In this document: positions 1 through 64,000 of the stretch, piece after piece | How positions within the stretch are numbered: position 1 is the stretch's first letter | Layout: every line of letters begins with the position of its first letter | Assembly: GCA_947475735.1 (NCBI GenBank) | Contig: CANJLQ010000004.1 | Location: 160,335 to 224,334, forward strand | Direction of reading: 5' to 3' | Length of the DNA: 64,000 bases | Source of the DNA: Caulobacteraceae bacterium | Lineage (GTDB): Bacteria; Pseudomonadota; Alphaproteobacteria; Caulobacterales; Caulobacteraceae | Position numbers and translations under genes: made by a program | The notes under the pieces: generated by a model | Database searches by the model: none | The model's input: only the letters and a program-made list of their open reading frames with translations | What the model was told of the DNA's origin: nothing

Positions 1-247
1 CCAGTGTTCGCTTGGCGTCGGCGTGGGCGGCGACGATCAGATCGGCGAGGATCTCGCCCTCGCCCGGCACCATCAGGCTGTCGTCGATGCGGACCGAGGT
101 GATCTCGCCGGGGCCCCTGAGGGCCACGCTGACCATGCCGCCGCCCGAGGTGCCCTCGGCGGTGGTCTCGGCCATTTTCGCCTGGGCGTCCTGCAGCTTC
201 TGCTGCATCGCCTGGGCCTGCTGCATCAGGGCGTTGAGATCTTTCAT
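1..247 (-). CDS. ybaB: YbaB/EbfC family nucleoid-associated protein (3' part cut by window edge)
   Basis: Reverse-strand translation [59 protein letters not shown] matches the YbaB family; ATG at 247. Confidence 0.93.
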
Positions 248-325
248 GGGGGGTAGATAGGCCCCGGGGGACGGGGGGTGCAAGGCGGGGCCGCCCGGCT
301 TTTCGACATCGGATGAAAACCCCTC

Positions 326-350
326 GTAACAAAAGACGGATCGCTCCGAA
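326..350 (+). promoter_or_regulatory. Candidate ECF (SigF-type) promoter GTAAC-N16-CGAA upstream of bufA1
   Basis: GTAAC at 326-330 and CGAA at 347-350; the same motif and spacing precede the sigma-factor gene (4121-4145). Confidence 0.7.
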
Positions 351-399
351 TGAGGGCCGGTCCGATGCTTCGGACGGAAACGCCAACGGAGCTCTTCCC

Positions 400-690
400 A
401 TGAACAAAACCTACATGACCATCGGCGGCGCAACCGCCCTCGCCCTCGTCGCCGGCGCCGGCCTGGCCCAGGCCCAGAGCAACAACCGCTCGGCCGAGCC
501 CGCGATGGAGAAATGCTACGGCGTCGCCCTCGCGACCAAGAACGATTGTGCCGCCGGTCCGGGCACGACTTGCGCCGGTACCTCCACGCGCGACTATCAG
601 GGCAATGCCTGGAAGCTGGTTCCCGCCGGAACCTGCACCTCGATCCAGACCCCGCGCGGGAACGGCTCGCTCTCGCCCGTCACCCGCTGA
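400..690 (+). CDS. bufA1: DUF2282 / bufferin-type RiPP precursor (signal peptide, four-Cys core)
   Basis: [25 protein letters not shown] signal peptide, then [24 protein letters not shown]...LVPAGTC; followed by DUF692 and DUF2063 genes. Confidence 0.88.
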
Positions 691-703
691 TTCTTCCCGC
701 GGA

Positions 704-1597
704 ATGACCCCCCATCCGGTCGCCGAGGCCCGACCCACGCCTGCCTCCATCCCCCCAGGAGGCAGTTTGACGGTCGGGCTGGGGCTCAAAGCCCCGCACT
801 ATGCCGAAGCCCTGGCGTGTTCGGCGGCCGGACTGTGGTTCGAGATCCACGCCGAGAACTATATGACGGAGGGCGGCGCGCGCCTGGCGTGGCTCGAGGC
901 CATCCGGCGCGAGAGGCCCTTGTCGATTCACGGCGTGGGGTTGTCACTCGCCAGCGAGACGCGGCCGGATCGGGATCACCTGGATCGCCTCTGCGACCTC
1001 GTCGACGGTCTGGAGCCTGCGCTGGTTTCCGAGCATCTGGCCTGGTCACGGCATGGCGACGTCTATCACCCCGACCTTCTGCCCTTCCCGCGAACTCGCG
1101 ATCGGCTAGCCTGCATCGCCGACAACATCGACGAGGTCCAGACCGCGCTGGGCCGCCCGATCCTGATCGAGAATCCTTCGCTGTACCTCGCTCTGCGCGG
1201 CCATGAGATGGCCGAGACCGAGTTCCTGACCGAGCTCGTCTCCCGGGCGGGCTGCGGCCTTCTGCTGGACGTCAACAACGTCCACGTCACGACCCACAAC
1301 CTGGGGGGAGACCCCCGCGCCTACATCGATGCGCTTCCTGCGGCCGCGGTGGGAGAAATCCATCTGGCCGGCCATGCGGCAGATGACCGCCTGGGCGAGG
1401 CCCTGCTGATCGACACCCACGATACGCCTGTGGCCGAGCCGGTCTGGGCGCTCTACGGCCATGCCCTGTCGCGTGTGGGTCCACGTCCGACCCTGATCGA
1501 ACGCGATGGCGACCTGCCGTCCTTCGACGTCCTGATGGCTGAACGGGATCAGGCCCTGGTCCTCTACGACAGACACAACGAAGGGCACCATGCCTGA
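704..1597 (+). CDS. bufB: DUF692 / MNIO family multinuclear iron oxidase (BufB)
   Basis: GLGLKAPHYAEAL..WFEIHAENYM..HGVGLSLAS..LLDVNNVHV..EIHLAGHA motifs of DUF692. Confidence 0.92.
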   Translation: MTPHPVAEARPTPASIPPGGSLTVGLGLKAPHYAEALACSAAGLWFEIHAENYMTEGGARLAWLEAIRRERPLSIHGVGLSLASETRPDRDHLDRLCDLVDGLEPALVSEHLAWSRHGDVYHPDLLPFPRTRDRLACIADNIDEVQTALGRPILIENPSLYLALRGHEMAETEFLTELVSRAGCGLLLDVNNVHVTTHNLGGDPRAYIDALPAAAVGEIHLAGHAADDRLGEALLIDTHDTPVAEPVWALYGHALSRVGPRPTLIERDGDLPSFDVLMAERDQALVLYDRHNEGHHA

Positions 1598-2378
1598 TCG
1601 ATCCAGCGACGGCTTCGAAGCCGCGTTCGATGCCATGCTGTCGGGCGACACCGGCTCGCTGGAGCCCTGGCTCGCGCCAGGCGGGCGCGACCTGGCGGTG
1701 ATCGACGTCTATCGCAACACCGTGGCCAAGGCCCGGCTCGATGCCCTGGAGGCGCTCTACCCCACCGTCCTGAGGCTGGTGGGTCGCGACTGGTTCCGCG
1801 CAGCGGGTGCCGAGTTCTCGGCAGCCTCGCCGCCCCAAAGTCCAGTGCTCGACACCTTCGCCGCGGATTTTCCGGACTGGCTCGACACCTTCCCGCCTGC
1901 ACGCGACCTTCCCTATCTGGGCGCGGTCGGACGGATCGATCAGGCCTGGATGGCGGCGCACACGGCCGCCGATGCCCCGATCCTGTCCAGCGGTCTCGCG
2001 GCCGCCATACCGCCTGCGCGGCTGTTTGCTTCGACGGTGCGCCTGCACCCCTCCACCGCCCTGTTCTGGTTCGACTGGACCGTTCCCTCGATCTGGATCG
2101 CCAACCAGCCGCGCGCCGACGGCGACGGCCCTTGCGTCTGGGACGCTCAGGGGGAGGGCTTGCTGATTGTCAGAGTCGGCCCCTCGGTCGTCTGGCACCG
2201 TCTGAGCCGACCGCAGTGGGCGTTCCTCGCCGCCTGTCGGGCCGGCCATCCCCTGGGCCGCGCTGCGCGCGATGCCTTCGCCGCCGACCCTCGCCTGAAC
2301 CTGTCGACGATGTTCGCGGGTCTGCTGGCCACCTCGGCCCTGTCCATTCTTTGTCCGGAGATCCAGAACGATGACTGA
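1590..2378 (+). CDS. bufC: DUF2063 family putative DNA-binding domain protein (BufC)
   Basis: Overlaps the end of the DUF692 gene; DUF2063-like ([21 protein letters not shown]). Confidence 0.85.
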
Positions 2379-2856
2379 AGCATCCATGCGCACCGAACCC
2401 GTCGATCGGGGCCCCGCGACCGGCCTGCTGGCCCCGATCGACACGGCAGGGCGCGCGCTCGGCCGCTTGGCGCCGGACTGGCTGGTCGGGTTGGCGGCCC
2501 GGACCGGCATCGCAGCCATTTTCTTTCTGTCAGGCCGCACCAAGGTCGAGGGCGTGCTGGAGGTGTCCGATACCGCCCTGTTCCTGTTCGCGGAGGAATA
2601 CCGCCTGCCGCTGATTCCCAGTGATCTGGCCGCTCATCTGGCCACCTATGCCGAGCACGTTTTTCCCGTGCTGCTGGTGCTTGGCCTGTTCACGCGGTTC
2701 TCGGCCCTGGCTCTCCTGGTGATGACGGCCGTGATCCAGGTCCTGGTCTATCCGGGGGCCTGGGCGACCCATCTCGTCTGGGCGGCCCTGCTGATCTACC
2801 TGATCCGTAACGGGGCTGGCGCGATCAGCCTGGACCGGTCGCTCCGCATCAGCTGA
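2371..2856 (+). CDS. DoxX family membrane protein
   Basis: Hydrophobic four-helix protein [55 protein letters not shown] typical of DoxX. Confidence 0.85.
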
Positions 2857-2923
2857 TCGCCGCTTCAGGACGACGCCGGCTCATGCGGGCCGGCGTCGTG
2901 GCATGGGGATCAGCCGCTCGCGC

Positions 2924-3580
2924 CTACCAGCGCAGGAGCCAGCGACCCAGCACCGCACCGATCAAACCGGAGGCCAGGATTCCCAGGCTGTACCAGGTGG
3001 CGACAAAGGTGGCGGTGAGCTCCGCGCAGTAGAGGCCATAGGCCGAGGTGGCCAACGCGCCCGCGACGATCCCGGCCGCCAGCCCCGCCAGGGCCGGCCG
3101 CGCCGGGGCCAGCCGACGAGCCGCGAAGAAAATGAACGGCGTCGTCACCGCGCTGATCGCCCCGACCCGGAGCGAACACTGGGTCCAGGATTGTCCCAGA
3201 AGGCTGTCGACGCGCGTCGAACCCTGCAGGCCCGCCTGTTCCCACGACACGATGCCGAGAACGAGCAAGGCGACCACGCCAAGGCCGATCACAGGCGCCC
3301 GGACCGGCGCCGCGGGCTGGCCCAGTCGCAGCATCAGCCAGCCGGCCGCGCCTGCGATGCCGAGAGCATAGGCCTGGCGCAGCAGGAAGGCCGGTTCGGC
3401 CAGCACCTCTGCGAGATCCGGGCGCGGCCCAAGCGTCAGCCAGACAACGGTGGACGAGGCGGCGAGCGCCAGTCCGGCGAAGGCCACCGCGCGGAGGGCG
3501 GGCGCATGCTCGGGGATCGGCCGCGCCTCGGCGGCCAGCCGGTCGATCAGGTCTTCGGTAATCAGGGCCTCAGGTTTCAC
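2924..3580 (-). CDS. NrsF/DUF1109 family anti-sigma factor (membrane)
   Basis: Six-helix hydrophobic protein, 11-nt overlap with the upstream ECF sigma gene; DUF1109-like. Confidence 0.82.
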   Translation of the reverse strand: MKPEALITEDLIDRLAAEARPIPEHAPALRAVAFAGLALAASSTVVWLTLGPRPDLAEVLAEPAFLLRQAYALGIAGAAGWLMLRLGQPAAPVRAPVIGLGVVALLVLGIVSWEQAGLQGSTRVDSLLGQSWTQCSLRVGAISAVTTPFIFFAARRLAPARPALAGLAAGIVAGALATSAYGLYCAELTATFVATWYSLGILASGLIGAVLGRWLLRW

Positions 3581-4109
3581 GATCTGTCACTCGGTTCATC
3601 AAGGTCTTCATTGTTCGATGCAGGCTGACGCGCGCCGCCCCTTCCGACAGACCGGCGCGGTCTCCGGCTTCGGCCAGGCTGTAGCCCGACAGTTTGACGT
3701 CTTCGACGAGAGCACGCTGTCGCGCCGGAACGGTGGAAAGCAGACGATCCAGGTCATGACGAACGGCGCCATCCTCGACGCCGTCGCCCTCCAGCGGCAG
3801 ATCATCGATCATCGGCACCAGCCTTGCCCGACCGGACTTTCTCAAGTGGTCGATCAGCTTGTAGCGGGCGATCGCATAGCACCAGGATGTCACCGGATCC
3901 GCCCGGCGCCAGGTCTCTCGCTTGGCATGGACGGCCATCAGGGCTTCCTGCACCAGATCCTCCACGTCGGCGTCGCCGCGGTACTGGCGGCGGCTGAAAT
4001 AGGCGTGGAACGCAGGGCGCAGAAGGCCGAGGAACTCGCGCCAGGCGCGCGTGTCCCCGTCTAGCCCCCCGATCATGAGCGGCTTCAGCCGTGCTTCCAG
4101 CGTGTTCAC
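3570..4109 (-). CDS. ECF RNA polymerase sigma factor (SigF-like)
   Basis: Sigma70 region 2 (DADVEDLVQEALMAVHAKRETW) and region 4 (SLAEAGDRAGLSEGAARVSLHRTMKTL); GTG start. Confidence 0.9.
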   Translation of the reverse strand: MNTLEARLKPLMIGGLDGDTRAWREFLGLLRPAFHAYFSRRQYRGDADVEDLVQEALMAVHAKRETWRRADPVTSWCYAIARYKLIDHLRKSGRARLVPMIDDLPLEGDGVEDGAVRHDLDRLLSTVPARQRALVEDVKLSGYSLAEAGDRAGLSEGAARVSLHRTMKTLMNRVTDRET

Positions 4110-4120
4110 ACGACCCGCTA

Positions 4121-4145
4121 TTCGGCCGTACGACGAAGATGTTAC
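4121..4145 (-). promoter_or_regulatory. Candidate autoregulated ECF promoter GTAAC-N16-CGAA upstream of the sigma gene
   Basis: Plus strand GTTAC at 4141-4145 and TTCG at 4121-4124; same 16-nt spacer as upstream of bufA1. Confidence 0.7.
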
Positions 4146-4218
4146 GCTGGCGAAGGATCGGGCGACGTGGCGCGGTCAACGACGCGTGGCGGGAGGGGCG
4201 AAGGCGCGGTCCCCGGCC

Positions 4219-6057
4219 TCAGTCCTCTTCGCCCACCTCATCGGGGATGACCGGCATCTCGACCACGGGGGCGAGCGTCTTGATCTCGCCCAGGACCGTG
4301 CCGGGAAAGGCATCCATGACCGCGCGGACGAAGGGGTCGGCCTCGACCTCGGCACGCAGCGTGGCGGCGGCCTTGCGTTCCTGTTCGATCAGGGTCTCGC
4401 CGCCGCCCTGGCCGTTGGCGACGACGAACCACTGCCGGCCGGTCCATTCCTTCAGACGACCCGCGAGGCGGGTGGCGAGGTTGGCGGGCGCGCCGGGGGC
4501 GGGCTCGAACGTCAGCTGGCCGGGCTTGAAGGCGACGGGGCGGACATAGCGCTGAACGTCCATCTGCAGCGCGATCTCGCGCCGCTCTCCGATCAGGGCG
4601 ACCACGGCCTCGAAGCTCTGGGGATCGGGCAGGCTGGGCTGGGCGGCCGGGCGGGCGGCGAGCTGGGCCGAGGCACCGCCCCCTCCCCCGCCGCCACCGC
4701 GCGACGGGCCGCCGCCCGCGCCGCCGGACAAGTCTCCGGACTGGAGCTTCTTCAGCGCCTCTTCCGGTCCGGGAAGGTCGGCGGCGTAGGCGAGGCGGAC
4801 GATGGCCATCTCGACCGCGTCGGCGGGGCTGGGCGCGCGGCGGACCTCGTCCAGCGCCTTCAGCAGCATGGACCAGGCGCGGGACAGGGTGCCGGCCGAG
4901 ACCGCCGAGCCCATGGCCGCCAGACGCTGGGCCTGGTCGTTCGGCAGGCGGGTGGCGTTGGGGCCCAGCATCTTGGCGACCGAGGCGGCGTGGCAGTGTT
5001 CCAGGAGGTCGTTGGTCACCTGCACCGGGTCGGCGCCGAAGCCGTAGAGGGTGCGGAAGGTCTCCAGCGCCTCGGGCGTGCGGCCGGCCATGATCTGTTC
5101 GAACAGCTGGATGGTCTGGCTGCGGTCGGCGAGGCCCAGCATGTCGCGGACGATGTCGGTGGCCACGGGCTGGCCGCGCTCGCCCTGGACCAGGGCCTGG
5201 TCCAGCAGGGACAGGCCGTCGCGGACGGAGCCCTCTGCCGCCCGAGCGATCAGCGCCAGCGCGTCGGCCTCGACCTTCATCCCCTCCTTGTCGGCGATGC
5301 GGGCCAGGTGTTCGACCAGGATCTCGGGCTCGACCCGGCGCAGGTCGAAACGCTGGCAGCGGGACAGGATGGTCACCGGGACCTTGCGGATCTCGGTGGT
5401 GGCGAAGATGAATTTGGCGTGGGGCGGGGGCTCTTCCAGGGTCTTCAGCAGGGCGTTGAAGGCCTGGTTGGACAGCATGTGGACTTCGTCCAGCACATAG
5501 ACCTTGTAGCGGGCCTCGACCGGCGCGTAGCGGACGCTTTCCAGGATGTCCCTGATGTCGTTGACGCCAGTGTGGCTGGCCGCGTCCATCTCCATGACGT
5601 CCATGTGCTGGCCCGCCATGATCGCCGCGTCGTGGCGGCCATGCGCCGTCAGCTCCAGCGAGGGGCGGTCGATCGTCTCGGTCTCGTTGTTCAGGGCGCG
5701 GGCGAGCAGGCGGGCGGTCGTGGTCTTTCCGACCCCCCGCACCCCGGTCAGCATGAAGGCGTGGGCGATGCGGCCGGTGGCGAAGGCGTTGGTGAGCGTC
5801 CTCACCATCGCCTCCTGACCGATCAGGTCCTCGAAGGTGCGCGGCCGGTATTTGCGGGCGAGGACGGTATAGGCCTCGCCGTCGTTCTGATGCGCCTCGG
5901 ACGTCGCGCCGGCGGGGGCGGGCGCGGCGTTCGTGGCCTCGGCCACGGGGGTCGGAGCGGGAGCGCCGAACATGTCGTCGGTGTTCTCGTCGCGCTCGGG
6001 CGCGTCGTCGTCCTCCGCCCAGGGCGGATCGCCGGAATCAAGGTCGACGTCGGTCAT
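4219..6057 (-). CDS. dnaX: DNA polymerase III subunit gamma/tau
   Basis: YRPRTFEDLIGQEAMVRTL..GVRGVGKTTTARLLARALN..DEVHMLSNQAFNALLKTLEEPP. Confidence 0.97.
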   Translation of the reverse strand: MTDVDLDSGDPPWAEDDDAPERDENTDDMFGAPAPTPVAEATNAAPAPAGATSEAHQNDGEAYTVLARKYRPRTFEDLIGQEAMVRTLTNAFATGRIAHAFMLTGVRGVGKTTTARLLARALNNETETIDRPSLELTAHGRHDAAIMAGQHMDVMEMDAASHTGVNDIRDILESVRYAPVEARYKVYVLDEVHMLSNQAFNALLKTLEEPPPHAKFIFATTEIRKVPVTILSRCQRFDLRRVEPEILVEHLARIADKEGMKVEADALALIARAAEGSVRDGLSLLDQALVQGERGQPVATDIVRDMLGLADRSQTIQLFEQIMAGRTPEALETFRTLYGFGADPVQVTNDLLEHCHAASVAKMLGPNATRLPNDQAQRLAAMGSAVSAGTLSRAWSMLLKALDEVRRAPSPADAVEMAIVRLAYAADLPGPEEALKKLQSGDLSGGAGGGPSRGGGGGGGGASAQLAARPAAQPSLPDPQSFEAVVALIGERREIALQMDVQRYVRPVAFKPGQLTFEPAPGAPANLATRLAGRLKEWTGRQWFVVANGQGGGETLIEQERKAAATLRAEVEADPFVRAVMDAFPGTVLGEIKTLAPVVEMPVIPDEVGEED

Positions 6058-6100
6058 GACGCGAACCTACAGCGAACGCCCCGGTCGATGCGACTCCGAA

Positions 6101-6142
6101 CGCGCTCAAGCAGCGAGCGACCGCGTCGCGAGCGGTAGCGCC
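6101..6142. repeat. Short interspersed repeat CGCGCTCAAGCAGCGAG..CGAGCGGTAGCGCC, copy A
   Basis: Similar sequences at 6743-6775 and 6781-6823. Confidence 0.6.
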
Positions 6143-6147
6143 CTAGA

Positions 6148-6546
6148 TCAAGGCGTCATGTCGCGGGGCAGTTGGCCGCCGTTGTCGATGATCTTCTGGA
6201 TGACCTGCCTGTGCAGCCAGATGTTCATCGCGGCGCTGTCGGATTTGTCGCCGGTGTAGCCGAGCTCGTCGGCCAGTTCCTTGCGCTCGGCGAGGCTGCT
6301 TTCCAGGCCGATCAGCTTCATCAGGTCGACGATGGAGGTGCGCCAGTTCAGCTTCTGGTCGCGCTGCTCGTTCATGAAGTCGAGGATGCCGGCGATGTCG
6401 ACGGGCTGAGGCGGCTGGGGCGCGGTGGCGACGGCGGCGGTGACGGGGGCCTGGACCGGGGTGGCCGTCGGGGTCGGCGCGGGCGCGGCGGGCGCGTCCT
6501 TCTTGCGATTGAAGATGCCGCCGAGGATCTTGCCGAGAATGCTCAT
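6148..6546 (-). CDS. DUF3597 domain-containing protein
   Basis: MSILGKILGGIFNRKK..VDIAGILDFMNEQRDQKLNWRTSIVDLMKLIGLESSLAERKELADELGYTGD; ATG at 6546. Confidence 0.85.
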   Translation of the reverse strand: MSILGKILGGIFNRKKDAPAAPAPTPTATPVQAPVTAAVATAPQPPQPVDIAGILDFMNEQRDQKLNWRTSIVDLMKLIGLESSLAERKELADELGYTGDKSDSAAMNIWLHRQVIQKIIDNGGQLPRDMTP

Positions 6547-6607
6547 GTCACCGCTCCGTTTGGGGTCGGACGAGGAGCGGTCTCGCGCGGTGAAGGTTCC
6601 GCCGCGC

Positions 6608-6740
6608 AATCCTCCCCCGTTGGGGGAGGTGGCTCCGTAGCGCAGCGGAGGAGACGGAGGGGGCCTGCTCCACACGGCGACATCTGCGGCTCGCCCCCTC
6701 CACCGCTTCGCGGTCCCCCTCCCCCTACGGGTGAGGATTA
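6608..6740. repeat. Intergenic palindromic repeat, AATCCTCCCCCGTTGGGGGAGG...CCCCTCCCCCTACGGGTGAGGATT
   Basis: Terminal inverted repeat; related copy at 31480-31612. Confidence 0.75.
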
Positions 6741-6742
6741 GT

Positions 6743-6775
6743 CGCGCTCAAGCCGCGAGCCGAGCGTTAGCGCAC
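6743..6775. repeat. Short interspersed repeat, copy B (diverged)
   Basis: CGCGCTCAAGCCGCGAGCCGAGCGTTAGCGCA. Confidence 0.5.
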
Positions 6776-6780
6776 CACCC

Positions 6781-6823
6781 CGCGCTCAAGCAGCGAGACG
6801 CCGCGCGTCGAGCGGTAGCGCCA
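6781..6823. repeat. Short interspersed repeat, copy C
   Basis: CGCGCTCAAGCAGCGAGACGCCGCGCGTCGAGCGGTAGCGCCA. Confidence 0.6.
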
Positions 6824-6835
6824 CTAACAATGCAA

Positions 6836-6932
6836 GGAGGTGGAGACCGCGACCCGAAGGGGAATTCGTTGTGGCTGCTGCCTTCCGGCCCTGACCAGGT
6901 TGGCGAAGCCTTCGCCCGCGATCTCCGCCTCC
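6836..6932 (-). ncRNA. ffs: Small signal recognition particle RNA (4.5S, ffs)
   Basis: Reverse strand GGAGGCGGAGATCGCGG..CCTGGTCAGGGCCGGAAGGCAGCAGCC..GGTCTCCACCTCC: SRP apical motif with pairing ends; ends approximate. Confidence 0.93.
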
Positions 6933-7003
6933 CATATCGCTTCCCCGCGCGGCGAGATCAAGGCCCCCTCCCCGGCGGGCGCGAACCTCGCTAGGAAGCG
7001 GCC

Positions 7004-7924
7004 ATGGCCCTCCCCGTCCTGAACACCTTCGCCGGCAATCCGCTCGACCGCGCCGGCGACCGGCGAAACGACCCCGACTGGCTGGCAACGCAAGCCGCGA
7101 ACCCGGAGGCCCTGGCCCTGGTGATGTGGGACGGGCGGCCCCTGCTGGAGCCCCATGCCGATGGACCGCGCCTGGCCTGGCTGGCGCTCCGTCACGCGCG
7201 CGATCTGGTGGCCGATCCGGACCGCGAGCTGTTCCTGGGACTGTGGAACGATGCGCCCTGCTTCGCCGTCGAACTGGGCGGCGCGGCCGATCCGGCGGCG
7301 GGACCGGTCGCCGGCCTGGGCGTCTTCACCGAGCTGCGCGAAGCGGCGGCGGTGCTGTCGGGCCCGGACGCGGCGATGGCGGGCGGGGCCAAGAGCCTGT
7401 TCGACTGGCGGCGGCGTCACGGGTTCTGCGCCAACTGCGGGCATGCGACGGACAGCATCTGCGGCGGGTGGAAGCGGTCCTGCCCCAACTGTCAGGCAGA
7501 GCATTTCCCGCGCGTCGATCCGGTGTCGATCATGCTGCCCGTGTTCGGCGAGCGCTGTCTGCTGGGGCGTCAGGCCAGCTGGCCGGCGGGGCGGATGTCT
7601 GCGCTGGCGGGGTTCATCGAGCCCGGCGAGACCATCGAGGAAGGCTGCGCCCGCGAGATCGCCGAGGAGGCCGGGCTGACGGTGACGGCCGTGCGTTATC
7701 ACTCCAGCCAGCCATGGCCGTTCCCGTCCCAGCTGATGATCGGCCTGATCGCCGACGTCTCGGACGACCAGGCGACGCCGGACCAGACCGAGCTGGAAGA
7801 GGTGCGCTGGTTCACCCGGGCCGAAGCGCGGTCGGTGCTGGCGGGCGCGCATGAAGTGAAGGCGCCGCCGAAGTTCGCGATCGCGCGGACGCTGCTGGAG
7901 GCGTGGGTGGAAGGTGGGGATTAG
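7004..7924 (+). CDS. nudC: NAD(+) diphosphatase NudC (zinc ribbon + NUDIX)
   Basis: CANCGHATDSICGGWKRSCPNC zinc ribbon and ALAGFIEPGETIEEGCAREIAEEAGL Nudix box. Confidence 0.93.
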   Translation: MALPVLNTFAGNPLDRAGDRRNDPDWLATQAANPEALALVMWDGRPLLEPHADGPRLAWLALRHARDLVADPDRELFLGLWNDAPCFAVELGGAADPAAGPVAGLGVFTELREAAAVLSGPDAAMAGGAKSLFDWRRRHGFCANCGHATDSICGGWKRSCPNCQAEHFPRVDPVSIMLPVFGERCLLGRQASWPAGRMSALAGFIEPGETIEEGCAREIAEEAGLTVTAVRYHSSQPWPFPSQLMIGLIADVSDDQATPDQTELEEVRWFTRAEARSVLAGAHEVKAPPKFAIARTLLEAWVEGGD

Positions 7925-7954
7925 GGATTAGGGATTAGGGATTAGTGAGGGATC

Positions 7955-8167
7955 GTTGTCATCCCGGCCGAAGCGCAGCTGAGAGCCGGGACGGCCGGCC
8001 ATTCATCGGGACGGCCCGGCCGATGAGCCGGGGCGACGGCGAAGACTAGGAACGTATTCAACCGTCTCCCGGTTCGTCCCTTCGGGCCGACCGGGAGTGG
8101 GCGTTGTGCGTACCGGGCGTCCCGGCTCTCCCCCGGCTCAAGGCCGGGGTTCGGCCGGGATGACAAG
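7955..8167. repeat. ~210-bp intergenic palindromic repeat (GTTGTCATCCCGGCCGAAGCG...TTCGGCCGGGATGACAA)
   Basis: Terminal inverted repeats and internal hairpin CTCCCGGTTCGTCCCTTCGGGCCGACCGGGAG; second copy at 27725-27927. Confidence 0.8.
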
Positions 8168-8190
8168 GACGGAGGGAAGCTCCCGAGGCC

Positions 8191-8913
8191 CTAGACGAGC
8201 CGCCGCGCCGCCTCGAGGTCCGCTGGGTTGTCGACGGAGATCGGGGCCTCGTCGACGGTGGCGGCCCAGATGGATAGACCCAGTTCCAGCGCCCTCAGTT
8301 GCTCCAGCTTCTCGCGCTGTTCCAGCGGCGACGGCGGGGCGGCGCAGAAACGCTTCAGGGCCTCGCGCCGATAGCCGTAGATGCCGATGTGACGCCACAC
8401 GGGGCCGTCGCCGTACAGGGTCGAGCGGGTGAAATAGAGGGCGCGGGCGTGACGCTCGCCGTCGCTCAGGGCCAGGACAGCCTTGACCACGTCGACGTTC
8501 GTGCGGTCCGACGGGTCGATCTCCGGCGCGACCAGGGTGGCGATATCGCAGGAAGGCTCGCCGTGCAGCAGGGCCGCGCAGGCCATGGCCAGGCCCGGAT
8601 CGGCGAACGGCATGTCGCCCTGAAGGTTGATGACGGCATCGTATTCGCCGTCCGGGTCCAATGTTTCCAAAGCCGCCAGGGCGCGGTCCGAGCCGCTCGG
8701 CAGGGCGGGATCGGTCAGGACGGCGCGACCACCGGCCGCCTCGATGACGCCGACGATCTCCGCGTCGCCCGCCGCGACGGCGACCGGCAGGCCGCTCGCC
8801 ATCGCCTGCTCCCAGGCGCGCACGATCATGGGCTTGCCGCCGATGTCGGCCAGGGGTTTGCCGGGCAGCCGGGTGGCGGCCATGCGCGTCGGGATCAGGA
8901 TCAGGGGCGTCAT
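8191..8913 (-). CDS. kdsB: 3-deoxy-manno-octulosonate cytidylyltransferase
   Basis: LILIPTRMAATRLPGKPLADIGGKPMIVRAWEQA..YDAVINLQGDMPF..RHIGIYGYRREAL. Confidence 0.95.
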   Translation of the reverse strand: MTPLILIPTRMAATRLPGKPLADIGGKPMIVRAWEQAMASGLPVAVAAGDAEIVGVIEAAGGRAVLTDPALPSGSDRALAALETLDPDGEYDAVINLQGDMPFADPGLAMACAALLHGEPSCDIATLVAPEIDPSDRTNVDVVKAVLALSDGERHARALYFTRSTLYGDGPVWRHIGIYGYRREALKRFCAAPPSPLEQREKLEQLRALELGLSIWAATVDEAPISVDNPADLEAARRLV

Positions 8914-9067
8914 TCGTGCGTTCCCGCTGTGCGACTTCAAGGGCGAGGATCTGGGTGCCGGGGCCGGTTGCGAAGGCGGCGCTAGCGTGTCAGAGACCGC
9001 CCCGCAAGACATTCGCCCGCTTCGCCTCCCCGCGACCCGGGCCCTAAAGACGGGATGCGACGACGCG

Positions 9068-9769
9068 ATGAGCGGCGATCTGAAGTGGAACAAGATCATG
9101 GGCGCGGGTCTGGGAACGGCCTTCGCCGTCCTGGTGCTGCAGCAGGTTTCCGGAGCCGTCTATTCGACGGAAGAGCCCGAGAAGATGGGCTATCTGATCA
9201 ATGTGCCCGAAGAGGCCGAGGCCGGCGCGGCCGAAGAGGTCCTGCCGCCCGACTGGGGCACGCTGTTGCCCGTCGCCGATCTGGCCGCTGGTGAGGCCGC
9301 CTATGCGCGCTGCGCGTCGTGCCACACCATCAACGCAGGCGGGGCCAACGGCATCGGGCCGAACCTGAACGGCGTCGTCGGGCGCGCGGTCGCCAGCCAC
9401 GCGGGCTTCGCCTATTCCGATGCCATGTCGGCCCACACCTCAGTCGATCCGACCTGGTCGCTGGATGCGCTGGACCAGTTCATCACCGCCCCGGCCCGCT
9501 ATGTCGACGGCACCAAGATGTCGTTCGCGGGCCTGCGCGACACCACGGCCCGGGTGAACCTGATCGCCTATCTGCGTAGCCAGGGCTCGGGCGGTTATCC
9601 GATCCCCGCGCCCGATCCGGCGCGTCAGCCCGGCGCGGCGGCTCCGGCCGATCCTGCGGCGGCGGGTGTCGAGGGCGCGGCGGCGGCGGGCGTCGATCCG
9701 AACGCCCCGGCCGCGACGACGGGCGATGTGGCCCCTCCGGCGGCCGACAGCGCCCCGACGGGCGGCTGA
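9068..9769 (+). CDS. Membrane-anchored c-type cytochrome
   Basis: N-terminal TM; CASCH heme motif in EAAYARCASCHTINAGGANGIGPNLNGVVGR; Ala/Pro-rich tail. Confidence 0.9.
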   Translation: MSGDLKWNKIMGAGLGTAFAVLVLQQVSGAVYSTEEPEKMGYLINVPEEAEAGAAEEVLPPDWGTLLPVADLAAGEAAYARCASCHTINAGGANGIGPNLNGVVGRAVASHAGFAYSDAMSAHTSVDPTWSLDALDQFITAPARYVDGTKMSFAGLRDTTARVNLIAYLRSQGSGGYPIPAPDPARQPGAAAPADPAAAGVEGAAAAGVDPNAPAATTGDVAPPAADSAPTGG

Positions 9770-10558
9770 CTAGCGAACCCGCCTGAAGACGGCGGGATCG
9801 AACCCGTCCGACAGGCAGCGCGCGTCGGCCTCGGTCAGAGCTTCGATCACCACGGCGCCGTGGAATCCGGTGGCGTGGATGACGCGGGCCTCATCCAGAA
9901 CGATGGCGGAATGGCCGGTCCAGCTCTGACGCTCGGCGAGGCTCAGCCAGATCACCAGATCACCCCTGCGAGCATCCCGGCGATCGATGGCGTGACCGAT
10001 CTCGGCCTGTTCGTGCGCGCGGCGGGCCCCGGACAGACCGCAGGCCAGAAGCGCCTGCTGGATCAGGCCCGAGCAGTCTGTGGCGATCGAGGAGCGGGCG
10101 CCCAGAGCGTGCGGCGTGCCGACCAGCCGTTCGGCGATGGTGACGGGATCGCGCTCGAAATCCCCGATCGGGCGCAGGCGCAGGTCCGGCTCGGACGGGT
10201 CGGTGACCAGGGCATTGAGCGGCAGGTCGGCGTCGATGGCCGAGACGCTGTGGGTCGGCCGCAGGGTGCCGGGTGTGAGGTCGGACAGGTCGACCCAGCC
10301 GACGACCCCGTCGCGACGGGCCTGGCCCCAGGCGCGGCCGTCGCGGTCCTCCAGCACATCGAAGGCCTCGCCGAACAGCAGCTGATCGAGGCGCTCGGAG
10401 GCGGGGTCGGCCTGGGCGTGGATGTCGGCGACCGGCACGCGCAGCCGCATCGCCCGGGTCGGACGATAGGCCTCGGCACGCACCATTCCCTCCAGCGCCA
10501 GGGCGGCGAGGTCGGGACGGGCCAGCATCGGCCGGGTGGAAACGGACAGGTCGGTCAA
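9770..10558 (-). CDS. NlpC/P60 (C40) family peptidase with SH3-like domain
   Basis: SIATDCSGLIQQALLACG Cys motif and GHSAIVLDEARVIHATGFHGAV His motif. Confidence 0.88.
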   Translation of the reverse strand: MTDLSVSTRPMLARPDLAALALEGMVRAEAYRPTRAMRLRVPVADIHAQADPASERLDQLLFGEAFDVLEDRDGRAWGQARRDGVVGWVDLSDLTPGTLRPTHSVSAIDADLPLNALVTDPSEPDLRLRPIGDFERDPVTIAERLVGTPHALGARSSIATDCSGLIQQALLACGLSGARRAHEQAEIGHAIDRRDARRGDLVIWLSLAERQSWTGHSAIVLDEARVIHATGFHGAVVIEALTEADARCLSDGFDPAVFRRVR

Positions 10559-10682
10559 GCGAAGGCCCTGACGATTGGACAGGCACCCTGACCCGCGAAG
10601 GCGAAAGTCCCGTTAATGTCGGCCGTCCCCGGTTGATTTTTTCCGTGGGCCGTCCACGTCTTCCCGAGGTTGGGAGAGATCG

Positions 10683-11309
10683 ATGGTGTTCGTGACGGGT
10701 CTGGCGCTGGCCGTGGTGGCGGTGCTTCTGCTGTTTCCGGAAACGCCGGTCGGGCGGGGACTGCGACGCTGGCTGGTCGAGAAGCCCGCGCGGCGGCTGA
10801 ACCGCGCGACGATCTGGCAGATCCTGTTCGTCTGCGGCCTGCTGATCGCCGGGCTGGTCATGACCCTGGCCTTCGGGTTCGACGGTGGACTCCTCTACGC
10901 CATGATGGCCCCCGAGATCCTGGTCTGGGCGGTCATGTTCGACATCGGCCTGATCATCGACGGCCTGCTGATTACATCGGCCATCCTGGCGTCGAACGGG
11001 GTGCGCATCGCTCGCGCTATGGCGACGGATTGGATCCGGCGCGCCCTCGTCGTCGTGCGGACACCGCGCGCCGCCCGGTCTCGGCGGCCCCGCCGGGTCA
11101 ATCGTCCGGGGCGGAGCCAGGACCCGAAGGCGGAGGGTGGGCTCAGCCCGCGTACCGGGCCTTCAGCATGGCGTAGGCGGCGCGCAGCCCCTGGGCCTCG
11201 CCGCCCTCGGGCCAGCCCGGGCGGCCGCGGCTGTTCCAGGCGAAGACGTCCAGATGGGCCCAGGCGCCCGTCGTCGGGGCGAATTTCTGCAGGAACAGGG
11301 CGGCGGTGA
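10683..11309 (+). CDS. Hypothetical membrane protein (3' end uncertain)
   Basis: Two-plus TM segments; basic C-terminus runs antisense into the downstream aminopeptidase gene. Confidence 0.5.
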   Translation: MVFVTGLALAVVAVLLLFPETPVGRGLRRWLVEKPARRLNRATIWQILFVCGLLIAGLVMTLAFGFDGGLLYAMMAPEILVWAVMFDIGLIIDGLLITSAILASNGVRIARAMATDWIRRALVVVRTPRAARSRRPRRVNRPGRSQDPKAEGGLSPRTGPSAWRRRRAAPGPRRPRASPGGRGCSRRRRPDGPRRPSSGRISAGTGRR

Positions 11310-12537
11310 TCGAGCCCCCTTGCGCCCAGCCGGCGCTGTCGTTCCTGACATCGGCCAGGTCCGAGTCGATCGCGGCGCGGTAGCCGGGCCACAACGGCAT
11401 GCGCCACAGGGGATCGCTGACCTCGGCCGAGGCCTTCAGCAGGTCGGCGGCCAGGGCCTCATCGTCGGTGTAGAGCGGCGGCAGTTCGGGCCCCAGGGCG
11501 ACGCGCGCCGCGCCGGTCAGGGTGGCGAAATCCAGCGTCAGGTCCGGCGCATGCTCGGCGGCCCGGGCGAGGGCGTCGGCCAGGATCAGGCGGCCCTCGG
11601 CATCGGTATTGCCGATCTCGATGGTCAGACCCTTGCGGCTCGACAGGATGTCGCCCGGCCGGAAGGCGTCGGCGGAGATGGCGTTCTCGACCGCCGCGAC
11701 CAGGACGACCAGGCGCACGTCCAGCCCCGCCTGCATGACCAGGCGGCCGAGCGCCAGCGCATGGGCGGCCCCGCCCATGTCCTTCTTCATGTTGCGCATG
11801 CCGGCGGCGGACTTGATGTCGAGGCCTCCGCTGTCGAAGGCGACCCCCTTTCCGACCAGGGCGATCAGGGGCCGGTCGGCGCGGTCCAGGTTCCAGCCGA
11901 TCTCGAGGATACGGGGCGCGCGGTGGGGCGCCGCGGCGCGGCCGACGGCGTGGATAGCCGGATAGTTCTGTTCGATCAGGTCGTCGCCGACGATGACCGA
12001 GATCGTCGCGCCGTGGGCCCCGGCGATCTCGCGGGCAACGGTCTCCATCTGCAGCGGACCCATGTCGGCGGCGGGCGTGTCGACCATCTCGCGGCACAGG
12101 GCGCAGGCGGCGGCGATCCGGTCGGCCTCCTCCACGTCGAAGCCCCCGGGGGCGACCAGACGCACCTCGGCGACGTCGGTGCGGGGCTTGTAGCGGTCGA
12201 ACGCGTAACGCCCCAGCAGGAAGGCCAGGACGGCCGACCGGGCCACCTCGGGCTCGGCCTCGAGCCGATACAGGCCCGTCGGCAGTTTGCCGGACAGGGC
12301 CCGGGTGGTCATCGGATCGAACGTCTTGCCGGCTCCCATCAGGACGTGGTCGATCGCGCCGTCCGCGCCCGGCACGATCAGGACCTGCCCCGGCTTGCCC
12401 TTGAAGCCCATCCGCTCGGCCCAGGCGGCGGCCGGCCCCTCGCCCGCCGCGTCGGGTCCGACGAAGCGAACCGGGATGGCCGTCGCAGCCTCCGGGGCGT
12501 CGGCAGGGACGATCGGGTCGGGCGAGAGGACGGACAT
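11143..12537 (-). CDS. M17 leucyl aminopeptidase family protein
   Basis: VGKGVAFDSGGLDIKSAAGMRNMKKDMGGAA..ENAISADAFRPGDI..NTDAEGRLILADAL. Confidence 0.93.
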   Translation of the reverse strand: MSVLSPDPIVPADAPEAATAIPVRFVGPDAAGEGPAAAWAERMGFKGKPGQVLIVPGADGAIDHVLMGAGKTFDPMTTRALSGKLPTGLYRLEAEPEVARSAVLAFLLGRYAFDRYKPRTDVAEVRLVAPGGFDVEEADRIAAACALCREMVDTPAADMGPLQMETVAREIAGAHGATISVIVGDDLIEQNYPAIHAVGRAAAPHRAPRILEIGWNLDRADRPLIALVGKGVAFDSGGLDIKSAAGMRNMKKDMGGAAHALALGRLVMQAGLDVRLVVLVAAVENAISADAFRPGDILSSRKGLTIEIGNTDAEGRLILADALARAAEHAPDLTLDFATLTGAARVALGPELPPLYTDDEALAADLLKASAEVSDPLWRMPLWPGYRAAIDSDLADVRNDSAGWAQGGSITAALFLQKFAPTTGAWAHLDVFAWNSRGRPGWPEGGEAQGLRAAYAMLKARYAG

Positions 12538-12618
12538 GGCGGGCCTTTGTCGGATTAACCAATGCTTGACGCGAAGCGCCGATTCTTTCCGGCACAGATA
12601 CCCGGATCGGTCCGCCCC

Positions 12619-13455
12619 ATGTCGCTGAACCGCGTCAGAACCTCAATGCTTCTCGCCGCCGCGCTCGGGGCCCTCGCCGCGCCCGCCCTGGCCCAGACCG
12701 CGCCGGCGGAGCCCGCCGCGCCGGCCGTCCGAATCCCGGCCTCGGCGGAGGAACGCGCCGCCTACAACCGGCTGGATCCGCTCGCCCGCTCGGTCTTTTG
12801 GTCGCGCGAGATGGAGGTCAATCCGCTGGACCCGGTCGCCGGGGTCGAGCTGGCCGAGGCCCTGCGCCAGTTGGGACAGCACGAACAGGCGGCCCAGACG
12901 GCGCGTCAGGTGCTGACCACCCAGCCCGGTAATGTCGAAGCCATGCTGGAAATCGGCCGCGCCGAGATCGCGCGCGGTCAGGCCTTCTATGGCATCGCGC
13001 CGCTGGAACAGGCGCGCGACCTGGCCCCGAACGACTGGCGGCCCCTGTCCTTGCTCGGCGTGGCCTATCAGCAGGTGCGCCGGGCCGATGACGCGCAAGG
13101 TGCCTGGCAGCGGGCGCTGGCCCTCTCGCCGGACAATCCGAACATCCTGACCAACGCCGGCATGGCCCTGGCCACCTCGGGCGACGCCGCGGGGGCGGAG
13201 GCCATGCTGCGCCGGGCGGTGGCCCAGCCGACCGCCACGCTGCAGATGCGGCTGAACCTGGCCATGACGCTGGGCCTGCAGGGCAAGATGGCCGAGGCCG
13301 AACAGATCATCCGCCGCGACCTGCCGCCCGAGGCCGCCGAGCGGAACCTGCAGTGGCTGCGGGCCCAGGCCCAGGGACAGGCGATCGCCACGGCGGCCGT
13401 CTCGCCGACCGATCAGGCCTCCGCCCGGACCTGGGGCTCGCTGCAGACGCCCTGA
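12619..13455 (+). CDS. Tetratricopeptide repeat protein, secreted (Tad/Flp-associated-type TPR)
   Basis: Signal peptide LLAAALGALAAPALAQ; TPR-like repeats GQHEQAAQTARQVLTTQPGNVEAMLEIGRAEIARG. Confidence 0.8.
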   Translation: MSLNRVRTSMLLAAALGALAAPALAQTAPAEPAAPAVRIPASAEERAAYNRLDPLARSVFWSREMEVNPLDPVAGVELAEALRQLGQHEQAAQTARQVLTTQPGNVEAMLEIGRAEIARGQAFYGIAPLEQARDLAPNDWRPLSLLGVAYQQVRRADDAQGAWQRALALSPDNPNILTNAGMALATSGDAAGAEAMLRRAVAQPTATLQMRLNLAMTLGLQGKMAEAEQIIRRDLPPEAAERNLQWLRAQAQGQAIATAAVSPTDQASARTWGSLQTP

Positions 13456-13493
13456 GGCTTTCGGCGGGACCCCGGTCGGCCTATCTACCGGCC

Positions 13494-13949
13494 ATGATCG
13501 ACGATCTTTACAGCACGCGCATCCTGACGCTGGCGGCGAACCTGCCGCACGCCGGGCGGCTGGCCGCGCCCGAGGGCACCGGCGAGTGGGTGGCGAAACT
13601 GTGCGGGTCGCGGGCGACGGTCGATGTCGTTCTGGACGATGCAGGCCGCATCGCCGACTTCGCCCAGGATGTGAAGGCCTGCGCGCTCGGTCAGGCCGCG
13701 GCCGGCGTGGTCGGCGAAAGCGTGCTGGGCGCGACGGCGGACGATCTGACCGAGGCGCGCGACGCCATGCTGGCGATGCTGAAGGCCGGCGGCGAAGGCC
13801 CGAGCGGGCGGTTTGAGGGCCTGCGGATTCTCAAGCAGGTCGCGGACTATCCGGCTCGGCACGCCTCGACCATGGTCGCCATCGAGGCGACCCTGGAAGC
13901 CACCGAAGCGGCGCACGCGGCCCGAACGCGCCTTGCCGGGGCGGCCTGA
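13494..13949 (+). CDS. Iron-sulfur cluster assembly scaffold (NifU-like N-terminal) protein
   Basis: [47 protein letters not shown]. Confidence 0.85.
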
Positions 13950-13993
13950 GCGCCCGGTTGCAGACCCCGCCCGCGCGGGAGATAAGCCCGCCC

Positions 13994-14245
13994 ATGCCCC
14001 CCACCGGCACCCTCTACGAACGCGGCGTCCGCGCGGCCCATCGGGGCTACAAGCTGACGCTGAGCCCGATCTTCGGCCAGTCGTGCCGGTTCCTGCCGAC
14101 CTGTTCGGACTATGGCCGCGACGCCCTGATCCAGCACGGCCTTCGCAAGGGCGGCTGGCTGACCGTGCGGCGACTGTGTAGATGCCACCCCTTCGGCGGT
14201 TCGGGATACGACCCGGTTCCGCCAAAAGAGACCGAGACCCCATGA
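13994..14245 (+). CDS. yidD: Membrane protein insertion efficiency factor YidD
   Basis: [45 protein letters not shown]. Confidence 0.95.
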
Positions 14246-16167
14246 TCCAGCTGACCTTCCCCGACGGCGCCACGCGAGACTATCCGGCCGGTTCGACCGC
14301 GCGCGACGTGGCCCACGCCATCTCGCCGTCGCTGGCCAAGAAGGCGGTGCTGGCCGAGCTGAACGGCGAGCAACGAGACATGGACCGGGTGCTGGAGGTC
14401 GGCGGGGCATTCCGACTGATCATGCGCGACGATCCGGCGGCGCTCTATACGATCCGCCACGACACCGCCCACGTCCTGGCCGAGGCGGTCCAGAAACTGT
14501 TCCCCGGCACCCAGGTCACGATCGGTCCGGCCATCGAGGACGGCTTCTACTACGACTTCTATCGGGACACGCCCTTCTCGACCGACGACTTCGCCGCCAT
14601 CGAAAAGGAGATGGCCAGGATCGTGGACCGGGACGCCAAGTTCGAGCGCGAGGTCTGGGACCGCGACGAGGCCATCCTGTTCTTCGAGGCGCGGGGCGAG
14701 AGCTTCAAGGCCGAGCTGATCCGCGACCTGCCCGAGAGCGAGACCATCACCCTGTATCGTCAGGGCGACTGGATCGACCTGTGCCGGGGGCCGCACTTCC
14801 CCTCCACGCGTCACGTCGGCAAGGCCTTCAAGCTGACCAAGCTGGCCGGGGCCTACTGGCGGGGCGACAGCAATCGCGAGCAGCTGCAGCGCATCTACGG
14901 CACCGCCTGGGCGACGAAGGAGGACCTCGACGCCTATCTGAAACGCATCGAGGAGGCCGAGAAGCGCGACCACCGCCGCATCGGCCGCCAGATGGAGCTC
15001 TTCCACATGCAGGAAGAGGGCCGGGGCATGGTCTTCTGGCATCCCAAGGGCTGGGTGCTGTGGCAGGTCATCGAGGCCTATATGCGCCGCCGCCTGGACG
15101 CCGCCGGCTATGTCGAGGTCAAGACGCCCCAGGTGCTGGACAGGAAGTTCTGGGAGGCCTCGGGCCACTGGGAGAAGTACCGGCCCAATATGTTCGTCTG
15201 CGAGACGGTGGAGGGCGAGACCCTCAGCCTCAAGCCGATGAACTGCCCCGGCCACGTCCAGATCTTCGGTATCGGCCAGCGGTCCTATCGCGAACTGCCG
15301 CTGCGGATGGCCGAGTTCGGGGCCTGTCACCGCTATGAGCCGTCCGGGTCGCTGCACGGCCTGATGCGGGTGCGCGGCTTCACCCAGGACGACGCCCACA
15401 TCTTCTGCCGCGAGGACCAGATCGTGGAGGAGACGTCGAACTTCATCGCCCTGGCCCGGTCCGTCCACGCCGACCTCGGCATGGAGACGGCCTACATCAG
15501 CCTGGGCACCCGGCCCGAGGTGCGCGCCGGCACGGACGAATTCTGGGACAAGGCCGAGGCCCTGATGGCTGAGGCGGCGCGCGCCGCCGGGACCGAGCCG
15601 GTGGTGACGGAGGGCGACGGCGCCTTCTATGCGCCCAAGCTGGATTTCGTGGTCAAGGACGCCATCGGCCGCGAATGGACCTGCGGCACCATCCAGCTGG
15701 ACTATGTCCTGCCCGAACGTCTGGGCGCGGAATACGTCGGCGAGGACGGCGGCAAGCACCGGCCGGTCATGCTGCACCGGGCCATCCTGGGCAGTTTCGA
15801 GCGGTTCATCGGCATCATGATCGAGAACTACGCCGGGGCCTTCCCCCTGTGGCTGGCCCCGGTCCAGGCCGTGGTGGCGACCATCACCTCCGACGCCGAC
15901 GACTATGCCCATCAGGTCGCCGCCCGGTTCAAGGCGGCCGGCCTGCGCGTCGAGACCGACCTGAGGAACGAGAAGGTCGGCTACAAGGTGCGCGAACACT
16001 CGGTCGGCAAGGTCCCCGTCATCGCCGTCGTCGGCCGCTCCGAGGCCGAGAAGGGCGAGGTGGCGATCCGGCGGCTGGGCTCGCAGGAGCAGACGGTCGT
16101 CAGCCTGGACGAGGCCATCCGCATCCTCACCGAAGAAGCGACGCCGCCGGACCTGAAGCGGGGCTGA
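14242..16167 (+). CDS. thrS: Threonine--tRNA ligase
   Basis: TGS, editing and class II catalytic domains: [36 protein letters not shown] overlap with yidD. Confidence 0.97.
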
Positions 16168-16183
16168 CCCCGATCGCGCGGGT

Positions 16184-17716
16184 TCAGAGGATCGCCAGGG
16201 CGCGATACAGCGGCACGGTCTGATCGAGAAACCGCTGGGCCATGTGGCCGAGCGCGCGGAGATTGTCGTCTTCCGAGGTCAGGGTCTCGCCCTTCTGGGC
16301 GGCCCGCTCCCCGGTCGTCTGGAAGACCGCCCAGACCGATCGCGCGATCGCCTCGGTCGAGCGATCGCCGCCCCTCCAGGCGCGCAGGAACAGCTGGGCC
16401 GACCGGGGGGTCAGGACGCCCCCGCCCGTGACGGGCGAGGCGAGATGCATCAGATGCGGTCCGGTCAGGGCACGCTCCAGGACCAGCCGATTGTAGGCGT
16501 CGCACCGCTGCGACGCCTCGGCCGAAACGGCCTGTGCCGGGCGCACGACGCCCATGCCGACCAGAGTGATCAGGGCCGCGATCACATCGCCGCGCCGTAG
16601 CGACGAGACGCCCGGCGCGGCCATCACCTCCGCGCCGCTCTTCGCGACGAACCCGTCGGCCGCCAGGGCCAGGACGATCGGACGGTAGGTCGCCTCGGGC
16701 AGGGCCAGTTCGCCCTGGGCCCCTCTCAAGACGAAATCGATCTCGTCCAGGCCACAGATCAGCACGAAGGCCTGGGCCTCGAACCGCGCGGCCCGCTCCG
16801 TGTCCGAAAGCCGCCGTGCCGGGCGGGCGAAGACGTCGGGACGGAACTGCTGGTTGACCAGGAAGTCGCGGATCGATTCACGCCGGACCGGATCCTTCTC
16901 GCGATCCATCAGGGCCACCCCGGCGGGCTTCAGGTGGATGGCGCTGACCCGGTCCAGCAGCCGGGCGGACCCCTCGAACGCCAGGTCCGCCTCGGCCATC
17001 GCGTCGGCCACATCCGAAAAATAAGGGATGTGCCAGTCCGCGTTCAGATACTCGTGCCCCAGATACTGCGGCGTGGTCTTGCGCAGTGACGCCAAGTGGC
17101 TGGCCGCCGGTCGATTGTCGGCGAAGAAGCGTCCCTCGGCGGCCGCCACCTCCTCGGCGAAGGCCAGGGCGGACGCGATGCGGGCCTCGGGATCGCCCGG
17201 CTCGCTCGCCCCGTGGCCCAGCGTCATCAGGTGCCGGACCGGGCCCCGCGACGCCCAACCGGGCTGGCAGTTGTAGCTCAGATAGACCACCCCGCCCGGG
17301 GCCAGCCGATCGCGCAGGATCTCCACGATCGACCGCCGGCTGGCGTCTGAGACCCAGCTCCAGACCCCGTGCAGGGTGATGACGTCGAACAGCGGCAGAT
17401 CGGCCCGGGCGGCGAAGTCGGCGAAGGACGCCTCGATCAGGGTGGCGGGCACAGAGACCGCCTCGGCCAGGGCCCGGGCGTTGGCGACATGGGCGGGATT
17501 GAGGTCGACGCCCCAGAACTCTCCGTCATTCGCGGCCGCATGCGCCACCAGCGAGACGCCCTGCCCCATGCCGAGCTCGAGATAGACCGGCCGGGCCGGC
17601 GCGGGCCGATCGACCCCGGCGACGAGGGCGCAGAAGGCCAGATGCGCCGGCCCCAACTCGTGATAGTAGCCGGAGGTATACTCCAGCTCCGAATAGGGCC
17701 TCTCGGTCGCGCTCAT
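16184..17716 (-). CDS. Class I SAM-dependent methyltransferase with methyltransferase regulatory domain
   Basis: YLELGMGQGVSLVAHAAANDGEFWGVDLNPAHVANARALA; long C-terminal regulatory region. Confidence 0.88.
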   Translation of the reverse strand: MSATERPYSELEYTSGYYHELGPAHLAFCALVAGVDRPAPARPVYLELGMGQGVSLVAHAAANDGEFWGVDLNPAHVANARALAEAVSVPATLIEASFADFAARADLPLFDVITLHGVWSWVSDASRRSIVEILRDRLAPGGVVYLSYNCQPGWASRGPVRHLMTLGHGASEPGDPEARIASALAFAEEVAAAEGRFFADNRPAASHLASLRKTTPQYLGHEYLNADWHIPYFSDVADAMAEADLAFEGSARLLDRVSAIHLKPAGVALMDREKDPVRRESIRDFLVNQQFRPDVFARPARRLSDTERAARFEAQAFVLICGLDEIDFVLRGAQGELALPEATYRPIVLALAADGFVAKSGAEVMAAPGVSSLRRGDVIAALITLVGMGVVRPAQAVSAEASQRCDAYNRLVLERALTGPHLMHLASPVTGGGVLTPRSAQLFLRAWRGGDRSTEAIARSVWAVFQTTGERAAQKGETLTSEDDNLRALGHMAQRFLDQTVPLYRALAIL

Positions 17717-17904
17717 CCTCCTGCCCTTGCGCGCCTGAGCCGGAGGGGACAAGCCCCCGGCTGATCCGGACGCGGTGCCAGGCGGGGCTCTGAGTGTCCT
17801 CGCTCAGACCGAAAGACCAAGACCGCTTTCGACCCGTTGCGGACATCGCGCCCGTCATGAGAGTTTGTCGGCATGCAGATCACGCGCCGAAGGCGTTGCC
17901 TTCA

Positions 17905-18114
17905 ATGAAATCGAGATTTTGGCTAGTCACCTCGCTGCTGCTCTGCGCGATTGCTATCGGCTCGTTTTTGAGCGGGCATCCTGACTCCGACATTTGGGTC
18001 AGGCTCTCGGTAGGCTTGCTGCTGTTGATAGGATTAACCTGGGGTTCGCGTTTGGCATCCCGCTGGATCAGGGCCGAAAGCCTTCGGCGTTCTTCTGCTA
18101 ACCACCGCCGGTAA
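17905..18114 (+). CDS. Hypothetical small membrane protein
   Basis: MKSRFWLVTSLLLCAIAIGSFLSGHPDSDIWVRLSVGLLLLIGLTWG: two hydrophobic segments. Confidence 0.4.
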   Translation: MKSRFWLVTSLLLCAIAIGSFLSGHPDSDIWVRLSVGLLLLIGLTWGSRLASRWIRAESLRRSSANHRR

Positions 18115-18174
18115 GCGATCTAGGTCCGCTCTCGACCCGTTGCCGACATTGGACCTGCCGGGCAGACTTGGCAG

Positions 18175-18534
18175 ATGTCTGTGCAAATCCTGTGTCGTTC
18201 CTGCGCACGCCGCCTGACCGAAAAATGCCAATGGGGTATTGAGGCTGACTATGACCGCGCCTGCGGTGACGGGATGCCAGCCGTTTCGAAGGGATCGCTG
18301 ATCCGGTTGAGCGTCGAGGATGCCGGTGCGATCGCCACGAACCCCGACGACATCATCAGTGGCGGATTGGTTCGCGCCGGGATCGATAACGGCTGCTGCG
18401 GGTCTGACGGCCTAGACGGACCAAACCGGGCCTGTCTGTGTGGCTCCATGGTTGCGACCCAGTGGAGCGACTGCTGGACACATGCTGAGGTGCGGTTTCT
18501 ACCTCATGCAGTTGAGGCGTCGGATAACCAGTAG
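18175..18534 (+). CDS. Hypothetical cysteine-rich small protein
   Basis: ..NGCCGSDGLDGPNRACLCGSMVATQWSDCWTHAEVRFLP; organised Cys pattern suggests a genuine protein. Confidence 0.5.
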   Translation: MSVQILCRSCARRLTEKCQWGIEADYDRACGDGMPAVSKGSLIRLSVEDAGAIATNPDDIISGGLVRAGIDNGCCGSDGLDGPNRACLCGSMVATQWSDCWTHAEVRFLPHAVEASDNQ

Positions 18535-18709
18535 GTCCGCTCTCCACCCTTACCAGCCGTTGGAAACGTCCGTTTGCAAGCGGTCGCGACCCCGGCTGTT
18601 CGCTGGCGCCCTTGGTCGTCTGGAAGAACCCCAAACCTGTCCGCGATTTCACGAGCCACGCCGCCTCTCCCGCGCGATGCTGGCCCAAGGAGCAGCGTGG
18701 AGTTTCGAC

Positions 18710-19144
18710 ATGGCGACGATCCGCACCCCGAGCATGGCGCTGCTGGCCCTCGGCCTCGCGGCCGGGCCCACCCTCGCCCAGACCCCGACCTCGCTGACGG
18801 CCGCCGAAGTCGTCGGCGACTGGACCCTGGTGGTCACGCCGGTCGAGCGAGAGGGGCTGGACATCAATTTCGAGACGCCCGACGGCGGTCCGATGGTCCT
18901 GCCGCTGACGGTCCGGGCCGGCGCGCGCGACCGCCTGACGTGCACCCTGCGGGGCGATCCGGCCCCGTGCCGACTCACGCGCGGCCGGTTCGAGGCGACC
19001 CTGCCCACCCGCTCCGGCGCGGCCCGGATGACCTTCACCCTCGGCCAGCGCAGCGGAGCGGGCCTTGCCGGCACCGCCGCCGTCCGCGTCCGCCTGCTGC
19101 CCATCGGCGGCCAGATCGGCACCGTCGCCATGACCCGCCGCTAG
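18710..19144 (+). CDS. Hypothetical secreted protein
   Basis: Signal peptide MATIRTPSMALLALGLAAGPTLAQ. Confidence 0.65.
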   Translation: MATIRTPSMALLALGLAAGPTLAQTPTSLTAAEVVGDWTLVVTPVEREGLDINFETPDGGPMVLPLTVRAGARDRLTCTLRGDPAPCRLTRGRFEATLPTRSGAARMTFTLGQRSGAGLAGTAAVRVRLLPIGGQIGTVAMTRR

Positions 19145-19182
19145 GCGCTGCATTCGCCGCTCACCTGCTGTAACGAGCGCCG

Positions 19183-20232
19183 ATGACCGACGCTGCTCCC
19201 CCCCGCCACAAACGCTCCGGCCTGTTCGCCCCCATCGGCCTGTTCCTGATCGCCCTCGGCGCCTGGTCGGTCTGGTGGTTCGTGCTGGCGGACCAGGTGG
19301 GCCAGCGGCTGGATGCCCGCATCGAGGCCCTGCGCGCCGCCGGGTGGGAGGTGGCCTGGTCCGGGCGCTCGACCACCGGCTGGCCGTTCCGCGTCCAGGT
19401 CGAGGCCGAGAATGTCCGCATCACCGCGCCTTCCGGCCACGCCCTCGCCGCTCCCGATCTGGCGGCCGAGGCCAATGCGTGGAACCCGGACAAATGGGTG
19501 CTGGTCGCCGGAGACGGCCTGGTCCTGACCCGGGCGGGCAAGGGCGACGTCGCCGTCGGCGGGCGGATCATCCGCGCCAGCGTCAGCGGCCTGACGCAGA
19601 CGTGGCCCAACATCGCCGTCGAACTGGCCGACGCCACCTTCACCGCCCACCGCGACGCCGAGGTCTTTCCGATCTCGCGGGCGGAGCGGATCGAGGCCTA
19701 TCTGCGGCCCCACCTCGCCCCCGCCGGCTCTCCCGGCGTGGAGAACAGCGTCGATGTCCTGTTCCGCCTCATCGACGCCGAGGGCCGCCCCGGCGGCCCG
19801 GTCGAGGGCATGGCCCGGAACGGCAGGCTGACGCTCCAGATCGAGGCCGTCGTGGAGGACGCCGACCGGCTCCAGGGCGCCGACGCCGCCGGGGTCTTCT
19901 CGGCCTGGACCCGCGCCGGCGGCCGCTTCACCACGGTGCGCGGGGAGGTCTCGGCGGGCGACAGCCGGGCCACCCTGTCCAGCGACGCCCTCTCGGCCCG
20001 GCCGGACGGACGGCTGGAGGGCACCCTCTCCCTCAAGGCTCAGCGGCCGATGGCGGCCATCGCGGGTCTGGCGGGCTCCCGCGACGGCGCGGTGGACCGG
20101 GCGGGCGCGGCGGGCGCCTCGGCGGCCAGCACGGTCGAGGGCGGAGAGGATGTCGACATCGCCGTCGTCTTCCGCGACGGCCGCACCTTCCTCGGCCCCT
20201 TCGCGCTGGCCCCCGCGCCCAAGCTGTTCTGA
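19183..20232 (+). CDS. DUF2125 domain-containing protein
   Basis: N-terminal TM then GWEVAWSGRSTTGWPFRVQVEAENVRI.. Confidence 0.85.
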   Translation: MTDAAPPRHKRSGLFAPIGLFLIALGAWSVWWFVLADQVGQRLDARIEALRAAGWEVAWSGRSTTGWPFRVQVEAENVRITAPSGHALAAPDLAAEANAWNPDKWVLVAGDGLVLTRAGKGDVAVGGRIIRASVSGLTQTWPNIAVELADATFTAHRDAEVFPISRAERIEAYLRPHLAPAGSPGVENSVDVLFRLIDAEGRPGGPVEGMARNGRLTLQIEAVVEDADRLQGADAAGVFSAWTRAGGRFTTVRGEVSAGDSRATLSSDALSARPDGRLEGTLSLKAQRPMAAIAGLAGSRDGAVDRAGAAGASAASTVEGGEDVDIAVVFRDGRTFLGPFALAPAPKLF

Positions 20233-20909
20233 TGCTGGACGAGCCCCCGCTCGACGCCGAACGGCTGGCGCTGGACCGCGCCGTGATCGAGGCGCTGGCC
20301 GCCCGCATCGCCGCCGGTCCAAACAGCCGCGCCGACGCCCGGGCGCTGGCACTGCGCGAGGCGCTGCGCGGGGCCGACCCCCTGGGCGCCCGGATTCTGC
20401 CGGCCGTCCACGGCCGGATGGAGGTCGCGGGCGGTCGCCGCTTCGTGACCTCGGGCCCGCTCTCGGCCGTGCTGGCCGCCGATCGCTGGGGGACCGCCAC
20501 CCCCGTGGCCGAGGCGGAGACGGCGCTGGGCCGGGTCGACCCGTCCGTGTCCGCCCTCATCGATCTGGGTGATCGGCCCTGGTGGGGTCGGCTGCTGGCC
20601 CGGCCCGACCTGCGCGTGGTCGAGGCCCTGCCGGACGACCGCGCCGGCCTGCCCCGCGCCCTGCTGATCTCCCATGAACCGTCCGGGCCTACCGGCGACG
20701 ACCGCACCTTCTGGGTCACCGACAGCGGACTGCCCGACGCCCGCATCCGGGCCGACCTGTCCGCCCTGGGCCTGGCCGCGATCCCGATGACGCAGGCGGG
20801 CGGGTTGAAGCTCTACGCCATCGCGGGCTATGTGCAGCCCGAGGACGGGCGGCTGCATCAGGCGCCCGGCGCGCTGTCCGGCGTCATCGGCTCAGCCCCC
20901 GTCTACTGA
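20232..20909 (+). CDS. Chorismate mutase-like / ACT-region protein adjacent to hisC
   Basis: AERLALDRAVIEALAARIAAGPNSRADARALALREALRG resembles an AroQ helix; adjacency to an aromatic/His aminotransferase. Confidence 0.5.
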   Translation: MLDEPPLDAERLALDRAVIEALAARIAAGPNSRADARALALREALRGADPLGARILPAVHGRMEVAGGRRFVTSGPLSAVLAADRWGTATPVAEAETALGRVDPSVSALIDLGDRPWWGRLLARPDLRVVEALPDDRAGLPRALLISHEPSGPTGDDRTFWVTDSGLPDARIRADLSALGLAAIPMTQAGGLKLYAIAGYVQPEDGRLHQAPGALSGVIGSAPVY

Positions 20910-20919
20910 GAAAGCCCCT

Positions 20920-22014
20920 ATGACCCAGGTCGCCCCCCAGCCGAAGCCCGGCATCCTCGACATCGCCCCCTACGTCGGCGGCAAGTCCTCGTTGGCCGGC
21001 ATCGCCGAGCCGATGAAGCTGTCGTCCAACGAGAACATGCTGGGCGCCGGTGCCAAGGCCCGCGCGGCCTATGAGGCGGCGATCGGGAACATCCACATCT
21101 ATCCCGACGGGCGGGCCAACAAGCTGCGGGCCGCCGTCGCCGAGCATCACGGCCTGGAGCCCGATCGCCTGATCTTCGGCAATGGCTCGGACGAGGTCTT
21201 CGCCCTGCTGAACCAGACCTATCTGACGGCGGGCGACAACATCGTGACCGGCCAGTATGGCTTCCTCGCCTATCGCATCTCCGCGCTCGGCTGCGAGGCC
21301 GAGGTCAAGCTGGCACCCGAGCCCGGCTACAAGGCCGAGGTCGACGCCCTGTTGGCCCAGGTCGATGAGCGGACCAAGATCGTCTACGTCTCCAATCCGT
21401 CCAACCCGACCGGCAGCTGGAATTCCGGCGAGGAGATCCGCCGCCTGCGCGAGGCCCTGCCGGCCCACATCCTGCTGGTCATCGACGAGGCCTATGCCGA
21501 ATACGTCACCGAGCCGGACTGGGAGACGGCCTTCCCCCTGGCGCGCGAGGCGACCAACGTCGTCGTGACCCGCACCTTCTCCAAGATCCACGGCCTGGGC
21601 GGCCTTCGCATCGGCTTCGGCTATGCGCCGCTGGCGGTGGCCGAGGCCATCGACCGCATCCGCCTGCCCTTCAACGTCTCGGTCCCCGGCATCGAGGCGG
21701 CCACGGCGGCCCTGGCCGACGAGGCCCACCAGAAGGCCTCGCGCGACCTGATCCAGACCTGGCGACCACGCCTGACCCAGGCCATCCGCGGCTTCGGCTT
21801 CGAGGTCCTGCCCAGCGCCGGCAACTTCATCCTGGTGCTGTTCAAAGACGCGAAGCGGACGGCCGCCGCGGCGAACGATTATCTGAACTCAAAGGGCATC
21901 ATCGTCCGCGCCGTCGGCGGCTATGGCATCCACGACGGCCTGCGCATCACCGTCGGCACCGAGGACCAGAACCGCGCCGTCATCGACGCGCTCAGCGAGT
22001 TCGCCGCCAGCTGA
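20920..22014 (+). CDS. hisC: Histidinol-phosphate/aromatic aminotransferase
   Basis: LSSNENMLGA..IYPDGRANKLRAAVAEHHGL..SNPSNPTGSW..VVTRTFSKIHGLGGLRIGFGYA. Confidence 0.93.
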   Translation: MTQVAPQPKPGILDIAPYVGGKSSLAGIAEPMKLSSNENMLGAGAKARAAYEAAIGNIHIYPDGRANKLRAAVAEHHGLEPDRLIFGNGSDEVFALLNQTYLTAGDNIVTGQYGFLAYRISALGCEAEVKLAPEPGYKAEVDALLAQVDERTKIVYVSNPSNPTGSWNSGEEIRRLREALPAHILLVIDEAYAEYVTEPDWETAFPLAREATNVVVTRTFSKIHGLGGLRIGFGYAPLAVAEAIDRIRLPFNVSVPGIEAATAALADEAHQKASRDLIQTWRPRLTQAIRGFGFEVLPSAGNFILVLFKDAKRTAAAANDYLNSKGIIVRAVGGYGIHDGLRITVGTEDQNRAVIDALSEFAAS

Positions 22015-22050
22015 CGGCGCGGTCCCGGCCAGGACCGCACCGTCGCAGGA

Positions 22051-22794
22051 TCAGCGCCCCGCCGGCAGTTGAAGCCCGTGTCCATCCGGCGTGCTGTCGC
22101 TGACCGTGCCGATGGTCGAGGCGGGCCAGTGGGCCTGGATGATGCCCATCATGCCCCGGCCGTACCGGGGATCGGCGAAGTCCTTGCCCAGGTCGGTCAG
22201 GATCGACAGCCAGCCGCCCGTCACCGCCCCGGCGTCCCGCATCCGCTGGATCGCGTCGGCCTCGGCCATCGGGCTGTTGGAGCCCGAGACGTCGGTGATG
22301 ACGTAGACCTTGTAGCCGGCCCTCAGCAGGTCGAGCGTGGTGTGAAGCGTGCAGTTGTCGATCGAGATGCCCCCGATCACAACGGTCTTGCGGCCCGTCG
22401 AGGCCAGGTAGGCCGCGACTGCGGGCGTATAGCCCGACACCTGGGTCCGGTTGAAGCGGTGGATATCATGGGTCACGTGCTCGGCGACCTCAGGCAGGAA
22501 GGTGCCGTAGTAGTCGTTCTCCTCGCCCAGCACGACCGTCGGCACCTGGAACAGCGGATTGAACTTGGCGAAGGCCGTGATGTTGTTGCGGAATTGCCCC
22601 CGCGGGATGGTGTTGATCAGATTGTCCAGGCCGGTGACGTAGTCGACATAGATCAGCACCGTGTCGTCGACCGCCGGACTTGCGAGCGCGGCTGGGGCCG
22701 TGCTGTTCTGGGTTGTGGAGTTCTGTGCGTGCGTGACCGTCGCGGCCGAGGTCAGCAGCAGAGCGGCGGCAAGGGCGAGCAATGATGGACGCAT
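22051..22794 (-). CDS. Exported isochorismatase-family hydrolase (YcaC-like)
   Basis: Signal peptide; VLIYVDYVTGLDN..VVIGGISIDNCTLHTTLDLLRAGYKVYVITDVSGS. Confidence 0.88.
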   Translation of the reverse strand: MRPSLLALAAALLLTSAATVTHAQNSTTQNSTAPAALASPAVDDTVLIYVDYVTGLDNLINTIPRGQFRNNITAFAKFNPLFQVPTVVLGEENDYYGTFLPEVAEHVTHDIHRFNRTQVSGYTPAVAAYLASTGRKTVVIGGISIDNCTLHTTLDLLRAGYKVYVITDVSGSNSPMAEADAIQRMRDAGAVTGGWLSILTDLGKDFADPRYGRGMMGIIQAHWPASTIGTVSDSTPDGHGLQLPAGR

Positions 22795-23693
22795 CTTCGG
22801 TATCCCCGGTGAACGACCCGTCGAGCGGGCGCGGGACCGTCCCCCAAAGCGTCGGTTCACGCGCGCCCGATCCTGCTTGGACCCGGCTGGATGTTGCTGG
22901 ATTGGGCGACGGGACCACGCTGAGCCGCCTGACCCGTCCCACCGGCCCCGTCACCGTCGGCCGAGGCGAGGCCATGGCGCTGGCGGTTCGGATCAATCTG
23001 ATCGCGCGCGAACGGTCGATGGATCGGCCCGACCCCGCCCGACTGAAGATCTGTCTGGCTCCCGACTACTACACCCTGGCTCCGGCGGGCGGAGAGGCCG
23101 TGCTGGCGGCCCACGCCGCGCAGGAGATCCTGCTGCTGAACGTGGGCATCGAGACGTTCATGAACCTCGGCATCGTCGATGAGGGCTGCCCCCTGGCTCC
23201 GCTGCGGGGCAGGGTCCTGGTCGATCCGGTCATCACCGGCCTGGTCGAGCAGCTGGCCAATCCGGCGTCGGCGGATGACGCCGATCTGAACGCCAGCATC
23301 CTGCGCACCCTGGTCCTGACGCTGGTGCGCACGGCGCGGACGCGGTCGGGCGACGCCCTGCGTGGCGGCCTGACGGCGCGGCAGCTGGGAGCCCTGCGCG
23401 AGCATGTTGAGGCCGGCCTGCACAGACCCCTTCGCACCTCCGAGCTGGCGCGGATCGCCGGCCTGTCGCCCTTCCACTTCTCGCGCGCCTTCAAGGCCTC
23501 GATGGGCGCTCCGCCGGGAGAGTGGATCCGCCTGCGTCGCCTGACGGTGGCGGGAAAGTTGCTGCAGAACACGCGACAGCCCATCACCGACGTCGCCGCC
23601 GCCGTGGGCTATGAGAGCCCGAGCCGCTTCGCCCGCGCCTTTCGCGCGGCGACGGGCCTGAGCCCCAGCCGCTATCGCCGGTCGGCCGCCTGA
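22782..23693 (+). CDS. AraC family transcriptional regulator (start uncertain)
   Basis: C-terminal LRTSELARIAGLSPFHFSRAFKASMGAPPGEWIRLRRL..ITDVAAAVGYESPSRFARAFRAATGLSPSRYRR. Confidence 0.88.
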   Translation: MMDASSVSPVNDPSSGRGTVPQSVGSRAPDPAWTRLDVAGLGDGTTLSRLTRPTGPVTVGRGEAMALAVRINLIARERSMDRPDPARLKICLAPDYYTLAPAGGEAVLAAHAAQEILLLNVGIETFMNLGIVDEGCPLAPLRGRVLVDPVITGLVEQLANPASADDADLNASILRTLVLTLVRTARTRSGDALRGGLTARQLGALREHVEAGLHRPLRTSELARIAGLSPFHFSRAFKASMGAPPGEWIRLRRLTVAGKLLQNTRQPITDVAAAVGYESPSRFARAFRAATGLSPSRYRRSAA

Positions 23694-24391
23694 ATCAGGG
23701 CGTCGGACGCCGTCTCGATCCGCCGCTCCAGCTCCTCCATGAAGGGCCCGCGCTTCAGGTCGGCCTCGATCGGCGGCAGGAACTCATAGACGGCGACGCC
23801 CGGATGGCGCTGGAATCCGTGCGCGGGCCAGAACAGCCCGGCGTTGGTCGCCACCGGCGTGCAGGGTCGGGCCAGGTCGCGGTACAGGGCCGCGACGCCG
23901 GGCTTGTAGTCGGGCACGGAGCCGATCGGCGCGCGGGTGCCCTCCGGGAAGATGAAGATGGGCCGGCCGTCGGCCATCCTCTCGCGCCCCTCGCGCACCA
24001 TGGTCTTCAGCGCCTTGGCGGCCGCCTCGCGATCGACCACGATCATGTCCGTCTTCAGCGCGAACCAGCCGAAGAAGGGCAGGACGGCCAGCTCCTTCTT
24101 CATCACCAGGCAGGGGTCGCCCAGCACGACGAAGGGGATGATCACGTCCAGCATGCCCTGGTGCTTGGAGGCGATCAGGGCCGCGCCGACGGGGCGGTGC
24201 TCCAGCCCCCGGAACTCGACCTTGAGACCCACGATCCATCTCAGGCCGAACAGGACGCAGCGCGCCCAGGCCTTGCACACCCCCATCGCAAAGCGGTGCG
24301 GCAGCAGCAGCGCGGGCGACAGCACGACGGCATAGAGCACCATCGAGCCGTACAGCCAGACGACGAAGACCAGGGACCGCAGGGTGGTCAA
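23672..24391 (-). CDS. 1-acyl-sn-glycerol-3-phosphate acyltransferase (PlsC-like; TTG start proposed)
   Basis: ALIASKHQGMLDVIIPF (HX4D-like), IFIFPEGTRAPIGS; TTGA overlap with upstream ydcF-like gene. Confidence 0.88.
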   Translation of the reverse strand: MTTLRSLVFVVWLYGSMVLYAVVLSPALLLPHRFAMGVCKAWARCVLFGLRWIVGLKVEFRGLEHRPVGAALIASKHQGMLDVIIPFVVLGDPCLVMKKELAVLPFFGWFALKTDMIVVDREAAAKALKTMVREGRERMADGRPIFIFPEGTRAPIGSVPDYKPGVAALYRDLARPCTPVATNAGLFWPAHGFQRHPGVAVYEFLPPIEADLKRGPFMEELERRIETASDALIQAADRR

Positions 24392-25026
24392 GACGCGGGC
24401 GCCTCGACGGGCGTGTCGCTCGCCGGTTCGGCCTCGGCGCCCTCGCCGGTGATCCTGTCCAGGGTCACCCGGCCCAGAACGGCGAGGTACTTCATGTATT
24501 CCAGCGTCATCCGCCGCGCCGTCACCGCCGCCCGCCACCAGCGCGAATTGTCCAGCGAGGGCGTCTCGACGGCATAGGGCGTCAGTTCGACGCCCGGCGC
24601 GGCGCTGCGGATCTCCATCAGGGAGCGCGGCATATGGTAGTCCGATGTCACCACGATCAAGCTGTCGTAGCCCTTGGACCGGGTCCATGCGGCGATCTCG
24701 GCGGCGTTGCCGGTGGTGGTCTCGGCCTCGAAGCCCAGGTCGACGCAGCAGTTGAACATGCGGCTGGAGCCCGGCGTCAGCTCGCGGAGTTCCTGGCGCC
24801 GGACCTCGGGGTTGACCCCCGAAATCAGGACCCGCTCGCCCTTGTCCTGTTCCAGCAGACGGATGGCGGCATTGACCCGTTCCGCCGACGGCCCGGTCAG
24901 GGCCACGATGGCGTCGGCGCGCTCCGGCTCGGGCGTCGGCGTGAACCCGCGCACCCGCTCGGCGAAGGCGAACAGCCCCACCAGCCAGATCAGGGCCACG
25001 ATCCCCACAAGCGCCAGAAACTTCAT
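24388..25026 (-). CDS. YdcF family (DUF218) protein
   Basis: ADAIVALTGPSAERVNAAIRLLEQDKGERVLISGV..SLIVVTSDYHMPRSLMEIR. Confidence 0.9.
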   Translation of the reverse strand: MKFLALVGIVALIWLVGLFAFAERVRGFTPTPEPERADAIVALTGPSAERVNAAIRLLEQDKGERVLISGVNPEVRRQELRELTPGSSRMFNCCVDLGFEAETTTGNAAEIAAWTRSKGYDSLIVVTSDYHMPRSLMEIRSAAPGVELTPYAVETPSLDNSRWWRAAVTARRMTLEYMKYLAVLGRVTLDRITGEGAEAEPASDTPVEAPAS

Positions 25027-25035
25027 CGTTTCTCC

Positions 25036-25971
25036 CTATCCGGCGGACGCGGGCGCGCCAAGCCGGAGAAGCGCCCGCCCCGCCGCCAGCCGCGCCGAGA
25101 CAAGCGCCACCGTAGCCGCCACGAGCGGGGTTGGCGAGAGGATCAACAGATCACTCCAGGCCAGTGGCAGGGCCGGGCTGAGCCCCTCCCCTCCACCCAG
25201 GAACCGGACCCCTCCCGCCAGCAACAAGGCCAGGCCGGTTCCGACCGCCCCGCCGGTCAGGGCCAGAAGCGCGAACCGCCGCTGGAACAGCCAGGCGACG
25301 GCCCCGTCGGTGGCGCCCGACAGGGTCAGGGTCTCGATCACCGACCGACGCGCCTCCACCCCCGCCCTCACCGCCTGGACGATCGCAGCGCCGGTCGCCC
25401 CGGCCACCGCCAGGAACGCCGCCAGTGCCAGCAGGGTCACGGTCCCGGCCGACCGCTCCACCTCGCCGCGCCACAGGCTGTGGTCGTCCACGGTCGCGTC
25501 GATGCCCGCCTCGGCCAGGGCCCGGCCCAGCACAAGGGCGCTCGCAGGCGCGTCCGGGTCCAGCCGCACGGTCACCAGATGCGGGAGGGGCAAGTCCGCC
25601 AGCGCCGCCTCGCCCATCCAGGGCCGCAGCAGCCGCTCGGCCGTCGCCCGGTCCATGGCCGCCGCCTCCTCGACGCCCGAAACGCCCGCCAGGGTCTCGG
25701 CCGCCCGCGCCGCCGCCGCGTCGCCGGTCTCGCCCACGCCCGGCCGGACCTGCACCGTGGCCTCGCCCCTCAGTTCCCGGGCCCACCCGCCTGCCGCCCG
25801 CTCGGCCGACAGGGCTCCCAGCCCCGCCAGGCAGGCGACGAAGCACAGCACCGCGATCACCCCCGCCAGCCACCGCTCGCCCGCCCCGTCGCGCGGCAGC
25901 AGATCGCGCTCCGGCCGCGCGGCCCGCGTTTCGGCCATCGCGGGGCCAAACAGGTTCGACCAGCGGATCAT
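25036..25971 (-). CDS. ftsX: Cell division protein FtsX
   Basis: Four-TM permease overlapping ftsE by 4 nt. Confidence 0.9.
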   Translation of the reverse strand: MIRWSNLFGPAMAETRAARPERDLLPRDGAGERWLAGVIAVLCFVACLAGLGALSAERAAGGWARELRGEATVQVRPGVGETGDAAAARAAETLAGVSGVEEAAAMDRATAERLLRPWMGEAALADLPLPHLVTVRLDPDAPASALVLGRALAEAGIDATVDDHSLWRGEVERSAGTVTLLALAAFLAVAGATGAAIVQAVRAGVEARRSVIETLTLSGATDGAVAWLFQRRFALLALTGGAVGTGLALLLAGGVRFLGGGEGLSPALPLAWSDLLILSPTPLVAATVALVSARLAAGRALLRLGAPASAG

Positions 25972-26690
25972 GCCGCCGCCGTCGCCGGAGCGGGGGCCAG
26001 CCGCCCGTCGTTCAGCCTCAGCAGCCGCGCGCCCGACCGCCGCGCCAGGGCCTCGTCATGGCTGGCGATCAGGACGGTCGTCCCCTGGCGGTTCAGCGAC
26101 TGGAACAGCTTCAGCAGCCGCTCGGCCATGACGGGATCGACGCTGCCGGTCGGCTCATCGGCCAGGATCAGATCAGGGCGGCTCATGACCGCGCGGGCGA
26201 TGGCCAGGCGCTGCTTCTCGCCGCCCGACAGCGCCGTCGGCCGGTCGCCGATCCGGTCGCCGAGGCCCACCCAGGCCAGCATCTCCTCCACGTCCGCGCC
26301 GTAGTCGGCCGGCTTGGAGCCCCGCAGCCGCAGAGGCAGGGCGGCGTTGTCGAAGACGCTCAGATGGTCCAGCAGCCGGAAGTCCTGGAAGATCACCCCC
26401 ATCCGCCGTCGAAAGCCCGGACGGTCACGGGCGGTGACCGTCGTCGCGTCCTCGCCGAACAGGGCGATTCGGCCCTCGCTGGGCCGTTCGGACAGGGTCA
26501 GAAGCCGCAGCAGGGTCGACTTCCCCGAGCCGGACGCCCCGGTAAGGAAGTGGAAAGAGCCCGCAGGCAGAATCAGGGAGATGTCCCGCAGCACGCCGGG
26601 CCGTTCCGCATAGCCGAATCCCACCCCCGTCAGGCGGACGGTCTCGGGCGTAGGCGCGGGATCGGCGGCCGGGCGGCGCGGTCGGGGCAT
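25968..26690 (-). CDS. ftsE: Cell division ATP-binding protein FtsE
   Basis: LTGASGSGKSTLLRLL Walker A, LSGGEKQRLAIARAVMSRPDLILADEPTGSVD. Confidence 0.93.
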   Translation of the reverse strand: MPRPRRPAADPAPTPETVRLTGVGFGYAERPGVLRDISLILPAGSFHFLTGASGSGKSTLLRLLTLSERPSEGRIALFGEDATTVTARDRPGFRRRMGVIFQDFRLLDHLSVFDNAALPLRLRGSKPADYGADVEEMLAWVGLGDRIGDRPTALSGGEKQRLAIARAVMSRPDLILADEPTGSVDPVMAERLLKLFQSLNRQGTTVLIASHDEALARRSGARLLRLNDGRLAPAPATAAA

Positions 26691-26786
26691 CGGCGTATGT
26701 TCGTCAGGGCGTATGTTGATGAGTCATGGTGCGGCGACGCACCGAGGGGAGGGGGCCGAGGGATCGGCCTCACGAAGTCAGCGATC

Positions 26787-27707
26787 ATGATACTGACCTG
26801 CCCGTCCTGCGCCACCAGCTATTTCGCGCCCGACGACGCCATTCCAGCGGGGGGTCGCAAGGTGCGCTGCCAGTCCTGCGCCCACATCTGGCATGCGACG
26901 GCCGACGAGCCCCTGACGCTCAGCGCCGCCGCCGCGCCCGTGCCGGTACCGGCCGCCGCGCCGCCGGTCCGCGCCGGGACGGAGGACGCTCCGCCCGTCG
27001 CGCCGGAGACCCCGGCCCCCGAACTGCCCAAGGCCTTCCGCGCCCGCGCCGAGCAGCAGCGCCGCATCCGCCGCGCCGCGACCCACGGGGCCGTCTGGGC
27101 CGGCCTGGCCAGCGTCTTCGTCGGCATCCTGGCCGGGGGCTGGCTGTTCCGGGTCGAGGTCGTCGACCTGTGGCCCCGCGCCGCCGCCGCCTATGCCATG
27201 GTCGGCACCCCGGTGAACCCGACCGGCCTGGAATTCGAGGCCGTCAGCGCCAAGGCCATGCACGACCGTCCGGACATGGTCATGGTGTCCGGCGCGCTCA
27301 GGAACGTGCGCGGCCGCGAGGTGCAGCCGCCGCCCGTGCGCGTCGCCCTGCTGGACGACCACGGGGCCGAGATCGGTCACGCCGTCATCACCCTGGACGG
27401 CGCGCCCGTCCTGCCCGGCGGGGTCCAGGGCTTCGCCGCCCTGATCCGCGACCCGGCCGCCAAGGGCGTCGACGTCGGCCTGCATTTCGTCGGCACCACC
27501 CCCGCGCCCCATGCGGCGGCCACCGCTTCGCATGGCGAGGACCATGGCGAGACCTCCCCTGCCGGCCACGACCGCCCCCTGCCCGCCGCCGACGACCACG
27601 GCCTTCGCCCGGCCATCATCGAGGCTGCGCCCACCATCCACGCCGAACCGATCGACGCCCAGCCGATCGCGGACACCACCCACGCGGCCGAAGCCGCGCA
27701 CCACTGA
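26787..27707 (+). CDS. Zinc-ribbon (MJ0042-type) / DUF3426 domain protein
   Basis: MILTCPSCATSYFAPDDAIPAGGRKVRCQSCAHIWHA; single TM; divergent from ftsE. Confidence 0.88.
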   Translation: MILTCPSCATSYFAPDDAIPAGGRKVRCQSCAHIWHATADEPLTLSAAAAPVPVPAAAPPVRAGTEDAPPVAPETPAPELPKAFRARAEQQRRIRRAATHGAVWAGLASVFVGILAGGWLFRVEVVDLWPRAAAAYAMVGTPVNPTGLEFEAVSAKAMHDRPDMVMVSGALRNVRGREVQPPPVRVALLDDHGAEIGHAVITLDGAPVLPGGVQGFAALIRDPAAKGVDVGLHFVGTTPAPHAAATASHGEDHGETSPAGHDRPLPAADDHGLRPAIIEAAPTIHAEPIDAQPIADTTHAAEAAHH

Positions 27708-27724
27708 TCCGATCGAAACTCTGA

Positions 27725-27927
27725 TTGTCATCCCGGCCGCAGCGAAGCGGAGAGCCGGGACGAGTACGCGCTTGTCACAAGCGGCCCGGCCACGGAGCCG
27801 GGCCAATGCCCGCTGTTCGAGCAAGGCGAACCGTTCTCCCGGCTCGTCCCTGCGGGCCGTCCGGGAGCGAGATCGGTGGTGCCCACGCGTCCCGGCTCTT
27901 CGCTTCGCTTCGGCCGGGATGACAAGG
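27725..27927. repeat. ~200-bp intergenic palindromic repeat, second copy
   Basis: ATTGTCATCCCGGCCGCAGCGAAGCGGAGAGCCGGGACG...CGTCCCGGCTCTTCGCTTCGCTTCGGCCGGGATGACAAGGATT. Confidence 0.85.
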
Positions 27928-27976
27928 ATTCACGCCCCTATCGACAGCTGGGTCGCCAAGACGCTATCCGCCACCC

Positions 27977-28510
27977 ATGGCTGAAGCTCCCCCCTCGCCG
28001 ATCGTCCTGCTGCCCGAGGCCGAGGTCGCCCGCGTCGTCGGCGACCTCGCAGCCCGGATCGCGCCTGTGATCGACGACGAGACGGTGGCGGTGGTGCTGC
28101 TGACCGGGGGACTGTGGTTCGCCGCCGACCTGACGCGCGCCCTGTCGCGGATTGGCCGCAACGTCCGCTTCGACGCCCTGTGGCTGGCCTCCTATGGCGA
28201 CGAGACCACCAGCCGGGGCCGGATCGACGTCTACGCCCCGTTCCAGCGCTCGCTTGAGGGCCGCAGGGTGCTGATCCTCGACGACGTGTTCGACACCGGC
28301 CTGTCTCTGGCCGAGGCCGTGCGTCTGGCGAAGGCGGCGGGGGCGTCCGAAGTCCTGACCTGCGTCTTCGCGCGGAAGCCCTGGCCCCTGCCCCGCGCAC
28401 CCGAGCCCGACTTCGTCGGCTGGGAGGCGCCAAACCGGTTCCTGGTGGGATATGGCCTGGACCACGCGGGAACGATGCGCGGCCTGCCGGACATCTGCGC
28501 GCTGGACTGA
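27977..28510 (+). CDS. Hypoxanthine phosphoribosyltransferase family protein
   Basis: VLILDDVFDTGLSLAEAVRLAKAAGASEVLTCVFARK PRPP motif. Confidence 0.88.
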   Translation: MAEAPPSPIVLLPEAEVARVVGDLAARIAPVIDDETVAVVLLTGGLWFAADLTRALSRIGRNVRFDALWLASYGDETTSRGRIDVYAPFQRSLEGRRVLILDDVFDTGLSLAEAVRLAKAAGASEVLTCVFARKPWPLPRAPEPDFVGWEAPNRFLVGYGLDHAGTMRGLPDICALD

Positions 28511-28516
28511 GCCGGC

Positions 28517-29176
28517 CTACTGCATCGACGTCTGGCTGTCGCCGTCGCCAGCCTCGGCGGCATCGATCCGCATCAACGCTGTCAGCACCTCGACGCGGTC
28601 TTCCAGCGTCGGCGATTCCAGCAGGGCCTGTTTCTCGGCGGGCTCGAACGGCAGGGCCATGGACAGGGAGTTCACCAGGGCCTCCTGCGGCGCGGCCTCG
28701 GCCGTCTCCCAGTCGATCTCCAACTGCCGGCGCTCCAGATAGGTGCGCAGGGCCGCCAGGAAGGCCTCGCGGTCGAAGCCCTCGCCGCCCGTGGGCGAGG
28801 CCAGGTCGGCCTCGAACGGTGCGAACGCCGCCCGGATCTGCCGATAGGGGGTCTGGCTCGGCAGTTCGGCGGCCACCCGGAACCGGGCCACCCCCGTCAG
28901 GGTCACCAGATACCGGCCGTCGGACGTCTCGGCGAAGGTCGTGATCCGCCCCGCGCACCCCACCGCCGAGAGACTGGGCAGTCGGCGCGGACCGCCGACC
29001 GGCTGGATCATGCCCAGCATCCGGTCGCCCGCCATGGCGTCGTCGATCATGTTCAGATAGCGCGGCTCGAAGATGTTCAGCGGCAGCTGGCCGCGCGGCA
29101 GCAGGATGGCCCCCGGCAAGGGGAAGACCGGTATGACCTGCGGCAGGTCCGCCGCCTTCACATAGCCCTGCGCCAT
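28517..29176 (-). CDS. LON peptidase substrate-binding domain protein
   Basis: IPVFPLPGAILLPRGQLPLNIFEPRYLNMIDDAMAGDRMLGMIQP. Confidence 0.92.
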   Translation of the reverse strand: MAQGYVKAADLPQVIPVFPLPGAILLPRGQLPLNIFEPRYLNMIDDAMAGDRMLGMIQPVGGPRRLPSLSAVGCAGRITTFAETSDGRYLVTLTGVARFRVAAELPSQTPYRQIRAAFAPFEADLASPTGGEGFDREAFLAALRTYLERRQLEIDWETAEAAPQEALVNSLSMALPFEPAEKQALLESPTLEDRVEVLTALMRIDAAEAGDGDSQTSMQ

Positions 29177-29189
29177 CGCACCGCCTCCG

Positions 29190-30104
29190 TTATGCGAACA
29201 GAATCGAGGACAGGCGTCGACGCCCGTCCTTGGCGATGTCGGAGGTCAGGCCCGCCGCCTCGAACACCACCAGCAGCTGCTTCCGCGCCGCCTGCTCGTT
29301 CCACTCCAGATCCGCCTGGACGATGTCGAGCAGGCTGGTCACCGCGCCCTTCAGATCGCCCGACGCCGCCTGGGCCAGCGACAGGTCGTAGCGCGCCTGG
29401 TGATCGCCGGGATCGGCCCGCAACCGGGCCTCCAGCAAGGCCGTCTCGGCCGTCGGCGCCGCTGAGGCCAGGGCCAGCTGAGCCCGCAGGCTGATGACCG
29501 TGGGGTTCTTGGAGTCCGCCGGGGCCATGGCGATCGTCTGGCGCGCCTGATCGGCGTCGCCTCCGGCCAGATAGACCCGCGCCATTCCGGCGATCGCGTC
29601 CTCGTTCTCGGGCTCCAGCGTCAGGACGTGGGCATAGGCCTGGGCCGCGCCGCCGAAGTCCGACAGGCCCAGCGATTCCTCGCCCAGCGCCAGCAGCTGT
29701 TCGACGTCCGAATTGGCCGAGGCGCCGCCCGTCAGCTTTTCGATGAAGGCCTTGATCTGGCTTTCGGGCACCGCGCCCTGGAAGCCGTCGACCGGCTGGC
29801 CGTTGACGAAGGCATAGACCGTCGGGATCGACTGCACCCGCAGCTGCCCCGCATAGGCCGGGTTCTTGTCGACGTCGATCTTGACCAGCTTGACCGCGCC
29901 GGCGGCCGCGCGGACCTGTTTCTCCAGCGCCGGGGTCAGGGTCCGGCACGGCCCGCACCAGGTCGCCCAGAAGTCGACGATGACCGGCTGGATCTTCGAC
30001 TGGGCGATCACGTCGGCCATGAAGCCGGCGTCGGTGCCATCCTTGATCAGGTCGCCGGCGGCACCGGCATCATCCTTGGACGCGGTCGGGTCGAGAAGGC
30101 TCAT
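29190..30104 (-). CDS. Thioredoxin-like protein with TPR region (CnoX/YbbN-like)
   Basis: PVIVDFWATWCGPCRTLTPALEKQVRAA..VNGQPVDGFQGAVPESQIKAFIEKL. Confidence 0.9.
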   Translation of the reverse strand: MSLLDPTASKDDAGAAGDLIKDGTDAGFMADVIAQSKIQPVIVDFWATWCGPCRTLTPALEKQVRAAAGAVKLVKIDVDKNPAYAGQLRVQSIPTVYAFVNGQPVDGFQGAVPESQIKAFIEKLTGGASANSDVEQLLALGEESLGLSDFGGAAQAYAHVLTLEPENEDAIAGMARVYLAGGDADQARQTIAMAPADSKNPTVISLRAQLALASAAPTAETALLEARLRADPGDHQARYDLSLAQAASGDLKGAVTSLLDIVQADLEWNEQAARKQLLVVFEAAGLTSDIAKDGRRRLSSILFA

Positions 30105-30168
30105 GGGCGTGGTCTTCCTGTCGGCGTGTAACGCGAGAGCCGACAGATGGTCGCGCGGGGTCGAAGAC

Positions 30169-30687
30169 TCAAGCCGGAACGGTCGCATCGAAGTCGATCA
30201 CCAGCGCCTCCCGCCCGATCTCGGCGAGGAAGCGACGAAACGCCGCCTGGGTCAGACCCGTCGTCGCGGTGTTGGTCAGGGGGTGGAAGTTCACGACCTC
30301 GGCCTCCCACAGACGCCGGTCCAGGACGAATGTCACGCGCCGCTCGACGTCGTTGATCAGCCCGAGCGCCGTCACCGACCCCGGCCGCACGCCCAGAGTC
30401 TCGAACATCAGGTCCTCGTTGCCGAACGACAGGCGATCCGAGCCGATCATCCTGGGCGCGGCCTTCAGGTCGATCACCGTGTCCTGTCGCGCCGAGATCA
30501 GCCAGAGCCGCCCCTTCTTGTCCTTGAGGAACAGGTTCTTGGTGTGGGCACCCGGCATCGCGGCCTTGAGTTCCAGCCCCTCCTCGACCCGGAACACGGC
30601 CGGGTGCTCATGGGTCGTCTGGTCGATCTCGCGCTCGGCCATGAAGGCCAGCAGGGTCTCGCGGTCATGCAGTGGTTGAGCGGTCAT
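30169..30687 (-). CDS. YbaK/ProX-type prolyl-tRNA deacylase domain protein
   Basis: [48 protein letters not shown]. Confidence 0.9.
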
Positions 30688-30740
30688 GGGCGGGCCGATA
30701 GGAAGGGTGCACGACCCGCTTAGCCGAAGGACGCCGCCCC

Positions 30741-31481
30741 GTGGAACTGGAATGCTATCCCATGTCGGCCCGGCCGCCGGACATGGTGCCCGGCCGCCAG
30801 TCGCGGAACTGGATGGATGCCTTCGTCAGCCGGCACCCCTATCGCTGCCTGCCCCTGACCATGGCCAATACGACGGGCTGGGAAATCCTGTGCCCCTTCA
30901 CCTTCACCGCGACCTGGAACGGCGGCCCGTCGCAGTCCGACATCGAGATCACGCCCGAGCGGCCCCAGCCCGAGCTGGATCATTTCGTCACCTCGCACTT
31001 CTCGCGCGGGGTCCTGACCATGCACCCCCAGTATCTGTTCCGCACGCCGCCGGGCTGGGGGATGATCTGCTCGGGATCGCCCAACCATGTGAAGGACGGC
31101 ATCCAGCCCCTGGTCGGCCTGATCGAGACCGACTGGCTGCCCTTCCCCTTCACCATGAACTGGATCTTCACCCGGCCCGGCCGCATCAAGTTCGAGCGCG
31201 GCGAGCCCTTCTGCTTCATCAATCTGGTCGAGCATCGCAAGCTGGAGCAGGTCCAGCCGGTGATCCGCACCCTGGAGTCCAACCCGGTGATGAAAGGCCA
31301 GTTCGAGGCCTGGAACCGCCAGCGCACCGACTTCAACACCCGTCTGGCATCCGGCGATCCCGACGCGGCGAAGGAGGCGTGGCAGCGCTTCTACTTCAAG
31401 GGCGAGATCCCCGAGGCTCTGGGCACCGCGCCCGCGACGCACGCCAACAAGCGCCGGCTGAAGACGCCCCGGGTGGGATAA
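30741..31481 (+). CDS. DUF6065 family protein
   Basis: [57 protein letters not shown]. Confidence 0.8.
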
Positions 31482-31612
31482 ATCCTCCCCCATCGGGGAA
31501 GGTGGATGCGAAGCGCACCGAGGCAGACGGAGGGGGCCCGACCCAGACACGCAACGCGCGGCAGGCCCCCTCCACCGCTTCGCGGTTCCCCTCCCCCAAC
31601 GGGGGAGGATTT
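31480..31612. repeat. Intergenic palindromic repeat, second copy
   Basis: AATCCTCCCCCATCGGGGAAGG...CCCCCTCCACCGCTTCGCGGTTCCCCTCCCCCAACGGGGGAGGATT. Confidence 0.8.
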
Positions 31613-31616
31613 ATGA

Positions 31617-32162
31617 TCACATCGGCCGGGTCACGCGCCCGCTGATGTTCGAGATCACTTCGCGCGCGTCGAATGCGTTGGGATCACCGGCGGGCTTGGG
31701 ACCGCGGCCCAGCACGATCTCGGCGGTCGCCTCGTAGCGGTCGATCTCGCGCACGTCGAAGTCGTTGCGGCCCCAGAACGGATCGTTCCAGCGGCTCCAG
31801 CCACGCGGGCCGAAGTAGCGCCACGACGGGCCCCAGTACAGGCTGTACGAGCGATAGAAGGGATCGCGGATCGACGAATAGCTGACATCGCGATCGGTCG
31901 CGCGTTCCACCGTCGTGAACCAGTCATAGCCGTTCTCGGTGGTGATCTCGGCCGCGCGCAGCAACAGGCCCATCTCGACCTGCTCTCGCGAGGTCACCGA
32001 GTTGCCGGCGAAGCTGACGCGGTAGCGGTCGTTCTCCAGCCGCTGCTCGGCATAGCCGCCGCGCTGGCCGTTGAAGCCCGCAGGGGCGTAGGCGGTAGAG
32101 GTCGCGCAGGCCGAAAGCGCCAGGGCGGCGGCGGCGACCATCAGAATGGACTTGGATGTCAT
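31617..32162 (-). CDS. CC0125/CC1285-type lipoprotein
   Basis: Lipobox LALSACATS; GYAEQRLENDRYRVSFAGNSVTSREQVEMGLLLRAAEITTENGYDWFTT. Confidence 0.85.
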   Translation of the reverse strand: MTSKSILMVAAAALALSACATSTAYAPAGFNGQRGGYAEQRLENDRYRVSFAGNSVTSREQVEMGLLLRAAEITTENGYDWFTTVERATDRDVSYSSIRDPFYRSYSLYWGPSWRYFGPRGWSRWNDPFWGRNDFDVREIDRYEATAEIVLGRGPKPAGDPNAFDAREVISNISGRVTRPM

Positions 32163-32247
32163 GGGGTACGCTCCGGAAGGTGGCGGACAATCCGTCATCC
32201 CACCTGAACGGCGCATGAACGGCGTCGTTCCGGGGACACGCAAGTCC

Positions 32248-32883
32248 CTATAAACGCGAAACAATCAACACGGCGGCGGTCAACAGCAACAGCCCGACGA
32301 AGACGCCGAATCCCCGCCGGAAGCGCGGCTCGCCCATCTGCCGGGCCAGCGCCGCTCCGCCCAGACCGTAGGTGGTCATGGTGAGGACGTCCATGAGGAT
32401 AACCGCCGCAGCGAACAGGGCCAGCTGAGGCGCGGCGGGCCGACCCACATCCAGGAACGGCGGCAGGACGGCGGTGAAGAACAGCACGGCCTTGGGATTG
32501 GCGATCTGCACCAGAAAGCCGTCCACGACGGCCGGACGGCGGGTCTGGACGGACGGGCGCGCCTCCGATGGGTCCGAAGCGGGGGACAGGGCGGCGCGGA
32601 TCGAGGCGACGCCCAGCCAGGCGACATAGGCCGCGCCGGCGATCGCGACCCAACGGAAGACTTCAGGGAACGCTGTGACCAGGGCGCCCAGCCCCAGGGC
32701 CGCCGCGCCGAACCAGACCAGGGTCGCCGCATTCATGCCCGCCACGGCCAGCAGGACGGCGCGTCGGCCCCGCTCCATCCCCGTGGCGATGGCGAACAGG
32801 TTCGCCGGCCCGGGCGTCACCGCCATCACGGCCATGACGCCGCAAAAGACGAGATACAGATGCGGATCGACCGGCAGGACCAT
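32248..32883 (-). CDS. LysE family translocator
   Basis: AVTPGPANLFAIATGMERGRRA..NPKAVLFFTAVLPPFL. Confidence 0.9.
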   Translation of the reverse strand: MVLPVDPHLYLVFCGVMAVMAVTPGPANLFAIATGMERGRRAVLLAVAGMNAATLVWFGAAALGLGALVTAFPEVFRWVAIAGAAYVAWLGVASIRAALSPASDPSEARPSVQTRRPAVVDGFLVQIANPKAVLFFTAVLPPFLDVGRPAAPQLALFAAAVILMDVLTMTTYGLGGAALARQMGEPRFRRGFGVFVGLLLLTAAVLIVSRL

Positions 32884-32910
32884 CAGGCGGGCTTCATCCG
32901 GGAGAGCGTG

Positions 32911-33735
32911 TCAGAGCGACAGGCAGACGACCTGCGCCACCCTCAGGTCACGGCGCAGATCGTCGGCGACCCGGCCATAGTTCTCGACCGTGACCTGCTC
33001 GCCCAGCAGGGGTTCGTCGGCGGGCTGTTCGCCCCGAATGGCGGGGCCCAGGGTATCGGGCGCCGTGGTGTAGATCCGGCCCCGTCGAGGGGCCTCGGCG
33101 ATGGTCATGGCGACGACCCGGCCCCGCCGATCCATCGCGGGGGCGCCGGAGAGCCCGGCGAGGGTGCCTTCCAGCCCCTCGGTCCGACCCACCTCGGCCC
33201 AGGCCAGCACCGGCTCGTCGCGGGTGCCCCGACCCCGGACCTTCAGGACCTCGCGCCCGAGGAGCCGCGAGGTCACCTCGCCGGGCTTGCCCTGCGGGTA
33301 TCCAGGATGGAACGCCCTCTGGCCGACGCGCAGCGGCTCAATCGTCGTGACCGGCAGGGCGGGCGGGCCCCCGGCGGTGATCAGAAGGGCGATGTCCGCG
33401 CGCGGCGACAGGCGCACGTCGGCCGAGACCGCGCGGCCTCCGCCGACGACGAGCGCCGGGCGACGGCACCCCTCGACCACATGACGCGCCGTCAGCCAGC
33501 GTCCCTGGCCCGCGATCGAAAAGGCCGTGCCCGCCGCCGGCACGAAGGGAATGTCCGGCGTTTGCACCGTCACGGAGGGATCGAACGGCGTGATCGGCCC
33601 GAGCAGCGCCCCCTCGACCTCATCGGGCGGCGGCGGCGCGGGCGGGGCGTCGGCGTTCTCGCGCCGGCTCAGCGAGACGGCGAGAACCACCAGCAGCAGG
33701 CCGCCGTAGACCAGCCAGTCGGGCGGGCGCGGCAT
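32911..33735 (-). CDS. Membrane-anchored trypsin-like serine peptidase
   Basis: GRWLTARHVVEGC (His), RADIALLI (Asp), GLSGAPAMDRRGRVVAM (Ser). Confidence 0.8.
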   Translation of the reverse strand: MPRPPDWLVYGGLLLVVLAVSLSRRENADAPPAPPPPDEVEGALLGPITPFDPSVTVQTPDIPFVPAAGTAFSIAGQGRWLTARHVVEGCRRPALVVGGGRAVSADVRLSPRADIALLITAGGPPALPVTTIEPLRVGQRAFHPGYPQGKPGEVTSRLLGREVLKVRGRGTRDEPVLAWAEVGRTEGLEGTLAGLSGAPAMDRRGRVVAMTIAEAPRRGRIYTTAPDTLGPAIRGEQPADEPLLGEQVTVENYGRVADDLRRDLRVAQVVCLSL

Positions 33736-33741
33736 GTCCGC

Positions 33742-34185
33742 TCAGCCCGTCAGGGCGGCGGCGAGGATCAGCGCCGTGGCCAGCTTGGCCGCCACCAGCA
33801 GGACGGCGGCGGACACCTCGCCCTCCTGAATGCGCTGGGGCAGGCCCGTCAGGACCAGATCGACGATGCGGAAGGCCAGAAGCTGCAGGATCAGGGTCGC
33901 CACTCCCCACAGCAGGATGTCACGCACCGAGGTCGACACCGACAGCGACACCGCCAGCGGTATGGCCAGGCCCAGCAGCACCCCACCGAAGGCCACGGCC
34001 GCAGCCGAGTTGCCCTGGCGGATCAGGGTGATCTCCTTCCACGGCGTCAGCATCGCATAGACCACAGCTCCCGCGCCCAGCAGGGCCAGGGTGGCGAACA
34101 GATGCAGGACCAGGACCGGAAATCCGCTGGCGAAGGCCTGGACTTCCGGACTGGCGAGGGCGTCGGTCAGGGGGCTGGCGGCCAT
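33742..34185 (-). CDS. DUF350 domain-containing membrane protein
   Basis: TPWKEITLIRQGNSAAAVAFGGVLLGLAIPLA..LVLTGLPQRIQEGEVSAAVLLVAAKL. Confidence 0.85.
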   Translation of the reverse strand: MAASPLTDALASPEVQAFASGFPVLVLHLFATLALLGAGAVVYAMLTPWKEITLIRQGNSAAAVAFGGVLLGLAIPLAVSLSVSTSVRDILLWGVATLILQLLAFRIVDLVLTGLPQRIQEGEVSAAVLLVAAKLATALILAAALTG

Positions 34186-34328
34186 GGGCGAGGAAAAACC
34201 GGCGACGGTTGGACGGGGAACGAAAGCAAAACGACTTGCCCCATTGCGGTCACGATCCGCAAGGTCACGGCGGCCACACTGTGTGACCAATGATTGCAGA
34301 AGCGTGACCCGGCGGCTAAGCGCCCGCC

Positions 34329-34751
34329 ATGACCGACACCGCCGAGTCCGCCGTGCCGACCGTCCTGGTCGTCGCCTGTGCCCTTGTCGACATCGACGGT
34401 CGGGTGCTGATCGCCCAGCGGCCGCAGGGCAAGGCCTTGGCCGGCCTGTGGGAGTTTCCGGGCGGCAAGGTCGAGGCCGGCGAACGGCCCGAAGCCGCCC
34501 TGATCCGCGAACTGGACGAGGAGCTGGGCATCCAGGTCACCGAGGCCTGCCTGGCCCCGTTCGTTTTCGCGAGCCACGCTTACGATTCGTTTCACCTGTT
34601 GATGCCACTGTATCTGTGCCGACGCTGGTCGGGCGTGGTCACCCAGCGTGAGCACGCCGCCCTGGCCTGGGTGAAGCCGTCGAAGCTGGCGGACTATCCC
34701 ATGCCGCCCGCCGACGCGCCCCTGGTCGCCTGGCTGCGCGACCTCCTCTAG
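34329..34751 (+). CDS. mutT: (Deoxy)nucleoside triphosphate pyrophosphohydrolase, MutT-type NUDIX
   Basis: GLWEFPGGKVEAGERPEAALIRELDEELGI. Confidence 0.92.
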   Translation: MTDTAESAVPTVLVVACALVDIDGRVLIAQRPQGKALAGLWEFPGGKVEAGERPEAALIRELDEELGIQVTEACLAPFVFASHAYDSFHLLMPLYLCRRWSGVVTQREHAALAWVKPSKLADYPMPPADAPLVAWLRDLL

Positions 34752-34766
34752 CCGCCGGGAGGGCGC

Positions 34767-34940
34767 ATGAGCTCGCTGATCCGCCGCTTCCTGACCGACG
34801 AGAGCGGCGCGACCGCCATCGAATACGGCCTGATCGCCGCCCTGATCTTTCTTGTGATCGTCTCGGCCGTCGGCCTGTTCGCGTCGCGCGCGACCGCCAT
34901 GTTCGAATACATCGCCACCACGATCGCCGCCGCGATCTAG
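34767..34940 (+). CDS. Flp family type IVb pilin (57 aa, not in supplied ORF track)
   Basis: MSSLIRRFLTDESGATAIEYGLIAALIFLVIVSAVGLFASRATAMFEYIATTIAAAI*: classic Flp G/ATAIEYGLIA motif. Confidence 0.93.
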   Translation: MSSLIRRFLTDESGATAIEYGLIAALIFLVIVSAVGLFASRATAMFEYIATTIAAAI

Positions 34941-35815
34941 CCGCGTCCGTGCTCGGTGACGCCGAGCGCATCGGCCAACCGCACCTTCGCCGATCCTCGT
35001 TTCAGCGGCCTGGGCTGGCTTTCGTGCGGGGCCCATCCGGCCAGGTTGACGATCTCGAACGTCGCCGGAATGCGCCCGCCCGCTTCGCCATAACGTTCGG
35101 CGTACAGCCCCGCCGCCCGCGCCACGATCGCCGGGCTCAGAGGCCTGAGTGGCCCGGCCAGCACATTGGTCTCGCCCATCGCCCGCAGGTCGCGCACCAG
35201 GGCGGGCAGGCCGGAATACCGCACGGTCAGCCGGTCCACATCGGCGACGGGCAGGGCGAACCCGGCCCGCTGCAACAGCCCCGCCCCGTCGAAACCGTCG
35301 GCGAAGGGCGACACCCGCGCGCTGGCCCCGCCGCGCATTTCCAGCTCCGCCTCCGTGAGGACGCCTCGAAGCTCCTTCAGCGTCCCCGCGCCCAGCAGCG
35401 TGCCCAGAAACAGCCCGTCCGGCTTCAGCGCCCGCCGGATCTGGGTCAGGGCGCCGGGCAGGTCGTTGGCCCAGTGCAGCGTCATCAGCGAGACGACCAG
35501 ATCGACCGATCCATCCTCAACGCCCAGGGGCACCGCCCCCGGATCGGCGAGCGTCGCCCGCGTCTCCACCGCGCGAGGCGCTCCGACGCGCGCGCGGGCG
35601 TCCGACCCTGCCAGCACATCGGCGAACACGCCCTCATGCGCCGACAGGTCGACGACGACGGGAAAGTCGCGCAAGGTCGCCTCCAGGCTGAGGACCGCGT
35701 TCTCCGCCGCGCGACGGTGCAGGAAGTCGGCCTCGCCGAACCGCCGGGCCGCGCGCGCCAGCCGCGCCGCGCGCCGGCGGGCATCGAAGATCACAGGGGG
35801 GCCGGCCGCGCTCAT
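34937..35815 (-). CDS. Class I SAM-dependent methyltransferase (BioC/NDUFAF5-like)
   Basis: FPVVVDLSAHEGVFADVLAG..SVDLVVSLMTLHWANDLPGALTQIRRALKPDGLFLGTLLGAGTLKELR. Confidence 0.85.
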   Translation of the reverse strand: MSAAGPPVIFDARRRAARLARAARRFGEADFLHRRAAENAVLSLEATLRDFPVVVDLSAHEGVFADVLAGSDARARVGAPRAVETRATLADPGAVPLGVEDGSVDLVVSLMTLHWANDLPGALTQIRRALKPDGLFLGTLLGAGTLKELRGVLTEAELEMRGGASARVSPFADGFDGAGLLQRAGFALPVADVDRLTVRYSGLPALVRDLRAMGETNVLAGPLRPLSPAIVARAAGLYAERYGEAGGRIPATFEIVNLAGWAPHESQPRPLKRGSAKVRLADALGVTEHGRG

Positions 35816-36620
35816 GGGCCAACAGGATGGGGTCTGGAGGGAGCGATGGGAAGCGGGCCGCGCCCGTCTTTCGCCGACGCTGCGCGCGCTGGTTCGCGGC
35901 CTGACCGACCTGATCCTGCCCCCGCTGGCTCACGACAGCGTCGAGGCCACCGCCCAGGCCGGCCTGACGCCCGACGCCTGGAGCCGGGTCGTCTTTCTGG
36001 AGGATCCCGTCTGCGACGGCTGCGGCGCGGCCTTCGAGTTCGACGGCGGGGCCTTCGCCTCGGACCGGTGCGCGGCCTGCATCGCCCAGCCCTACCGGTT
36101 CGCCCGGTGCCGGGCCGCCTGCGTCTATGACGACGCCTCACGCGGGCTGATCCTGAAGTTCAAGCACGGCGACCAGCAGCAGTTCGCGCCCCTTTTCGCC
36201 CGCTGGCTCAGCCGCGCCGCCGCGCCTCTGATCGAGGAGGCCGACGCCGTCGCGCCGGTGCCCCTGCATCCGTCCCGCCTGCTGACCCGCCGCTTCAACC
36301 AGGCGGCAGAGATCGCTCGACCCCTCGCCCAGGCCGCCCGCCGCGACTACCTGCCCGACGCCCTGATCCGGTCGCGTCCGACCGACAGCCAGGGCGGACG
36401 CAGCGCGCGGGGCCGGCGCATCAACGTCAAATCCGCCTTCGCCGTCACCGAGGCCGGGGCGCGCCGCGTGCGCGGCCGGCGCATCCTGCTGGTCGACGAC
36501 GTCCTGACCACCGGGGCCACCGCCGAGGCCTGCGCCGCCGCCCTGCTGGACGCCGGAGCGCGCGCCGTGGACCTCGCCGTCATCGCGAGGGTGCGAACCG
36601 CGCGCGAACTGCCTAAATAG
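35814..36620 (+). CDS. comF: ComF family amidophosphoribosyltransferase-like protein
   Basis: CDGCGAAF..CAAC zinc motif; RRILLVDDVLTTGATAEACAAALLDAGA PRTase motif. Confidence 0.92.
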   Translation: MGQQDGVWRERWEAGRARLSPTLRALVRGLTDLILPPLAHDSVEATAQAGLTPDAWSRVVFLEDPVCDGCGAAFEFDGGAFASDRCAACIAQPYRFARCRAACVYDDASRGLILKFKHGDQQQFAPLFARWLSRAAAPLIEEADAVAPVPLHPSRLLTRRFNQAAEIARPLAQAARRDYLPDALIRSRPTDSQGGRSARGRRINVKSAFAVTEAGARRVRGRRILLVDDVLTTGATAEACAAALLDAGARAVDLAVIARVRTARELPK

Positions 36621-36691
36621 GCAGGTCTTCTGGCCTACCGCGCTTCGCGCTACCTGAGGCCAAATCCAGTCCTTGCCCGCGGAGTATCCCC

Positions 36692-36949
36692 TTGGCTGAC
36701 GTCGTCCTCTACACCAAACCCGGCTGCCCCTACTGCATGGCGGCTATGGGCCTGCTGGACCAGAAGGGCGTCGATTTCACCGAGATCGTCGCCTCGTCCG
36801 ACCCGGCCAAGAAGGCCGAGATGATCGAACGCTCGGGCGGCCGCATGACCTTCCCCCAGATCTTCATCGACGGTCGCCACATCGGCGGCTCCGACGACAT
36901 GCGCGCCCTGGATCGCCGGGGCGAGCTCGATCCGCTGCTGACCGCCTGA
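36692..36949 (+). CDS. grxC: Glutaredoxin 3 (TTG start)
   Basis: VVLYTKPGCPYCMAAMGLLDQKGVDF..RMTFPQIFIDGRHIGGSDDM. Confidence 0.95.
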   Translation: MADVVLYTKPGCPYCMAAMGLLDQKGVDFTEIVASSDPAKKAEMIERSGGRMTFPQIFIDGRHIGGSDDMRALDRRGELDPLLTA

Positions 36950-36953
36950 CGAC

Positions 36954-37790
36954 ATGAGCGCCGGCCTGCCCATCGCCCTGATCCAGACGCGGACGCCCGC
37001 GACGGCGGCGGCCGGGCTGACCCATGTCGAGCCCTTGGTCCGCCGCGCCGCCGCCGAGGGCGCGAAACTGATCCTGACGCCCGAAGGAACCAATCTGTTG
37101 GAGCAGCGCCGCGACCGTCGCGCGGCGGCCGTCACCGATGAGGATCAGGACGCCTGCGTCATCGGCCTGCGCCATCTGGCGGCCGAGCTGGGCGTCTGGC
37201 TGCTGATCGGTTCGGCCATCGTGCGGTCCGGCCACGCGGGAGATGATCGCGCCGCCAATCGCTCCCTGCTGATCGACCCGAACGGCGGCATCGTCGCCCG
37301 CTACGACAAGCTGCATGTCTTCGACGTAGACCTGCCGAACGGCGAGACCTATCGGGAGAGCGCCACCATTCGTCCCGGAGACGCCGCGGCTGTGGCCGAT
37401 ACGCCATGGGGCCGGCTGGGCCTGACCGTCTGCTACGACGTTCGCTTCCCCCATCTGTTCCGCCAACTGGCCAGGGCGGGCGCCACGATGATCGCCGTGC
37501 CCGCCGCCTTCACCGTCCCGACCGGCGAAGCCCACTGGGAGACCCTGCTGCGGGCCCGCGCCATCGAGACCGGGGCCTTCGTCCTGGCCCCCGCTCAGGG
37601 AGGAACCCATGAGGACGGCCGCAAGACCTGGGGCCGCTCGCTGGTCATCGGCCCCTGGGGCGAGGTCATCGCCAAGCTTGACCATGACGAGCCCGCCGTG
37701 TTGAACGCCACGCTCGATCTGTCGGCGGTGATCCGCGCCCGCTCCGCTGTCCCCGCCCTGACCCATGACCGGGACTTTGCCGCGCCATGA
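36954..37790 (+). CDS. Carbon-nitrogen hydrolase (Nit1/Nit2-like amidase)
   Basis: LILTPEGTNLL, YDKLHVFDVDLPNGETYRES, GLTVCYDVRFPHLFR catalytic E-K-C. Confidence 0.92.
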   Translation: MSAGLPIALIQTRTPATAAAGLTHVEPLVRRAAAEGAKLILTPEGTNLLEQRRDRRAAAVTDEDQDACVIGLRHLAAELGVWLLIGSAIVRSGHAGDDRAANRSLLIDPNGGIVARYDKLHVFDVDLPNGETYRESATIRPGDAAAVADTPWGRLGLTVCYDVRFPHLFRQLARAGATMIAVPAAFTVPTGEAHWETLLRARAIETGAFVLAPAQGGTHEDGRKTWGRSLVIGPWGEVIAKLDHDEPAVLNATLDLSAVIRARSAVPALTHDRDFAAP

Positions 37791-38221
37791 TCCGCTATGC
37801 GCTCCAGTGCGACGCCGACCACGGCTTCGAGGCCTGGTTCGGCTCGTCGTCCGACTATGACGACCAGGCGACCCGCGGCCTGGTCGAATGCCCGTTCTGC
37901 GGCTCGCACGAGGTGTCCAAGCAGATCATGGCCCCGGCCGTGGCGGGAACCCGTCGATCCGCCCCCACCCCCGAGATCGCCGCCAAGCTCCAGACCATGA
38001 TGACAGACGCCGTCAAGGAAGTGCGGGCCCACGTCGAGCAGAACTTCGACTACGTCGGCGATACGTTCGCACGCGAAGCCCGCGCCATCCACGAGGGCAG
38101 CTCCGAAAAGCGCGAGATCTACGGCGAGGCCACCGCCGCCGAGGTCAAGGCGCTCAAGGCCGACGGCATCCCCTGCGCCGCCCTGCCGCCCGCCCCGCTC
38201 GACCCGGCCAAGGTGAACTGA
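37787..38221 (+). CDS. DUF1178 family protein
   Basis: MIRYALQCDADHGFEAWFGSSSDYDDQATRGLVECPFCGSHEVSKQIMAPAV. Confidence 0.93.
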   Translation: MIRYALQCDADHGFEAWFGSSSDYDDQATRGLVECPFCGSHEVSKQIMAPAVAGTRRSAPTPEIAAKLQTMMTDAVKEVRAHVEQNFDYVGDTFAREARAIHEGSSEKREIYGEATAAEVKALKADGIPCAALPPAPLDPAKVN

Positions 38222-38229
38222 CGCGTTCC

Positions 38230-38688
38230 ATGATCGCAGCCCTGTCCGCCCTCGCCCTGCTTCAGACATCACCCGCCACCCTCGACGGCCTGTCCTGGAT
38301 GTCCGGCTACTGGCTCAGCTGCGACGGCGGCCGCGAAGTGTCGGAGACCTGGAGCGATCCGCGCGGCGGCGTGATGGCGGGCGTCACGGTGACGATCGGC
38401 CGATCCGGGCGGGGCTCGGTCGAGTTCACGCGCGTCGCCACGGTGGGTGAGGGCCTCGCCTTCCTCGCCCAGCCCGGCGGCATCCCGGCGACGGCCTTTC
38501 CTCTGGTTGAAGTGACCGCGAACCGCGCGGTCTTCGAGAACCCCGACCATGACTTCCCCCAGCGCGTGATATACAGCCGCCACGGTGACACCCTGACCGG
38601 CCGGATCGAGGGGACGGTCGACGGCCAGGCGCAGTCGATGACCTGGACCTACCGCGCCGCGCCTCTGAACAGCCGATGCCCGACCTGA
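38230..38688 (+). CDS. DUF6265 family protein
   Basis: LDGLSWMSGYWLSCDGGREVSETWSDPRGGVMAGVT..FENPDHDFPQRVIY. Confidence 0.85.
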   Translation: MIAALSALALLQTSPATLDGLSWMSGYWLSCDGGREVSETWSDPRGGVMAGVTVTIGRSGRGSVEFTRVATVGEGLAFLAQPGGIPATAFPLVEVTANRAVFENPDHDFPQRVIYSRHGDTLTGRIEGTVDGQAQSMTWTYRAAPLNSRCPT

Positions 38689-39173
38689 TCTGGCGGGCGA
38701 TGACGCCGGAGGATCTGGACGACGTCAGCGCGGTCGCGGCCGTCGGCTTCCCCGACCATTTCGAGGACCGCGCCTGTTTCGCCAATCGTCTGTCGCTGCA
38801 TCCGCAGGGGTGCCGGGTGCTGGCCGGCGAGACCGGTCTGGCTGGCTACATCGTCGCCTATCCGTGGCGGCGCGGAGCCATCCCGCCGCTGAACAGCAGG
38901 ATCGACGCCATCCCTGACGACGCGGATGTCATCTATCTGCACGACCTCGCCCTGCTGCCCGCGACGCGCGGAGCCGGCCACGCGCGAACGGCCATCGAGG
39001 CCCTGTCGAACGAAGCGGCCGCCGCCGGCTGGCCCGCCGTCGCTCTGGTCGCCGTCAACGCCGCCGAGGCCTTCTGGACGCGACACGGCTTCGTCACCGA
39101 CCCCGATCCCGACCTGCGAACCAAGCTGGCCACCTATGGCCCCGACGCCCGCTACATGGTGCGGGCGCTCTGA
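38676..39173 (+). CDS. GNAT family N-acetyltransferase
   Basis: IYLHDLALLPATRGAGHARTAIEALSNEAAAAGW..FWTRHGFVTD. Confidence 0.88.
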   Translation: MPDLIWRAMTPEDLDDVSAVAAVGFPDHFEDRACFANRLSLHPQGCRVLAGETGLAGYIVAYPWRRGAIPPLNSRIDAIPDDADVIYLHDLALLPATRGAGHARTAIEALSNEAAAAGWPAVALVAVNAAEAFWTRHGFVTDPDPDLRTKLATYGPDARYMVRAL

Positions 39174-39180
39174 CCCCGGA

Positions 39181-41226
39181 TCAGAACCGGTAGGCGACGC
39201 CGACCCGCAGGTTGGCCCCCGGCATCGGCGCGATGTCCTTCAGGAAGCTGACGTGTTCGCGCGCCTCCTCGTCGGTCAGGTTGCGACCCTCGGCGAACAG
39301 GGTCACGCCCTTGTCGGCGAACGGACGCCAAGCCCCGAACAGATTCACCATCGTATAGCTGTCGGTCGGCAGCTCGAAGTCCGCGACCTCGTCCTGCTCG
39401 GCGACGTGGCGGACTTCCAGGCTCAGGTCGATCGGACCGGAGCCGTACTTGACCCGCCCCGTCATCGACAGCGGCGGGATGCGCGCGGCGGGCCCCAGGT
39501 CGGTTTCGGCGTCGACATAGTCGACGGCGCCTTCCAGCGTCACGACGCGGCTGCCCTCGGCCCAGACGTCATAGGCCAGCTCGGCCTCGAAGCCCCGGAA
39601 GTCGGCGTCGGTCTGCTGATAGGCGAAGATGGGGAATTCCTCGATCTCCCCGTCCTCGTCGACCTCGAAGGTCGCGCCGGTGTCCCTCAAGTCGATGAAG
39701 CCGTCATAGCGCGAGGCGAAGACGTGCAGGTCGCCGCGCAGCCGCCCGCCGTCGTAATGCAGGGTGCCTTCCAACGTCGTCACGGACTCGCTGTCGAGCT
39801 TGATGTCCCCGACCTCATAGACGCCGGTGGCGATGTGCACCCCGTCGGCGAACAGCTCGGTCTCGGACGGCGCGCGCTCGTTCCGCGCCAGGCTCAGGCC
39901 CAGGAACAGGCCGTCGGCGGGTCGCAGGAAGACGGCACCCGAGGCCGACCAGTTGTCGTATTCGCGTTCGACCTCGCTCGTGCCGCCGATGGGCGTGGCC
40001 GCCAGGGTGCGGCGGTCGTAGCGCAAGCCGCCCTCGAAGCCGTAGCCGTCGCGGTCCCAGCGCTGCACCGCATAGACGCCGGCCTCGTCGATGTCGCTGC
40101 CGGGGATGTAGGCCTCATCGCCGATGGCCGAAAGGCTGCGCGACAGGGTCTGGACGCCGATCGCGCCGTTCCAGCCGTCGCGATCGCGCTGGATCAGATC
40201 GGCCCGCGCCTCCCAGCCGTCGGAGACGAACACCGTGCCGGGCTCGCCGACGTCCTCGAACTCGGTGTGGGTGTAGTCGGCCTGGCCAAAGGCTCCACGC
40301 AGCGCCCGGAAAGGCCCGGCGTCGAACCGCAGCTCGCCGCGCGCGTCGAACCGCTGCTGCTCCAGCTCGATGAAGACGCCCTCTTCGGCGACAACGCCGT
40401 AGGTGCTGTCGGTCTCCTTGTAGGAAATGCCGCCGAAGCCTGCCTCGCCGATATAGGACCCACCGATGCCCCATGCCCCCAGCTCGGAATAGCTGTTCGG
40501 CAGCGCTCCGGTCTCGTCGCGGTCGATGCCTTCCGCGTCCGCCAGTCTCTGGGAGATCGGCGAGGAGGGAATGTCATAGTCGCCGGCGTCCTTGGTCACG
40601 ACGTCATAGTGCAGGACCAGATTGTCGCTCAGGGCCACGTCGAAGCGGGCGCCCAGCGAATAGCCGTCGTCGACCGTCGAGGTCTGGGCCGACAGCCGAC
40701 CATCGACGCCGCCTTCGGGCATCGCCTCGGGGATGCGGCCGTCCAGCACGTTCACCACCCCGCCGATGGCCGAGCCGCCATAGATCAGGGTCGAGGGCCC
40801 GCGCACGATCTCGATCCGGTTGGCCTCGGCCGGGTCGGTGGCGACCTGGTGATCCGGCGACACCGACGAGGCGTCGATCAGTCCGATTCCGTTGGTCAAA
40901 ACCTGGACGCGCGGACCGCTGAGGCCCCGGATCACCGGCCGACTGGCCCCCGGCGCGAACGACGTCGAGCGCAGGCCCGGCGTCGAGGCGAGCAGATCGC
41001 CCAGGGTCGAGGCGGGCGCGACCGCCAGGGCCTCCTCGTCCACCACGGTCGTGGCGATGACCGAAGCGCTCTGGCTGATGCCGAAGGGCGCGCCTGTGAC
41101 GATGATCTCGTCCAGTTCCGTCACCGGTTCGCCGCGAGCCGTCGACTGGGCGGAGGCGACGCCGGTCAGTGCCGTCCAGCTGACGGCGGCGAGCAGGAGC
41201 GGGCGAGCGAGGCGAAGCGTGGTCAT
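39181..41226 (-). CDS. TonB-dependent receptor, ZnuD-like (probable zinc uptake)
   Basis: Plug TLGDLLASTPGLRSTSFAPGASRPVIRGLSGPRVQVLTNG; barrel RNERAPSETELFADGVHIATGVYEVGD typical of ZnuD-like receptors; C-terminal Phe. Confidence 0.85.
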   Translation of the reverse strand: MTTLRLARPLLLAAVSWTALTGVASAQSTARGEPVTELDEIIVTGAPFGISQSASVIATTVVDEEALAVAPASTLGDLLASTPGLRSTSFAPGASRPVIRGLSGPRVQVLTNGIGLIDASSVSPDHQVATDPAEANRIEIVRGPSTLIYGGSAIGGVVNVLDGRIPEAMPEGGVDGRLSAQTSTVDDGYSLGARFDVALSDNLVLHYDVVTKDAGDYDIPSSPISQRLADAEGIDRDETGALPNSYSELGAWGIGGSYIGEAGFGGISYKETDSTYGVVAEEGVFIELEQQRFDARGELRFDAGPFRALRGAFGQADYTHTEFEDVGEPGTVFVSDGWEARADLIQRDRDGWNGAIGVQTLSRSLSAIGDEAYIPGSDIDEAGVYAVQRWDRDGYGFEGGLRYDRRTLAATPIGGTSEVEREYDNWSASGAVFLRPADGLFLGLSLARNERAPSETELFADGVHIATGVYEVGDIKLDSESVTTLEGTLHYDGGRLRGDLHVFASRYDGFIDLRDTGATFEVDEDGEIEEFPIFAYQQTDADFRGFEAELAYDVWAEGSRVVTLEGAVDYVDAETDLGPAARIPPLSMTGRVKYGSGPIDLSLEVRHVAEQDEVADFELPTDSYTMVNLFGAWRPFADKGVTLFAEGRNLTDEEAREHVSFLKDIAPMPGANLRVGVAYRF

Positions 41227-41257
41227 GAGCGCGGTCCAAACGAAAGCGGAGCACGAC

Positions 41258-41272
41258 TGTTATGAAATAACA
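41258..41272. promoter_or_regulatory. Candidate Zur box TGTTATGAAATAACA
   Basis: Perfect 6-3-6 palindrome between the divergent receptor (start 41226) and the HEXXH-protein gene (start 41339). Confidence 0.65.
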
Positions 41273-41338
41273 TACTTGGTCGTCAAGCGTCTCTGGCCTG
41301 ACTTGTCCTCGTGGCTGCGTCGGACCTAGTCTCGCGCC

Positions 41339-42301
41339 ATGCTCCTGCCTCTGGTCGTCGCGCTCCAAGTCAGTCTGGCTCCGCCTTCGCCGGACATCCG
41401 CGCGATGATCCGGGACGGCGCGCGGATCGTCGCCGAGCAGGGCGATGGGGTCTGGCCCGATCTTTCCGCCACGCCTGTGGTCGTCCAGCTTGTGGAAGGC
41501 GACCGTGAGGTGATCTTCTGCGCAGAGCCGATCGAGACCTTCGTTGCGATCGGCACGGACGAAACGACAGGCTGCCTCATCCAGGCGAGACCGCGAGAGC
41601 TTCCCACGGATATCGCCGCTGCGACCTTCCTCGGGGACCAGCCCGTGATCCAGATCGGCACGCCCGAGGCGCTGGAGGCGTCGCGCGCCGACTGGACCGT
41701 GCTCCTGCTGCACGAGGCGTTTCATCTCTATCAGTACAACCTGCCCGGCTATCAGGAGGCCGTGGATCAGACGGGGCGAGACCTGGGGGCGTCCGACATC
41801 GGCTGGATCCTGGGCCACGATTTCCCTTATGCCGATCCAGCGGTGGGCGACGCCTTCCGGGAACTCCACACGCGCGCACTGGCGTTCCTGGCCGCGCAGG
41901 CGGACGCCGACGTCGCGCGCGCGGTCGCGGCCTATGTCGTCGCCCGAGCGGCGGCCGAGGCCGCCGTTGGACCCGGCGATTGGCCGTACTACGAGTTTCA
42001 GGTGGGACAGGAAGGCGTCGCGCGCTGGTCTGAACTCCGGCTAGCAGACATGGCGGGTCGCGAGGACGCCGAGATCGCGGCGGTCGCCGCCGAGCAGTGG
42101 GCGGGGCTCGCCGTCAGCCTGCGGGCCATCAACGACCAGGGTCTGGGCGTCTGGCGGCGGAGCAGCTTCTATGTTCTCGGCGCGGTCGAGGCCGAGATGC
42201 TGCACCGGACCAGCCCCGGCTGGCAGGACGCCTATCGCCGCGCGCCCTTCTCGATGGGCACCCTGCTGAACGACGCGGTGAAAGAGCGGTCGGACGAATA
42301 G
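41339..42301 (+). CDS. Hypothetical protein with HEXXH (HEAFH) motif, putative metallohydrolase
   Basis: N-terminal hydrophobic stretch; WTVLLLHEAFHLYQYNLPGYQEAVDQ. Confidence 0.7.
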   Translation: MLLPLVVALQVSLAPPSPDIRAMIRDGARIVAEQGDGVWPDLSATPVVVQLVEGDREVIFCAEPIETFVAIGTDETTGCLIQARPRELPTDIAAATFLGDQPVIQIGTPEALEASRADWTVLLLHEAFHLYQYNLPGYQEAVDQTGRDLGASDIGWILGHDFPYADPAVGDAFRELHTRALAFLAAQADADVARAVAAYVVARAAAEAAVGPGDWPYYEFQVGQEGVARWSELRLADMAGREDAEIAAVAAEQWAGLAVSLRAINDQGLGVWRRSSFYVLGAVEAEMLHRTSPGWQDAYRRAPFSMGTLLNDAVKERSDE

Positions 42302-42320
42302 CGCGACGAATCGGCCGAAC

Positions 42321-43502
42321 TCAGCGGGCCAGGCTGAGGCACTCCACGGCCGCGCCCGCCGCGAGCGCATCGGCGTGGGCGAGCCGCCTCACCAGCACGT
42401 CGGCGCGGGCCAGAACGGTGACAAGAGCCGAGTCCTGGTCGGGCAGCACTGTTACCAGGTCGCCGTCCACGGTCGCGCGGACATAATGTTCCCTGGGGCC
42501 ATTGGCCGGCAGGGCGTGGCTCAGGCTCAGCGTCCGGGTCTGGATGTCTGTCTCTCCCCCCTGCATCCCCGCCAGCAGAGGTCTCAGGAACAGCTCAGCG
42601 CAGACCAGGGCCGACACCGGATTGCCCGGCAGCCCCAGGATGCGCCGCCCGTCCGGCAGCACCGCGCCCCACAGAGGCTTGCCCGGCCGCATGGCGATGC
42701 CCTCGACCAGCAGCCGCGCCCCAAGCTCGCGAGCCGCTGGCTTGACCCGGTCGTGATCGCCGACCGAGGCCCCGCCGATCACGACGATCAGATCGGCCTC
42801 GTCCGTCTCCAGCGCGGCGCGAATATCCTCCAGTCGGTCCCCCACCAGCGGCAGGCGCGTCACCTCTGCCCTGGCCCGCCGGGCGACCTGCGCCACGCCG
42901 GGCCCGGCCGCGTCATAGATCTGGTGAGGCCCCGCCACCTGCCCAGCCGCCACCACCTCGGCCCCGCCGGCCAGGATCGCAACGCGCGGTCGCCGAGCAC
43001 ACGTCAAAGAGCCCACACCCGCCGAGGCCGCCAGCGCGATCCGCCAGGGGTTCAGCCGCACGCCAGCCTCAAGCAGCACATGCGCCGCCCCATAGTCCTG
43101 ACCCCGCCGCCGGACCCAGGTCGGGGCGTCGGCGGCCGCCAGTACCGTCAGCCGGTCGTCCTCCGCCTTCGCCTCCTCCTGGATCACCACGCGGTTCGCG
43201 CCCGCAGGCAGGGGCGCGCCGGTGAAGATGCGCACCGTCTCGCCCGCCCCCACCGACCCCGCGAACCCCGCCCCCGCTGCGCTCTCGCCGACGATCCGCA
43301 GCGGCCCCGTCCCGAGGTCCGCCGTCCGCACCGCCCACCCGTCCATGGCCGAGGCGTCGAACGGTGGCTGGTCCCGCGTCGCCACCACCGCTTCCGCCAG
43401 CCAGCGGCCGTCGGCCTCGTCCAGCCCGACCGCCTCGACGCCCCTCGGCCCGACGCCTTCCAGCAGCGCCGCCCGCGCCGCCTCGACCGACATCAAACTC
43501 AT
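42321..43502 (-). CDS. moeA: Molybdopterin molybdotransferase MoeA
   Basis: [61 protein letters not shown]. Confidence 0.93.
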
Positions 43503-43993
43503 GCCGACCGGACCCAGTCGCCCGAGGCCCCGCCCGACTTGGCCACCAGCCGCAGGCCCTCGATGGTCATGCTCCGGTCCACCGCCTTCAGCATGTCGTA
43601 GAGCGTCAGCAGGGCCACCGACACGGCCGTCAGGGCCTCCATCTCCACCCCCGTCCGGCCCGTGGTCCGCGTCGTCGCCACCACCGTCAGCCCGCTGCCG
43701 TCCGCGCTCGGCTCCACCGACACCACGGCCGCGTCCAGCGGCAAAGGATGGCACAGGGGGATCAGGTCCGCCGTCTTCTTGGCCGCCATGACGCCCGCGA
43801 TCTCGGCCACCGCCCGCACGTCGCCCTTCCTGCCCCCGCCCGACACCGCCAGAGCCAGGGTCTCGGCCGCCATGACGATCCGTCCCTCGGCCCGCGCCTC
43901 GCGCGCCGTCTCGGCCTTGGCCGAGACATCGACCATCCGCGCCCGGCCGTCCGCGTCGATGTGGGTCAGGCCCCTCGTCAGATCAGCCGCCAT
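43499..43993 (-). CDS. moaC: Cyclic pyranopterin monophosphate synthase MoaC
   Basis: [61 protein letters not shown]. Confidence 0.95.
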
Positions 43994-43995
43994 GC

Positions 43996-44556
43996 TCAGA
44001 CCTCCATCAGGCGCGGCATGATCTCGACCAGGTTGCAGGGCCGATGCCGGCTGTCGAGCTGCCACCGGATCACCTTGTCCCAGCCGTCCCGGACCGCGCC
44101 GTTCGACCCCGGCAGGCAGAAGACGAAGACCCCGCCGATGATCCCCGCCGTGGCGCGCGACTGCAACGTCGACAGGCCGATGGTCTGATAGCTGACGGTG
44201 TGGAAGATCACCGAGAACCCGTCGATCCGCTTGTCGAACAGCGGCTCCAGCGCCTCAGGCGTCACGTCTCGCCCAGTCAGGCCCGTCCCGCCCGTGGTGA
44301 TGATGGCGTCGACCTCGCCGCCCTCGACCCAGCCCCGCACCGCCGCTCGGATCGCCTCGACGTCGTCCGGCACGATGGCCTTGCCCGCCAGCCCATGCCC
44401 CGCCGCCGCCACCCGCTGCGCCAGGATGGCGCCCGAGGTATCGGTCTCGTCGTCGCGCGTGTCCGACACGGTCAGCACCGCGATCCGCACCGGCGTCACC
44501 GGCTGATCCATCAGCAGCTTTCCGCCCGGCGCGGGCAGGGTCTCGAGGTCGCTCAT
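43996..44556 (-). CDS. moaB: Molybdenum cofactor biosynthesis protein MoaB
   Basis: [39 protein letters not shown]. Confidence 0.93.
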
Positions 44557-45014
44557 CGCTTGGTCTCCATGTTCCACCGCGCCGCGTCGGCGTGGTCCGA
44601 GGCCCGCGCCTCGATCCAGCGCCGCCCGTCCGGCCCGTCCTCGCGCTTCCACAGGGGGGCGCGCGTCTTCAGCTGATCCATCAGATAGTCCGCCGCGTCG
44701 AAAGCCGTCCGCCGATGCGCCGCCGCCGCCGCCACGAACACGATCGCCTCGCCCGGCCGCACCTCGCCCCACCGGTGCACAGCCATCAGGTCGATCAGAT
44801 CGAACCGCGCCCGCGCCTCGTCCTCCAGCGCCGTCATCGCCTCTTCGGTAAAGCCGCGCCACGCATCCAGCGTCAGGGTCTCGACCGCCCGCCCGTCCGT
44901 CGCCGCCCGGCACAGGCCCGTGAAACTGACCACCGCCCCCACGTCCGTCCGTCCCGCGCAGAACGCGTCCAGCAGGGCCCCCGGGTCGATCGGCCCGTCC
45001 ACCAGCGTCGCCAC
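44553..45014 (-). CDS. moaE: Molybdopterin synthase catalytic subunit MoaE (GTG start proposed)
   Basis: GAVVSFTGLCRAATDG..MAVHRWGEVRPGEAIVFVAAAAAHRRTAFDAADYLMDQLKTRAPLWKRE. Confidence 0.93.
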   Translation of the reverse strand: MATLVDGPIDPGALLDAFCAGRTDVGAVVSFTGLCRAATDGRAVETLTLDAWRGFTEEAMTALEDEARARFDLIDLMAVHRWGEVRPGEAIVFVAAAAAHRRTAFDAADYLMDQLKTRAPLWKREDGPDGRRWIEARASDHADAARWNMETKR

Positions 45015-45018
45015 GCGA

Positions 45019-45255
45019 TCAGCCCCCCGACACCGGCGGCGCGAAGGCCACCTCATCTTCCGGCGTCACCGCAACATCGCCGCGCACCACCACGCGGTTG
45101 ACCACGGTCATCCGCCCCGGCCGCGCCAGCCGCTCGGCCAGGCCCTCATGCTCGGACAGCACGGCCACCAGCGCCTCGGTGGAGGCTCCCTCGACCTCGC
45201 GCTCGCGCCAGCCGGCGACGTCGGCAAAGGCCCCGAACAGCAGAACGCGCGGCAC
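45019..45255 (-). CDS. moaD: Molybdopterin synthase sulfur carrier subunit MoaD
   Basis: Small ubiquitin-like protein ending EVAFAPPVSGG (C-terminal GG). Confidence 0.92.
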   Translation of the reverse strand: MPRVLLFGAFADVAGWREREVEGASTEALVAVLSEHEGLAERLARPGRMTVVNRVVVRGDVAVTPEDEVAFAPPVSGG

Positions 45256-45258
45256 GGC

Positions 45259-46281
45259 TCAGCCCCCCGTCATCGACATGGGGCGGGCCACGGCGGGCGC
45301 CGCGTCCGGCCGGATGAGGAAATCGTGGGCACCTGGCTTCCTCGCCACCGCCGCCCGGATCGCCGCCTCGACCGCCGCCTCGCCGCCCTGCGCCAACGCC
45401 CCCGCCAGATCGGCGTGATCGTCCTGGCCCAGGCACAGGTACAGCCGCCCGGTGCAGGTCAGCCGCACCCGGTTGCAGTCGCCGCAGAAATTGTGGGTCA
45501 TCGGCGTGATGAAGCCCAGAGTCCCGCCGGTCTCCTCGACACGGACATAGCGCGCCGGCCCGCCCGTGCGCTTGACCATCGGTGTCAGGGTCCAGCGATC
45601 CTCCAGCCCCCGCCGCACCGCGCCCAGCGACAGGAACTGCGCCTCCCGGTCCGCCCCGATCTCGCCCATCGGCATGGCCTCGATCAGGCTGATCTCGTGG
45701 CCCTCGCCGTGCGCCCAGGCGATCAGATCGGGCAGGTCCGCCGCATTGTCCGACGCCAGCGCCACCGCATTGATCTTGACCGCCAGCCCCGCCGTCTTGG
45801 CCGCCGCGATGCCGTCCAGCGCCCGCGACACATCCCCGCCCCGCGTCAGCCGGCGATAGGTCTCGGGATCGCGCGTATCCAGCGAGACGTTGACCCTGCG
45901 GACGCCATTCGCTGCGAGTTCGACGGCATGCTCCGCCAGTCGCGTCCCGTTGGTCGTCAGCGTCAGCTCGTCCAGCGCGCCGCTGGCCAGGTGCCGCGAC
46001 AGGCGCGCGACCAGCTCCATGAACCCCTTCCGCACCAAGGGTTCGCCCCCTGTCAGCCTCAGCCGCCGCGCCCCCAGCCCGACGAACGTCGAGGCCAGCC
46101 GGTCGAGATCCTCGATGGACAGCAGCGCGTCCCGGGGCAGGAAGGCCTGCCGCTCCGCCATGCAGTAGGTGCAGCGCAGATCGCAGCGGTCCGTAACCGA
46201 AACCCGCACATAGCGAATGACCCGGCCGAGGGGATCGACCAGCGGATCGGCGGCGCGACTGGACGCGGGAATGGTCGTCAT
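45259..46281 (-). CDS. moaA: GTP 3',8-cyclase MoaA
   Basis: VTDRCDLRCTYCMAERQAF radical SAM motif; NFCGDCNRVRLTCTGRLYLCLG C-terminal cluster. Confidence 0.96.
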   Translation of the reverse strand: MTTIPASSRAADPLVDPLGRVIRYVRVSVTDRCDLRCTYCMAERQAFLPRDALLSIEDLDRLASTFVGLGARRLRLTGGEPLVRKGFMELVARLSRHLASGALDELTLTTNGTRLAEHAVELAANGVRRVNVSLDTRDPETYRRLTRGGDVSRALDGIAAAKTAGLAVKINAVALASDNAADLPDLIAWAHGEGHEISLIEAMPMGEIGADREAQFLSLGAVRRGLEDRWTLTPMVKRTGGPARYVRVEETGGTLGFITPMTHNFCGDCNRVRLTCTGRLYLCLGQDDHADLAGALAQGGEAAVEAAIRAAVARKPGAHDFLIRPDAAPAVARPMSMTGG

Positions 46282-46287
46282 GTTCAA

Positions 46288-47064
46288 ATGAGCATAACGC
46301 CTGCGCGAGGGGAGACGAAAGCCATTTCCGCCGTTTTCGCCCGCCGGACGCTTCTGGTTACCGCCGCCGCCGCGGCGCTGTCCGCCTGCGCCCGCCCGCC
46401 GAGCGGGCCCCTGACCCTCTTCGCGGCCGCCTCCCTGGTCGATGCGATCGGCGAGATCCTGCCGCTGTTCACCGCCGCCGGAGGGCCCGAGGTCCGATCC
46501 GTCTTCGCCGGCAGCGGCGAACTGGCACGCCAGACACAGGCCGGCGCGCCCGCCGATGTCGTCATCCTGGCCGACGACGTCTGGATGACCCGCCTGTCCG
46601 ACAGCGGCGCTGTCCGCCGCGACAGCGTCGTCCCCCTGCTGACCAACCGCCTCGTCGTCATCGCCCCCGCCGACCGGCCCCCTGCCCCCTTCGCCTGGAC
46701 CGGCCGCATCGCCATCGGCGATCCCGACAGCGTCCCCGCCGGCCGCTATGCCCGCCAGACCCTGGCCGCCCTCGGCCTCTGGGAGACGCTGGAATCCCGT
46801 CTCGTGCTCGCCGGAGACGTCCGCGCCGTCCGCGCCTTCGTCGCCGGGGGTGAGGTCGATCTCGGCATCGTCTACCGCAGCGACGCGCTCGGCTTCGACG
46901 CCGTCCGCGTCGTCCACGTGCCGGAGCCCCAGCCCGCGATCGTCTATCCGGCCGCCCTGACGACCGCCGCCGCCGCCGCCGCCGCCGCCGACTTGATGGC
47001 CTTCCTGCGCGGGCCCGAGGCAACCGCCGTCTTCGCCCGGCTCGGCTTCGGCGCCCCGCGATGA
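46288..47064 (+). CDS. modA: Molybdate ABC transporter substrate-binding protein ModA
   Basis: LTLFAAASLVDAIGEILPLF..SVFAGSGELARQTQAGAPADVVILAD; start uncertain (see findings). Confidence 0.92.
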   Translation: MSITPARGETKAISAVFARRTLLVTAAAAALSACARPPSGPLTLFAAASLVDAIGEILPLFTAAGGPEVRSVFAGSGELARQTQAGAPADVVILADDVWMTRLSDSGAVRRDSVVPLLTNRLVVIAPADRPPAPFAWTGRIAIGDPDSVPAGRYARQTLAALGLWETLESRLVLAGDVRAVRAFVAGGEVDLGIVYRSDALGFDAVRVVHVPEPQPAIVYPAALTTAAAAAAAADLMAFLRGPEATAVFARLGFGAPR

Positions 47065-47426
47065 GCCCCGCTGCGAAGGCGCAAGAGCCGCCCCGCTTGT
47101 GGTTCCAGGTCCGCATCGGCGAGGGCCGCCTCGGCCCCGGCAAGGCCCAGCTGCTCACCCTGATCCGCGACACCGGATCGCTCAGCGAGGCGGCGCGCCG
47201 CATGGGCATGTCCTATCGCCGCGCCTGGACCCTGATGGAGGCGATCAACGCCCTGGCCGACGCCCCTGCCGTGGAAACCGAGCGCGGCGGCACGGGCGGC
47301 GGCGGCTCGCGCCTGACCCCGCGCGGCGAGGCCCTGCTGGCCGCGTACGAAGCGCTCCGAACGACCCTCGACGCCGCCGCCGCACCGATCCTGGCCCGCC
47401 TCGCCGCCCTCGACGACGATGCCTGA
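47061..47426 (+). CDS. ModE-type winged helix-turn-helix molybdate-responsive regulator (DNA-binding domain only)
   Basis: LGPGKAQLLTLIRDTGSLSEAARRMGMSYRRAWTLMEAIN. Confidence 0.9.
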   Translation: MSPAAKAQEPPRLWFQVRIGEGRLGPGKAQLLTLIRDTGSLSEAARRMGMSYRRAWTLMEAINALADAPAVETERGGTGGGGSRLTPRGEALLAAYEALRTTLDAAAAPILARLAALDDDA

Positions 47427-48126
47427 TCTGTTCGCCGCCCCGACCGCGCCGGAGCTGGAGGCTCTGGGTCTGTCCCTGCGTATCGGCCTCGTCGCCACCC
47501 TGGCCACCCTGCCGATCGCGCTGGCCCTAAGCCTCCTGCTCGCGCGCGGCCGTTTCCCCGGCAAGTGGGCCGTCGAGGCCCTGGTCAACCTGCCGCTCGT
47601 CTTGCCGCCCGTGGTCACAGGTCTCGCCTTGCTGCTTCTCTTCGGGCGGAACGGCCCGGCCGGTCGCCTGCTGTCGGACGTGTTCGGCGTCAGCCTCCTG
47701 TTCCACTGGACGGGCGCGGCGCTCGCCGCCGGGGTTATGGCCCTGCCACTCATGGTCCGCCCGATCCGCCTGTCGATCGAGGCCGTCGATCGGGGCCTGG
47801 AACAGGCCGCCGCCACCCTGGGCGCGCCGCCCCTATGGGTGCTGGCGACGGTCACCCTGCCGCTCGCCCTGCCCGGCGTGATCGCCGGGGCCCTCCTCGG
47901 CTTCGCGCGCGCCTTCGGAGAGTTCGGCGCCACCATCACCTTCGTCGGCGCCATCCCCGGCGAGACGCGCACCTTACCCGTCGCCGTCTATGCCGCGCTG
48001 CAGGGCGTGGACGGAGAGACCGCCGCCCTGCGTCTGGCCTTGATCTCCGTCATCGTCGCCGTGATCGCCCTGGTCGCCACCGAGGCCGTCTCGCGCCGCC
48101 TGTCGGCCCGGAGCGCGGTGGCATGA
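47419..48126 (+). CDS. modB: Molybdate ABC transporter permease ModB
   Basis: ALVNLPLVLPPVVTGLALLLLFGRNGPAG..ARAFGEFGATITFVGAIPGETRTLPVAVY. Confidence 0.95.
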   Translation: MPDLFAAPTAPELEALGLSLRIGLVATLATLPIALALSLLLARGRFPGKWAVEALVNLPLVLPPVVTGLALLLLFGRNGPAGRLLSDVFGVSLLFHWTGAALAAGVMALPLMVRPIRLSIEAVDRGLEQAAATLGAPPLWVLATVTLPLALPGVIAGALLGFARAFGEFGATITFVGAIPGETRTLPVAVYAALQGVDGETAALRLALISVIVAVIALVATEAVSRRLSARSAVA

Positions 48127-48752
48127 GCCTGTCGCTGGACATCGAAGCCGAACGCGGTGGCTTCACCCTGAACGCCCGCTTCGACAGCGCCGCGCGCGTC
48201 GTCACCGTTCAGGGTCCGTCCGGCGCGGGCAAGACCACCCTGCTGCACGCCGTCGCCGGACTGATCCCCGTCACCCGCGCACGGGTCCTCGCCGGCAGGG
48301 ACACCGTGGTCGACACCGACGCCGGCCGTTCGCCCCCGTCCCACCGGCGAGGCGTCGGCTATGTCTTTCAGGATGTGCGTCTGTTTCCGCACCTAAGCGT
48401 CGCCGCGAACATCGCCTACGGCCGCCGCTTCGCCGAAGCGCCCGCCGACATCGATCCGCTCGTCGATCTCCTCGATCTTCGTCCGCTCCTGACCCGCTGG
48501 ACCCGCAATCTCTCGGGCGGAGAGGCCCGGCGCGTGGCCCTGGCCCGCGCGCTCGCCACCGGCCCCCGCCTGTTGCTGCTCGACGAACCCTTCGCCGGAC
48601 TGGACGCGCGACGCCGCGACGAGCTCCTGCCCTATCTGGTCGCCCTTCGCGACCGCACCGCCCTGCCGATGCTCCTGGTCTCTCATGACCCGCGCGACGC
48701 CGACGCCCTGGCCCAGGACCGGGTCGAAATCGTGGAGGGACGGCTGGTCTGA
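48123..48752 (+). CDS. modC: Molybdenum ABC transporter ATP-binding protein ModC (without C-terminal MOP domain)
   Basis: VQGPSGAGKTTLLHAVAGL..VGYVFQDVRLFPHLSVAANIAYG..LSGGEARRVALARALATGPRLLLLDEPFAGLD; ends after the ATPase domain. Confidence 0.93.
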   Translation: MSLSLDIEAERGGFTLNARFDSAARVVTVQGPSGAGKTTLLHAVAGLIPVTRARVLAGRDTVVDTDAGRSPPSHRRGVGYVFQDVRLFPHLSVAANIAYGRRFAEAPADIDPLVDLLDLRPLLTRWTRNLSGGEARRVALARALATGPRLLLLDEPFAGLDARRRDELLPYLVALRDRTALPMLLVSHDPRDADALAQDRVEIVEGRLV

Positions 48753-48845
48753 GGGAAGAATGGCGCACCCGAGATGAACGTGAGTCATGTTCGCCGTCGT
48801 CCGGGAGCGTCCACGGCTGTCCGAATATCGTTTTATTTCAGATAT

Positions 48846-49076
48846 TTATAACTCCGTGCTAAGCTGATCCTCCAGTTCGTCGGAGCGGATGCGCGAAGCG
48901 CCGCCCACCTTTCTGATGACGAACGCTCCGCTCTTCGCGAGCTGATAGAGGGTGGACCGGCTTACATTCAGCCGCCTGTAGGCCTCCGGAATGGTGTGAA
49001 GGCAGATGGCATCTGGCGATGCGCGTGTTTGTCGGTCTTCGACCATGGGGGTGCTCCAGTGAATGGAGCGTCCCAA
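48846..49076 (-). CDS. Helix-turn-helix (AlpA/excisionase-like) DNA-binding protein
   Basis: TIPEAYRRLNVSRSTLYQLAKSGAFVIRKVGGASRIRSDELEDQL. Confidence 0.8.
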   Translation of the reverse strand: MGRSIHWSTPMVEDRQTRASPDAICLHTIPEAYRRLNVSRSTLYQLAKSGAFVIRKVGGASRIRSDELEDQLSTEL

Positions 49077-49133
49077 TGGAAGAACATTTCGGGTCGGAGC
49101 AACAGCGGCCCTCCGGATAAGTTGGACCCCAAG

Positions 49134-49985
49134 TTATCCGGCTCGGTTACGGATCCGATCGATCGTTAGCGGGAGCTCACGCTTCACCACCTGCTCCAGG
49201 AAGGCGGCCAGTACAGCACGAGGCATTCGCTCGGGACGCCCCGATATCAGGCCATAGGGCCGGTAGACGTTGATTTCGCAGAGGAGTGCCGTGAGGAAGC
49301 CCTGCGGCGTGTTCTCCTGGGAACCTCCGCTTAGCGGCAGCCTTGAGTATCTTTGCCAGGCCAAGGCAATCCGCTCCGCTGCGGCGATGGTCGGAGGATC
49401 GCTTTGGTGTTTTGGTCCCATCACGCCGATCCCTGAAGCGGCCTTGATCGCTACTAAAGCGCGACGGACATCCGGTCGCGGGCGATCGGTCCACCCAGGG
49501 CAGATAAGTTCAAAGATTGGCTGGAGCGCCTGCTCCATGCGCAGATGCTGACGCGTCAGTTCAGTCACCCAATCTTTCGGCGTGTCGTCGTCGATGACGA
49601 ACCGCTGGTGCTTGTCGAGAAGCTTTAGGCTTTTCGCAACCGACTTAAGGAGCTTTTGGACGTCATCGTTGAGGTAGGCGTTCTCCTGCTCTCTTGCTCA
49701 ATTCCATTCAAAGACGGTCAGTTCAACCTGATCGATAAATCCCGCGAAGGCGGACGGCGGAATCTGGCCCATGGTCGAAAGACGTTGTCGGTCGGGGGGA
49801 GTTATCAGCTGATAAGTATGACGCTTTCGAGCTCGAGGAGGCTCTATCGGCGCGAACGACTCCACGCCAACGCCTAATGCTCCAGTGGGGGTTAAAACTC
49901 GGGCGCGAGTGCTGAGGTCGGTTTTTTTCTTGGCGGTACGAGGCCGTCCAGCACTACTTCTATGATTGCCGTCTCGGTCGGTCAC
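49134..49985 (-). pseudogene. Hypothetical protein interrupted by a single in-frame TGA (at 49698-49700)
   Basis: ORFs 49698-49985 and 49134-49568 are in the same frame; the frame stays open through 49697-49569 (..VFEWN*AREQENAYLNDDVQKLLKSVAKSLKLLDKHQRFVIDDDTPKDWVTEL..). Confidence 0.55.
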
Positions 49986-50303
49986 AAGGAATGTCCTGTA
50001 GGCCGCGCTCTAGCTGCGTAGCGCCTGATCATCGAACGGTACAAGGGCCGAGAGCCGATGTCTGCGCCGGCTCATCGCTGGAGGGCAAAGCCACGACAGG
50101 CGCGTCGGTCCAGTTGGCCCAGTGGTGCGGTGCAGGATCGCATATTTCAGCACAATCGACACGTTGACGGACAAGCGAGGACGTCGATGGAGGCGGTCCG
50201 TTCGTGGCTCAATGCGGCGGTTGGGAACGTCCGCTTGTCGGACGGCGAGCTAGCCGACAGGGCCGACTATGACATCTATGGCGACTAAACTCAGCTCAGC
50301 GGG

Positions 50304-50969
50304 TCATCGACCCGTCTGCATGCCGCCAACGATCATCTCGGCATAGGTTTCGCCGATCTCCCGTGCCGACTGCTGGGAGGTCTCGGGACGGAACCAGCGA
50401 TGGGTCCAACCGAGAACGCCGAGCATGCCGTAGGCGACGACCCGCGATGGGCCGACGTTTCTCAGGCTGCCGTCCGCATACCCCGCCTCGACGATCTCGA
50501 TGAAGGCGTTCTCGATGATGCGATTGACCTGACGCATGTCCGAGGACCACTTGGTCCGGGAGCCGGACACCCGGCTCAGGTTCTCGCGAATATAGATGAA
50601 CAGCAGAGGATAGTGCTCGCCGTAGGACTCCATGATGGCGACGATCAGCGCCCTCAACTTCTCCGGCGGTGACATTTCGCTCGCGGCGATCTCGGTGGCG
50701 ATTTCGGAGTTCCGCTCGGCGACCGCGCGCAGGACCTCGTCGAACAGCTCTTCCTTGGAGGATATGTAGTAGTAGACCGATGCCCGATCGATCCCCAGTT
50801 CCGCTGCGACGGCGCTGATGCTGGCCCCCTGCAGGCCGAGACGATCAAAGACCCGGACCGCCGCTTCCGCGATCTCGCGACGCCGACGCTTGTAGGCGTC
50901 GGAGCTCTCATGTTTGGCGGCCTTTCGGCGTTTCCCGATACCGCTGGTCTGATCGGTTGAAGCAGTCAT
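50304..50969 (-). CDS. TetR/AcrR family transcriptional regulator
   Basis: EIAEAAVRVFDRLGLQGASISAVAAELGIDRASVYYYISSKEELFDEVL. Confidence 0.93.
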   Translation of the reverse strand: MTASTDQTSGIGKRRKAAKHESSDAYKRRRREIAEAAVRVFDRLGLQGASISAVAAELGIDRASVYYYISSKEELFDEVLRAVAERNSEIATEIAASEMSPPEKLRALIVAIMESYGEHYPLLFIYIRENLSRVSGSRTKWSSDMRQVNRIIENAFIEIVEAGYADGSLRNVGPSRVVAYGMLGVLGWTHRWFRPETSQQSAREIGETYAEMIVGGMQTGR

Positions 50970-51017
50970 TGCCGACCCTGATTACCGATGGAATCGGCAA
51001 ACACCAACGCGTCGCAC

Positions 51018-51776
51018 TCAGCCTTTCGGGCCACCGGCAACATAAAGAACCTGTCCGGTGACGAAGCTCGACCGCTCGTCTGCGAAGAAGGAGACGGCGT
51101 TGGCGACGTCGTCGGGATGGCCGGGACGACCGACGGGGATGTCGCGCACGACCTCGGCGACCATGGCGTCGAAGGACAGGCCCAGGCGCTCCGCAACGCC
51201 GGCCGTCATGGGTGTCACGACGAAGCCTGGGGCCACCACATTGGCTGTTATGCCCGACTTTCCCAGTTCAAGGGCGAGAGACTTGGTCAGGCCGATCACC
51301 CCGGCCTTGGCGGCGGCGTAGTTGGCCTGGCCGTGAGCGCCGAGCGCGGCGATGCTTGCGAGGTTGACGATCCGTCCGTGGCCTCTGGTGCGCATGCCGG
51401 CCTGTACGGCCCGACACATGAGGAAGACCCCGCGCAGGTTGACGTCCTGGACGACCTGCCAGTCCTCAAGGCTCATCTTGGCGACGGTCCGCTCCCGCAG
51501 GATGCCGGCATTGTTCACGAGAACCGCCGCAGGGCCCAGCGCGGCCTCCACCGACGCGACGGCGTGCTCGACCGACCCTTCATCCGCGACGTCCACGGCC
51601 ACACCCAGGGCGTGTCGGCCGAGGGCCTCAACCTTGGCAACAGTCTCGGCGCAGGCCGAGGCGTCCAGATCCATTACGGCGATGTCGCATCCGTCGCGGG
51701 CGAGGCGCTCGGCGATCGCGGCACCGATGCCGCGTGCGGCCCCGGTCACCAGGGCGATCCGTGTGCCCTCGCTCAT
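51018..51776 (-). CDS. SDR family oxidoreductase (FabG/PhaB-like)
   Basis: ALVTGAARGIGAAIAERLARDGCDIAVMD..LVNNAGI..YAAAKAGVIGLTKSLA. Confidence 0.93.
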   Translation of the reverse strand: MSEGTRIALVTGAARGIGAAIAERLARDGCDIAVMDLDASACAETVAKVEALGRHALGVAVDVADEGSVEHAVASVEAALGPAAVLVNNAGILRERTVAKMSLEDWQVVQDVNLRGVFLMCRAVQAGMRTRGHGRIVNLASIAALGAHGQANYAAAKAGVIGLTKSLALELGKSGITANVVAPGFVVTPMTAGVAERLGLSFDAMVAEVVRDIPVGRPGHPDDVANAVSFFADERSSFVTGQVLYVAGGPKG

Positions 51777-53479
51777 GACAGGCCCAGCCGCTCGGCGGCC
51801 ATGCGCGACAGCAGGAACTTGCGCGGGCGGCCAGACGGGGTCAGCGGAACCTCATCCGCTGCGATCGGCAGAATATGGCGGGGTACCTTGAAGCGAGCCA
51901 GCCGTGCGGCGCACCAGTCGATAAGAGTCTGCGGTTCCAGAATGTGTCCAGGTCGAGTGATGATGAAGGCCACGCCGACCTCGCCCATGCGATCATCGGG
52001 TACGGGGGCGACATGGGCCTGGAGCACGGCGGGGTGAACCATGAGGACGTCTTCGATCTCCGACGGGGTGACCTGCTCGCCGCCGCAGCGATAGCTCTCC
52101 TTCACCCGCCCCACGAGCGACAGATAGCCATCCTGGTCGATGCGGCCGAGATCACCCGTGTGCAGCCATCCCTTGGCATCGAACGCCTCGGCCGTAGCGT
52201 CGGGCTTGTCGAAATATCCCTGTGTCACACCCGGGCCCCGAGCCATCAGCTCGCCGACCTCTCCGGGGTTCAGAACGGTGCCCGTCGCCGGGTCCACGAC
52301 CTGGTAGTCAACAAGGCGGTTTTCGATCGCCGGATCGCCTGCCGGCCCGACGTCGCGAAGCCGGCCGTTGGTCGTCTTGAGCCGTTCGGCGGGGTCATCG
52401 GGACGCGTCACTGTCGTGGACGCCGTGCACTCGCTCATCCCATAGCCGGTCGTGATTTCGATCCCCGGGAATGTCTGCAGGATCCGGTCCCACAGTCCGG
52501 GAGGCGTTCGGCCGCCCGAGGACAGCATCGCCTTGAGCGAACCCGTATCGGCAGAACCGGCATCCAGGGCCTCGAGCACGGCGAGGGTCATGGTCGGGAT
52601 GAGGAGGAGGTCGCTCACCTCATGCCGTTCGATGGTTCGCAGCGTCTCGCGAGGATCGAACCTCAGGTGCGGAACCACGGCCCCGCCGACGAACAGGGCG
52701 GCCAGCAGTCCCTCCACATAGCCGTAGACGTGGTTCATCGGCAGGCTGAAGTGGATGCGCCGGCCGTCTTCGAAGGCGCGGGCGTAGGCGCTGCCGAAGG
52801 CGGCGCGCAGCAACATGTCGTGGGTAAGCAGGACGCCCTTGGGCGATCCCGTCGTCCCTGATGTGTAGATGATGTCTGCGGGGGCCTGGGGATCGGCCTT
52901 CACCTGGAACGGTGCTGTCGCGATGAGCGCCTCGAACGAGACTGCCCCGGCGCGGCCTTCGCCCTCGGCCTTGAAAACGGCGATGGAGCGCAGGTCCGGC
53001 AAATCTTCGCCGCCCCCGGCGGTCTCCCAGCCCGGGGCGATGTCATCCAGCATGCCGAGATAGTCGAGATCGCGGAAGCGATCCATGGTGACCAGCAGGG
53101 CCGCCCGGGACTGGCGCAGGACATAGGCCAGTTCGTCCCTGCGGTTCAGGATGTTGACCGGCACCGCGACGCAGCCGACGGCCGCGACAGCGAACTTCAG
53201 GGCCGCGAACGCAGGGTAGTTGGCCATCACGAGCGCAACGTGTTCGCCCGGTCTGAGGCCGGCAGCCTGCAGACCCCCGGCGACTGCGGCGGACCAGTCG
53301 GCCATCTGTCGATAGGTCCACGTTCTGTCGTCTGTGATCAGATAGGGACGATCCGGGTGATGATCCGCCGCCTCCAGCAGCTTCTCGTACAGGGTCCGGG
53401 GAACCCACGGCGAAAAGCGATCCGCAAGCGCAGACTGGCGATCGGCAACGGTCAACAAGGGCGTGCAGGCGGACTTCAT
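51773..53479 (-). CDS. AMP-dependent acyl-CoA synthetase/ligase
   Basis: ADIIYTSGTTGSPKGVLLTHDML..TGYGMSECT..GWLHTGDLGRIDQDGYLSLVGRVKESY. Confidence 0.94.
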   Translation of the reverse strand: MKSACTPLLTVADRQSALADRFSPWVPRTLYEKLLEAADHHPDRPYLITDDRTWTYRQMADWSAAVAGGLQAAGLRPGEHVALVMANYPAFAALKFAVAAVGCVAVPVNILNRRDELAYVLRQSRAALLVTMDRFRDLDYLGMLDDIAPGWETAGGGEDLPDLRSIAVFKAEGEGRAGAVSFEALIATAPFQVKADPQAPADIIYTSGTTGSPKGVLLTHDMLLRAAFGSAYARAFEDGRRIHFSLPMNHVYGYVEGLLAALFVGGAVVPHLRFDPRETLRTIERHEVSDLLLIPTMTLAVLEALDAGSADTGSLKAMLSSGGRTPPGLWDRILQTFPGIEITTGYGMSECTASTTVTRPDDPAERLKTTNGRLRDVGPAGDPAIENRLVDYQVVDPATGTVLNPGEVGELMARGPGVTQGYFDKPDATAEAFDAKGWLHTGDLGRIDQDGYLSLVGRVKESYRCGGEQVTPSEIEDVLMVHPAVLQAHVAPVPDDRMGEVGVAFIITRPGHILEPQTLIDWCAARLARFKVPRHILPIAADEVPLTPSGRPRKFLLSRMAAERLGLS

Positions 53480-53503
53480 GGTCAGGACGCCAAGGCGATG
53501 GGC

Positions 53504-54877
53504 TCAGGGATTCAGCAGTTCGTGGTGGCGACGATACTCGGATCGACCCCAGCCGAAAGCCAGGGCGGCGAGGGCGGTGGAAACCGAGAGGGTCAACCCC
53601 AGCGACATCCCCAAGGCCGCCTCGGAGCGAAACACGAAGTCGTTCAGCAGACCGGGCAACAGGGGGCCCATCGTCAGTCCGCCCAGGTTCGCGATGAACA
53701 GGATCAGCGCGAGCGCCTGGCCCCGGACCTGATTGGGCAGGACCATCTGGGACGCGGCGTAACAACTGCCCGCAGGCATGGCCAGAAGGACCACTCCGAC
53801 AGCGAAGACCGCGACCGTGGCCATTGCGCTGGACCCTTGGGCCCAAAGCAGGGCGACGAAGGCCGCAGTGCCGAAAATCGAGCTGACCATGGCGATCCGA
53901 AGCGCGGCGTCCCGGCGACCCGCGACCAGGCCTCGATCGCTCAAGCGCCCGCCCATCAGCATGCCGAAGCTGCCGCCGATCAGGACCACGAGGCCCATCA
54001 CCAGGCCGGTCTGCTGCGGCGTCCAGTCGAAGGAGCGCTGCAGGACCCCCGGTGACCACAGCATGAAGGCGTAAAGCGCCACGGCCTGGAACATCAGTCC
54101 GAGGGCGATAGCGGCAACGGCCACGCGGCGTTTGGCGATCTCGGCGACCGTTTCGGCAATGCTCAGTCGGGCGACGGCCCCATCCTGGGCCACGAGGGCC
54201 TTGCGCCGCCTGGGCTCTCGAAGGGTCAGAACCCACAGGGCAACCAAGAGTCCGGGAATGCCCGTGACCAGAAAGGTTGCTCGCCACGAGGCGATCTCGC
54301 CAAAAACAGGCAGTGTCAGGGTCGCGGTCTGGGTGACCAGCTGGACGACCAGTCCGCCGACCAGAAGCGCCAGACCGGATCCGAGGTAGATGCCCACCCC
54401 ATAGAGGCTCATTGCGGCACCCAGCTTCTCGTTTGGAAAGCTGTCGGAAATCATCGACACAGCCGCAGGCGCGAGGGTGGCCTCGCCGACCCCGACACCC
54501 ATGCGGGCGAGAAAGAGACCCGGATAGCCCGTGGCGACAGCGCAGGCCGCTGTCATCAGGCTCCAGAAGAAGACGCCTGCCGCGATGATATTGCGCCGGT
54601 TGAAACGGTCCACCAGCCTGCCCGCCGGCAGGCTGACCAGGGTGTAGAACAGTGAGAAGGCGAGGCCACCCAACAGGCCGACCTGGGTGTCGGAGACCGC
54701 GAACTCGGCCTTGATGGGACCAACGAGCAGGCTCAGGATTTGACGGTCGATGAACGACAGCGTGTAGCAAACGGTCAGGACAGCGACCGTGTACCAGGCA
54801 TAACCGCCCGGGCTCTGTCCCTCCAAAGAAGGGGCCGCCGGACCTTTCGATCCGGCGACCTGGGAGGTTTCAGTCAT
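53504..54877 (-). CDS. MFS transporter (spinster-like)
   Basis: 12-TM MFS; VLTVCYTLSFIDRQILSLLVGPIKAEFAVSDTQVGLLGGLAFSLFYTL. Confidence 0.93.
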   Translation of the reverse strand: MTETSQVAGSKGPAAPSLEGQSPGGYAWYTVAVLTVCYTLSFIDRQILSLLVGPIKAEFAVSDTQVGLLGGLAFSLFYTLVSLPAGRLVDRFNRRNIIAAGVFFWSLMTAACAVATGYPGLFLARMGVGVGEATLAPAAVSMISDSFPNEKLGAAMSLYGVGIYLGSGLALLVGGLVVQLVTQTATLTLPVFGEIASWRATFLVTGIPGLLVALWVLTLREPRRRKALVAQDGAVARLSIAETVAEIAKRRVAVAAIALGLMFQAVALYAFMLWSPGVLQRSFDWTPQQTGLVMGLVVLIGGSFGMLMGGRLSDRGLVAGRRDAALRIAMVSSIFGTAAFVALLWAQGSSAMATVAVFAVGVVLLAMPAGSCYAASQMVLPNQVRGQALALILFIANLGGLTMGPLLPGLLNDFVFRSEAALGMSLGLTLSVSTALAALAFGWGRSEYRRHHELLNP

Positions 54878-57357
54878 CAGAACCGAGCCGCGAACTGGAG
54901 AGCGATCTCGCGGCCGCGAGCCACCACGCCACGTTGCTCGCCGATGGCACCAGGCACACTGGCTCCACCGGTCCGGTCCGCGGCGTAGAGGATGTAGGTC
55001 TCATCCGACAGGTTCCGTCCGAGGAGCTGGACCGTGTACCGGTCGTCGGGCGAGGTTAGCGTCAGGCCCGCGTTGTAGCGCCAGAACGAGTCCTGGAGTG
55101 CGGAGGGGGCCATGGTCTCCGAGGCGAAGTAGGAGCCGCTGTAGAAGGCATCTCCCGTCAGCGCGAGGTTGAAGCCGGCGATCTGGGTCTCATAGGTGAA
55201 ACCTGCGCTACCCGCCCATTCCGGGGCCCTTGCGGGCGCCCGACCCTCGAAGTCCTGCTGCAGGGTCAGAGCGGTCGCATTGACGAAGGAGCAGTTCGCG
55301 GGAGCCACAGCCGTCGCCCGGACCGTTCCGGTCGGGAACGCGTAGGAATAGCACTGCCCGACGAAGTCGCGGAACTGGGCGTCGACATAGGCGATCGCGC
55401 CGCGCACCTCGAGACCGTCGGTCAGCTGCCACCGCGCGTCGGCCTCGAAGCCGCGTTGCTGGACTTCGCCGGCGTTGTTGATCGTGTAGGCGATACGAGC
55501 AGGGTCGTAGGTGTTCACCTGCAGATCTTCGAACGTGTAGGCGAAGGCGGCGAAGTTGGCGCGGATCCGACCCTGGTCGAAGATGCCCTTGGCCCCGAAC
55601 TCGAAGCCCGACGCGGACTCGGCGTCAAAGTCGATGTCCCCGATCCGGGTCGTCGTCTGCTGTGGGCTGGTCAATCCGAAACCGCCCGACTTGTATCCGG
55701 TCTTGTAGGCCAGGAAGAAGGTCCGGTTGGACGATGGCCGCCAGGTGATCGTCGCCTCGGGCGACACGTTGTCGTCCTCGAACTGACCCACGATGTCGCC
55801 CGGCACCGTGGAGCCCGGATAGACGGTCGATTGGGTCGCGAAGGTTCCGATGCCGTACAGGTTGCGCTTGGCGAAATCCTTGGTCTCACGTGTCCAGCGC
55901 AGACCGCCCGCGATCTCGATCGTGTCGCTGATGTCATAGAGAACCTGGCCGAAGATGGACTGTGTCTCACCGTCCTGCTGGGCGAGATCCTCGTAGGTCA
56001 CGAAGCGTCCGGAAGCCGCGCTATAGCTGCTGTCGCGCAGCTTGGTGTCGTTGGTGGTGTAGAGGTCGGTCCACTGGAAGAAGGCCCCGAGCATGAAGTT
56101 CAGCGGTCCGGAGTAGTCGCTGGTCAGGCGGAACTCCTGGCTGATCTCCTGATTGGTCTGGCGATTGTAGAAGGCCAGCTGGGAATAGGTCGTCTGGTCG
56201 AGACCGGACAGGAACTCGTACTGGGTGGAGTTGTAGCCTGTTGTTGACACGAGGTTCAGCGTCTCGCTGAGGGCCCAATCGAACTCCAGCACGCCGGTGA
56301 AGACGTCCAGTTCGCCATAGGCCCGGCCGTTTCCACGATAGCCGCGCATCGTACGAGCGATCGCGTCAGGAAGATCGCCGCTGGTCGTGCGGTTGTCTGC
56401 GACGCAATCAGCGAAGGGGTCCGCGATCCCATAGACCCTCGGGTTGGAGCCGCCGGAACAGGCTCCGATGTTCTGCGTCGCGACACCGGGTCCGGCGTCT
56501 TCGTTGTGACCGGCGAACAGCTTCAGACGTGCGGTGATCGTCGGAGCGATCTCCGCTTCGATCGTGAGGCGGCCGAGGATCTCTTCGTCGCCGGGACGGG
56601 AATCTGCCGTGCCGGGCAGCGTCGCGGCACCGGCGGGTGCGCCCGTCGCCGCGACGTAGAAGGGGTTGGCGATGGGCTGGGCCGTGTTGGTCAGCCAGCC
56701 GTCCAGGTTGCGATAACGCAGAGCGAGACGAGCCGACAGGCCCTCGGCGATCGGGCCTGAGAGATAGCCCTCGAGCGTGGCCTCGTCGCCTTCGAACTCA
56801 TAGCCGGCGCGAATGCCGGCCTCGAAGACATCCGTCGGATTCGCCGAGCTGATCGAGATCACACCCGCGGGGCTGTTCTTTCCGAAGAAGAGGGCCTGGG
56901 GCCCTTTCAGGACCTCCACCTGCTCCAGATCGAAAAAGCCCATCTGGGTGATGCGGCCATCGCTGGTCTGGACGCCATCGATCGCCACTGACACCGCCTG
57001 CTCGAAGCCGGTCTGGTTGGCCGGAGAGCTGATGCCGCGGATGGCGACGGATCCGCCGCCATTGGACTTGTAGGCCCCGACGACCACGGTCGGGGTCAGT
57101 TCGCCGATCCGCGACAGGTCGTCGGCGCGGTTTCGTTCGAGTGTTTCAGCGCTCACGACATTGACGACGACCGGAACGCTGATCAGCGTCTCCGACCGGC
57201 GACGCGCGGTGACCACGATGTCGTCGACTGTCGATGTCCCGTCTTGCCCCGCCTGGGCCGTGCCGGGTGCGTCCTGTGCAGCGACAGGCTGGGCGAACGT
57301 GACGATGAGCGCACCGGCGGCGCTCGCCATCAAAAGCGACTTGGTGGTGACAGCCAT
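54877..57357 (-). CDS. TonB-dependent receptor
   Basis: STVDDIVVTARRRSETLISVPVVVNVVSAETLERN..VEVLKGPQALFFGKNSPAGVISISSANPT; C-terminal ALQFAARF. Confidence 0.94.
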   Translation of the reverse strand: MAVTTKSLLMASAAGALIVTFAQPVAAQDAPGTAQAGQDGTSTVDDIVVTARRRSETLISVPVVVNVVSAETLERNRADDLSRIGELTPTVVVGAYKSNGGGSVAIRGISSPANQTGFEQAVSVAIDGVQTSDGRITQMGFFDLEQVEVLKGPQALFFGKNSPAGVISISSANPTDVFEAGIRAGYEFEGDEATLEGYLSGPIAEGLSARLALRYRNLDGWLTNTAQPIANPFYVAATGAPAGAATLPGTADSRPGDEEILGRLTIEAEIAPTITARLKLFAGHNEDAGPGVATQNIGACSGGSNPRVYGIADPFADCVADNRTTSGDLPDAIARTMRGYRGNGRAYGELDVFTGVLEFDWALSETLNLVSTTGYNSTQYEFLSGLDQTTYSQLAFYNRQTNQEISQEFRLTSDYSGPLNFMLGAFFQWTDLYTTNDTKLRDSSYSAASGRFVTYEDLAQQDGETQSIFGQVLYDISDTIEIAGGLRWTRETKDFAKRNLYGIGTFATQSTVYPGSTVPGDIVGQFEDDNVSPEATITWRPSSNRTFFLAYKTGYKSGGFGLTSPQQTTTRIGDIDFDAESASGFEFGAKGIFDQGRIRANFAAFAYTFEDLQVNTYDPARIAYTINNAGEVQQRGFEADARWQLTDGLEVRGAIAYVDAQFRDFVGQCYSYAFPTGTVRATAVAPANCSFVNATALTLQQDFEGRAPARAPEWAGSAGFTYETQIAGFNLALTGDAFYSGSYFASETMAPSALQDSFWRYNAGLTLTSPDDRYTVQLLGRNLSDETYILYAADRTGGASVPGAIGEQRGVVARGREIALQFAARF

Positions 57358-57448
57358 GGCTTCCCCCTGATGTTTCCGACCTTGCCGCCGTGCGCCCGTC
57401 TTCTGCGAGTCCTTGCGACATCGTCAGGAAGACCCTCATCTGATGAAC

Positions 57449-57468
57449 TGTCAATACTGGTGTTGACA
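57449..57468. promoter_or_regulatory. Candidate operator 1, TGTCAATACTGGTGTTGACA
   Basis: Inverted repeat TGTCAA-N8-TTGACA between the divergent TonB receptor and MaoC-like genes. Confidence 0.6.
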
Positions 57469-57472
57469 AAAA

Positions 57473-57488
57473 TCAACGACCGCGTTGA
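57473..57488. promoter_or_regulatory. Candidate operator 2, TCAACGACCGCGTTGA
   Basis: Inverted repeat TCAAC-N6-GTTGA; core matches TCAACGATAGTGTTGA at 63589-63604. Confidence 0.55.
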
Positions 57489-57577
57489 TGATGCCGTCCG
57501 GAGACCTGAACCCCAGTCCATAAAAAGGGGGAACGGGTCCCATCGCGGCCATTGCCGTTCTTCTGGAGGATCATGAC

Positions 57578-58024
57578 GTGGACGGATCTGGAGCCTCGCT
57601 CCCGCAGGATATCGCGATCACGATCGACACCCCGGTCGGCTATCGCCTGCAAAGCCTGAGAAAGAAGGCCGCGATCCAGCTCATGGGATCTCGCCTCTGG
57701 GGCCGGTTCAATCCCAACCATTGGGATCCCGTCTACGCCGCCGCCACAGGCCTCAAGGCACCGATCCAGACGGGTGAGATGTCATCGGCCTACATCGCTG
57801 AGATGTGCGTCAACCACTTCGGTGCGGCTTTCTTCAGGGGCGCCCGGGTGGTCTGCAAATATGTGGCCTCGACCTATGCGGACGAGATCATCTCGACCCA
57901 CGGTGTTGTTCGCGAGAAGACGCCCAAGGGGGCCGGCTTCCGCTTCATCGTCGATGTGTGGGCCGAGAACGAGGCCGGAGAGAAGAAGACCGCCGGCTGG
58001 GTTGAAGTCGATGTCGGCGTCTGA
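57578..58024 (+). CDS. MaoC-like hotdog dehydratase-family protein (subunit 1; GTG start)
   Basis: MGSRLWGRFNPNHWDPVYAAATGLKAPIQTGEMSSAYIAEMC; SD-like ctggagga upstream. Confidence 0.78.
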   Translation: MDGSGASLPQDIAITIDTPVGYRLQSLRKKAAIQLMGSRLWGRFNPNHWDPVYAAATGLKAPIQTGEMSSAYIAEMCVNHFGAAFFRGARVVCKYVASTYADEIISTHGVVREKTPKGAGFRFIVDVWAENEAGEKKTAGWVEVDVGV

Positions 58025-58052
58025 CGCTGAAGGGGCAGGAGGAACCACCGCC

Positions 58053-58586
58053 ATGACGCCGCTACCCGCCACCGACGGCCTGAAACCCATGAGCCCAATC
58101 CAGGCGCGCCAAACCCGCGCGTTCATAGACGGTCTGGCCTCGGAGGCCCGTCCATACTGGGACATGGTCGAGATCGGCGATGAGCTGTCGCGCGATCTTC
58201 ATCTCTCCGCCGAGCTGGTCATCCTCTATGCGGATGGCGTCGAGGACTTTAATCCCTGGTACGAAGGCTGGCGGATGAACTCCTGGCACATCGAGGGCCA
58301 GTCTCCCTTCGGGGGAGCCATCGTGCCGCCGCTGCTCGTCTCTCACTTCGTCCTGTCGGTGCAATTCGACGCGACCCGGCCGTTCTCGATCGGCTCCATC
58401 CACACCTTCCACGACTCGGAAATCGTGGAGCCGATCCTGGTGGGAACCACGGTCCGGATCACGACCCGGGCGGTCGAGAAGTTCGAAAAGCGCGGGCGGC
58501 GTTATGTCCGGCATGCCGTCGAGGTCACGGACGTGGAGGACAACCGGGTCTACTTCCGAGAGACCCGAGACATCCTCTCGCTTTGA
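58053..58586 (+). CDS. MaoC-like hotdog protein (subunit 2)
   Basis: VILYADGVEDFNPWYEG..SPFGGAIVPPLLVSHF..IHTFHDSEIVEPILVGTTVRITTRAVEKFEKRGRRYV. Confidence 0.75.
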   Translation: MTPLPATDGLKPMSPIQARQTRAFIDGLASEARPYWDMVEIGDELSRDLHLSAELVILYADGVEDFNPWYEGWRMNSWHIEGQSPFGGAIVPPLLVSHFVLSVQFDATRPFSIGSIHTFHDSEIVEPILVGTTVRITTRAVEKFEKRGRRYVRHAVEVTDVEDNRVYFRETRDILSL

Positions 58587-58598
58587 TCGGCCCGTGTG

Positions 58599-59030
58599 AT
58601 GGACAGCACAACCCTCAGGCCGGTCGTCGATGAAATCCTCAAGCTCGATCAGGCTGGCGCTCACCTGCTGGGCAGCGCCTGCCAGGATTGCGATACGGTC
58701 TATTTCCCACCCGTGTTGAGCTGTCGGAACCCCGACTGCGCGGGCAAGACCATCGTCCCCTTTCATTTGGAAGGCGCAGGGGTGCTCTTCAGCTTCACGG
58801 TCCAGCGCTATCGTCCCCCGGCCTTGTTCGCCCTGGAGCCGTGGGAGGCCTATGCCATCGGCTCCGTGGATCTCGCCGGCGGGGTCAGGGTCTTGGGGAT
58901 CATCCGGGCCCCGTTCGATCAGCTCAGCCCAGGCCTGGCGGTCCGACTTTCGACCTCTGTGATCAACGACGGCGACGAGGGTGCGGTCATCACCCATGTC
59001 TTCGTTCCGGATGAGGATGGCCAGGGATGA
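58599..59030 (+). CDS. DUF35 OB-fold / zinc-ribbon acyl-CoA-associated protein
   Basis: LLGSACQDCDTVYFPPVLSCRNPDCAGKTI..GVLFSFTVQRYRPP. Confidence 0.88.
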   Translation: MDSTTLRPVVDEILKLDQAGAHLLGSACQDCDTVYFPPVLSCRNPDCAGKTIVPFHLEGAGVLFSFTVQRYRPPALFALEPWEAYAIGSVDLAGGVRVLGIIRAPFDQLSPGLAVRLSTSVINDGDEGAVITHVFVPDEDGQG

Positions 59031-60217
59031 GGCCGGTCTATGTCCTCGGCGTCGGGGCCCATCCCTGGGGCAAGTGGCCCGACACGCCACAGGTGGGTCT
59101 GGCCATTCACGCCATGAAGGCCGCGCTGACGGAGGCGAACCTCGAATGGCGCGACCTTCAGGGCCTCGTCGCCGCCAGCTCGCGCTTCGAGGGCGGAATG
59201 GGATGGGGACTTCACGCCAATGAACTGGCCCAGGCCGTCTCCGAGCACGGGATGGCCTGCGTCAATGTCGGGGGGGCCTGCGCCGCCGGAGCTGTCGCCT
59301 TTCACACGGCCCAAATGATGGTGGCCAGCGGTCAGTACGACACCGTGGCCACCCTCGGGGCCGAGCGTATGCCCAAGGGATTCATCCCCCGCCCGCCGGG
59401 GGCTGCAGACGATCCGACGGACCATGACTTCCTGCGATGGAAGACCATCGGGGCGACCAATCCCGCCTACTGGGCGATGGAAGCCCGCCGCCGAATGTAT
59501 GAGGTAGGCACGACCGAGGAAACCTTCGCCGCCGCGTCCGTGCTCATGCGGCGTCATGGCGCTCACAACCCCTATGCCCGGTTTCGCACGCCCTCGAGCG
59601 TCGATGAGGTGATGGCCTCGCCCATGGTCAGCGATCCGCTGCGACTTCTCGAAATCTGCGCGGTCAGCGACGGGGCGGCCTCGGTCATCCTGGGATCCGA
59701 GGCGCAGGCTCGCCGGAGCGGAGGTCCCCTCATCCAGGTCGCGGGCAGCGCCATCGCCACAGGCCAGTTCGGCGACCCGGCCACCCGCATTCCCATGGTC
59801 GGCTCGACGCCTCGGCCGGGGGTCGCCCACACCAGCGAAGTCGTCGGCGCTGTTCAGAAGGCCTGGAAGGCGGCCAGCATCGGTCCAGAGGATGTCGACC
59901 TGCTGGAACTCGCAGACAATACGGCGTGGCACGTCCTCGCCTGGCCTGAGATGCTGGGATTCTTCGAGTCGGGCGAAAGCGACCGCAGGCTGGCAGCCGG
60001 CGACCTTCAGGTCGGCGGACGACTGCCGATCAATCCCAGCGGGGGCTTCCTGTCCTTCGGCGAAGCGACGACCGCGCAGGCGCTTCTGCAGATTTGCGAG
60101 CTATTCTGGCAGCTCCGGGGACAGGCCGGCGGACGGCAGGTGGAAAACGCCCGGATCGCCATGTCGGCCGTGCTCGGCCTTGGCGCCAACGGGGGCTCCG
60201 TGGTGCTGAAGCGATGA
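59027..60217 (+). CDS. Thiolase-fold protein of the SCP2/lipid-transfer (Ltp) type
   Basis: ACVNVGGACAAGAVAFHTAQMMVASGQYDTVATLGAERMPKGF..NPSGGFLSFGEATTAQALLQICELFWQLRGQAGGRQVENA. Confidence 0.9.
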   Translation: MRPVYVLGVGAHPWGKWPDTPQVGLAIHAMKAALTEANLEWRDLQGLVAASSRFEGGMGWGLHANELAQAVSEHGMACVNVGGACAAGAVAFHTAQMMVASGQYDTVATLGAERMPKGFIPRPPGAADDPTDHDFLRWKTIGATNPAYWAMEARRRMYEVGTTEETFAAASVLMRRHGAHNPYARFRTPSSVDEVMASPMVSDPLRLLEICAVSDGAASVILGSEAQARRSGGPLIQVAGSAIATGQFGDPATRIPMVGSTPRPGVAHTSEVVGAVQKAWKAASIGPEDVDLLELADNTAWHVLAWPEMLGFFESGESDRRLAAGDLQVGGRLPINPSGGFLSFGEATTAQALLQICELFWQLRGQAGGRQVENARIAMSAVLGLGANGGSVVLKR

Positions 60218-60999
60218 ATGCCGCAGTTCAGCTCGACGTGCAGGACGGCGTGGCCCTCATGACCCTGTCCCGTCCGGAGACCGGCAACGCGGTCAGCCAG
60301 GATGTCGCGGACGGGTTGCTGGCGGCTGCGCTTGCCTGCGAGTCCGACGACAAGGTTCGCAGTGTCCTCCTGACCGCGCAGGGCACCGCGTTCTGTGTCG
60401 GGGGCGACGTCAGGGCTTTCGCAGAGGCCGGCGACGGCATGCCGTCGCTGGTTCGGCGTCTGACCGCGTCCCTCCACATGGCGGTGGCGCGGCTCGCTCG
60501 CATGGACAAGCCTTTGGTCACGGCGGTCAACGGCGCTGCAGCGGGTGCCGGTCTGGGCCTGGCCGTTCTTGGCGACATCGCCCTGGCGGCGCGATCCGCG
60601 AAGTTCACCGCCGCCTATGGTGCCCTGGGACTGACGCCCGACGCCGGGGCGACCTGGCTGTTGCCGCGTCTGGTCGGTCTCAGACAAGCCCAGAGACTGT
60701 TGCTGCTCAACGATCGGATCGATGCGGTCGAGGCGGAACGGATTGGACTGATCACGCAGGTTGTCGAGGATAACGCGCTCGCAGCCGAAGCGCTGGAGCG
60801 TGCCTCCCGGCTTGCGAAGGCTCCCCGCAGAGCCTTCGGCAGAACACGGGGCCTGCTCTATGCGGCCATGGCCAATGGTCTGGAGACCCAGCTCGAGCTG
60901 GAAGCCCAGTCCATTGCCGAGGCCGCCGGGTCCGGGGAAGGGCACGAGGGGGTCGCGGCGTTCGTCTCCAGGCGGTCAGCCGACTTCGGGTCGATCTGA
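60214..60999 (+). CDS. Enoyl-CoA hydratase/isomerase family protein
   Basis: GTAFCVGGDVRAFAEAG..PLVTAVNGAAAGAGLGLAVLGDIALAARSAKFTAAYGALGLTPDAGATWLLPRLVG. Confidence 0.93.
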   Translation: MNAAVQLDVQDGVALMTLSRPETGNAVSQDVADGLLAAALACESDDKVRSVLLTAQGTAFCVGGDVRAFAEAGDGMPSLVRRLTASLHMAVARLARMDKPLVTAVNGAAAGAGLGLAVLGDIALAARSAKFTAAYGALGLTPDAGATWLLPRLVGLRQAQRLLLLNDRIDAVEAERIGLITQVVEDNALAAEALERASRLAKAPRRAFGRTRGLLYAAMANGLETQLELEAQSIAEAAGSGEGHEGVAAFVSRRSADFGSI

Positions 61000-61932
61000 A
61001 GGCCCGGATCCGTCGACGGTCAAGGATCGCCTCAGCGCATCGGACAGCCAAGCCAGGGCCTCGTCGCCGCGTCTGGAACCGCCCGGCAAGCCGACGAAGC
61101 CGTGAATCATGTCGCCGAAATGTTCGGCTGACACCTCAACGCCTGCGGCTCGAGCCCGGTCAACGAACTGCAGGCCCTCGTCCCTGAGCGGATCATGGCC
61201 GGCGGTGATCACGGCCGTTGGCGGCAAGGAAGAAAGGTCTGCGCGCGTCAGATCAAAGAGGGGGTCGCCCGAGTGATTGCCTTCCCCCCTGTAGGCCGAC
61301 CATGCCCAGTCCAGAAAGGCGCCCGTCAGCATGTGACCCTTGCCAAACCTCACCTGAGACGCGCTTGTCCGGGACGGATCGATGCACGGATACAGCAGCC
61401 CGAGAGCCTGGACCGGAGATCGCTTTGCCGCGCAGTCGAGCGCGGTCGCAATCGCCAGCTGGGCACCCGCGCTGTCACCGGCCAACCCCACCCGTCTGGG
61501 TCTCAGCGTGGAGCGAACCCAGGCCACCGCAGCCGCCGTGTCTTCCAGCGCCGCTGGATAGGGGTGTTCCGGCGCCAGTCGATAATCGACGGACGCGACG
61601 GTCACGCCTGAGGCGATCGAGAGACGACGGCAGAGCGCGTCATGGGTCTCCAGATCCCCGAACACGAAGGCACCCCCGTGGAAGAAGACGATGATCGCAT
61701 CCAGCGAAGCGTTCGGCGGGAGAAAGAGTCGCCCGGCGATTCGCTCGGCACCGGTGATCTCGATGTCTTCGACCCGGATGGTATCCGGACGAACACCCTT
61801 TGCCAGAAAGGCGTTCGCGGCCTCGCGGATCTGGACCGCCGAAAGACCCTCGGACGGAGGACGAAGCGCCATCCGGGGGTCGGCCACCAAGACGGCGATA
61901 TCAGGGTCCAGCAGCTCCTCAGGAGGCTTCAC
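60976..61932 (-). CDS. Alpha/beta hydrolase (HSL/acetyl esterase-like; GTG start proposed)
   Basis: FFHGGAFVFGDLETHDALCR (HGG oxyanion hole), VGLAGDSAGAQLAIATAL (GDSAG), ITAGHDPLRDEG. Confidence 0.92.
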   Translation of the reverse strand: MKPPEELLDPDIAVLVADPRMALRPPSEGLSAVQIREAANAFLAKGVRPDTIRVEDIEITGAERIAGRLFLPPNASLDAIIVFFHGGAFVFGDLETHDALCRRLSIASGVTVASVDYRLAPEHPYPAALEDTAAAVAWVRSTLRPRRVGLAGDSAGAQLAIATALDCAAKRSPVQALGLLYPCIDPSRTSASQVRFGKGHMLTGAFLDWAWSAYRGEGNHSGDPLFDLTRADLSSLPPTAVITAGHDPLRDEGLQFVDRARAAGVEVSAEHFGDMIHGFVGLPGGSRRGDEALAWLSDALRRSLTVDGSGPSDRPEVG

Positions 61933-63550
61933 GGAGGCTCTCGCGACGACGCAGGTCAAAGCCCTCGTAGCCGTTCGCGGCCGTCTTTTCGAGGATCCGA
62001 CGATAGCCGCGAACGCCCCCGGAGTACGGCATGAAGACCCGGGGTTTTCCAGGCATTTCCGCGCCTACGTAGTAGGATGGGGTCGTCATGTAGAGGGTTT
62101 GCTGGGCGCGTTCATTGACGTGGGCGACCCAGGTTCGGACGGCATCTGGGGTCGCCTCGACTTCCATGATGCCGTCTCGGCGGGCGACGTCGAACAACTC
62201 GGCAAGCCAGTCGATCTGCTCCTCGCTCGACAGAAGCACATTGCTCAGCAGCGATGGGCTGCCGGGACCGCCGATAAAGAACAGGTTGGGGAAACCGTCG
62301 ACGGCGATTCCCAGATGGCTCGCCGGGCCGCCCGCCCAAGCCGCCTTCAGCGTCTGGCCCTCGCGCCCCGTGATGTCGATCTTGAGGATCGACCCGGTGA
62401 AGACGTCGAACCCTGTTGCATAGATCACGATGTCGAACGGCAGGTCCTGATCGCTCGTGCGGATGCCGTGCGGCGTAAACCGCTGGATCGGCATCTCGCT
62501 GATATCCACGAGGGAGACATTGGGCCGGTTGAATGTCTTGAAGTAGCCGCCATCGACCGAAGGGCGCCGCGTGCCGAAGGCGAAGCCGCGCGGCACCAGT
62601 TTGTCGCGCAGGCCGGGATCCTCGATCTGTTCAGCGATCTTGCGCTGGACGAAGGCCGAAGCGATGTCGTTGGCCTCCTGGTTCAGCAGGATGTCCTTGA
62701 ACGTCAGCGCAAAGCCGAATCCGAGCCGGTTCCAGGCGGCCTCGAAGGCGGCCTCGCGTTCGTGCGGATCGACCTCGGCCGCCGACCTGGGATCCGGCTT
62801 GAAGCCGAGACCGCTGGGCGAGTTTCGGGCCGCCTCTCTGCGAGCGCGGTAGTCCGCCTTGACGGCCCTATCTTCCTCTTGCGTGAGCGGCGCGTTTGCG
62901 GCCGGAATCGAATAGTTCGCCGTGCGCTGGAACACCGTCAGATGGGCCGCCTGGGCGGCGATGATCGGCGTCATCTGAACGCCCGAAGACCCAGTTCCGA
63001 TGATGGCCACGCGCTTGCCGGAGAAGTCGACGGGTTCGCGGGGCCAGCGCGCGCTGTAGATGATCCTGCCCTCGAAGGTCTCCTGGTCGGGATAGGTCGT
63101 GGCCTTGGGTTCTGACAACTGTCCGACCGCGACGACGAAGCGCGCTGCGGTGAACCTGCTCCGGTTCTCCGTCTCGATGGTCCAGCGGCACGTCTCTTTG
63201 TCATAGGCCGCCCGGCGGACGCGGGTCGACAGGTCGATGTCCTTGCGAAGGTCGAACCGGTCGGCGACGTGATTGATGTAGCTCAGGATCTCGGGCTGGG
63301 TCGCGTAGCGTTCCGTCCAGCGCCATTCCTGCTCCAGCGCCTCGGAGAAGCGGTAGGAGTAGTCGAAGCTCTCCACGTCGCAGCGCGCGCCTGGATAGCG
63401 GTTGTAGTTCCAAACGCCCCCGATCTCGTCCGAGGTCTCCAGCACCCGCGTGCGGAAGCCCTGTTCGCGGAAGGTGTGTAGCGCGCGAAGGCCAGCGAAG
63501 CCCGCGCCGACGATCAGGACATCGAGGTCGACATTCTTGGTCATGGCCAT
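61919..63550 (-). CDS. NAD(P)/FAD-dependent monooxygenase, Baeyer-Villiger / cyclohexanone monooxygenase-like
   Basis: VLIVGAGFAGLRALHTFREQGF, GGVWNYNRYPGARCDVES, FSGKRVAIIGTGSSGVQMTPIIA, HLTVFQRTANY. Confidence 0.9.
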   Translation of the reverse strand: MAMTKNVDLDVLIVGAGFAGLRALHTFREQGFRTRVLETSDEIGGVWNYNRYPGARCDVESFDYSYRFSEALEQEWRWTERYATQPEILSYINHVADRFDLRKDIDLSTRVRRAAYDKETCRWTIETENRSRFTAARFVVAVGQLSEPKATTYPDQETFEGRIIYSARWPREPVDFSGKRVAIIGTGSSGVQMTPIIAAQAAHLTVFQRTANYSIPAANAPLTQEEDRAVKADYRARREAARNSPSGLGFKPDPRSAAEVDPHEREAAFEAAWNRLGFGFALTFKDILLNQEANDIASAFVQRKIAEQIEDPGLRDKLVPRGFAFGTRRPSVDGGYFKTFNRPNVSLVDISEMPIQRFTPHGIRTSDQDLPFDIVIYATGFDVFTGSILKIDITGREGQTLKAAWAGGPASHLGIAVDGFPNLFFIGGPGSPSLLSNVLLSSEEQIDWLAELFDVARRDGIMEVEATPDAVRTWVAHVNERAQQTLYMTTPSYYVGAEMPGKPRVFMPYSGGVRGYRRILEKTAANGYEGFDLRRRESLREAS

Positions 63551-63586
63551 CTCCCTGTCGAAAATCGTGACACGGCGGCAGCAAAC

Positions 63587-63606
63587 CGTCAACGATAGTG
63601 TTGATA
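63587..63606. promoter_or_regulatory. Candidate operator 3, CGTCAACGATAGTGTTGATA
   Basis: Shares GTCAA-N8-TTGA architecture with 57449-57468; lies between the monooxygenase and mmsA starts. Confidence 0.6.
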
Positions 63607-63696
63607 GCGGTCAGGTCGGGCGCTAGGCTCCCCGAGGGTTTCAGAAAACGGCTTTCAGACGAGCCGTTTCATGATCGCTTTCAGGGAAACGCTCGC

Positions 63697-64000
63697 ATGC
63701 GCGACATCCATCATTTCATCGACGGCGCGTCCTTCACCGGATCGTCGGGCCGGTTCGGCGACGTGTTCAATCCGAACACCGGCGAGGTCCAGGCGCGCGT
63801 CCAGCTGGCGACCGAGGCCGAGATGGACCGAGCGGTCCAGGCCGCCCAGAACGCCTTCGAGGGCTGGTCCTCGACCAATCCCCAGCGCCGCGCGCGGGTG
63901 ATGTTCGAGTTCAAGCGGCTGGTCGAGGCGAACATGACCGAGCTGGCCGAGCTGCTGAGCTCCGAGCACGGCAAGGTCGTGGCCGACTCCAAAGGCGACA
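63697..64000 (+). CDS. mmsA: Methylmalonate-semialdehyde dehydrogenase (N-terminal part, cut by window edge)
   Basis: MRDIHHFIDGASFTGSSGRFGDVFNPNTGEVQARVQLATEAEMDRAVQAAQNAFEGWSSTNPQRRARVMFEFKRLVEANMTELAELLSSEHGK. Confidence 0.88.
   Translation, partial: MRDIHHFIDGASFTGSSGRFGDVFNPNTGEVQARVQLATEAEMDRAVQAAQNAFEGWSSTNPQRRARVMFEFKRLVEANMTELAELLSSEHGKVVADSKGD

Follow-up and report, generated by a model that had tools for sequence, protein, structure and literature searches.

A conserved cluster joining a MaoC/DUF35/thiolase-like module to a Baeyer-Villiger monooxygenase homologue, and its possible role in the catabolism of beta-methyl side-chain acids

Introduction

Beta-methyl branches block normal beta-oxidation, and to our knowledge it is only in part understood how bacteria bypass such branches in terpenoids, apocarotenoids and surfactant residues. 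The end of the window (the whole stretch of 64,000 nucleotides analysed here, from a Caulobacteraceae genome of 3.47 Mb that is 99.99% complete) carries genes for uptake, CoA activation, a hydratase/lyase module, a Baeyer-Villiger monooxygenase (BVMO) and an esterase. Do these genes form one catabolic unit, in which order would their enzymes act, and on what kind of substrate? No paper was found on a BVMO with DUF35/MaoC proteins or on a Brevundimonas BVMO cluster.

Organization and conservation of the cluster

About 12 Brevundimonas genes make up one block that has been kept together across distantly related bacteria. The features are as follows.

50304..50969, minus strand: TetR-family regulator (PF00440/PF17932), present in most syntenic loci (42-98%)
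51018..51776, minus strand: SDR oxidoreductase (PF13561, FabG-like), in most loci, at about 58-92% in close ones
51773..53479, minus strand: AMP-forming acyl-CoA ligase, core (PF00501/PF13193), at 57-92% in most loci including Actinomycetota
53504..54877, minus strand: MFS transporter (PF07690)
54877..57357, minus strand: TonB-dependent receptor (PF00593/PF07715), operator upstream here and in relatives
57451..57466, no strand: putative operator that differs from TCAACRNNNNYGTTGA at 1 position; the exact copy is 22 bp away, a spacing also seen in L045-L051
57473..57488, no strand: putative operator TCAACGACCGCGTTGA, exact, in the TonB/MaoC1 divergent promoter
57578..58024, plus strand: MaoC1, MaoC-like hydratase subunit (PF01575, 25.6 bits, just below cut-off)
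58053..58586, plus strand: MaoC2, predicted divergent hot-dog/MaoC subunit (AlphaFold and Foldseek)
58596..59030, plus strand: DUF35/OB-fold zinc-ribbon partner (PF01796, PF12172)
59027..60217, plus strand: thiolase-superfamily, SCP2-type enzyme (NF004715, 520 bits, over cut-off; motifs, fold search, tree)
60214..60999, plus strand: enoyl-CoA hydratase/isomerase (ECH), accessory (PF00378), at this position in L045-L051 only
60976..61959, minus strand: HSL-type alpha/beta hydrolase, esterase (PF07859; LipP1-like, 246 bits; start codon uncertain)
61919..63550, minus strand: type I BVMO homologue of the STMO/PAMO group (PDB 4ap3, 574 bits; 1w4x, 571 bits)
63589..63604, no strand: putative operator TCAACGATAGTGTTGA, exact, between BVMO and mmsA, 39 bp upstream of the BVMO ATG
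63697..64000, plus strand: mmsA-like aldehyde dehydrogenase, 5' end (TIGR01722, 90 bits on the fragment)

The first-pass annotation had placed TetR, SDR, ligase, MFS and TonB genes on one strand, divergent from MaoC-MaoC-DUF35-thiolase-ECH, and both the gene content and the strands were confirmed. The hydrolase, BVMO and mmsA genes that it had drawn as following ECH are indeed present; however, the hydrolase and the BVMO lie on the minus strand and converge on ECH, and thus constitute a third operon rather than a continuation of the plus-strand one.

The core was found in 30 loci of Alphaproteobacteria, Betaproteobacteria and Actinomycetota. The conserved unit consists of the ligase, MaoC1, MaoC2, DUF35, the thiolase-like protein and the STMO/PAMO-type monooxygenase, usually joined by the esterase, SDR, TetR and TonB receptor genes. 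A BVMO lies within 10 kb of the MaoC1-MaoC2-DUF35-thiolase-like core in 22 of these loci, and several of the remaining 8 sit on contigs that end too soon for one to be seen. No BVMO lies near the module in L063, L064, L066 and L101, which weighs against the scheme favoured below; in the first three a genuine acetate-CoA ligase is linked to the module, which is consistent with the release of acetate. A synteny search, by which unrelated neighbours could have come to light, did not contradict the earlier view of a single uncharacterised catabolic locus, and this view is supported. As the core recurs in 30 loci that have an operator in common, the genes are really present as a functional unit, beyond chance proximity.

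MaoC2 is a highly specific marker of the cluster. It occurred in 1 of 72,556 plasmids and in 8 of 401 Sphingomonadaceae, these 8 all at 73% or more, and a scan of viral contigs for it gave no match. The G+C content of the cluster is 65.4% vs 70.3% in the first 50 kb of the window.

A putative operator common to the loci

The palindromic putative operator reads TCAAC[AG]N4[CT]GTTGA. The cluster loci hold 48 exact sites of TCAACRNNNNYGTTGA against 0.05 expected, and the 16 control loci hold none. It stands upstream of MaoC1 in 22 loci, of the BVMO in 18 and of the TonB receptor in 16. Within the whole genome exact TCAAC-N6-GTTGA has 4 sites, and the R/Y-flanked form has only 2 copies, both in the cluster at the TonB/MaoC and BVMO promoters; hence the BVMO is tied to the rest of the cluster. 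The genes of the block are apparently co-induced across distantly related bacteria, and the TetR protein of the cluster is a candidate reader of the TCAAC-N6-GTTGA operator. A KstR family search of the same genome returned generic TetR matches only and was uninformative. In Comamonas-type loci an HCDH/ACAD operon bears the operator, hence saturated substrates may also be handled. A compact regulon with its own specific operator and the MaoC2 marker lends itself to tests by genome searches, RNA-seq and assays. Gene content, co-conservation across phyla and the common operator are thus directly established.

Altered active sites of the module

The enzyme superfamilies and the alterations in their active sites are likewise matters of direct observation. 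MaoC1 keeps N-P-N-H (His48) and has Arg in place of the catalytic Asp, as seen in the alignment to R-hydratase 1iq6 and in the family alignment. MaoC2 keeps the acidic residues E64 and D65 and has Tyr in place of His, so that neither MaoC1 nor MaoC2 has the Asp/His catalytic dyad within one chain. Neither Pfam nor NCBIfam matched MaoC2, and the PDB offered no convincing sequence match. That it is a MaoC/hot-dog protein is suggested by an AlphaFold model with a mean pLDDT of 68 (modest confidence), for which Foldseek returned MaoC-like hydratases (E 2e-7), as well as ChsH1-ChsH2 and Comamonas Shy. The DUF35 partner has four conserved Cys in the pattern C..C...C.nP.C.

The thiolase-like protein has a distinct conserved signature, C85, D297-N298-[TS]-x-W and G345-E346-A. 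Cys85 does not vary among the family members examined or in Chloroflexi and archaeal relatives, and in every member the His of GHP is replaced by Glu (GEA) and the His/Cys of HDCF by Ala/Asn (ADN[TS]). The first-pass annotation had called this module retro-aldolase-like, which its sequence does not bear out, as it lacks the catalytic motifs known from the two characterised aldolases, YDHF in Ltp2 and YDCY in Sal (PMC12329534). Ltp2 and Sal were accordingly rejected as identities of the thiolase-like protein, to which SCP2/archaeal thiolases and BbsB are closer than either of the two. The resemblance lies in the surroundings: in the Ltp2-ChsH2(DUF35) (PDB 6ok1) and Sal-Shy(DUF35) (PDB 9myr) systems, as here, a thiolase fold, a DUF35 partner and MaoC hydratase(s) share one operon. 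The cluster protein differs in having ADN[TS] in place of those motifs and in keeping Cys where Sal has Gly; moreover, MaoC and DUF35 are separate proteins in the cluster, and an ACAD pair is absent. The thiolase and DUF35 pair BbsAB (benzoylsuccinyl-CoA thiolase, PDB 7pxp) is among the best sequence matches (148 bits), but BbsB has LHDAF and GHP where the cluster protein has ADN[TS] and GEA. To judge from these motifs, the active site of the proposed carbon-carbon-cleaving enzyme is unlike those of the characterised ones compared here. Retro-aldol cleavage is proposed for it from operon logic, not from sequence, and since the Tyr of both known aldolases is missing and the nucleophilic Cys is kept, thiolytic or other chemistry is possible.

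The BVMO homologue

The BVMO carries GAGFAG and GTGSSG, and its GGVWNYNRYPGARCD conforms to type I BVMO fingerprint 1, [A/G]GxWxxxx[F/Y]P[G/M]xxxD (PMC4498894). It departs from fingerprint 2 (FxGxxxHxxxW[P/D]) in FEGRIIYSARWP, where His is replaced by Tyr. Alphaproteobacterial orthologues have Tyr at this position, and beta- and actinobacterial orthologues have His. The protein is closest to steroid monooxygenase (STMO, 4ap3), its best PDB match, and phenylacetone monooxygenase (PAMO, 1w4x), with homology over the full length; it differs from both in this Tyr and shares with them the active-site Arg (GTRR aligned to GTKR of PAMO, R337). Formally off-fingerprint, it should nevertheless, judging by these residues, work like a BVMO. 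STMO itself converts a methyl ketone to an acetate ester.

Proposed pathway and its alternatives

The explanation that we favour, with confidence evenly balanced between its being right and wrong as a whole, is that of a substrate-induced, TetR-controlled and horizontally acquired catabolic regulon for a beta-methyl (beta-branched) side-chain acid. Every reaction, and the order of the reactions, is what we infer. The TonB receptor and the MFS transporter would import the substrate, and the ligase would convert the acid to its acyl-CoA. A MaoC1/MaoC2 heteromer would then add water across the trisubstituted double bond, giving a tertiary 3-hydroxyacyl-CoA, from which the DUF35/thiolase-like pair would release the methyl ketone R-CO-CH3 and acetyl-CoA by retro-aldol cleavage. 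The BVMO would turn the ketone into the acetate ester R-O-CO-CH3, the HSL esterase would release acetate and R-OH (an aldehyde if R is vinylic), and the SDR would oxidize the product further. The acid is probably already 2,3-unsaturated, in which case the lack of an acyl-CoA dehydrogenase in the core (none, against 11 elsewhere in the genome) is expected. The cluster also encodes no 3-hydroxyacyl-CoA dehydrogenase of HCDH type, which speaks for the same scheme. A terpenoid or apocarotenoid acid (e.g. abscisic acid, ABA) or an aryl-butenoate, possibly plant-derived, would suit this scheme. Phytone/phytol may provide a precedent.

Two published pathways run in the same order. Comamonas testosteroni KF-1 converts 3-(4-sulfophenyl)butyrate to 4-sulfoacetophenone, then an aryl acetate and a phenol, with SAPMO (PD5437) and 4-sulfophenylacetate esterase (PD5438) encoded next to each other on a segment framed by transposons (PMC3746432). 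The likeness to this LAS pathway is one of logic, from beta-methyl acid to aryl methyl ketone, BVMO and esterase, and is drawn from the published pathway alone; no sulfonate gene was seen in the present cluster. Transposon framing likewise occurs in Sphingopyxis FD7 pSFD01. In Rhodococcus P1Y abscisic acid is converted to dehydrovomifoliol, a methyl ketone, and then to rhodococcal acid (PMC7996341, PMC9599779), a route for which its authors proposed a BVMO (PMC9599779); its intermediates are those which the enzyme set of the cluster would make from ABA. According to papers on bacteria that degrade ABA, the pathway or the enzymes are unknown (PMC7996341, PMC9599779, PMC6938937). MaoC2 had no match in plasmid pP6W1 (the plasmid only) of the ABA degrader Novosphingobium P6W, and no known ABA degrader was among the named matches of one scan, which recovered 6 of 8 family members.

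A bolder form of the favoured explanation, which we regard as improbable, combines an acyl-CoA retro-aldolase of a new class (Cys/Asn/Glu active site, thiolase fold with DUF35), a hydratase dyad split over two chains and a mobile regulon for apocarotenoid acids such as ABA. If true, the steps from ABA through dehydrovomifoliol to rhodococcal acid would be handled by a mobile regulon, and rhodococcal acid, itself a tertiary 3-hydroxy acid, could be re-cleaved by the same enzyme type. The thiolase-like protein would then add a chemistry to the thiolase superfamily.

The order given by the first-pass annotation was the reverse: ketone uptake, oxidation by the BVMO to an ester or lactone, opening by the hydrolase, activation of the acid by the ligase, and beta-oxidation by MaoC/DUF35/thiolase as the final C-C cleavage. 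Every enzyme class needed is present, and BVMO, esterase and ligase form a common catabolic order. However, acetate esters of the STMO/PAMO type yield acetate as the only acid, for which a specialised module is unneeded, and the two published precedents make the opposite order likelier. The module without a BVMO in L063, L064 and L066 argues that it can act before or without the BVMO. We therefore consider oxidation by the BVMO at the outset unlikely, though it is the strongest of the rival explanations.

An ordinary beta-oxidation tail, in which the MaoC pair hydrates, the SDR forms the 3-ketoacyl-CoA, Cys85 carries out thiolysis and the BVMO serves a separate branch, is very unlikely. The widely co-conserved SDR could act as a 3-hydroxyacyl-CoA dehydrogenase and so make the module ordinary beta-oxidation. 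The invariance of Cys85 agrees with this, but the Cys-activating His of GHP and the His/Cys of HDCF are lost in every member.

Least probable is steroid or bile-acid side-chain removal after the manner of ChsH1-ChsH2-Ltp2 or Shy-Sal, in which STMO, esterase and SDR would take off a pregnane-type side chain: the best PDB match of the BVMO and the likeness of the module to MaoC/DUF35/thiolase-fold aldolases speak for it, but the steroid substrate considered earlier is disfavoured by the absence of any KshA_C match from this nearly complete genome, as well as by the lack of a ChsE1-ChsE2-type dehydrogenase pair in the cluster and by the motifs and affinities of the thiolase-like protein given above.

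Peripheral genes

ECH and mmsA, which the earlier reading had included, fall outside the conserved unit. ECH stands beside the module in Caulobacterales loci only (L045-L051), and mmsA elsewhere adjoins the BVMO in four Caulobacteraceae loci only (L045-L048). Being adjacent in Brevundimonas-type loci only, mmsA was rejected as a core gene; it is peripheral to the cluster and possibly recruited. Its start lies at about 63697 and the gene is incomplete, the window ending exactly where contig C4 ends. Near-identical 5' ends of mmsA are found at the ends of contigs C4 and C6; C9 begins, and C24 ends, with a 3' end of mmsA.

Gene organisation

The window forms the final 64 kb of contig C4 (source genome of 3.47 Mb in 26 contigs, assigned to Brevundimonas from its named relatives), and three operons occupy it from 50304 to the contig end, where a truncated fourth element lies:

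Starting at 50304, minus strand: operon 1, TetR-SDR-ligase-MFS-TonB
Plus strand: operon 2, MaoC1-MaoC2-DUF35-thiolase-like-ECH
Minus strand: operon 3, BVMO-esterase
63697-64000, plus strand: mmsA-like gene, first 100 codons only, cut by the contig end

The G+C content of the cluster is 65.4% versus 70.3% in the window's first 50 kb, which is consistent with horizontal acquisition. The assembly breaks here because the genome holds the mmsA-like gene twice in nearly the same form (63697-64000 and the ends of contigs C6, C9 and C24); over 324 bp the copies are 96% identical, and the identity begins about 20 bp 5' of the ATG. The window's copy follows the BVMO operator and looks as though the regulon had recruited it.

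Conservation and probable horizontal transfer

A GTDB species-genome scan with the thiolase-like protein as query returned 38 loci; the protein was at least 63% identical in 27 of them and 31-39% identical in the remainder, mostly from Chloroflexi and archaea. The sensitivity of the scan was partial, as two of the eight Sphingomonadaceae copies (L099 and L101) were new in a separate later survey of the family. The scan loci of at least 63% identity, the window, a Sphingopyxis plasmid, L099 and L101 make up a set of 30 loci, which spans Brevundimonas, Marinicauda, sphingomonads, Comamonadaceae, Patulibacter, Nocardioides and one Frankiales MAG. The order MaoC1-MaoC2-DUF35-thiolase-like is identical in all complete copies, and a BVMO lies within 10 kb of this module in 22 of the 30 loci, several of the eight exceptions being contigs too short to judge. 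The ligase, SDR, TetR, TonB and an esterase also recur, their order and orientation reshuffled between lineages; L099, which played no part in defining the pattern, has the same gene set. Judged by these comparisons, the cluster is a conserved unit. The first-pass annotation had placed ECH and mmsA in the locus, and both genes are present; however, ECH takes the thiolase-adjacent position only in Caulobacterales loci (L045-L051) and mmsA is restricted to Brevundimonas-type loci, and therefore neither belongs to the core.

The cluster is rare among the genomes sampled, with a close MaoC1 copy in just 2 of 385 Alphaproteobacteria and MaoC2 in 8 of 401 Sphingomonadaceae. MaoC2 matches are all-or-none (at least 73% identity or no match), and MaoC2 is a clean marker of the cluster. 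The distribution, the gene tree and a plasmid copy flanked by Tn3 and IS elements point to horizontal transfer. This copy, on the Sphingopyxis FD7 plasmid (L037 14217-32730), has a Tn3-family transposase on one side and an IS3 element on the other, and the segment resembles a catabolic transposon. Two forms of the cluster coexist in Brevundimonas subvibrioides MAG 32-68-21 (L047, L065): one is of the Brevundimonas type and the other groups with sphingomonads.

Predicted operator and regulon

A 16-bp palindrome, TCAAC-N6-GTTGA, is common to two intergenic regions of the window. Its refined form, TCAACRNNNNYGTTGA, has 48 sites in the 30 loci versus 0.05 expected from a first-order Markov shuffle, counts that do not amount to a probability because the loci are related and the R/Y refinement was read from these very sites; it had no site in 279 kb of control loci. 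The source genome has four exact TCAAC-N6-GTTGA sites, and only the cluster's two carry the R/Y flanks. The genes with the operator upstream are MaoC1 (22 loci), BVMO (18 loci) and TonB (16 loci). In certain lineages it also precedes accessory operons:

L053, L055: HCDH, in front of ACAD
L070: ABC transporter
L058: SDR
L054, L058: amidohydrolase

On this pattern, the three operons are predicted to be one regulon, and the conservation of TetR in most loci suggests that the cluster's TetR reads the operator. Aldehyde dehydrogenase operons behind operator-like sites in two relatives (L071:9506-15006, with an ABC transporter; L063:4088-7617, with a PQQ alcohol dehydrogenase) would fit a pathway with an aldehyde intermediate. 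Beside the module in L063, L064, L066, L068 and L069 is an FMN-dependent 2-hydroxyacid dehydrogenase (lactate dehydrogenase type), and an Amidohydro_2 protein takes a similar accessory place in L054, L058 and L059.

Enzymes of the core

The thiolase-like protein is assigned to NF004715, and its profile and AlphaFold model (mean pLDDT 77, pTM 0.84) are nearest SCP2/archaeal thiolases and the benzoylsuccinyl-CoA thiolase subunit BbsB, the steroid side-chain aldolases Ltp2 and Sal ranking lower. In all members the thiolase HDCF has become ADN[TS] and GHP has become GEA, and Cys85 is invariant; Ltp2, in contrast, has YDHF, and Sal has YDCY plus Gly at the Cys position (PMC12329534). The Cys/DN/GEA set also occurs in nine Chloroflexi and archaeal relatives (37-39% identity), which are sister to the cluster's clade with full support. 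These relatives (L072-L080; the archaea being Nezhaarchaeota and Thermoprotei) carry DUF35/thiolase-like pairs, which in L074 and L078 are immediately preceded by acyl-CoA dehydrogenases; no MaoC1 or MaoC2 homologue was found in these two loci. MaoC1 retains the hydratase His with Asp replaced by Arg, MaoC2 retains the acidic residues with His replaced by Tyr, and these residues therefore suggest that the two chains may jointly form one remodelled active site. The DUF35 protein has four conserved Cys.

The nearest matches of the BVMO are steroid monooxygenase (574 bits) and phenylacetone monooxygenase (571 bits). Compared with the type I fingerprints given in PMC4498894, it has fingerprint 1, but Tyr replaces the fingerprint-2 His in alphaproteobacterial members; the active-site Arg and both Rossmann motifs are present. 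L060 has a further BVMO (43%) and a further hydrolase (40%) side by side near the cluster (10581-13180), preceded by a CoA-transferase III, and this pair could open a ring ketone.

Proposed reactions and substrate

The hydratase pair and the non-canonical DUF35/thiolase-fold enzyme suggest retro-aldol cleavage of a 3-hydroxyacyl-CoA, which the MaoC pair would supply. A beta-methyl acid would yield a tertiary carbinol and, upon cleavage, a methyl ketone, which the BVMO would convert to an acetate ester for the adjacent esterase. The conversion of a methyl ketone to an acetate ester is an established STMO-type reaction. The proposed order of reactions has a published parallel in Comamonas testosteroni KF-1, which degrades 3-(4-sulfophenyl)butyrate in this sequence (PMC3746432). 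In Rhodococcus sp. P1Y, abscisic acid is degraded through the methyl ketone dehydrovomifoliol to rhodococcal acid, and a BVMO step has been proposed there (PMC9599779; PMC7996341). Steroids are disfavoured as substrate because KshA is missing from the source genome. The core gene set, which has no acyl-CoA dehydrogenase, would suit abscisic acid, whose breakdown would not require one. Abscisic acid is one candidate among several, which include geranic, farnesoic and phytenic acids and aryl-butenoates.

Follow-up and report, generated by a model that had tools for sequence, protein, structure and literature searches.

Three 16-bp inverted repeats of the form TCAA-N8-TTGA, found in a window of 64,000 nt (the whole stretch of DNA that was analysed), are very probably the switches of a catabolic gene cluster's own repressor, because the sites and the repressor gene are kept together in related bacteria. 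With considerable confidence we take them to be operators for the TetR-family regulator whose gene lies at 50304..50969, a protein that would repress the cluster promoters until an inducer releases it. The sequence carries the 16-mers exactly where the preliminary description had put them, and all three are predicted operators with no strand assigned: operator 1 (TCAATACTGGTGTTGA, 57451..57466), whose two ends form a −35-like TTGACA on both strands; operator 2 (TCAACGACCGCGTTGA, 57473..57488), lying 22 bp from operator 1; and operator 3 (TCAACGATAGTGTTGA, 63589..63604). Gene coordinates bear out that the first two lie between the TonB receptor and MaoC genes and the third between the monooxygenase gene and mmsA.

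Profile and family matches uphold the gene names given earlier. On the minus strand, a row of genes starts with a TonB-dependent receptor (54877..57357), continues with an MFS transporter (53504..54877), an acyl-CoA ligase of the AMP-binding type (51773..53479) and a short-chain dehydrogenase/reductase (51018..51776), and ends with tetR (50304..50969), the presumed source of the operator-binding protein. The divergent row, on the plus strand, is headed by a MaoC-like protein (57578..58024; a weak match below the Pfam cut-off, with conserved orthologs) and includes two genes for a ChsH2-like protein and a lipid-transfer-type thiolase (58596..60217; 58596-59030 and 59027-60217) and an enoyl-CoA hydratase (60214..60999). 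Back on the minus strand are an alpha/beta hydrolase of the hormone-sensitive lipase type (60976..61959) and a Baeyer-Villiger-type monooxygenase (61919..63550, start at 63550 or 63544). They are followed on the plus strand by the start of mmsA (63697..63999), the second copy in this genome; the window ends inside this gene, at the end of contig C4. The product of 50304-50969 fits the TetR family at both ends, with a TetR_N helix-turn-helix (PF00440, E 6.5e-12, 45.5 bits against a cut-off of 24) and a C-terminal ligand/dimer domain (PF17932, TetR_C_24, E 2.2e-16, 60.6 bits against a cut-off of 26.4). The conserved block 50304-63999 showed no other regulator gene.

The window contains these three TCAAN8TTGA sites and no others, against 0.19 expected by chance from 100 dinucleotide shuffles, in which the maximum was two sites and none of the 100 reached three. 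Under a Poisson model, finding three sites within the 366 bp of the two intergenic gaps has a probability of about 2e-10 at the shuffle rate and 4e-10 at the genome's own density. A genome-wide scan for TCAAN8TTGA had been proposed in the preliminary description. Across the 3.47 Mb and 26 contigs, 13 palindromic matches stand against 15 for the reversed control, so that the bare 8-base motif shows no enrichment and genome-wide enrichment was discarded as proof of operators; what is distinctive is the presence of three sites in 366 bp of promoter DNA. The stricter form TCAAYRN4YRTTGA fits four palindromes in the genome, three of which are the cluster sites. The genome is GC-rich, and even operators 1 and 2 fall within an open frame, so open frames cannot sort the other ten genomic sites as intragenic.

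TetR orthologs (83-100% identity) occur in 8 of the 131 Brevundimonas genomes searched, the same eight that have the monooxygenase at 72% or above, and all eight keep the palindromes. Brevundimonas variabilis DSM 4737 (L036) encodes an ortholog at 86%. The pair in the TonB-receptor/MaoC gap is spaced by exactly 22 bp at every one of nine loci (eight in Brevundimonas plus Marinicauda). None of the 16 half-site columns varies among these nine otherwise diverged intergenic regions, with 28 of 40 columns invariant inside 57450-57489 versus 19 of 187 outside. Site 3 lies upstream of the monooxygenase gene in 8/8 genomes, 34-36 bp from a fixed anchor codon. The mean count of TCAAYRN4YRTTGA per genome is 4.5 in the eight TetR-bearing genomes versus 1.06 in the remaining 123. 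One of the genomes, G185, also has a diverged second copy of the cluster (locus L059), in which there are zero sites. The earlier suggestion that a dimeric repressor, plausibly the local TetR, uses the repeats as operators gains support in silico from phylogenetic footprinting, from co-occurrence with TetR in 8/8 Brevundimonas genomes and from the motif beside sphingomonad relatives of TetR.

The candidate operators overlap the −35 boxes of predicted target-gene promoters. In the MaoC direction, a predicted promoter TTGACA-N18-GATGAT (57463..57492, plus strand; one found versus 0.0 in shuffles) is covered by operators 1 and 2, the right arm of operator 2 overlapping its −10-like element, and GATNNT is present at this −10 position in 8/9 orthologous loci. 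Towards the TonB receptor, TTGACA at operator 1 is retained in 9/9 orthologous loci. Cooperative binding as the cause of the 22-bp spacing, about two helical turns, is possible and is not claimed here: MaoC-promoter geometry could equally fix the spacing, and sphingomonad pairs are spaced differently, by 34 bp (L144) and 35 bp (L145). On the far side of the cluster, the −35 box of a predicted promoter for the mmsA copy (TTGATA-N17-TAGGCT, 63601..63629, plus strand) starts in operator 3; the sigma-70 scan does not list this promoter.

The third site had been taken to imply that mmsA may belong to the regulon. The site by itself does not prove this, as it stays with the monooxygenase gene in 2/2 genomes lacking a neighbouring mmsA, and its distance to the monooxygenase anchor codon is kept while that to mmsA varies. 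Operator 3 might then govern the monooxygenase/hydrolase pair only, with mmsA as a bystander, a reading we regard as rather unlikely though worth keeping in view. Against it, the mmsA next to the cluster is an additional copy: two mmsA matches were found in G000, G062, G078, G173 and G187 and one in G032 and G067 (G185 had none at the threshold, its copy beside the cluster being cut by a contig end). The promoter TTGATA-N17-TAGG is present in 6/6 loci with an adjacent mmsA and in 0/2 without, and such sites are missing from other copies of mmsA: among 36, one has a bare TCAAN8TTGA, which is not of the YR form. Because the second copy has a conserved promoter whose −35 box overlaps operator 3, the cluster mmsA probably belongs to the regulon. 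The history of the two copies is too close to call from their identities (93% within G078 and within G173 versus 91% between those two species).

Among sphingomonads, TetR relatives of 50-66% identity have a site within 1.5 kb in 10/17 cases, and the same motif appears in 12/17 windows of up to 10 kb, in other gene contexts; permuted half-sites are far rarer. The exact site was absent from 5/17 such windows (L136, L141, L142, L143 and L151). The search outside the genus scored up to seven TetR candidates per genome. More distant relatives (33-38%) also have TCAAN8TTGA within 10 kb, in 8/8 sphingomonad loci, and for this reason the motif is not exclusive to the cluster TetR, and further members of the family could bind it. 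A different regulator, such as a paralogous TetR encoded elsewhere in the genome, might accordingly use the sites as its operators, with the local TetR acting elsewhere. We consider this improbable: sites at the cluster locus accompany the cluster TetR in 8/8 genus genomes, the genome itself has a single match to that protein (at E 1e-20), the tetR gene lies inside the regulated row, and the motif follows close TetR relatives across gene contexts. It is more improbable still that the palindrome merely consists of two −35 boxes of divergent promoters set back to back (TGTCAA...TTGACA) and bound by RNA polymerase alone. Conserved TTGACA, TTGACG and TTGATA hexamers do coincide with arms of operators 1 and 3, but the 8-bp gap is fixed also in single sites and in G032 and G067 without an opposite mmsA. 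When 55 sites are pooled, the inner positions 5-6, outside a −35 box, hold 1.33 and 0.96 bits while outer positions −1 and −2, which such a box would fix, hold only 0.46 and 0.18, and site counts track TetR presence; on the inner positions, the gap and the counts we reject it as the whole story.

KstR2 represses the lower cholesterol pathway, with HIP-CoA as effector, and its operator is AAGCAAGNNCTTGCTT. The three sites do not appear to match this operator, and the recognition-helix region differs (GILSGSLYHHFASKEE against GIDRASVYYYISSKEE in the phmmer alignment). Of the named catabolic regulators with solved structures, KstR2 scores highest (hmmsearch E 2e-15, phmmer E 3e-16); the likeness, distant overall at 63 bits, is to a TetR repressor of a CoA-dependent catabolic regulon, as the available part of PMC8700777 describes for this mycobacterial protein. 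A printed KstR2 consensus was not found in the accessible portion of PMC7807495. EdcR of Caenibius tardaugens, in the same available part of PMC8700777, is a sphingomonad TetR repressor of an estradiol cluster with a TonB receptor, and its operator overlaps promoter boxes, an arrangement resembling ours. It has TetR_C_11 and a proposed operator printed as TnnCnnTACnAnTnGTAnnGnnA, whereas the cluster TetR has TetR_C_24 and TCAAYRN4YRTTGA, placing the latter outside the EdcR type as far as that text describes it. PsrA and FadP are proteobacterial TetR regulators of fatty acid degradation and acyl-CoA catabolism (PMC5343134, in part), a likeness in function; the PsrA-type motif G/CAAAC(N2-4)GTTTG/C (PMC10304680, in part) is unlike TCAAYRN4YRTTGA, and no motif for FadP was found in the text consulted. 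PMC12882949, in the part available, proposes different palindromes for its own TetR. No literature on the cluster TetR or its TCAA-N8-TTGA operator was recognised among the matches listed.

The sites, their conservation, where they lie with respect to promoters and genes, and their link with TetR and its relatives were computed here; from them we infer that TetR binds and that it represses rather than activates. With inducer absent, TetR dimers would occupy operators 1 and 2, covering the −35 box of each divergent promoter (TonB receptor and MaoC) together with the MaoC −10 element, and would also sit on operator 3, where the promoters for the monooxygenase/hydrolase pair and the second mmsA copy lie. 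As the last gene of the TonB-led row, tetR would limit its own expression. TetR would be released by an intermediate of the pathway, perhaps an acyl-CoA that the clustered ligase produces, and uptake, Baeyer-Villiger oxidation, ester cleavage and CoA-dependent steps would be switched on together.

A broader and more tentative proposal, which we would not yet favour, is that a TetR clade spanning Brevundimonas, Marinicauda and sphingomonads, down to about 33% identity, shares one operator code while gene content, and presumably ligands, change. The code would read TCAAC-N6-GTTGA, and in the close group its inner positions would be Y-R; if so, several paralogous catabolic regulons within one cell could share and compete for the same operators. 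For the cluster itself, a TetR repressor with palindromic operators on genes of presumed ketone breakdown is a useful finding of a familiar kind. The analysis proposes an operator, a regulator and a regulon for a catabolic cluster of the Baeyer-Villiger/CoA kind, which is met repeatedly in Brevundimonas, Marinicauda and sphingomonads, and offers a possible reason for the second mmsA copy adjoining it. The motif may be used for finding sister regulons; with the inducer in hand, the promoters could also serve in a sensor.

Three TCAA-N8-TTGA palindromes had been reported in the preliminary description, and each was found exactly at its position (sites 1, 2 and 3 at 57451-57466, 57473-57488 and 63589-63604), with no others in the window. 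Shuffling gave an expectation of 0.19 TCAAN8TTGA for the window, and three were reached by 0 of 100 shuffles. The genome scan proposed as a check did not reveal enrichment of the bare motif across the organism's own genome (3.47 Mb), because 13 palindromic matches were found versus 15 for the reversed control. What distinguishes the sites is their clustering in promoter DNA, not their genome-wide number: all three lie in two promoter regions totalling 366 bp (Poisson estimate, about 2e-10 to 4e-10). The narrower TCAAYRN4YRTTGA (YR form) has four matches in this genome, three of them being the window sites.

Gene calls by Pfam and NCBIfam placed genes for a TonB receptor, MFS, acyl-CoA ligase, SDR and TetR in a tight row on the minus strand, tetR (50304-50969) coming last. 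The plus strand encodes a MaoC-like protein (a weak match, under the cut-off), a second small protein without Pfam or NCBIfam match (58053-58586), a ChsH2-like protein, a lipid-transfer-type thiolase and an enoyl-CoA hydratase. Next, on the minus strand, come a hydrolase and a Baeyer-Villiger-type monooxygenase, the latter having steroid and phenylacetone monooxygenases as its closest solved structures. They are followed by the start of mmsA, which is interrupted by the contig end. From this enzyme set, we infer ketone oxidation, then ester cleavage and CoA-dependent shortening.

Sites 1 and 2 lie in the TonB/MaoC gap, and each strand of site 1 has a −35-like hexamer. Toward TonB, TTGACA is present in 9/9 orthologs and CTTYCT recurs 17 bp on in 7/9, with no clear −10. 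Toward MaoC, the hexamer is TTGACA in 8/9 and TTGACG in 1/9, and GATNNT lies 18 bp past it, within the right arm of site 2, in 8/9; unlike the other orthologs, Brevundimonas sp. Root608 (G032) lacks this −10. Any protein occupying the site pair would sit over both of the divergent promoters, an arrangement typical of repressors, and TetR-family members are mostly repressors. Since tetR closes the TonB row, negative autoregulation is proposed. The named regulator in the PDB scoring best against the local TetR is KstR2; by analogy with it, a CoA ester is our guess for the inducer. The three sites differ from the motifs of EdcR and PsrA given in PMC8700777 and PMC10304680, respectively, and appear to differ from the KstR2 operator. 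No paper on the local TetR or its candidate operator was recognised among the open-access papers listed.

Orthologs close to this TetR (83-100%) were found in 8 of the 131 Brevundimonas genomes searched, this one included, and monooxygenases of at least 72% are restricted to the same eight; one further match to each protein, at 33%, was found (TetR in G178, monooxygenase in G170). The site pair is kept at 22 bp in the TonB/MaoC gap of all eight TetR-positive genomes and of Marinicauda pacifica. Across these nine gaps, 16/16 half-site columns are invariant, and invariant columns make up 28/40 of block 57450-57489 versus 19/187 outside (Fisher 2e-14). Root608 has an extra operator-like site in this gap, 55 bp beyond the pair (L020:9042-9057). 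Site 3 is found upstream of the monooxygenase in 8/8 genomes, with a fixed anchor codon 34-36 bp away. A second, diverged cluster copy (L059, G185:C19; 6.7-kb contig, monooxygenase 72%) contains no exact operator; it might be contamination (G185 figure 4%).

Site 3 goes first with the monooxygenase, since G032 and G067 retain it without an adjoining mmsA. A promoter scan upstream of the monooxygenase gave one weak site only, away from operator 3, and no clear −10. The preliminary description also suggested that mmsA may belong to the regulon. The cluster-adjoining mmsA is an extra copy: two mmsA matches each were obtained for the organism's own genome (G000) and for G062, G078, G173 and G187, and one each for G032 and G067. 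G185 gave no match at the same threshold, its cluster-side copy being interrupted by a contig end. TTGATA-N17-TAGG, whose −35 begins inside the operator, is present in 6/6 loci with mmsA and 0/2 without. Among 41 mmsA loci, a site lies within 300 bp of 5/5 cluster copies, and a bare match, of non-YR form, near 1/36 others. Because of the extra copy, the conserved TTGATA-N17-TAGG and the site near cluster copies, co-regulation of mmsA with the cluster is predicted as probable. The two mmsA copies of the own genome (window 63697-64000 and G000:C6:216522-216825, L095) are 96% identical over their first 303 bases, and the C6 copy is without operator. Both contigs stop within the gene, where the repeat has probably broken the assembly.

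The YR form numbers 3-6 per TetR-positive genome (mean 4.5, n=8; 1.4 after removing locus sites) versus a mean of 1.06 in the other 123 genus genomes (Mann-Whitney 1.4e-6). Among sphingomonads, a TetR relative at E 1e-25 was found in 16/397 genomes (26 matches), comprising a close group of 17 (at least 241 bits, 50-66%), a weaker group of eight (33-38%) and a truncated locus, L124. Within 1.5 kb of TetR, 10/17 of the close group have a site (14 sites, all YR form), whereas 0/8 of the weaker group have one, and L124 has none. In windows of up to 10 kb either side, as far as contigs reach, 12/17 close-group windows contain a site; the count is 32 sites in 18 loci (leaving out the duplicate L043, 28 in 17), versus 0-7 for eleven permuted half-sites. 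Two observations count against a coupling of sites and TetR: exact sites are absent from such windows around five close relatives (L136, L141, L142, L143 and L151), three of which have one-change sites, and from the diverged cluster copy L059 of G185. Gene contexts vary: sites flank the hydrolase gene adjoining tetR in Sphingomonas rubra, whereas in Tsuneonella they separate the ligase from the monooxygenase and surround a second tetR.

The weaker group is also motif-rich up to 10 kb (29 sites in 8/8 loci, only 16 YR; permuted 0-5), and the operator code would therefore reach a wider TetR group. These loci (L152-L159), which carry TCAAC-N6-GTTGA no more than 10 kb away, in many cases ahead of a CoA ligase gene of the cluster, appear to form a wider operator clade. 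In the 16 sphingomonad genomes that have a TetR match, TCAACN6GTTGA totals 110 versus 13 for reversed controls; in eight genomes lacking one, the totals are 14 versus 7 (P 5e-4). Over 55 pooled sites, the information content at inner positions 5 and 6, both left free in the search pattern, is 1.33 and 0.96 bits. Judged from sequence, the sites seem to behave as ordinary TetR operators. In Tsuneonella litorea (L145, G934:C28), about 4.7 kb separates two TetR paralogs, 58% and 56% identical to the query, and four operator-like sites surround them, making this a good locus for examining operator sharing.
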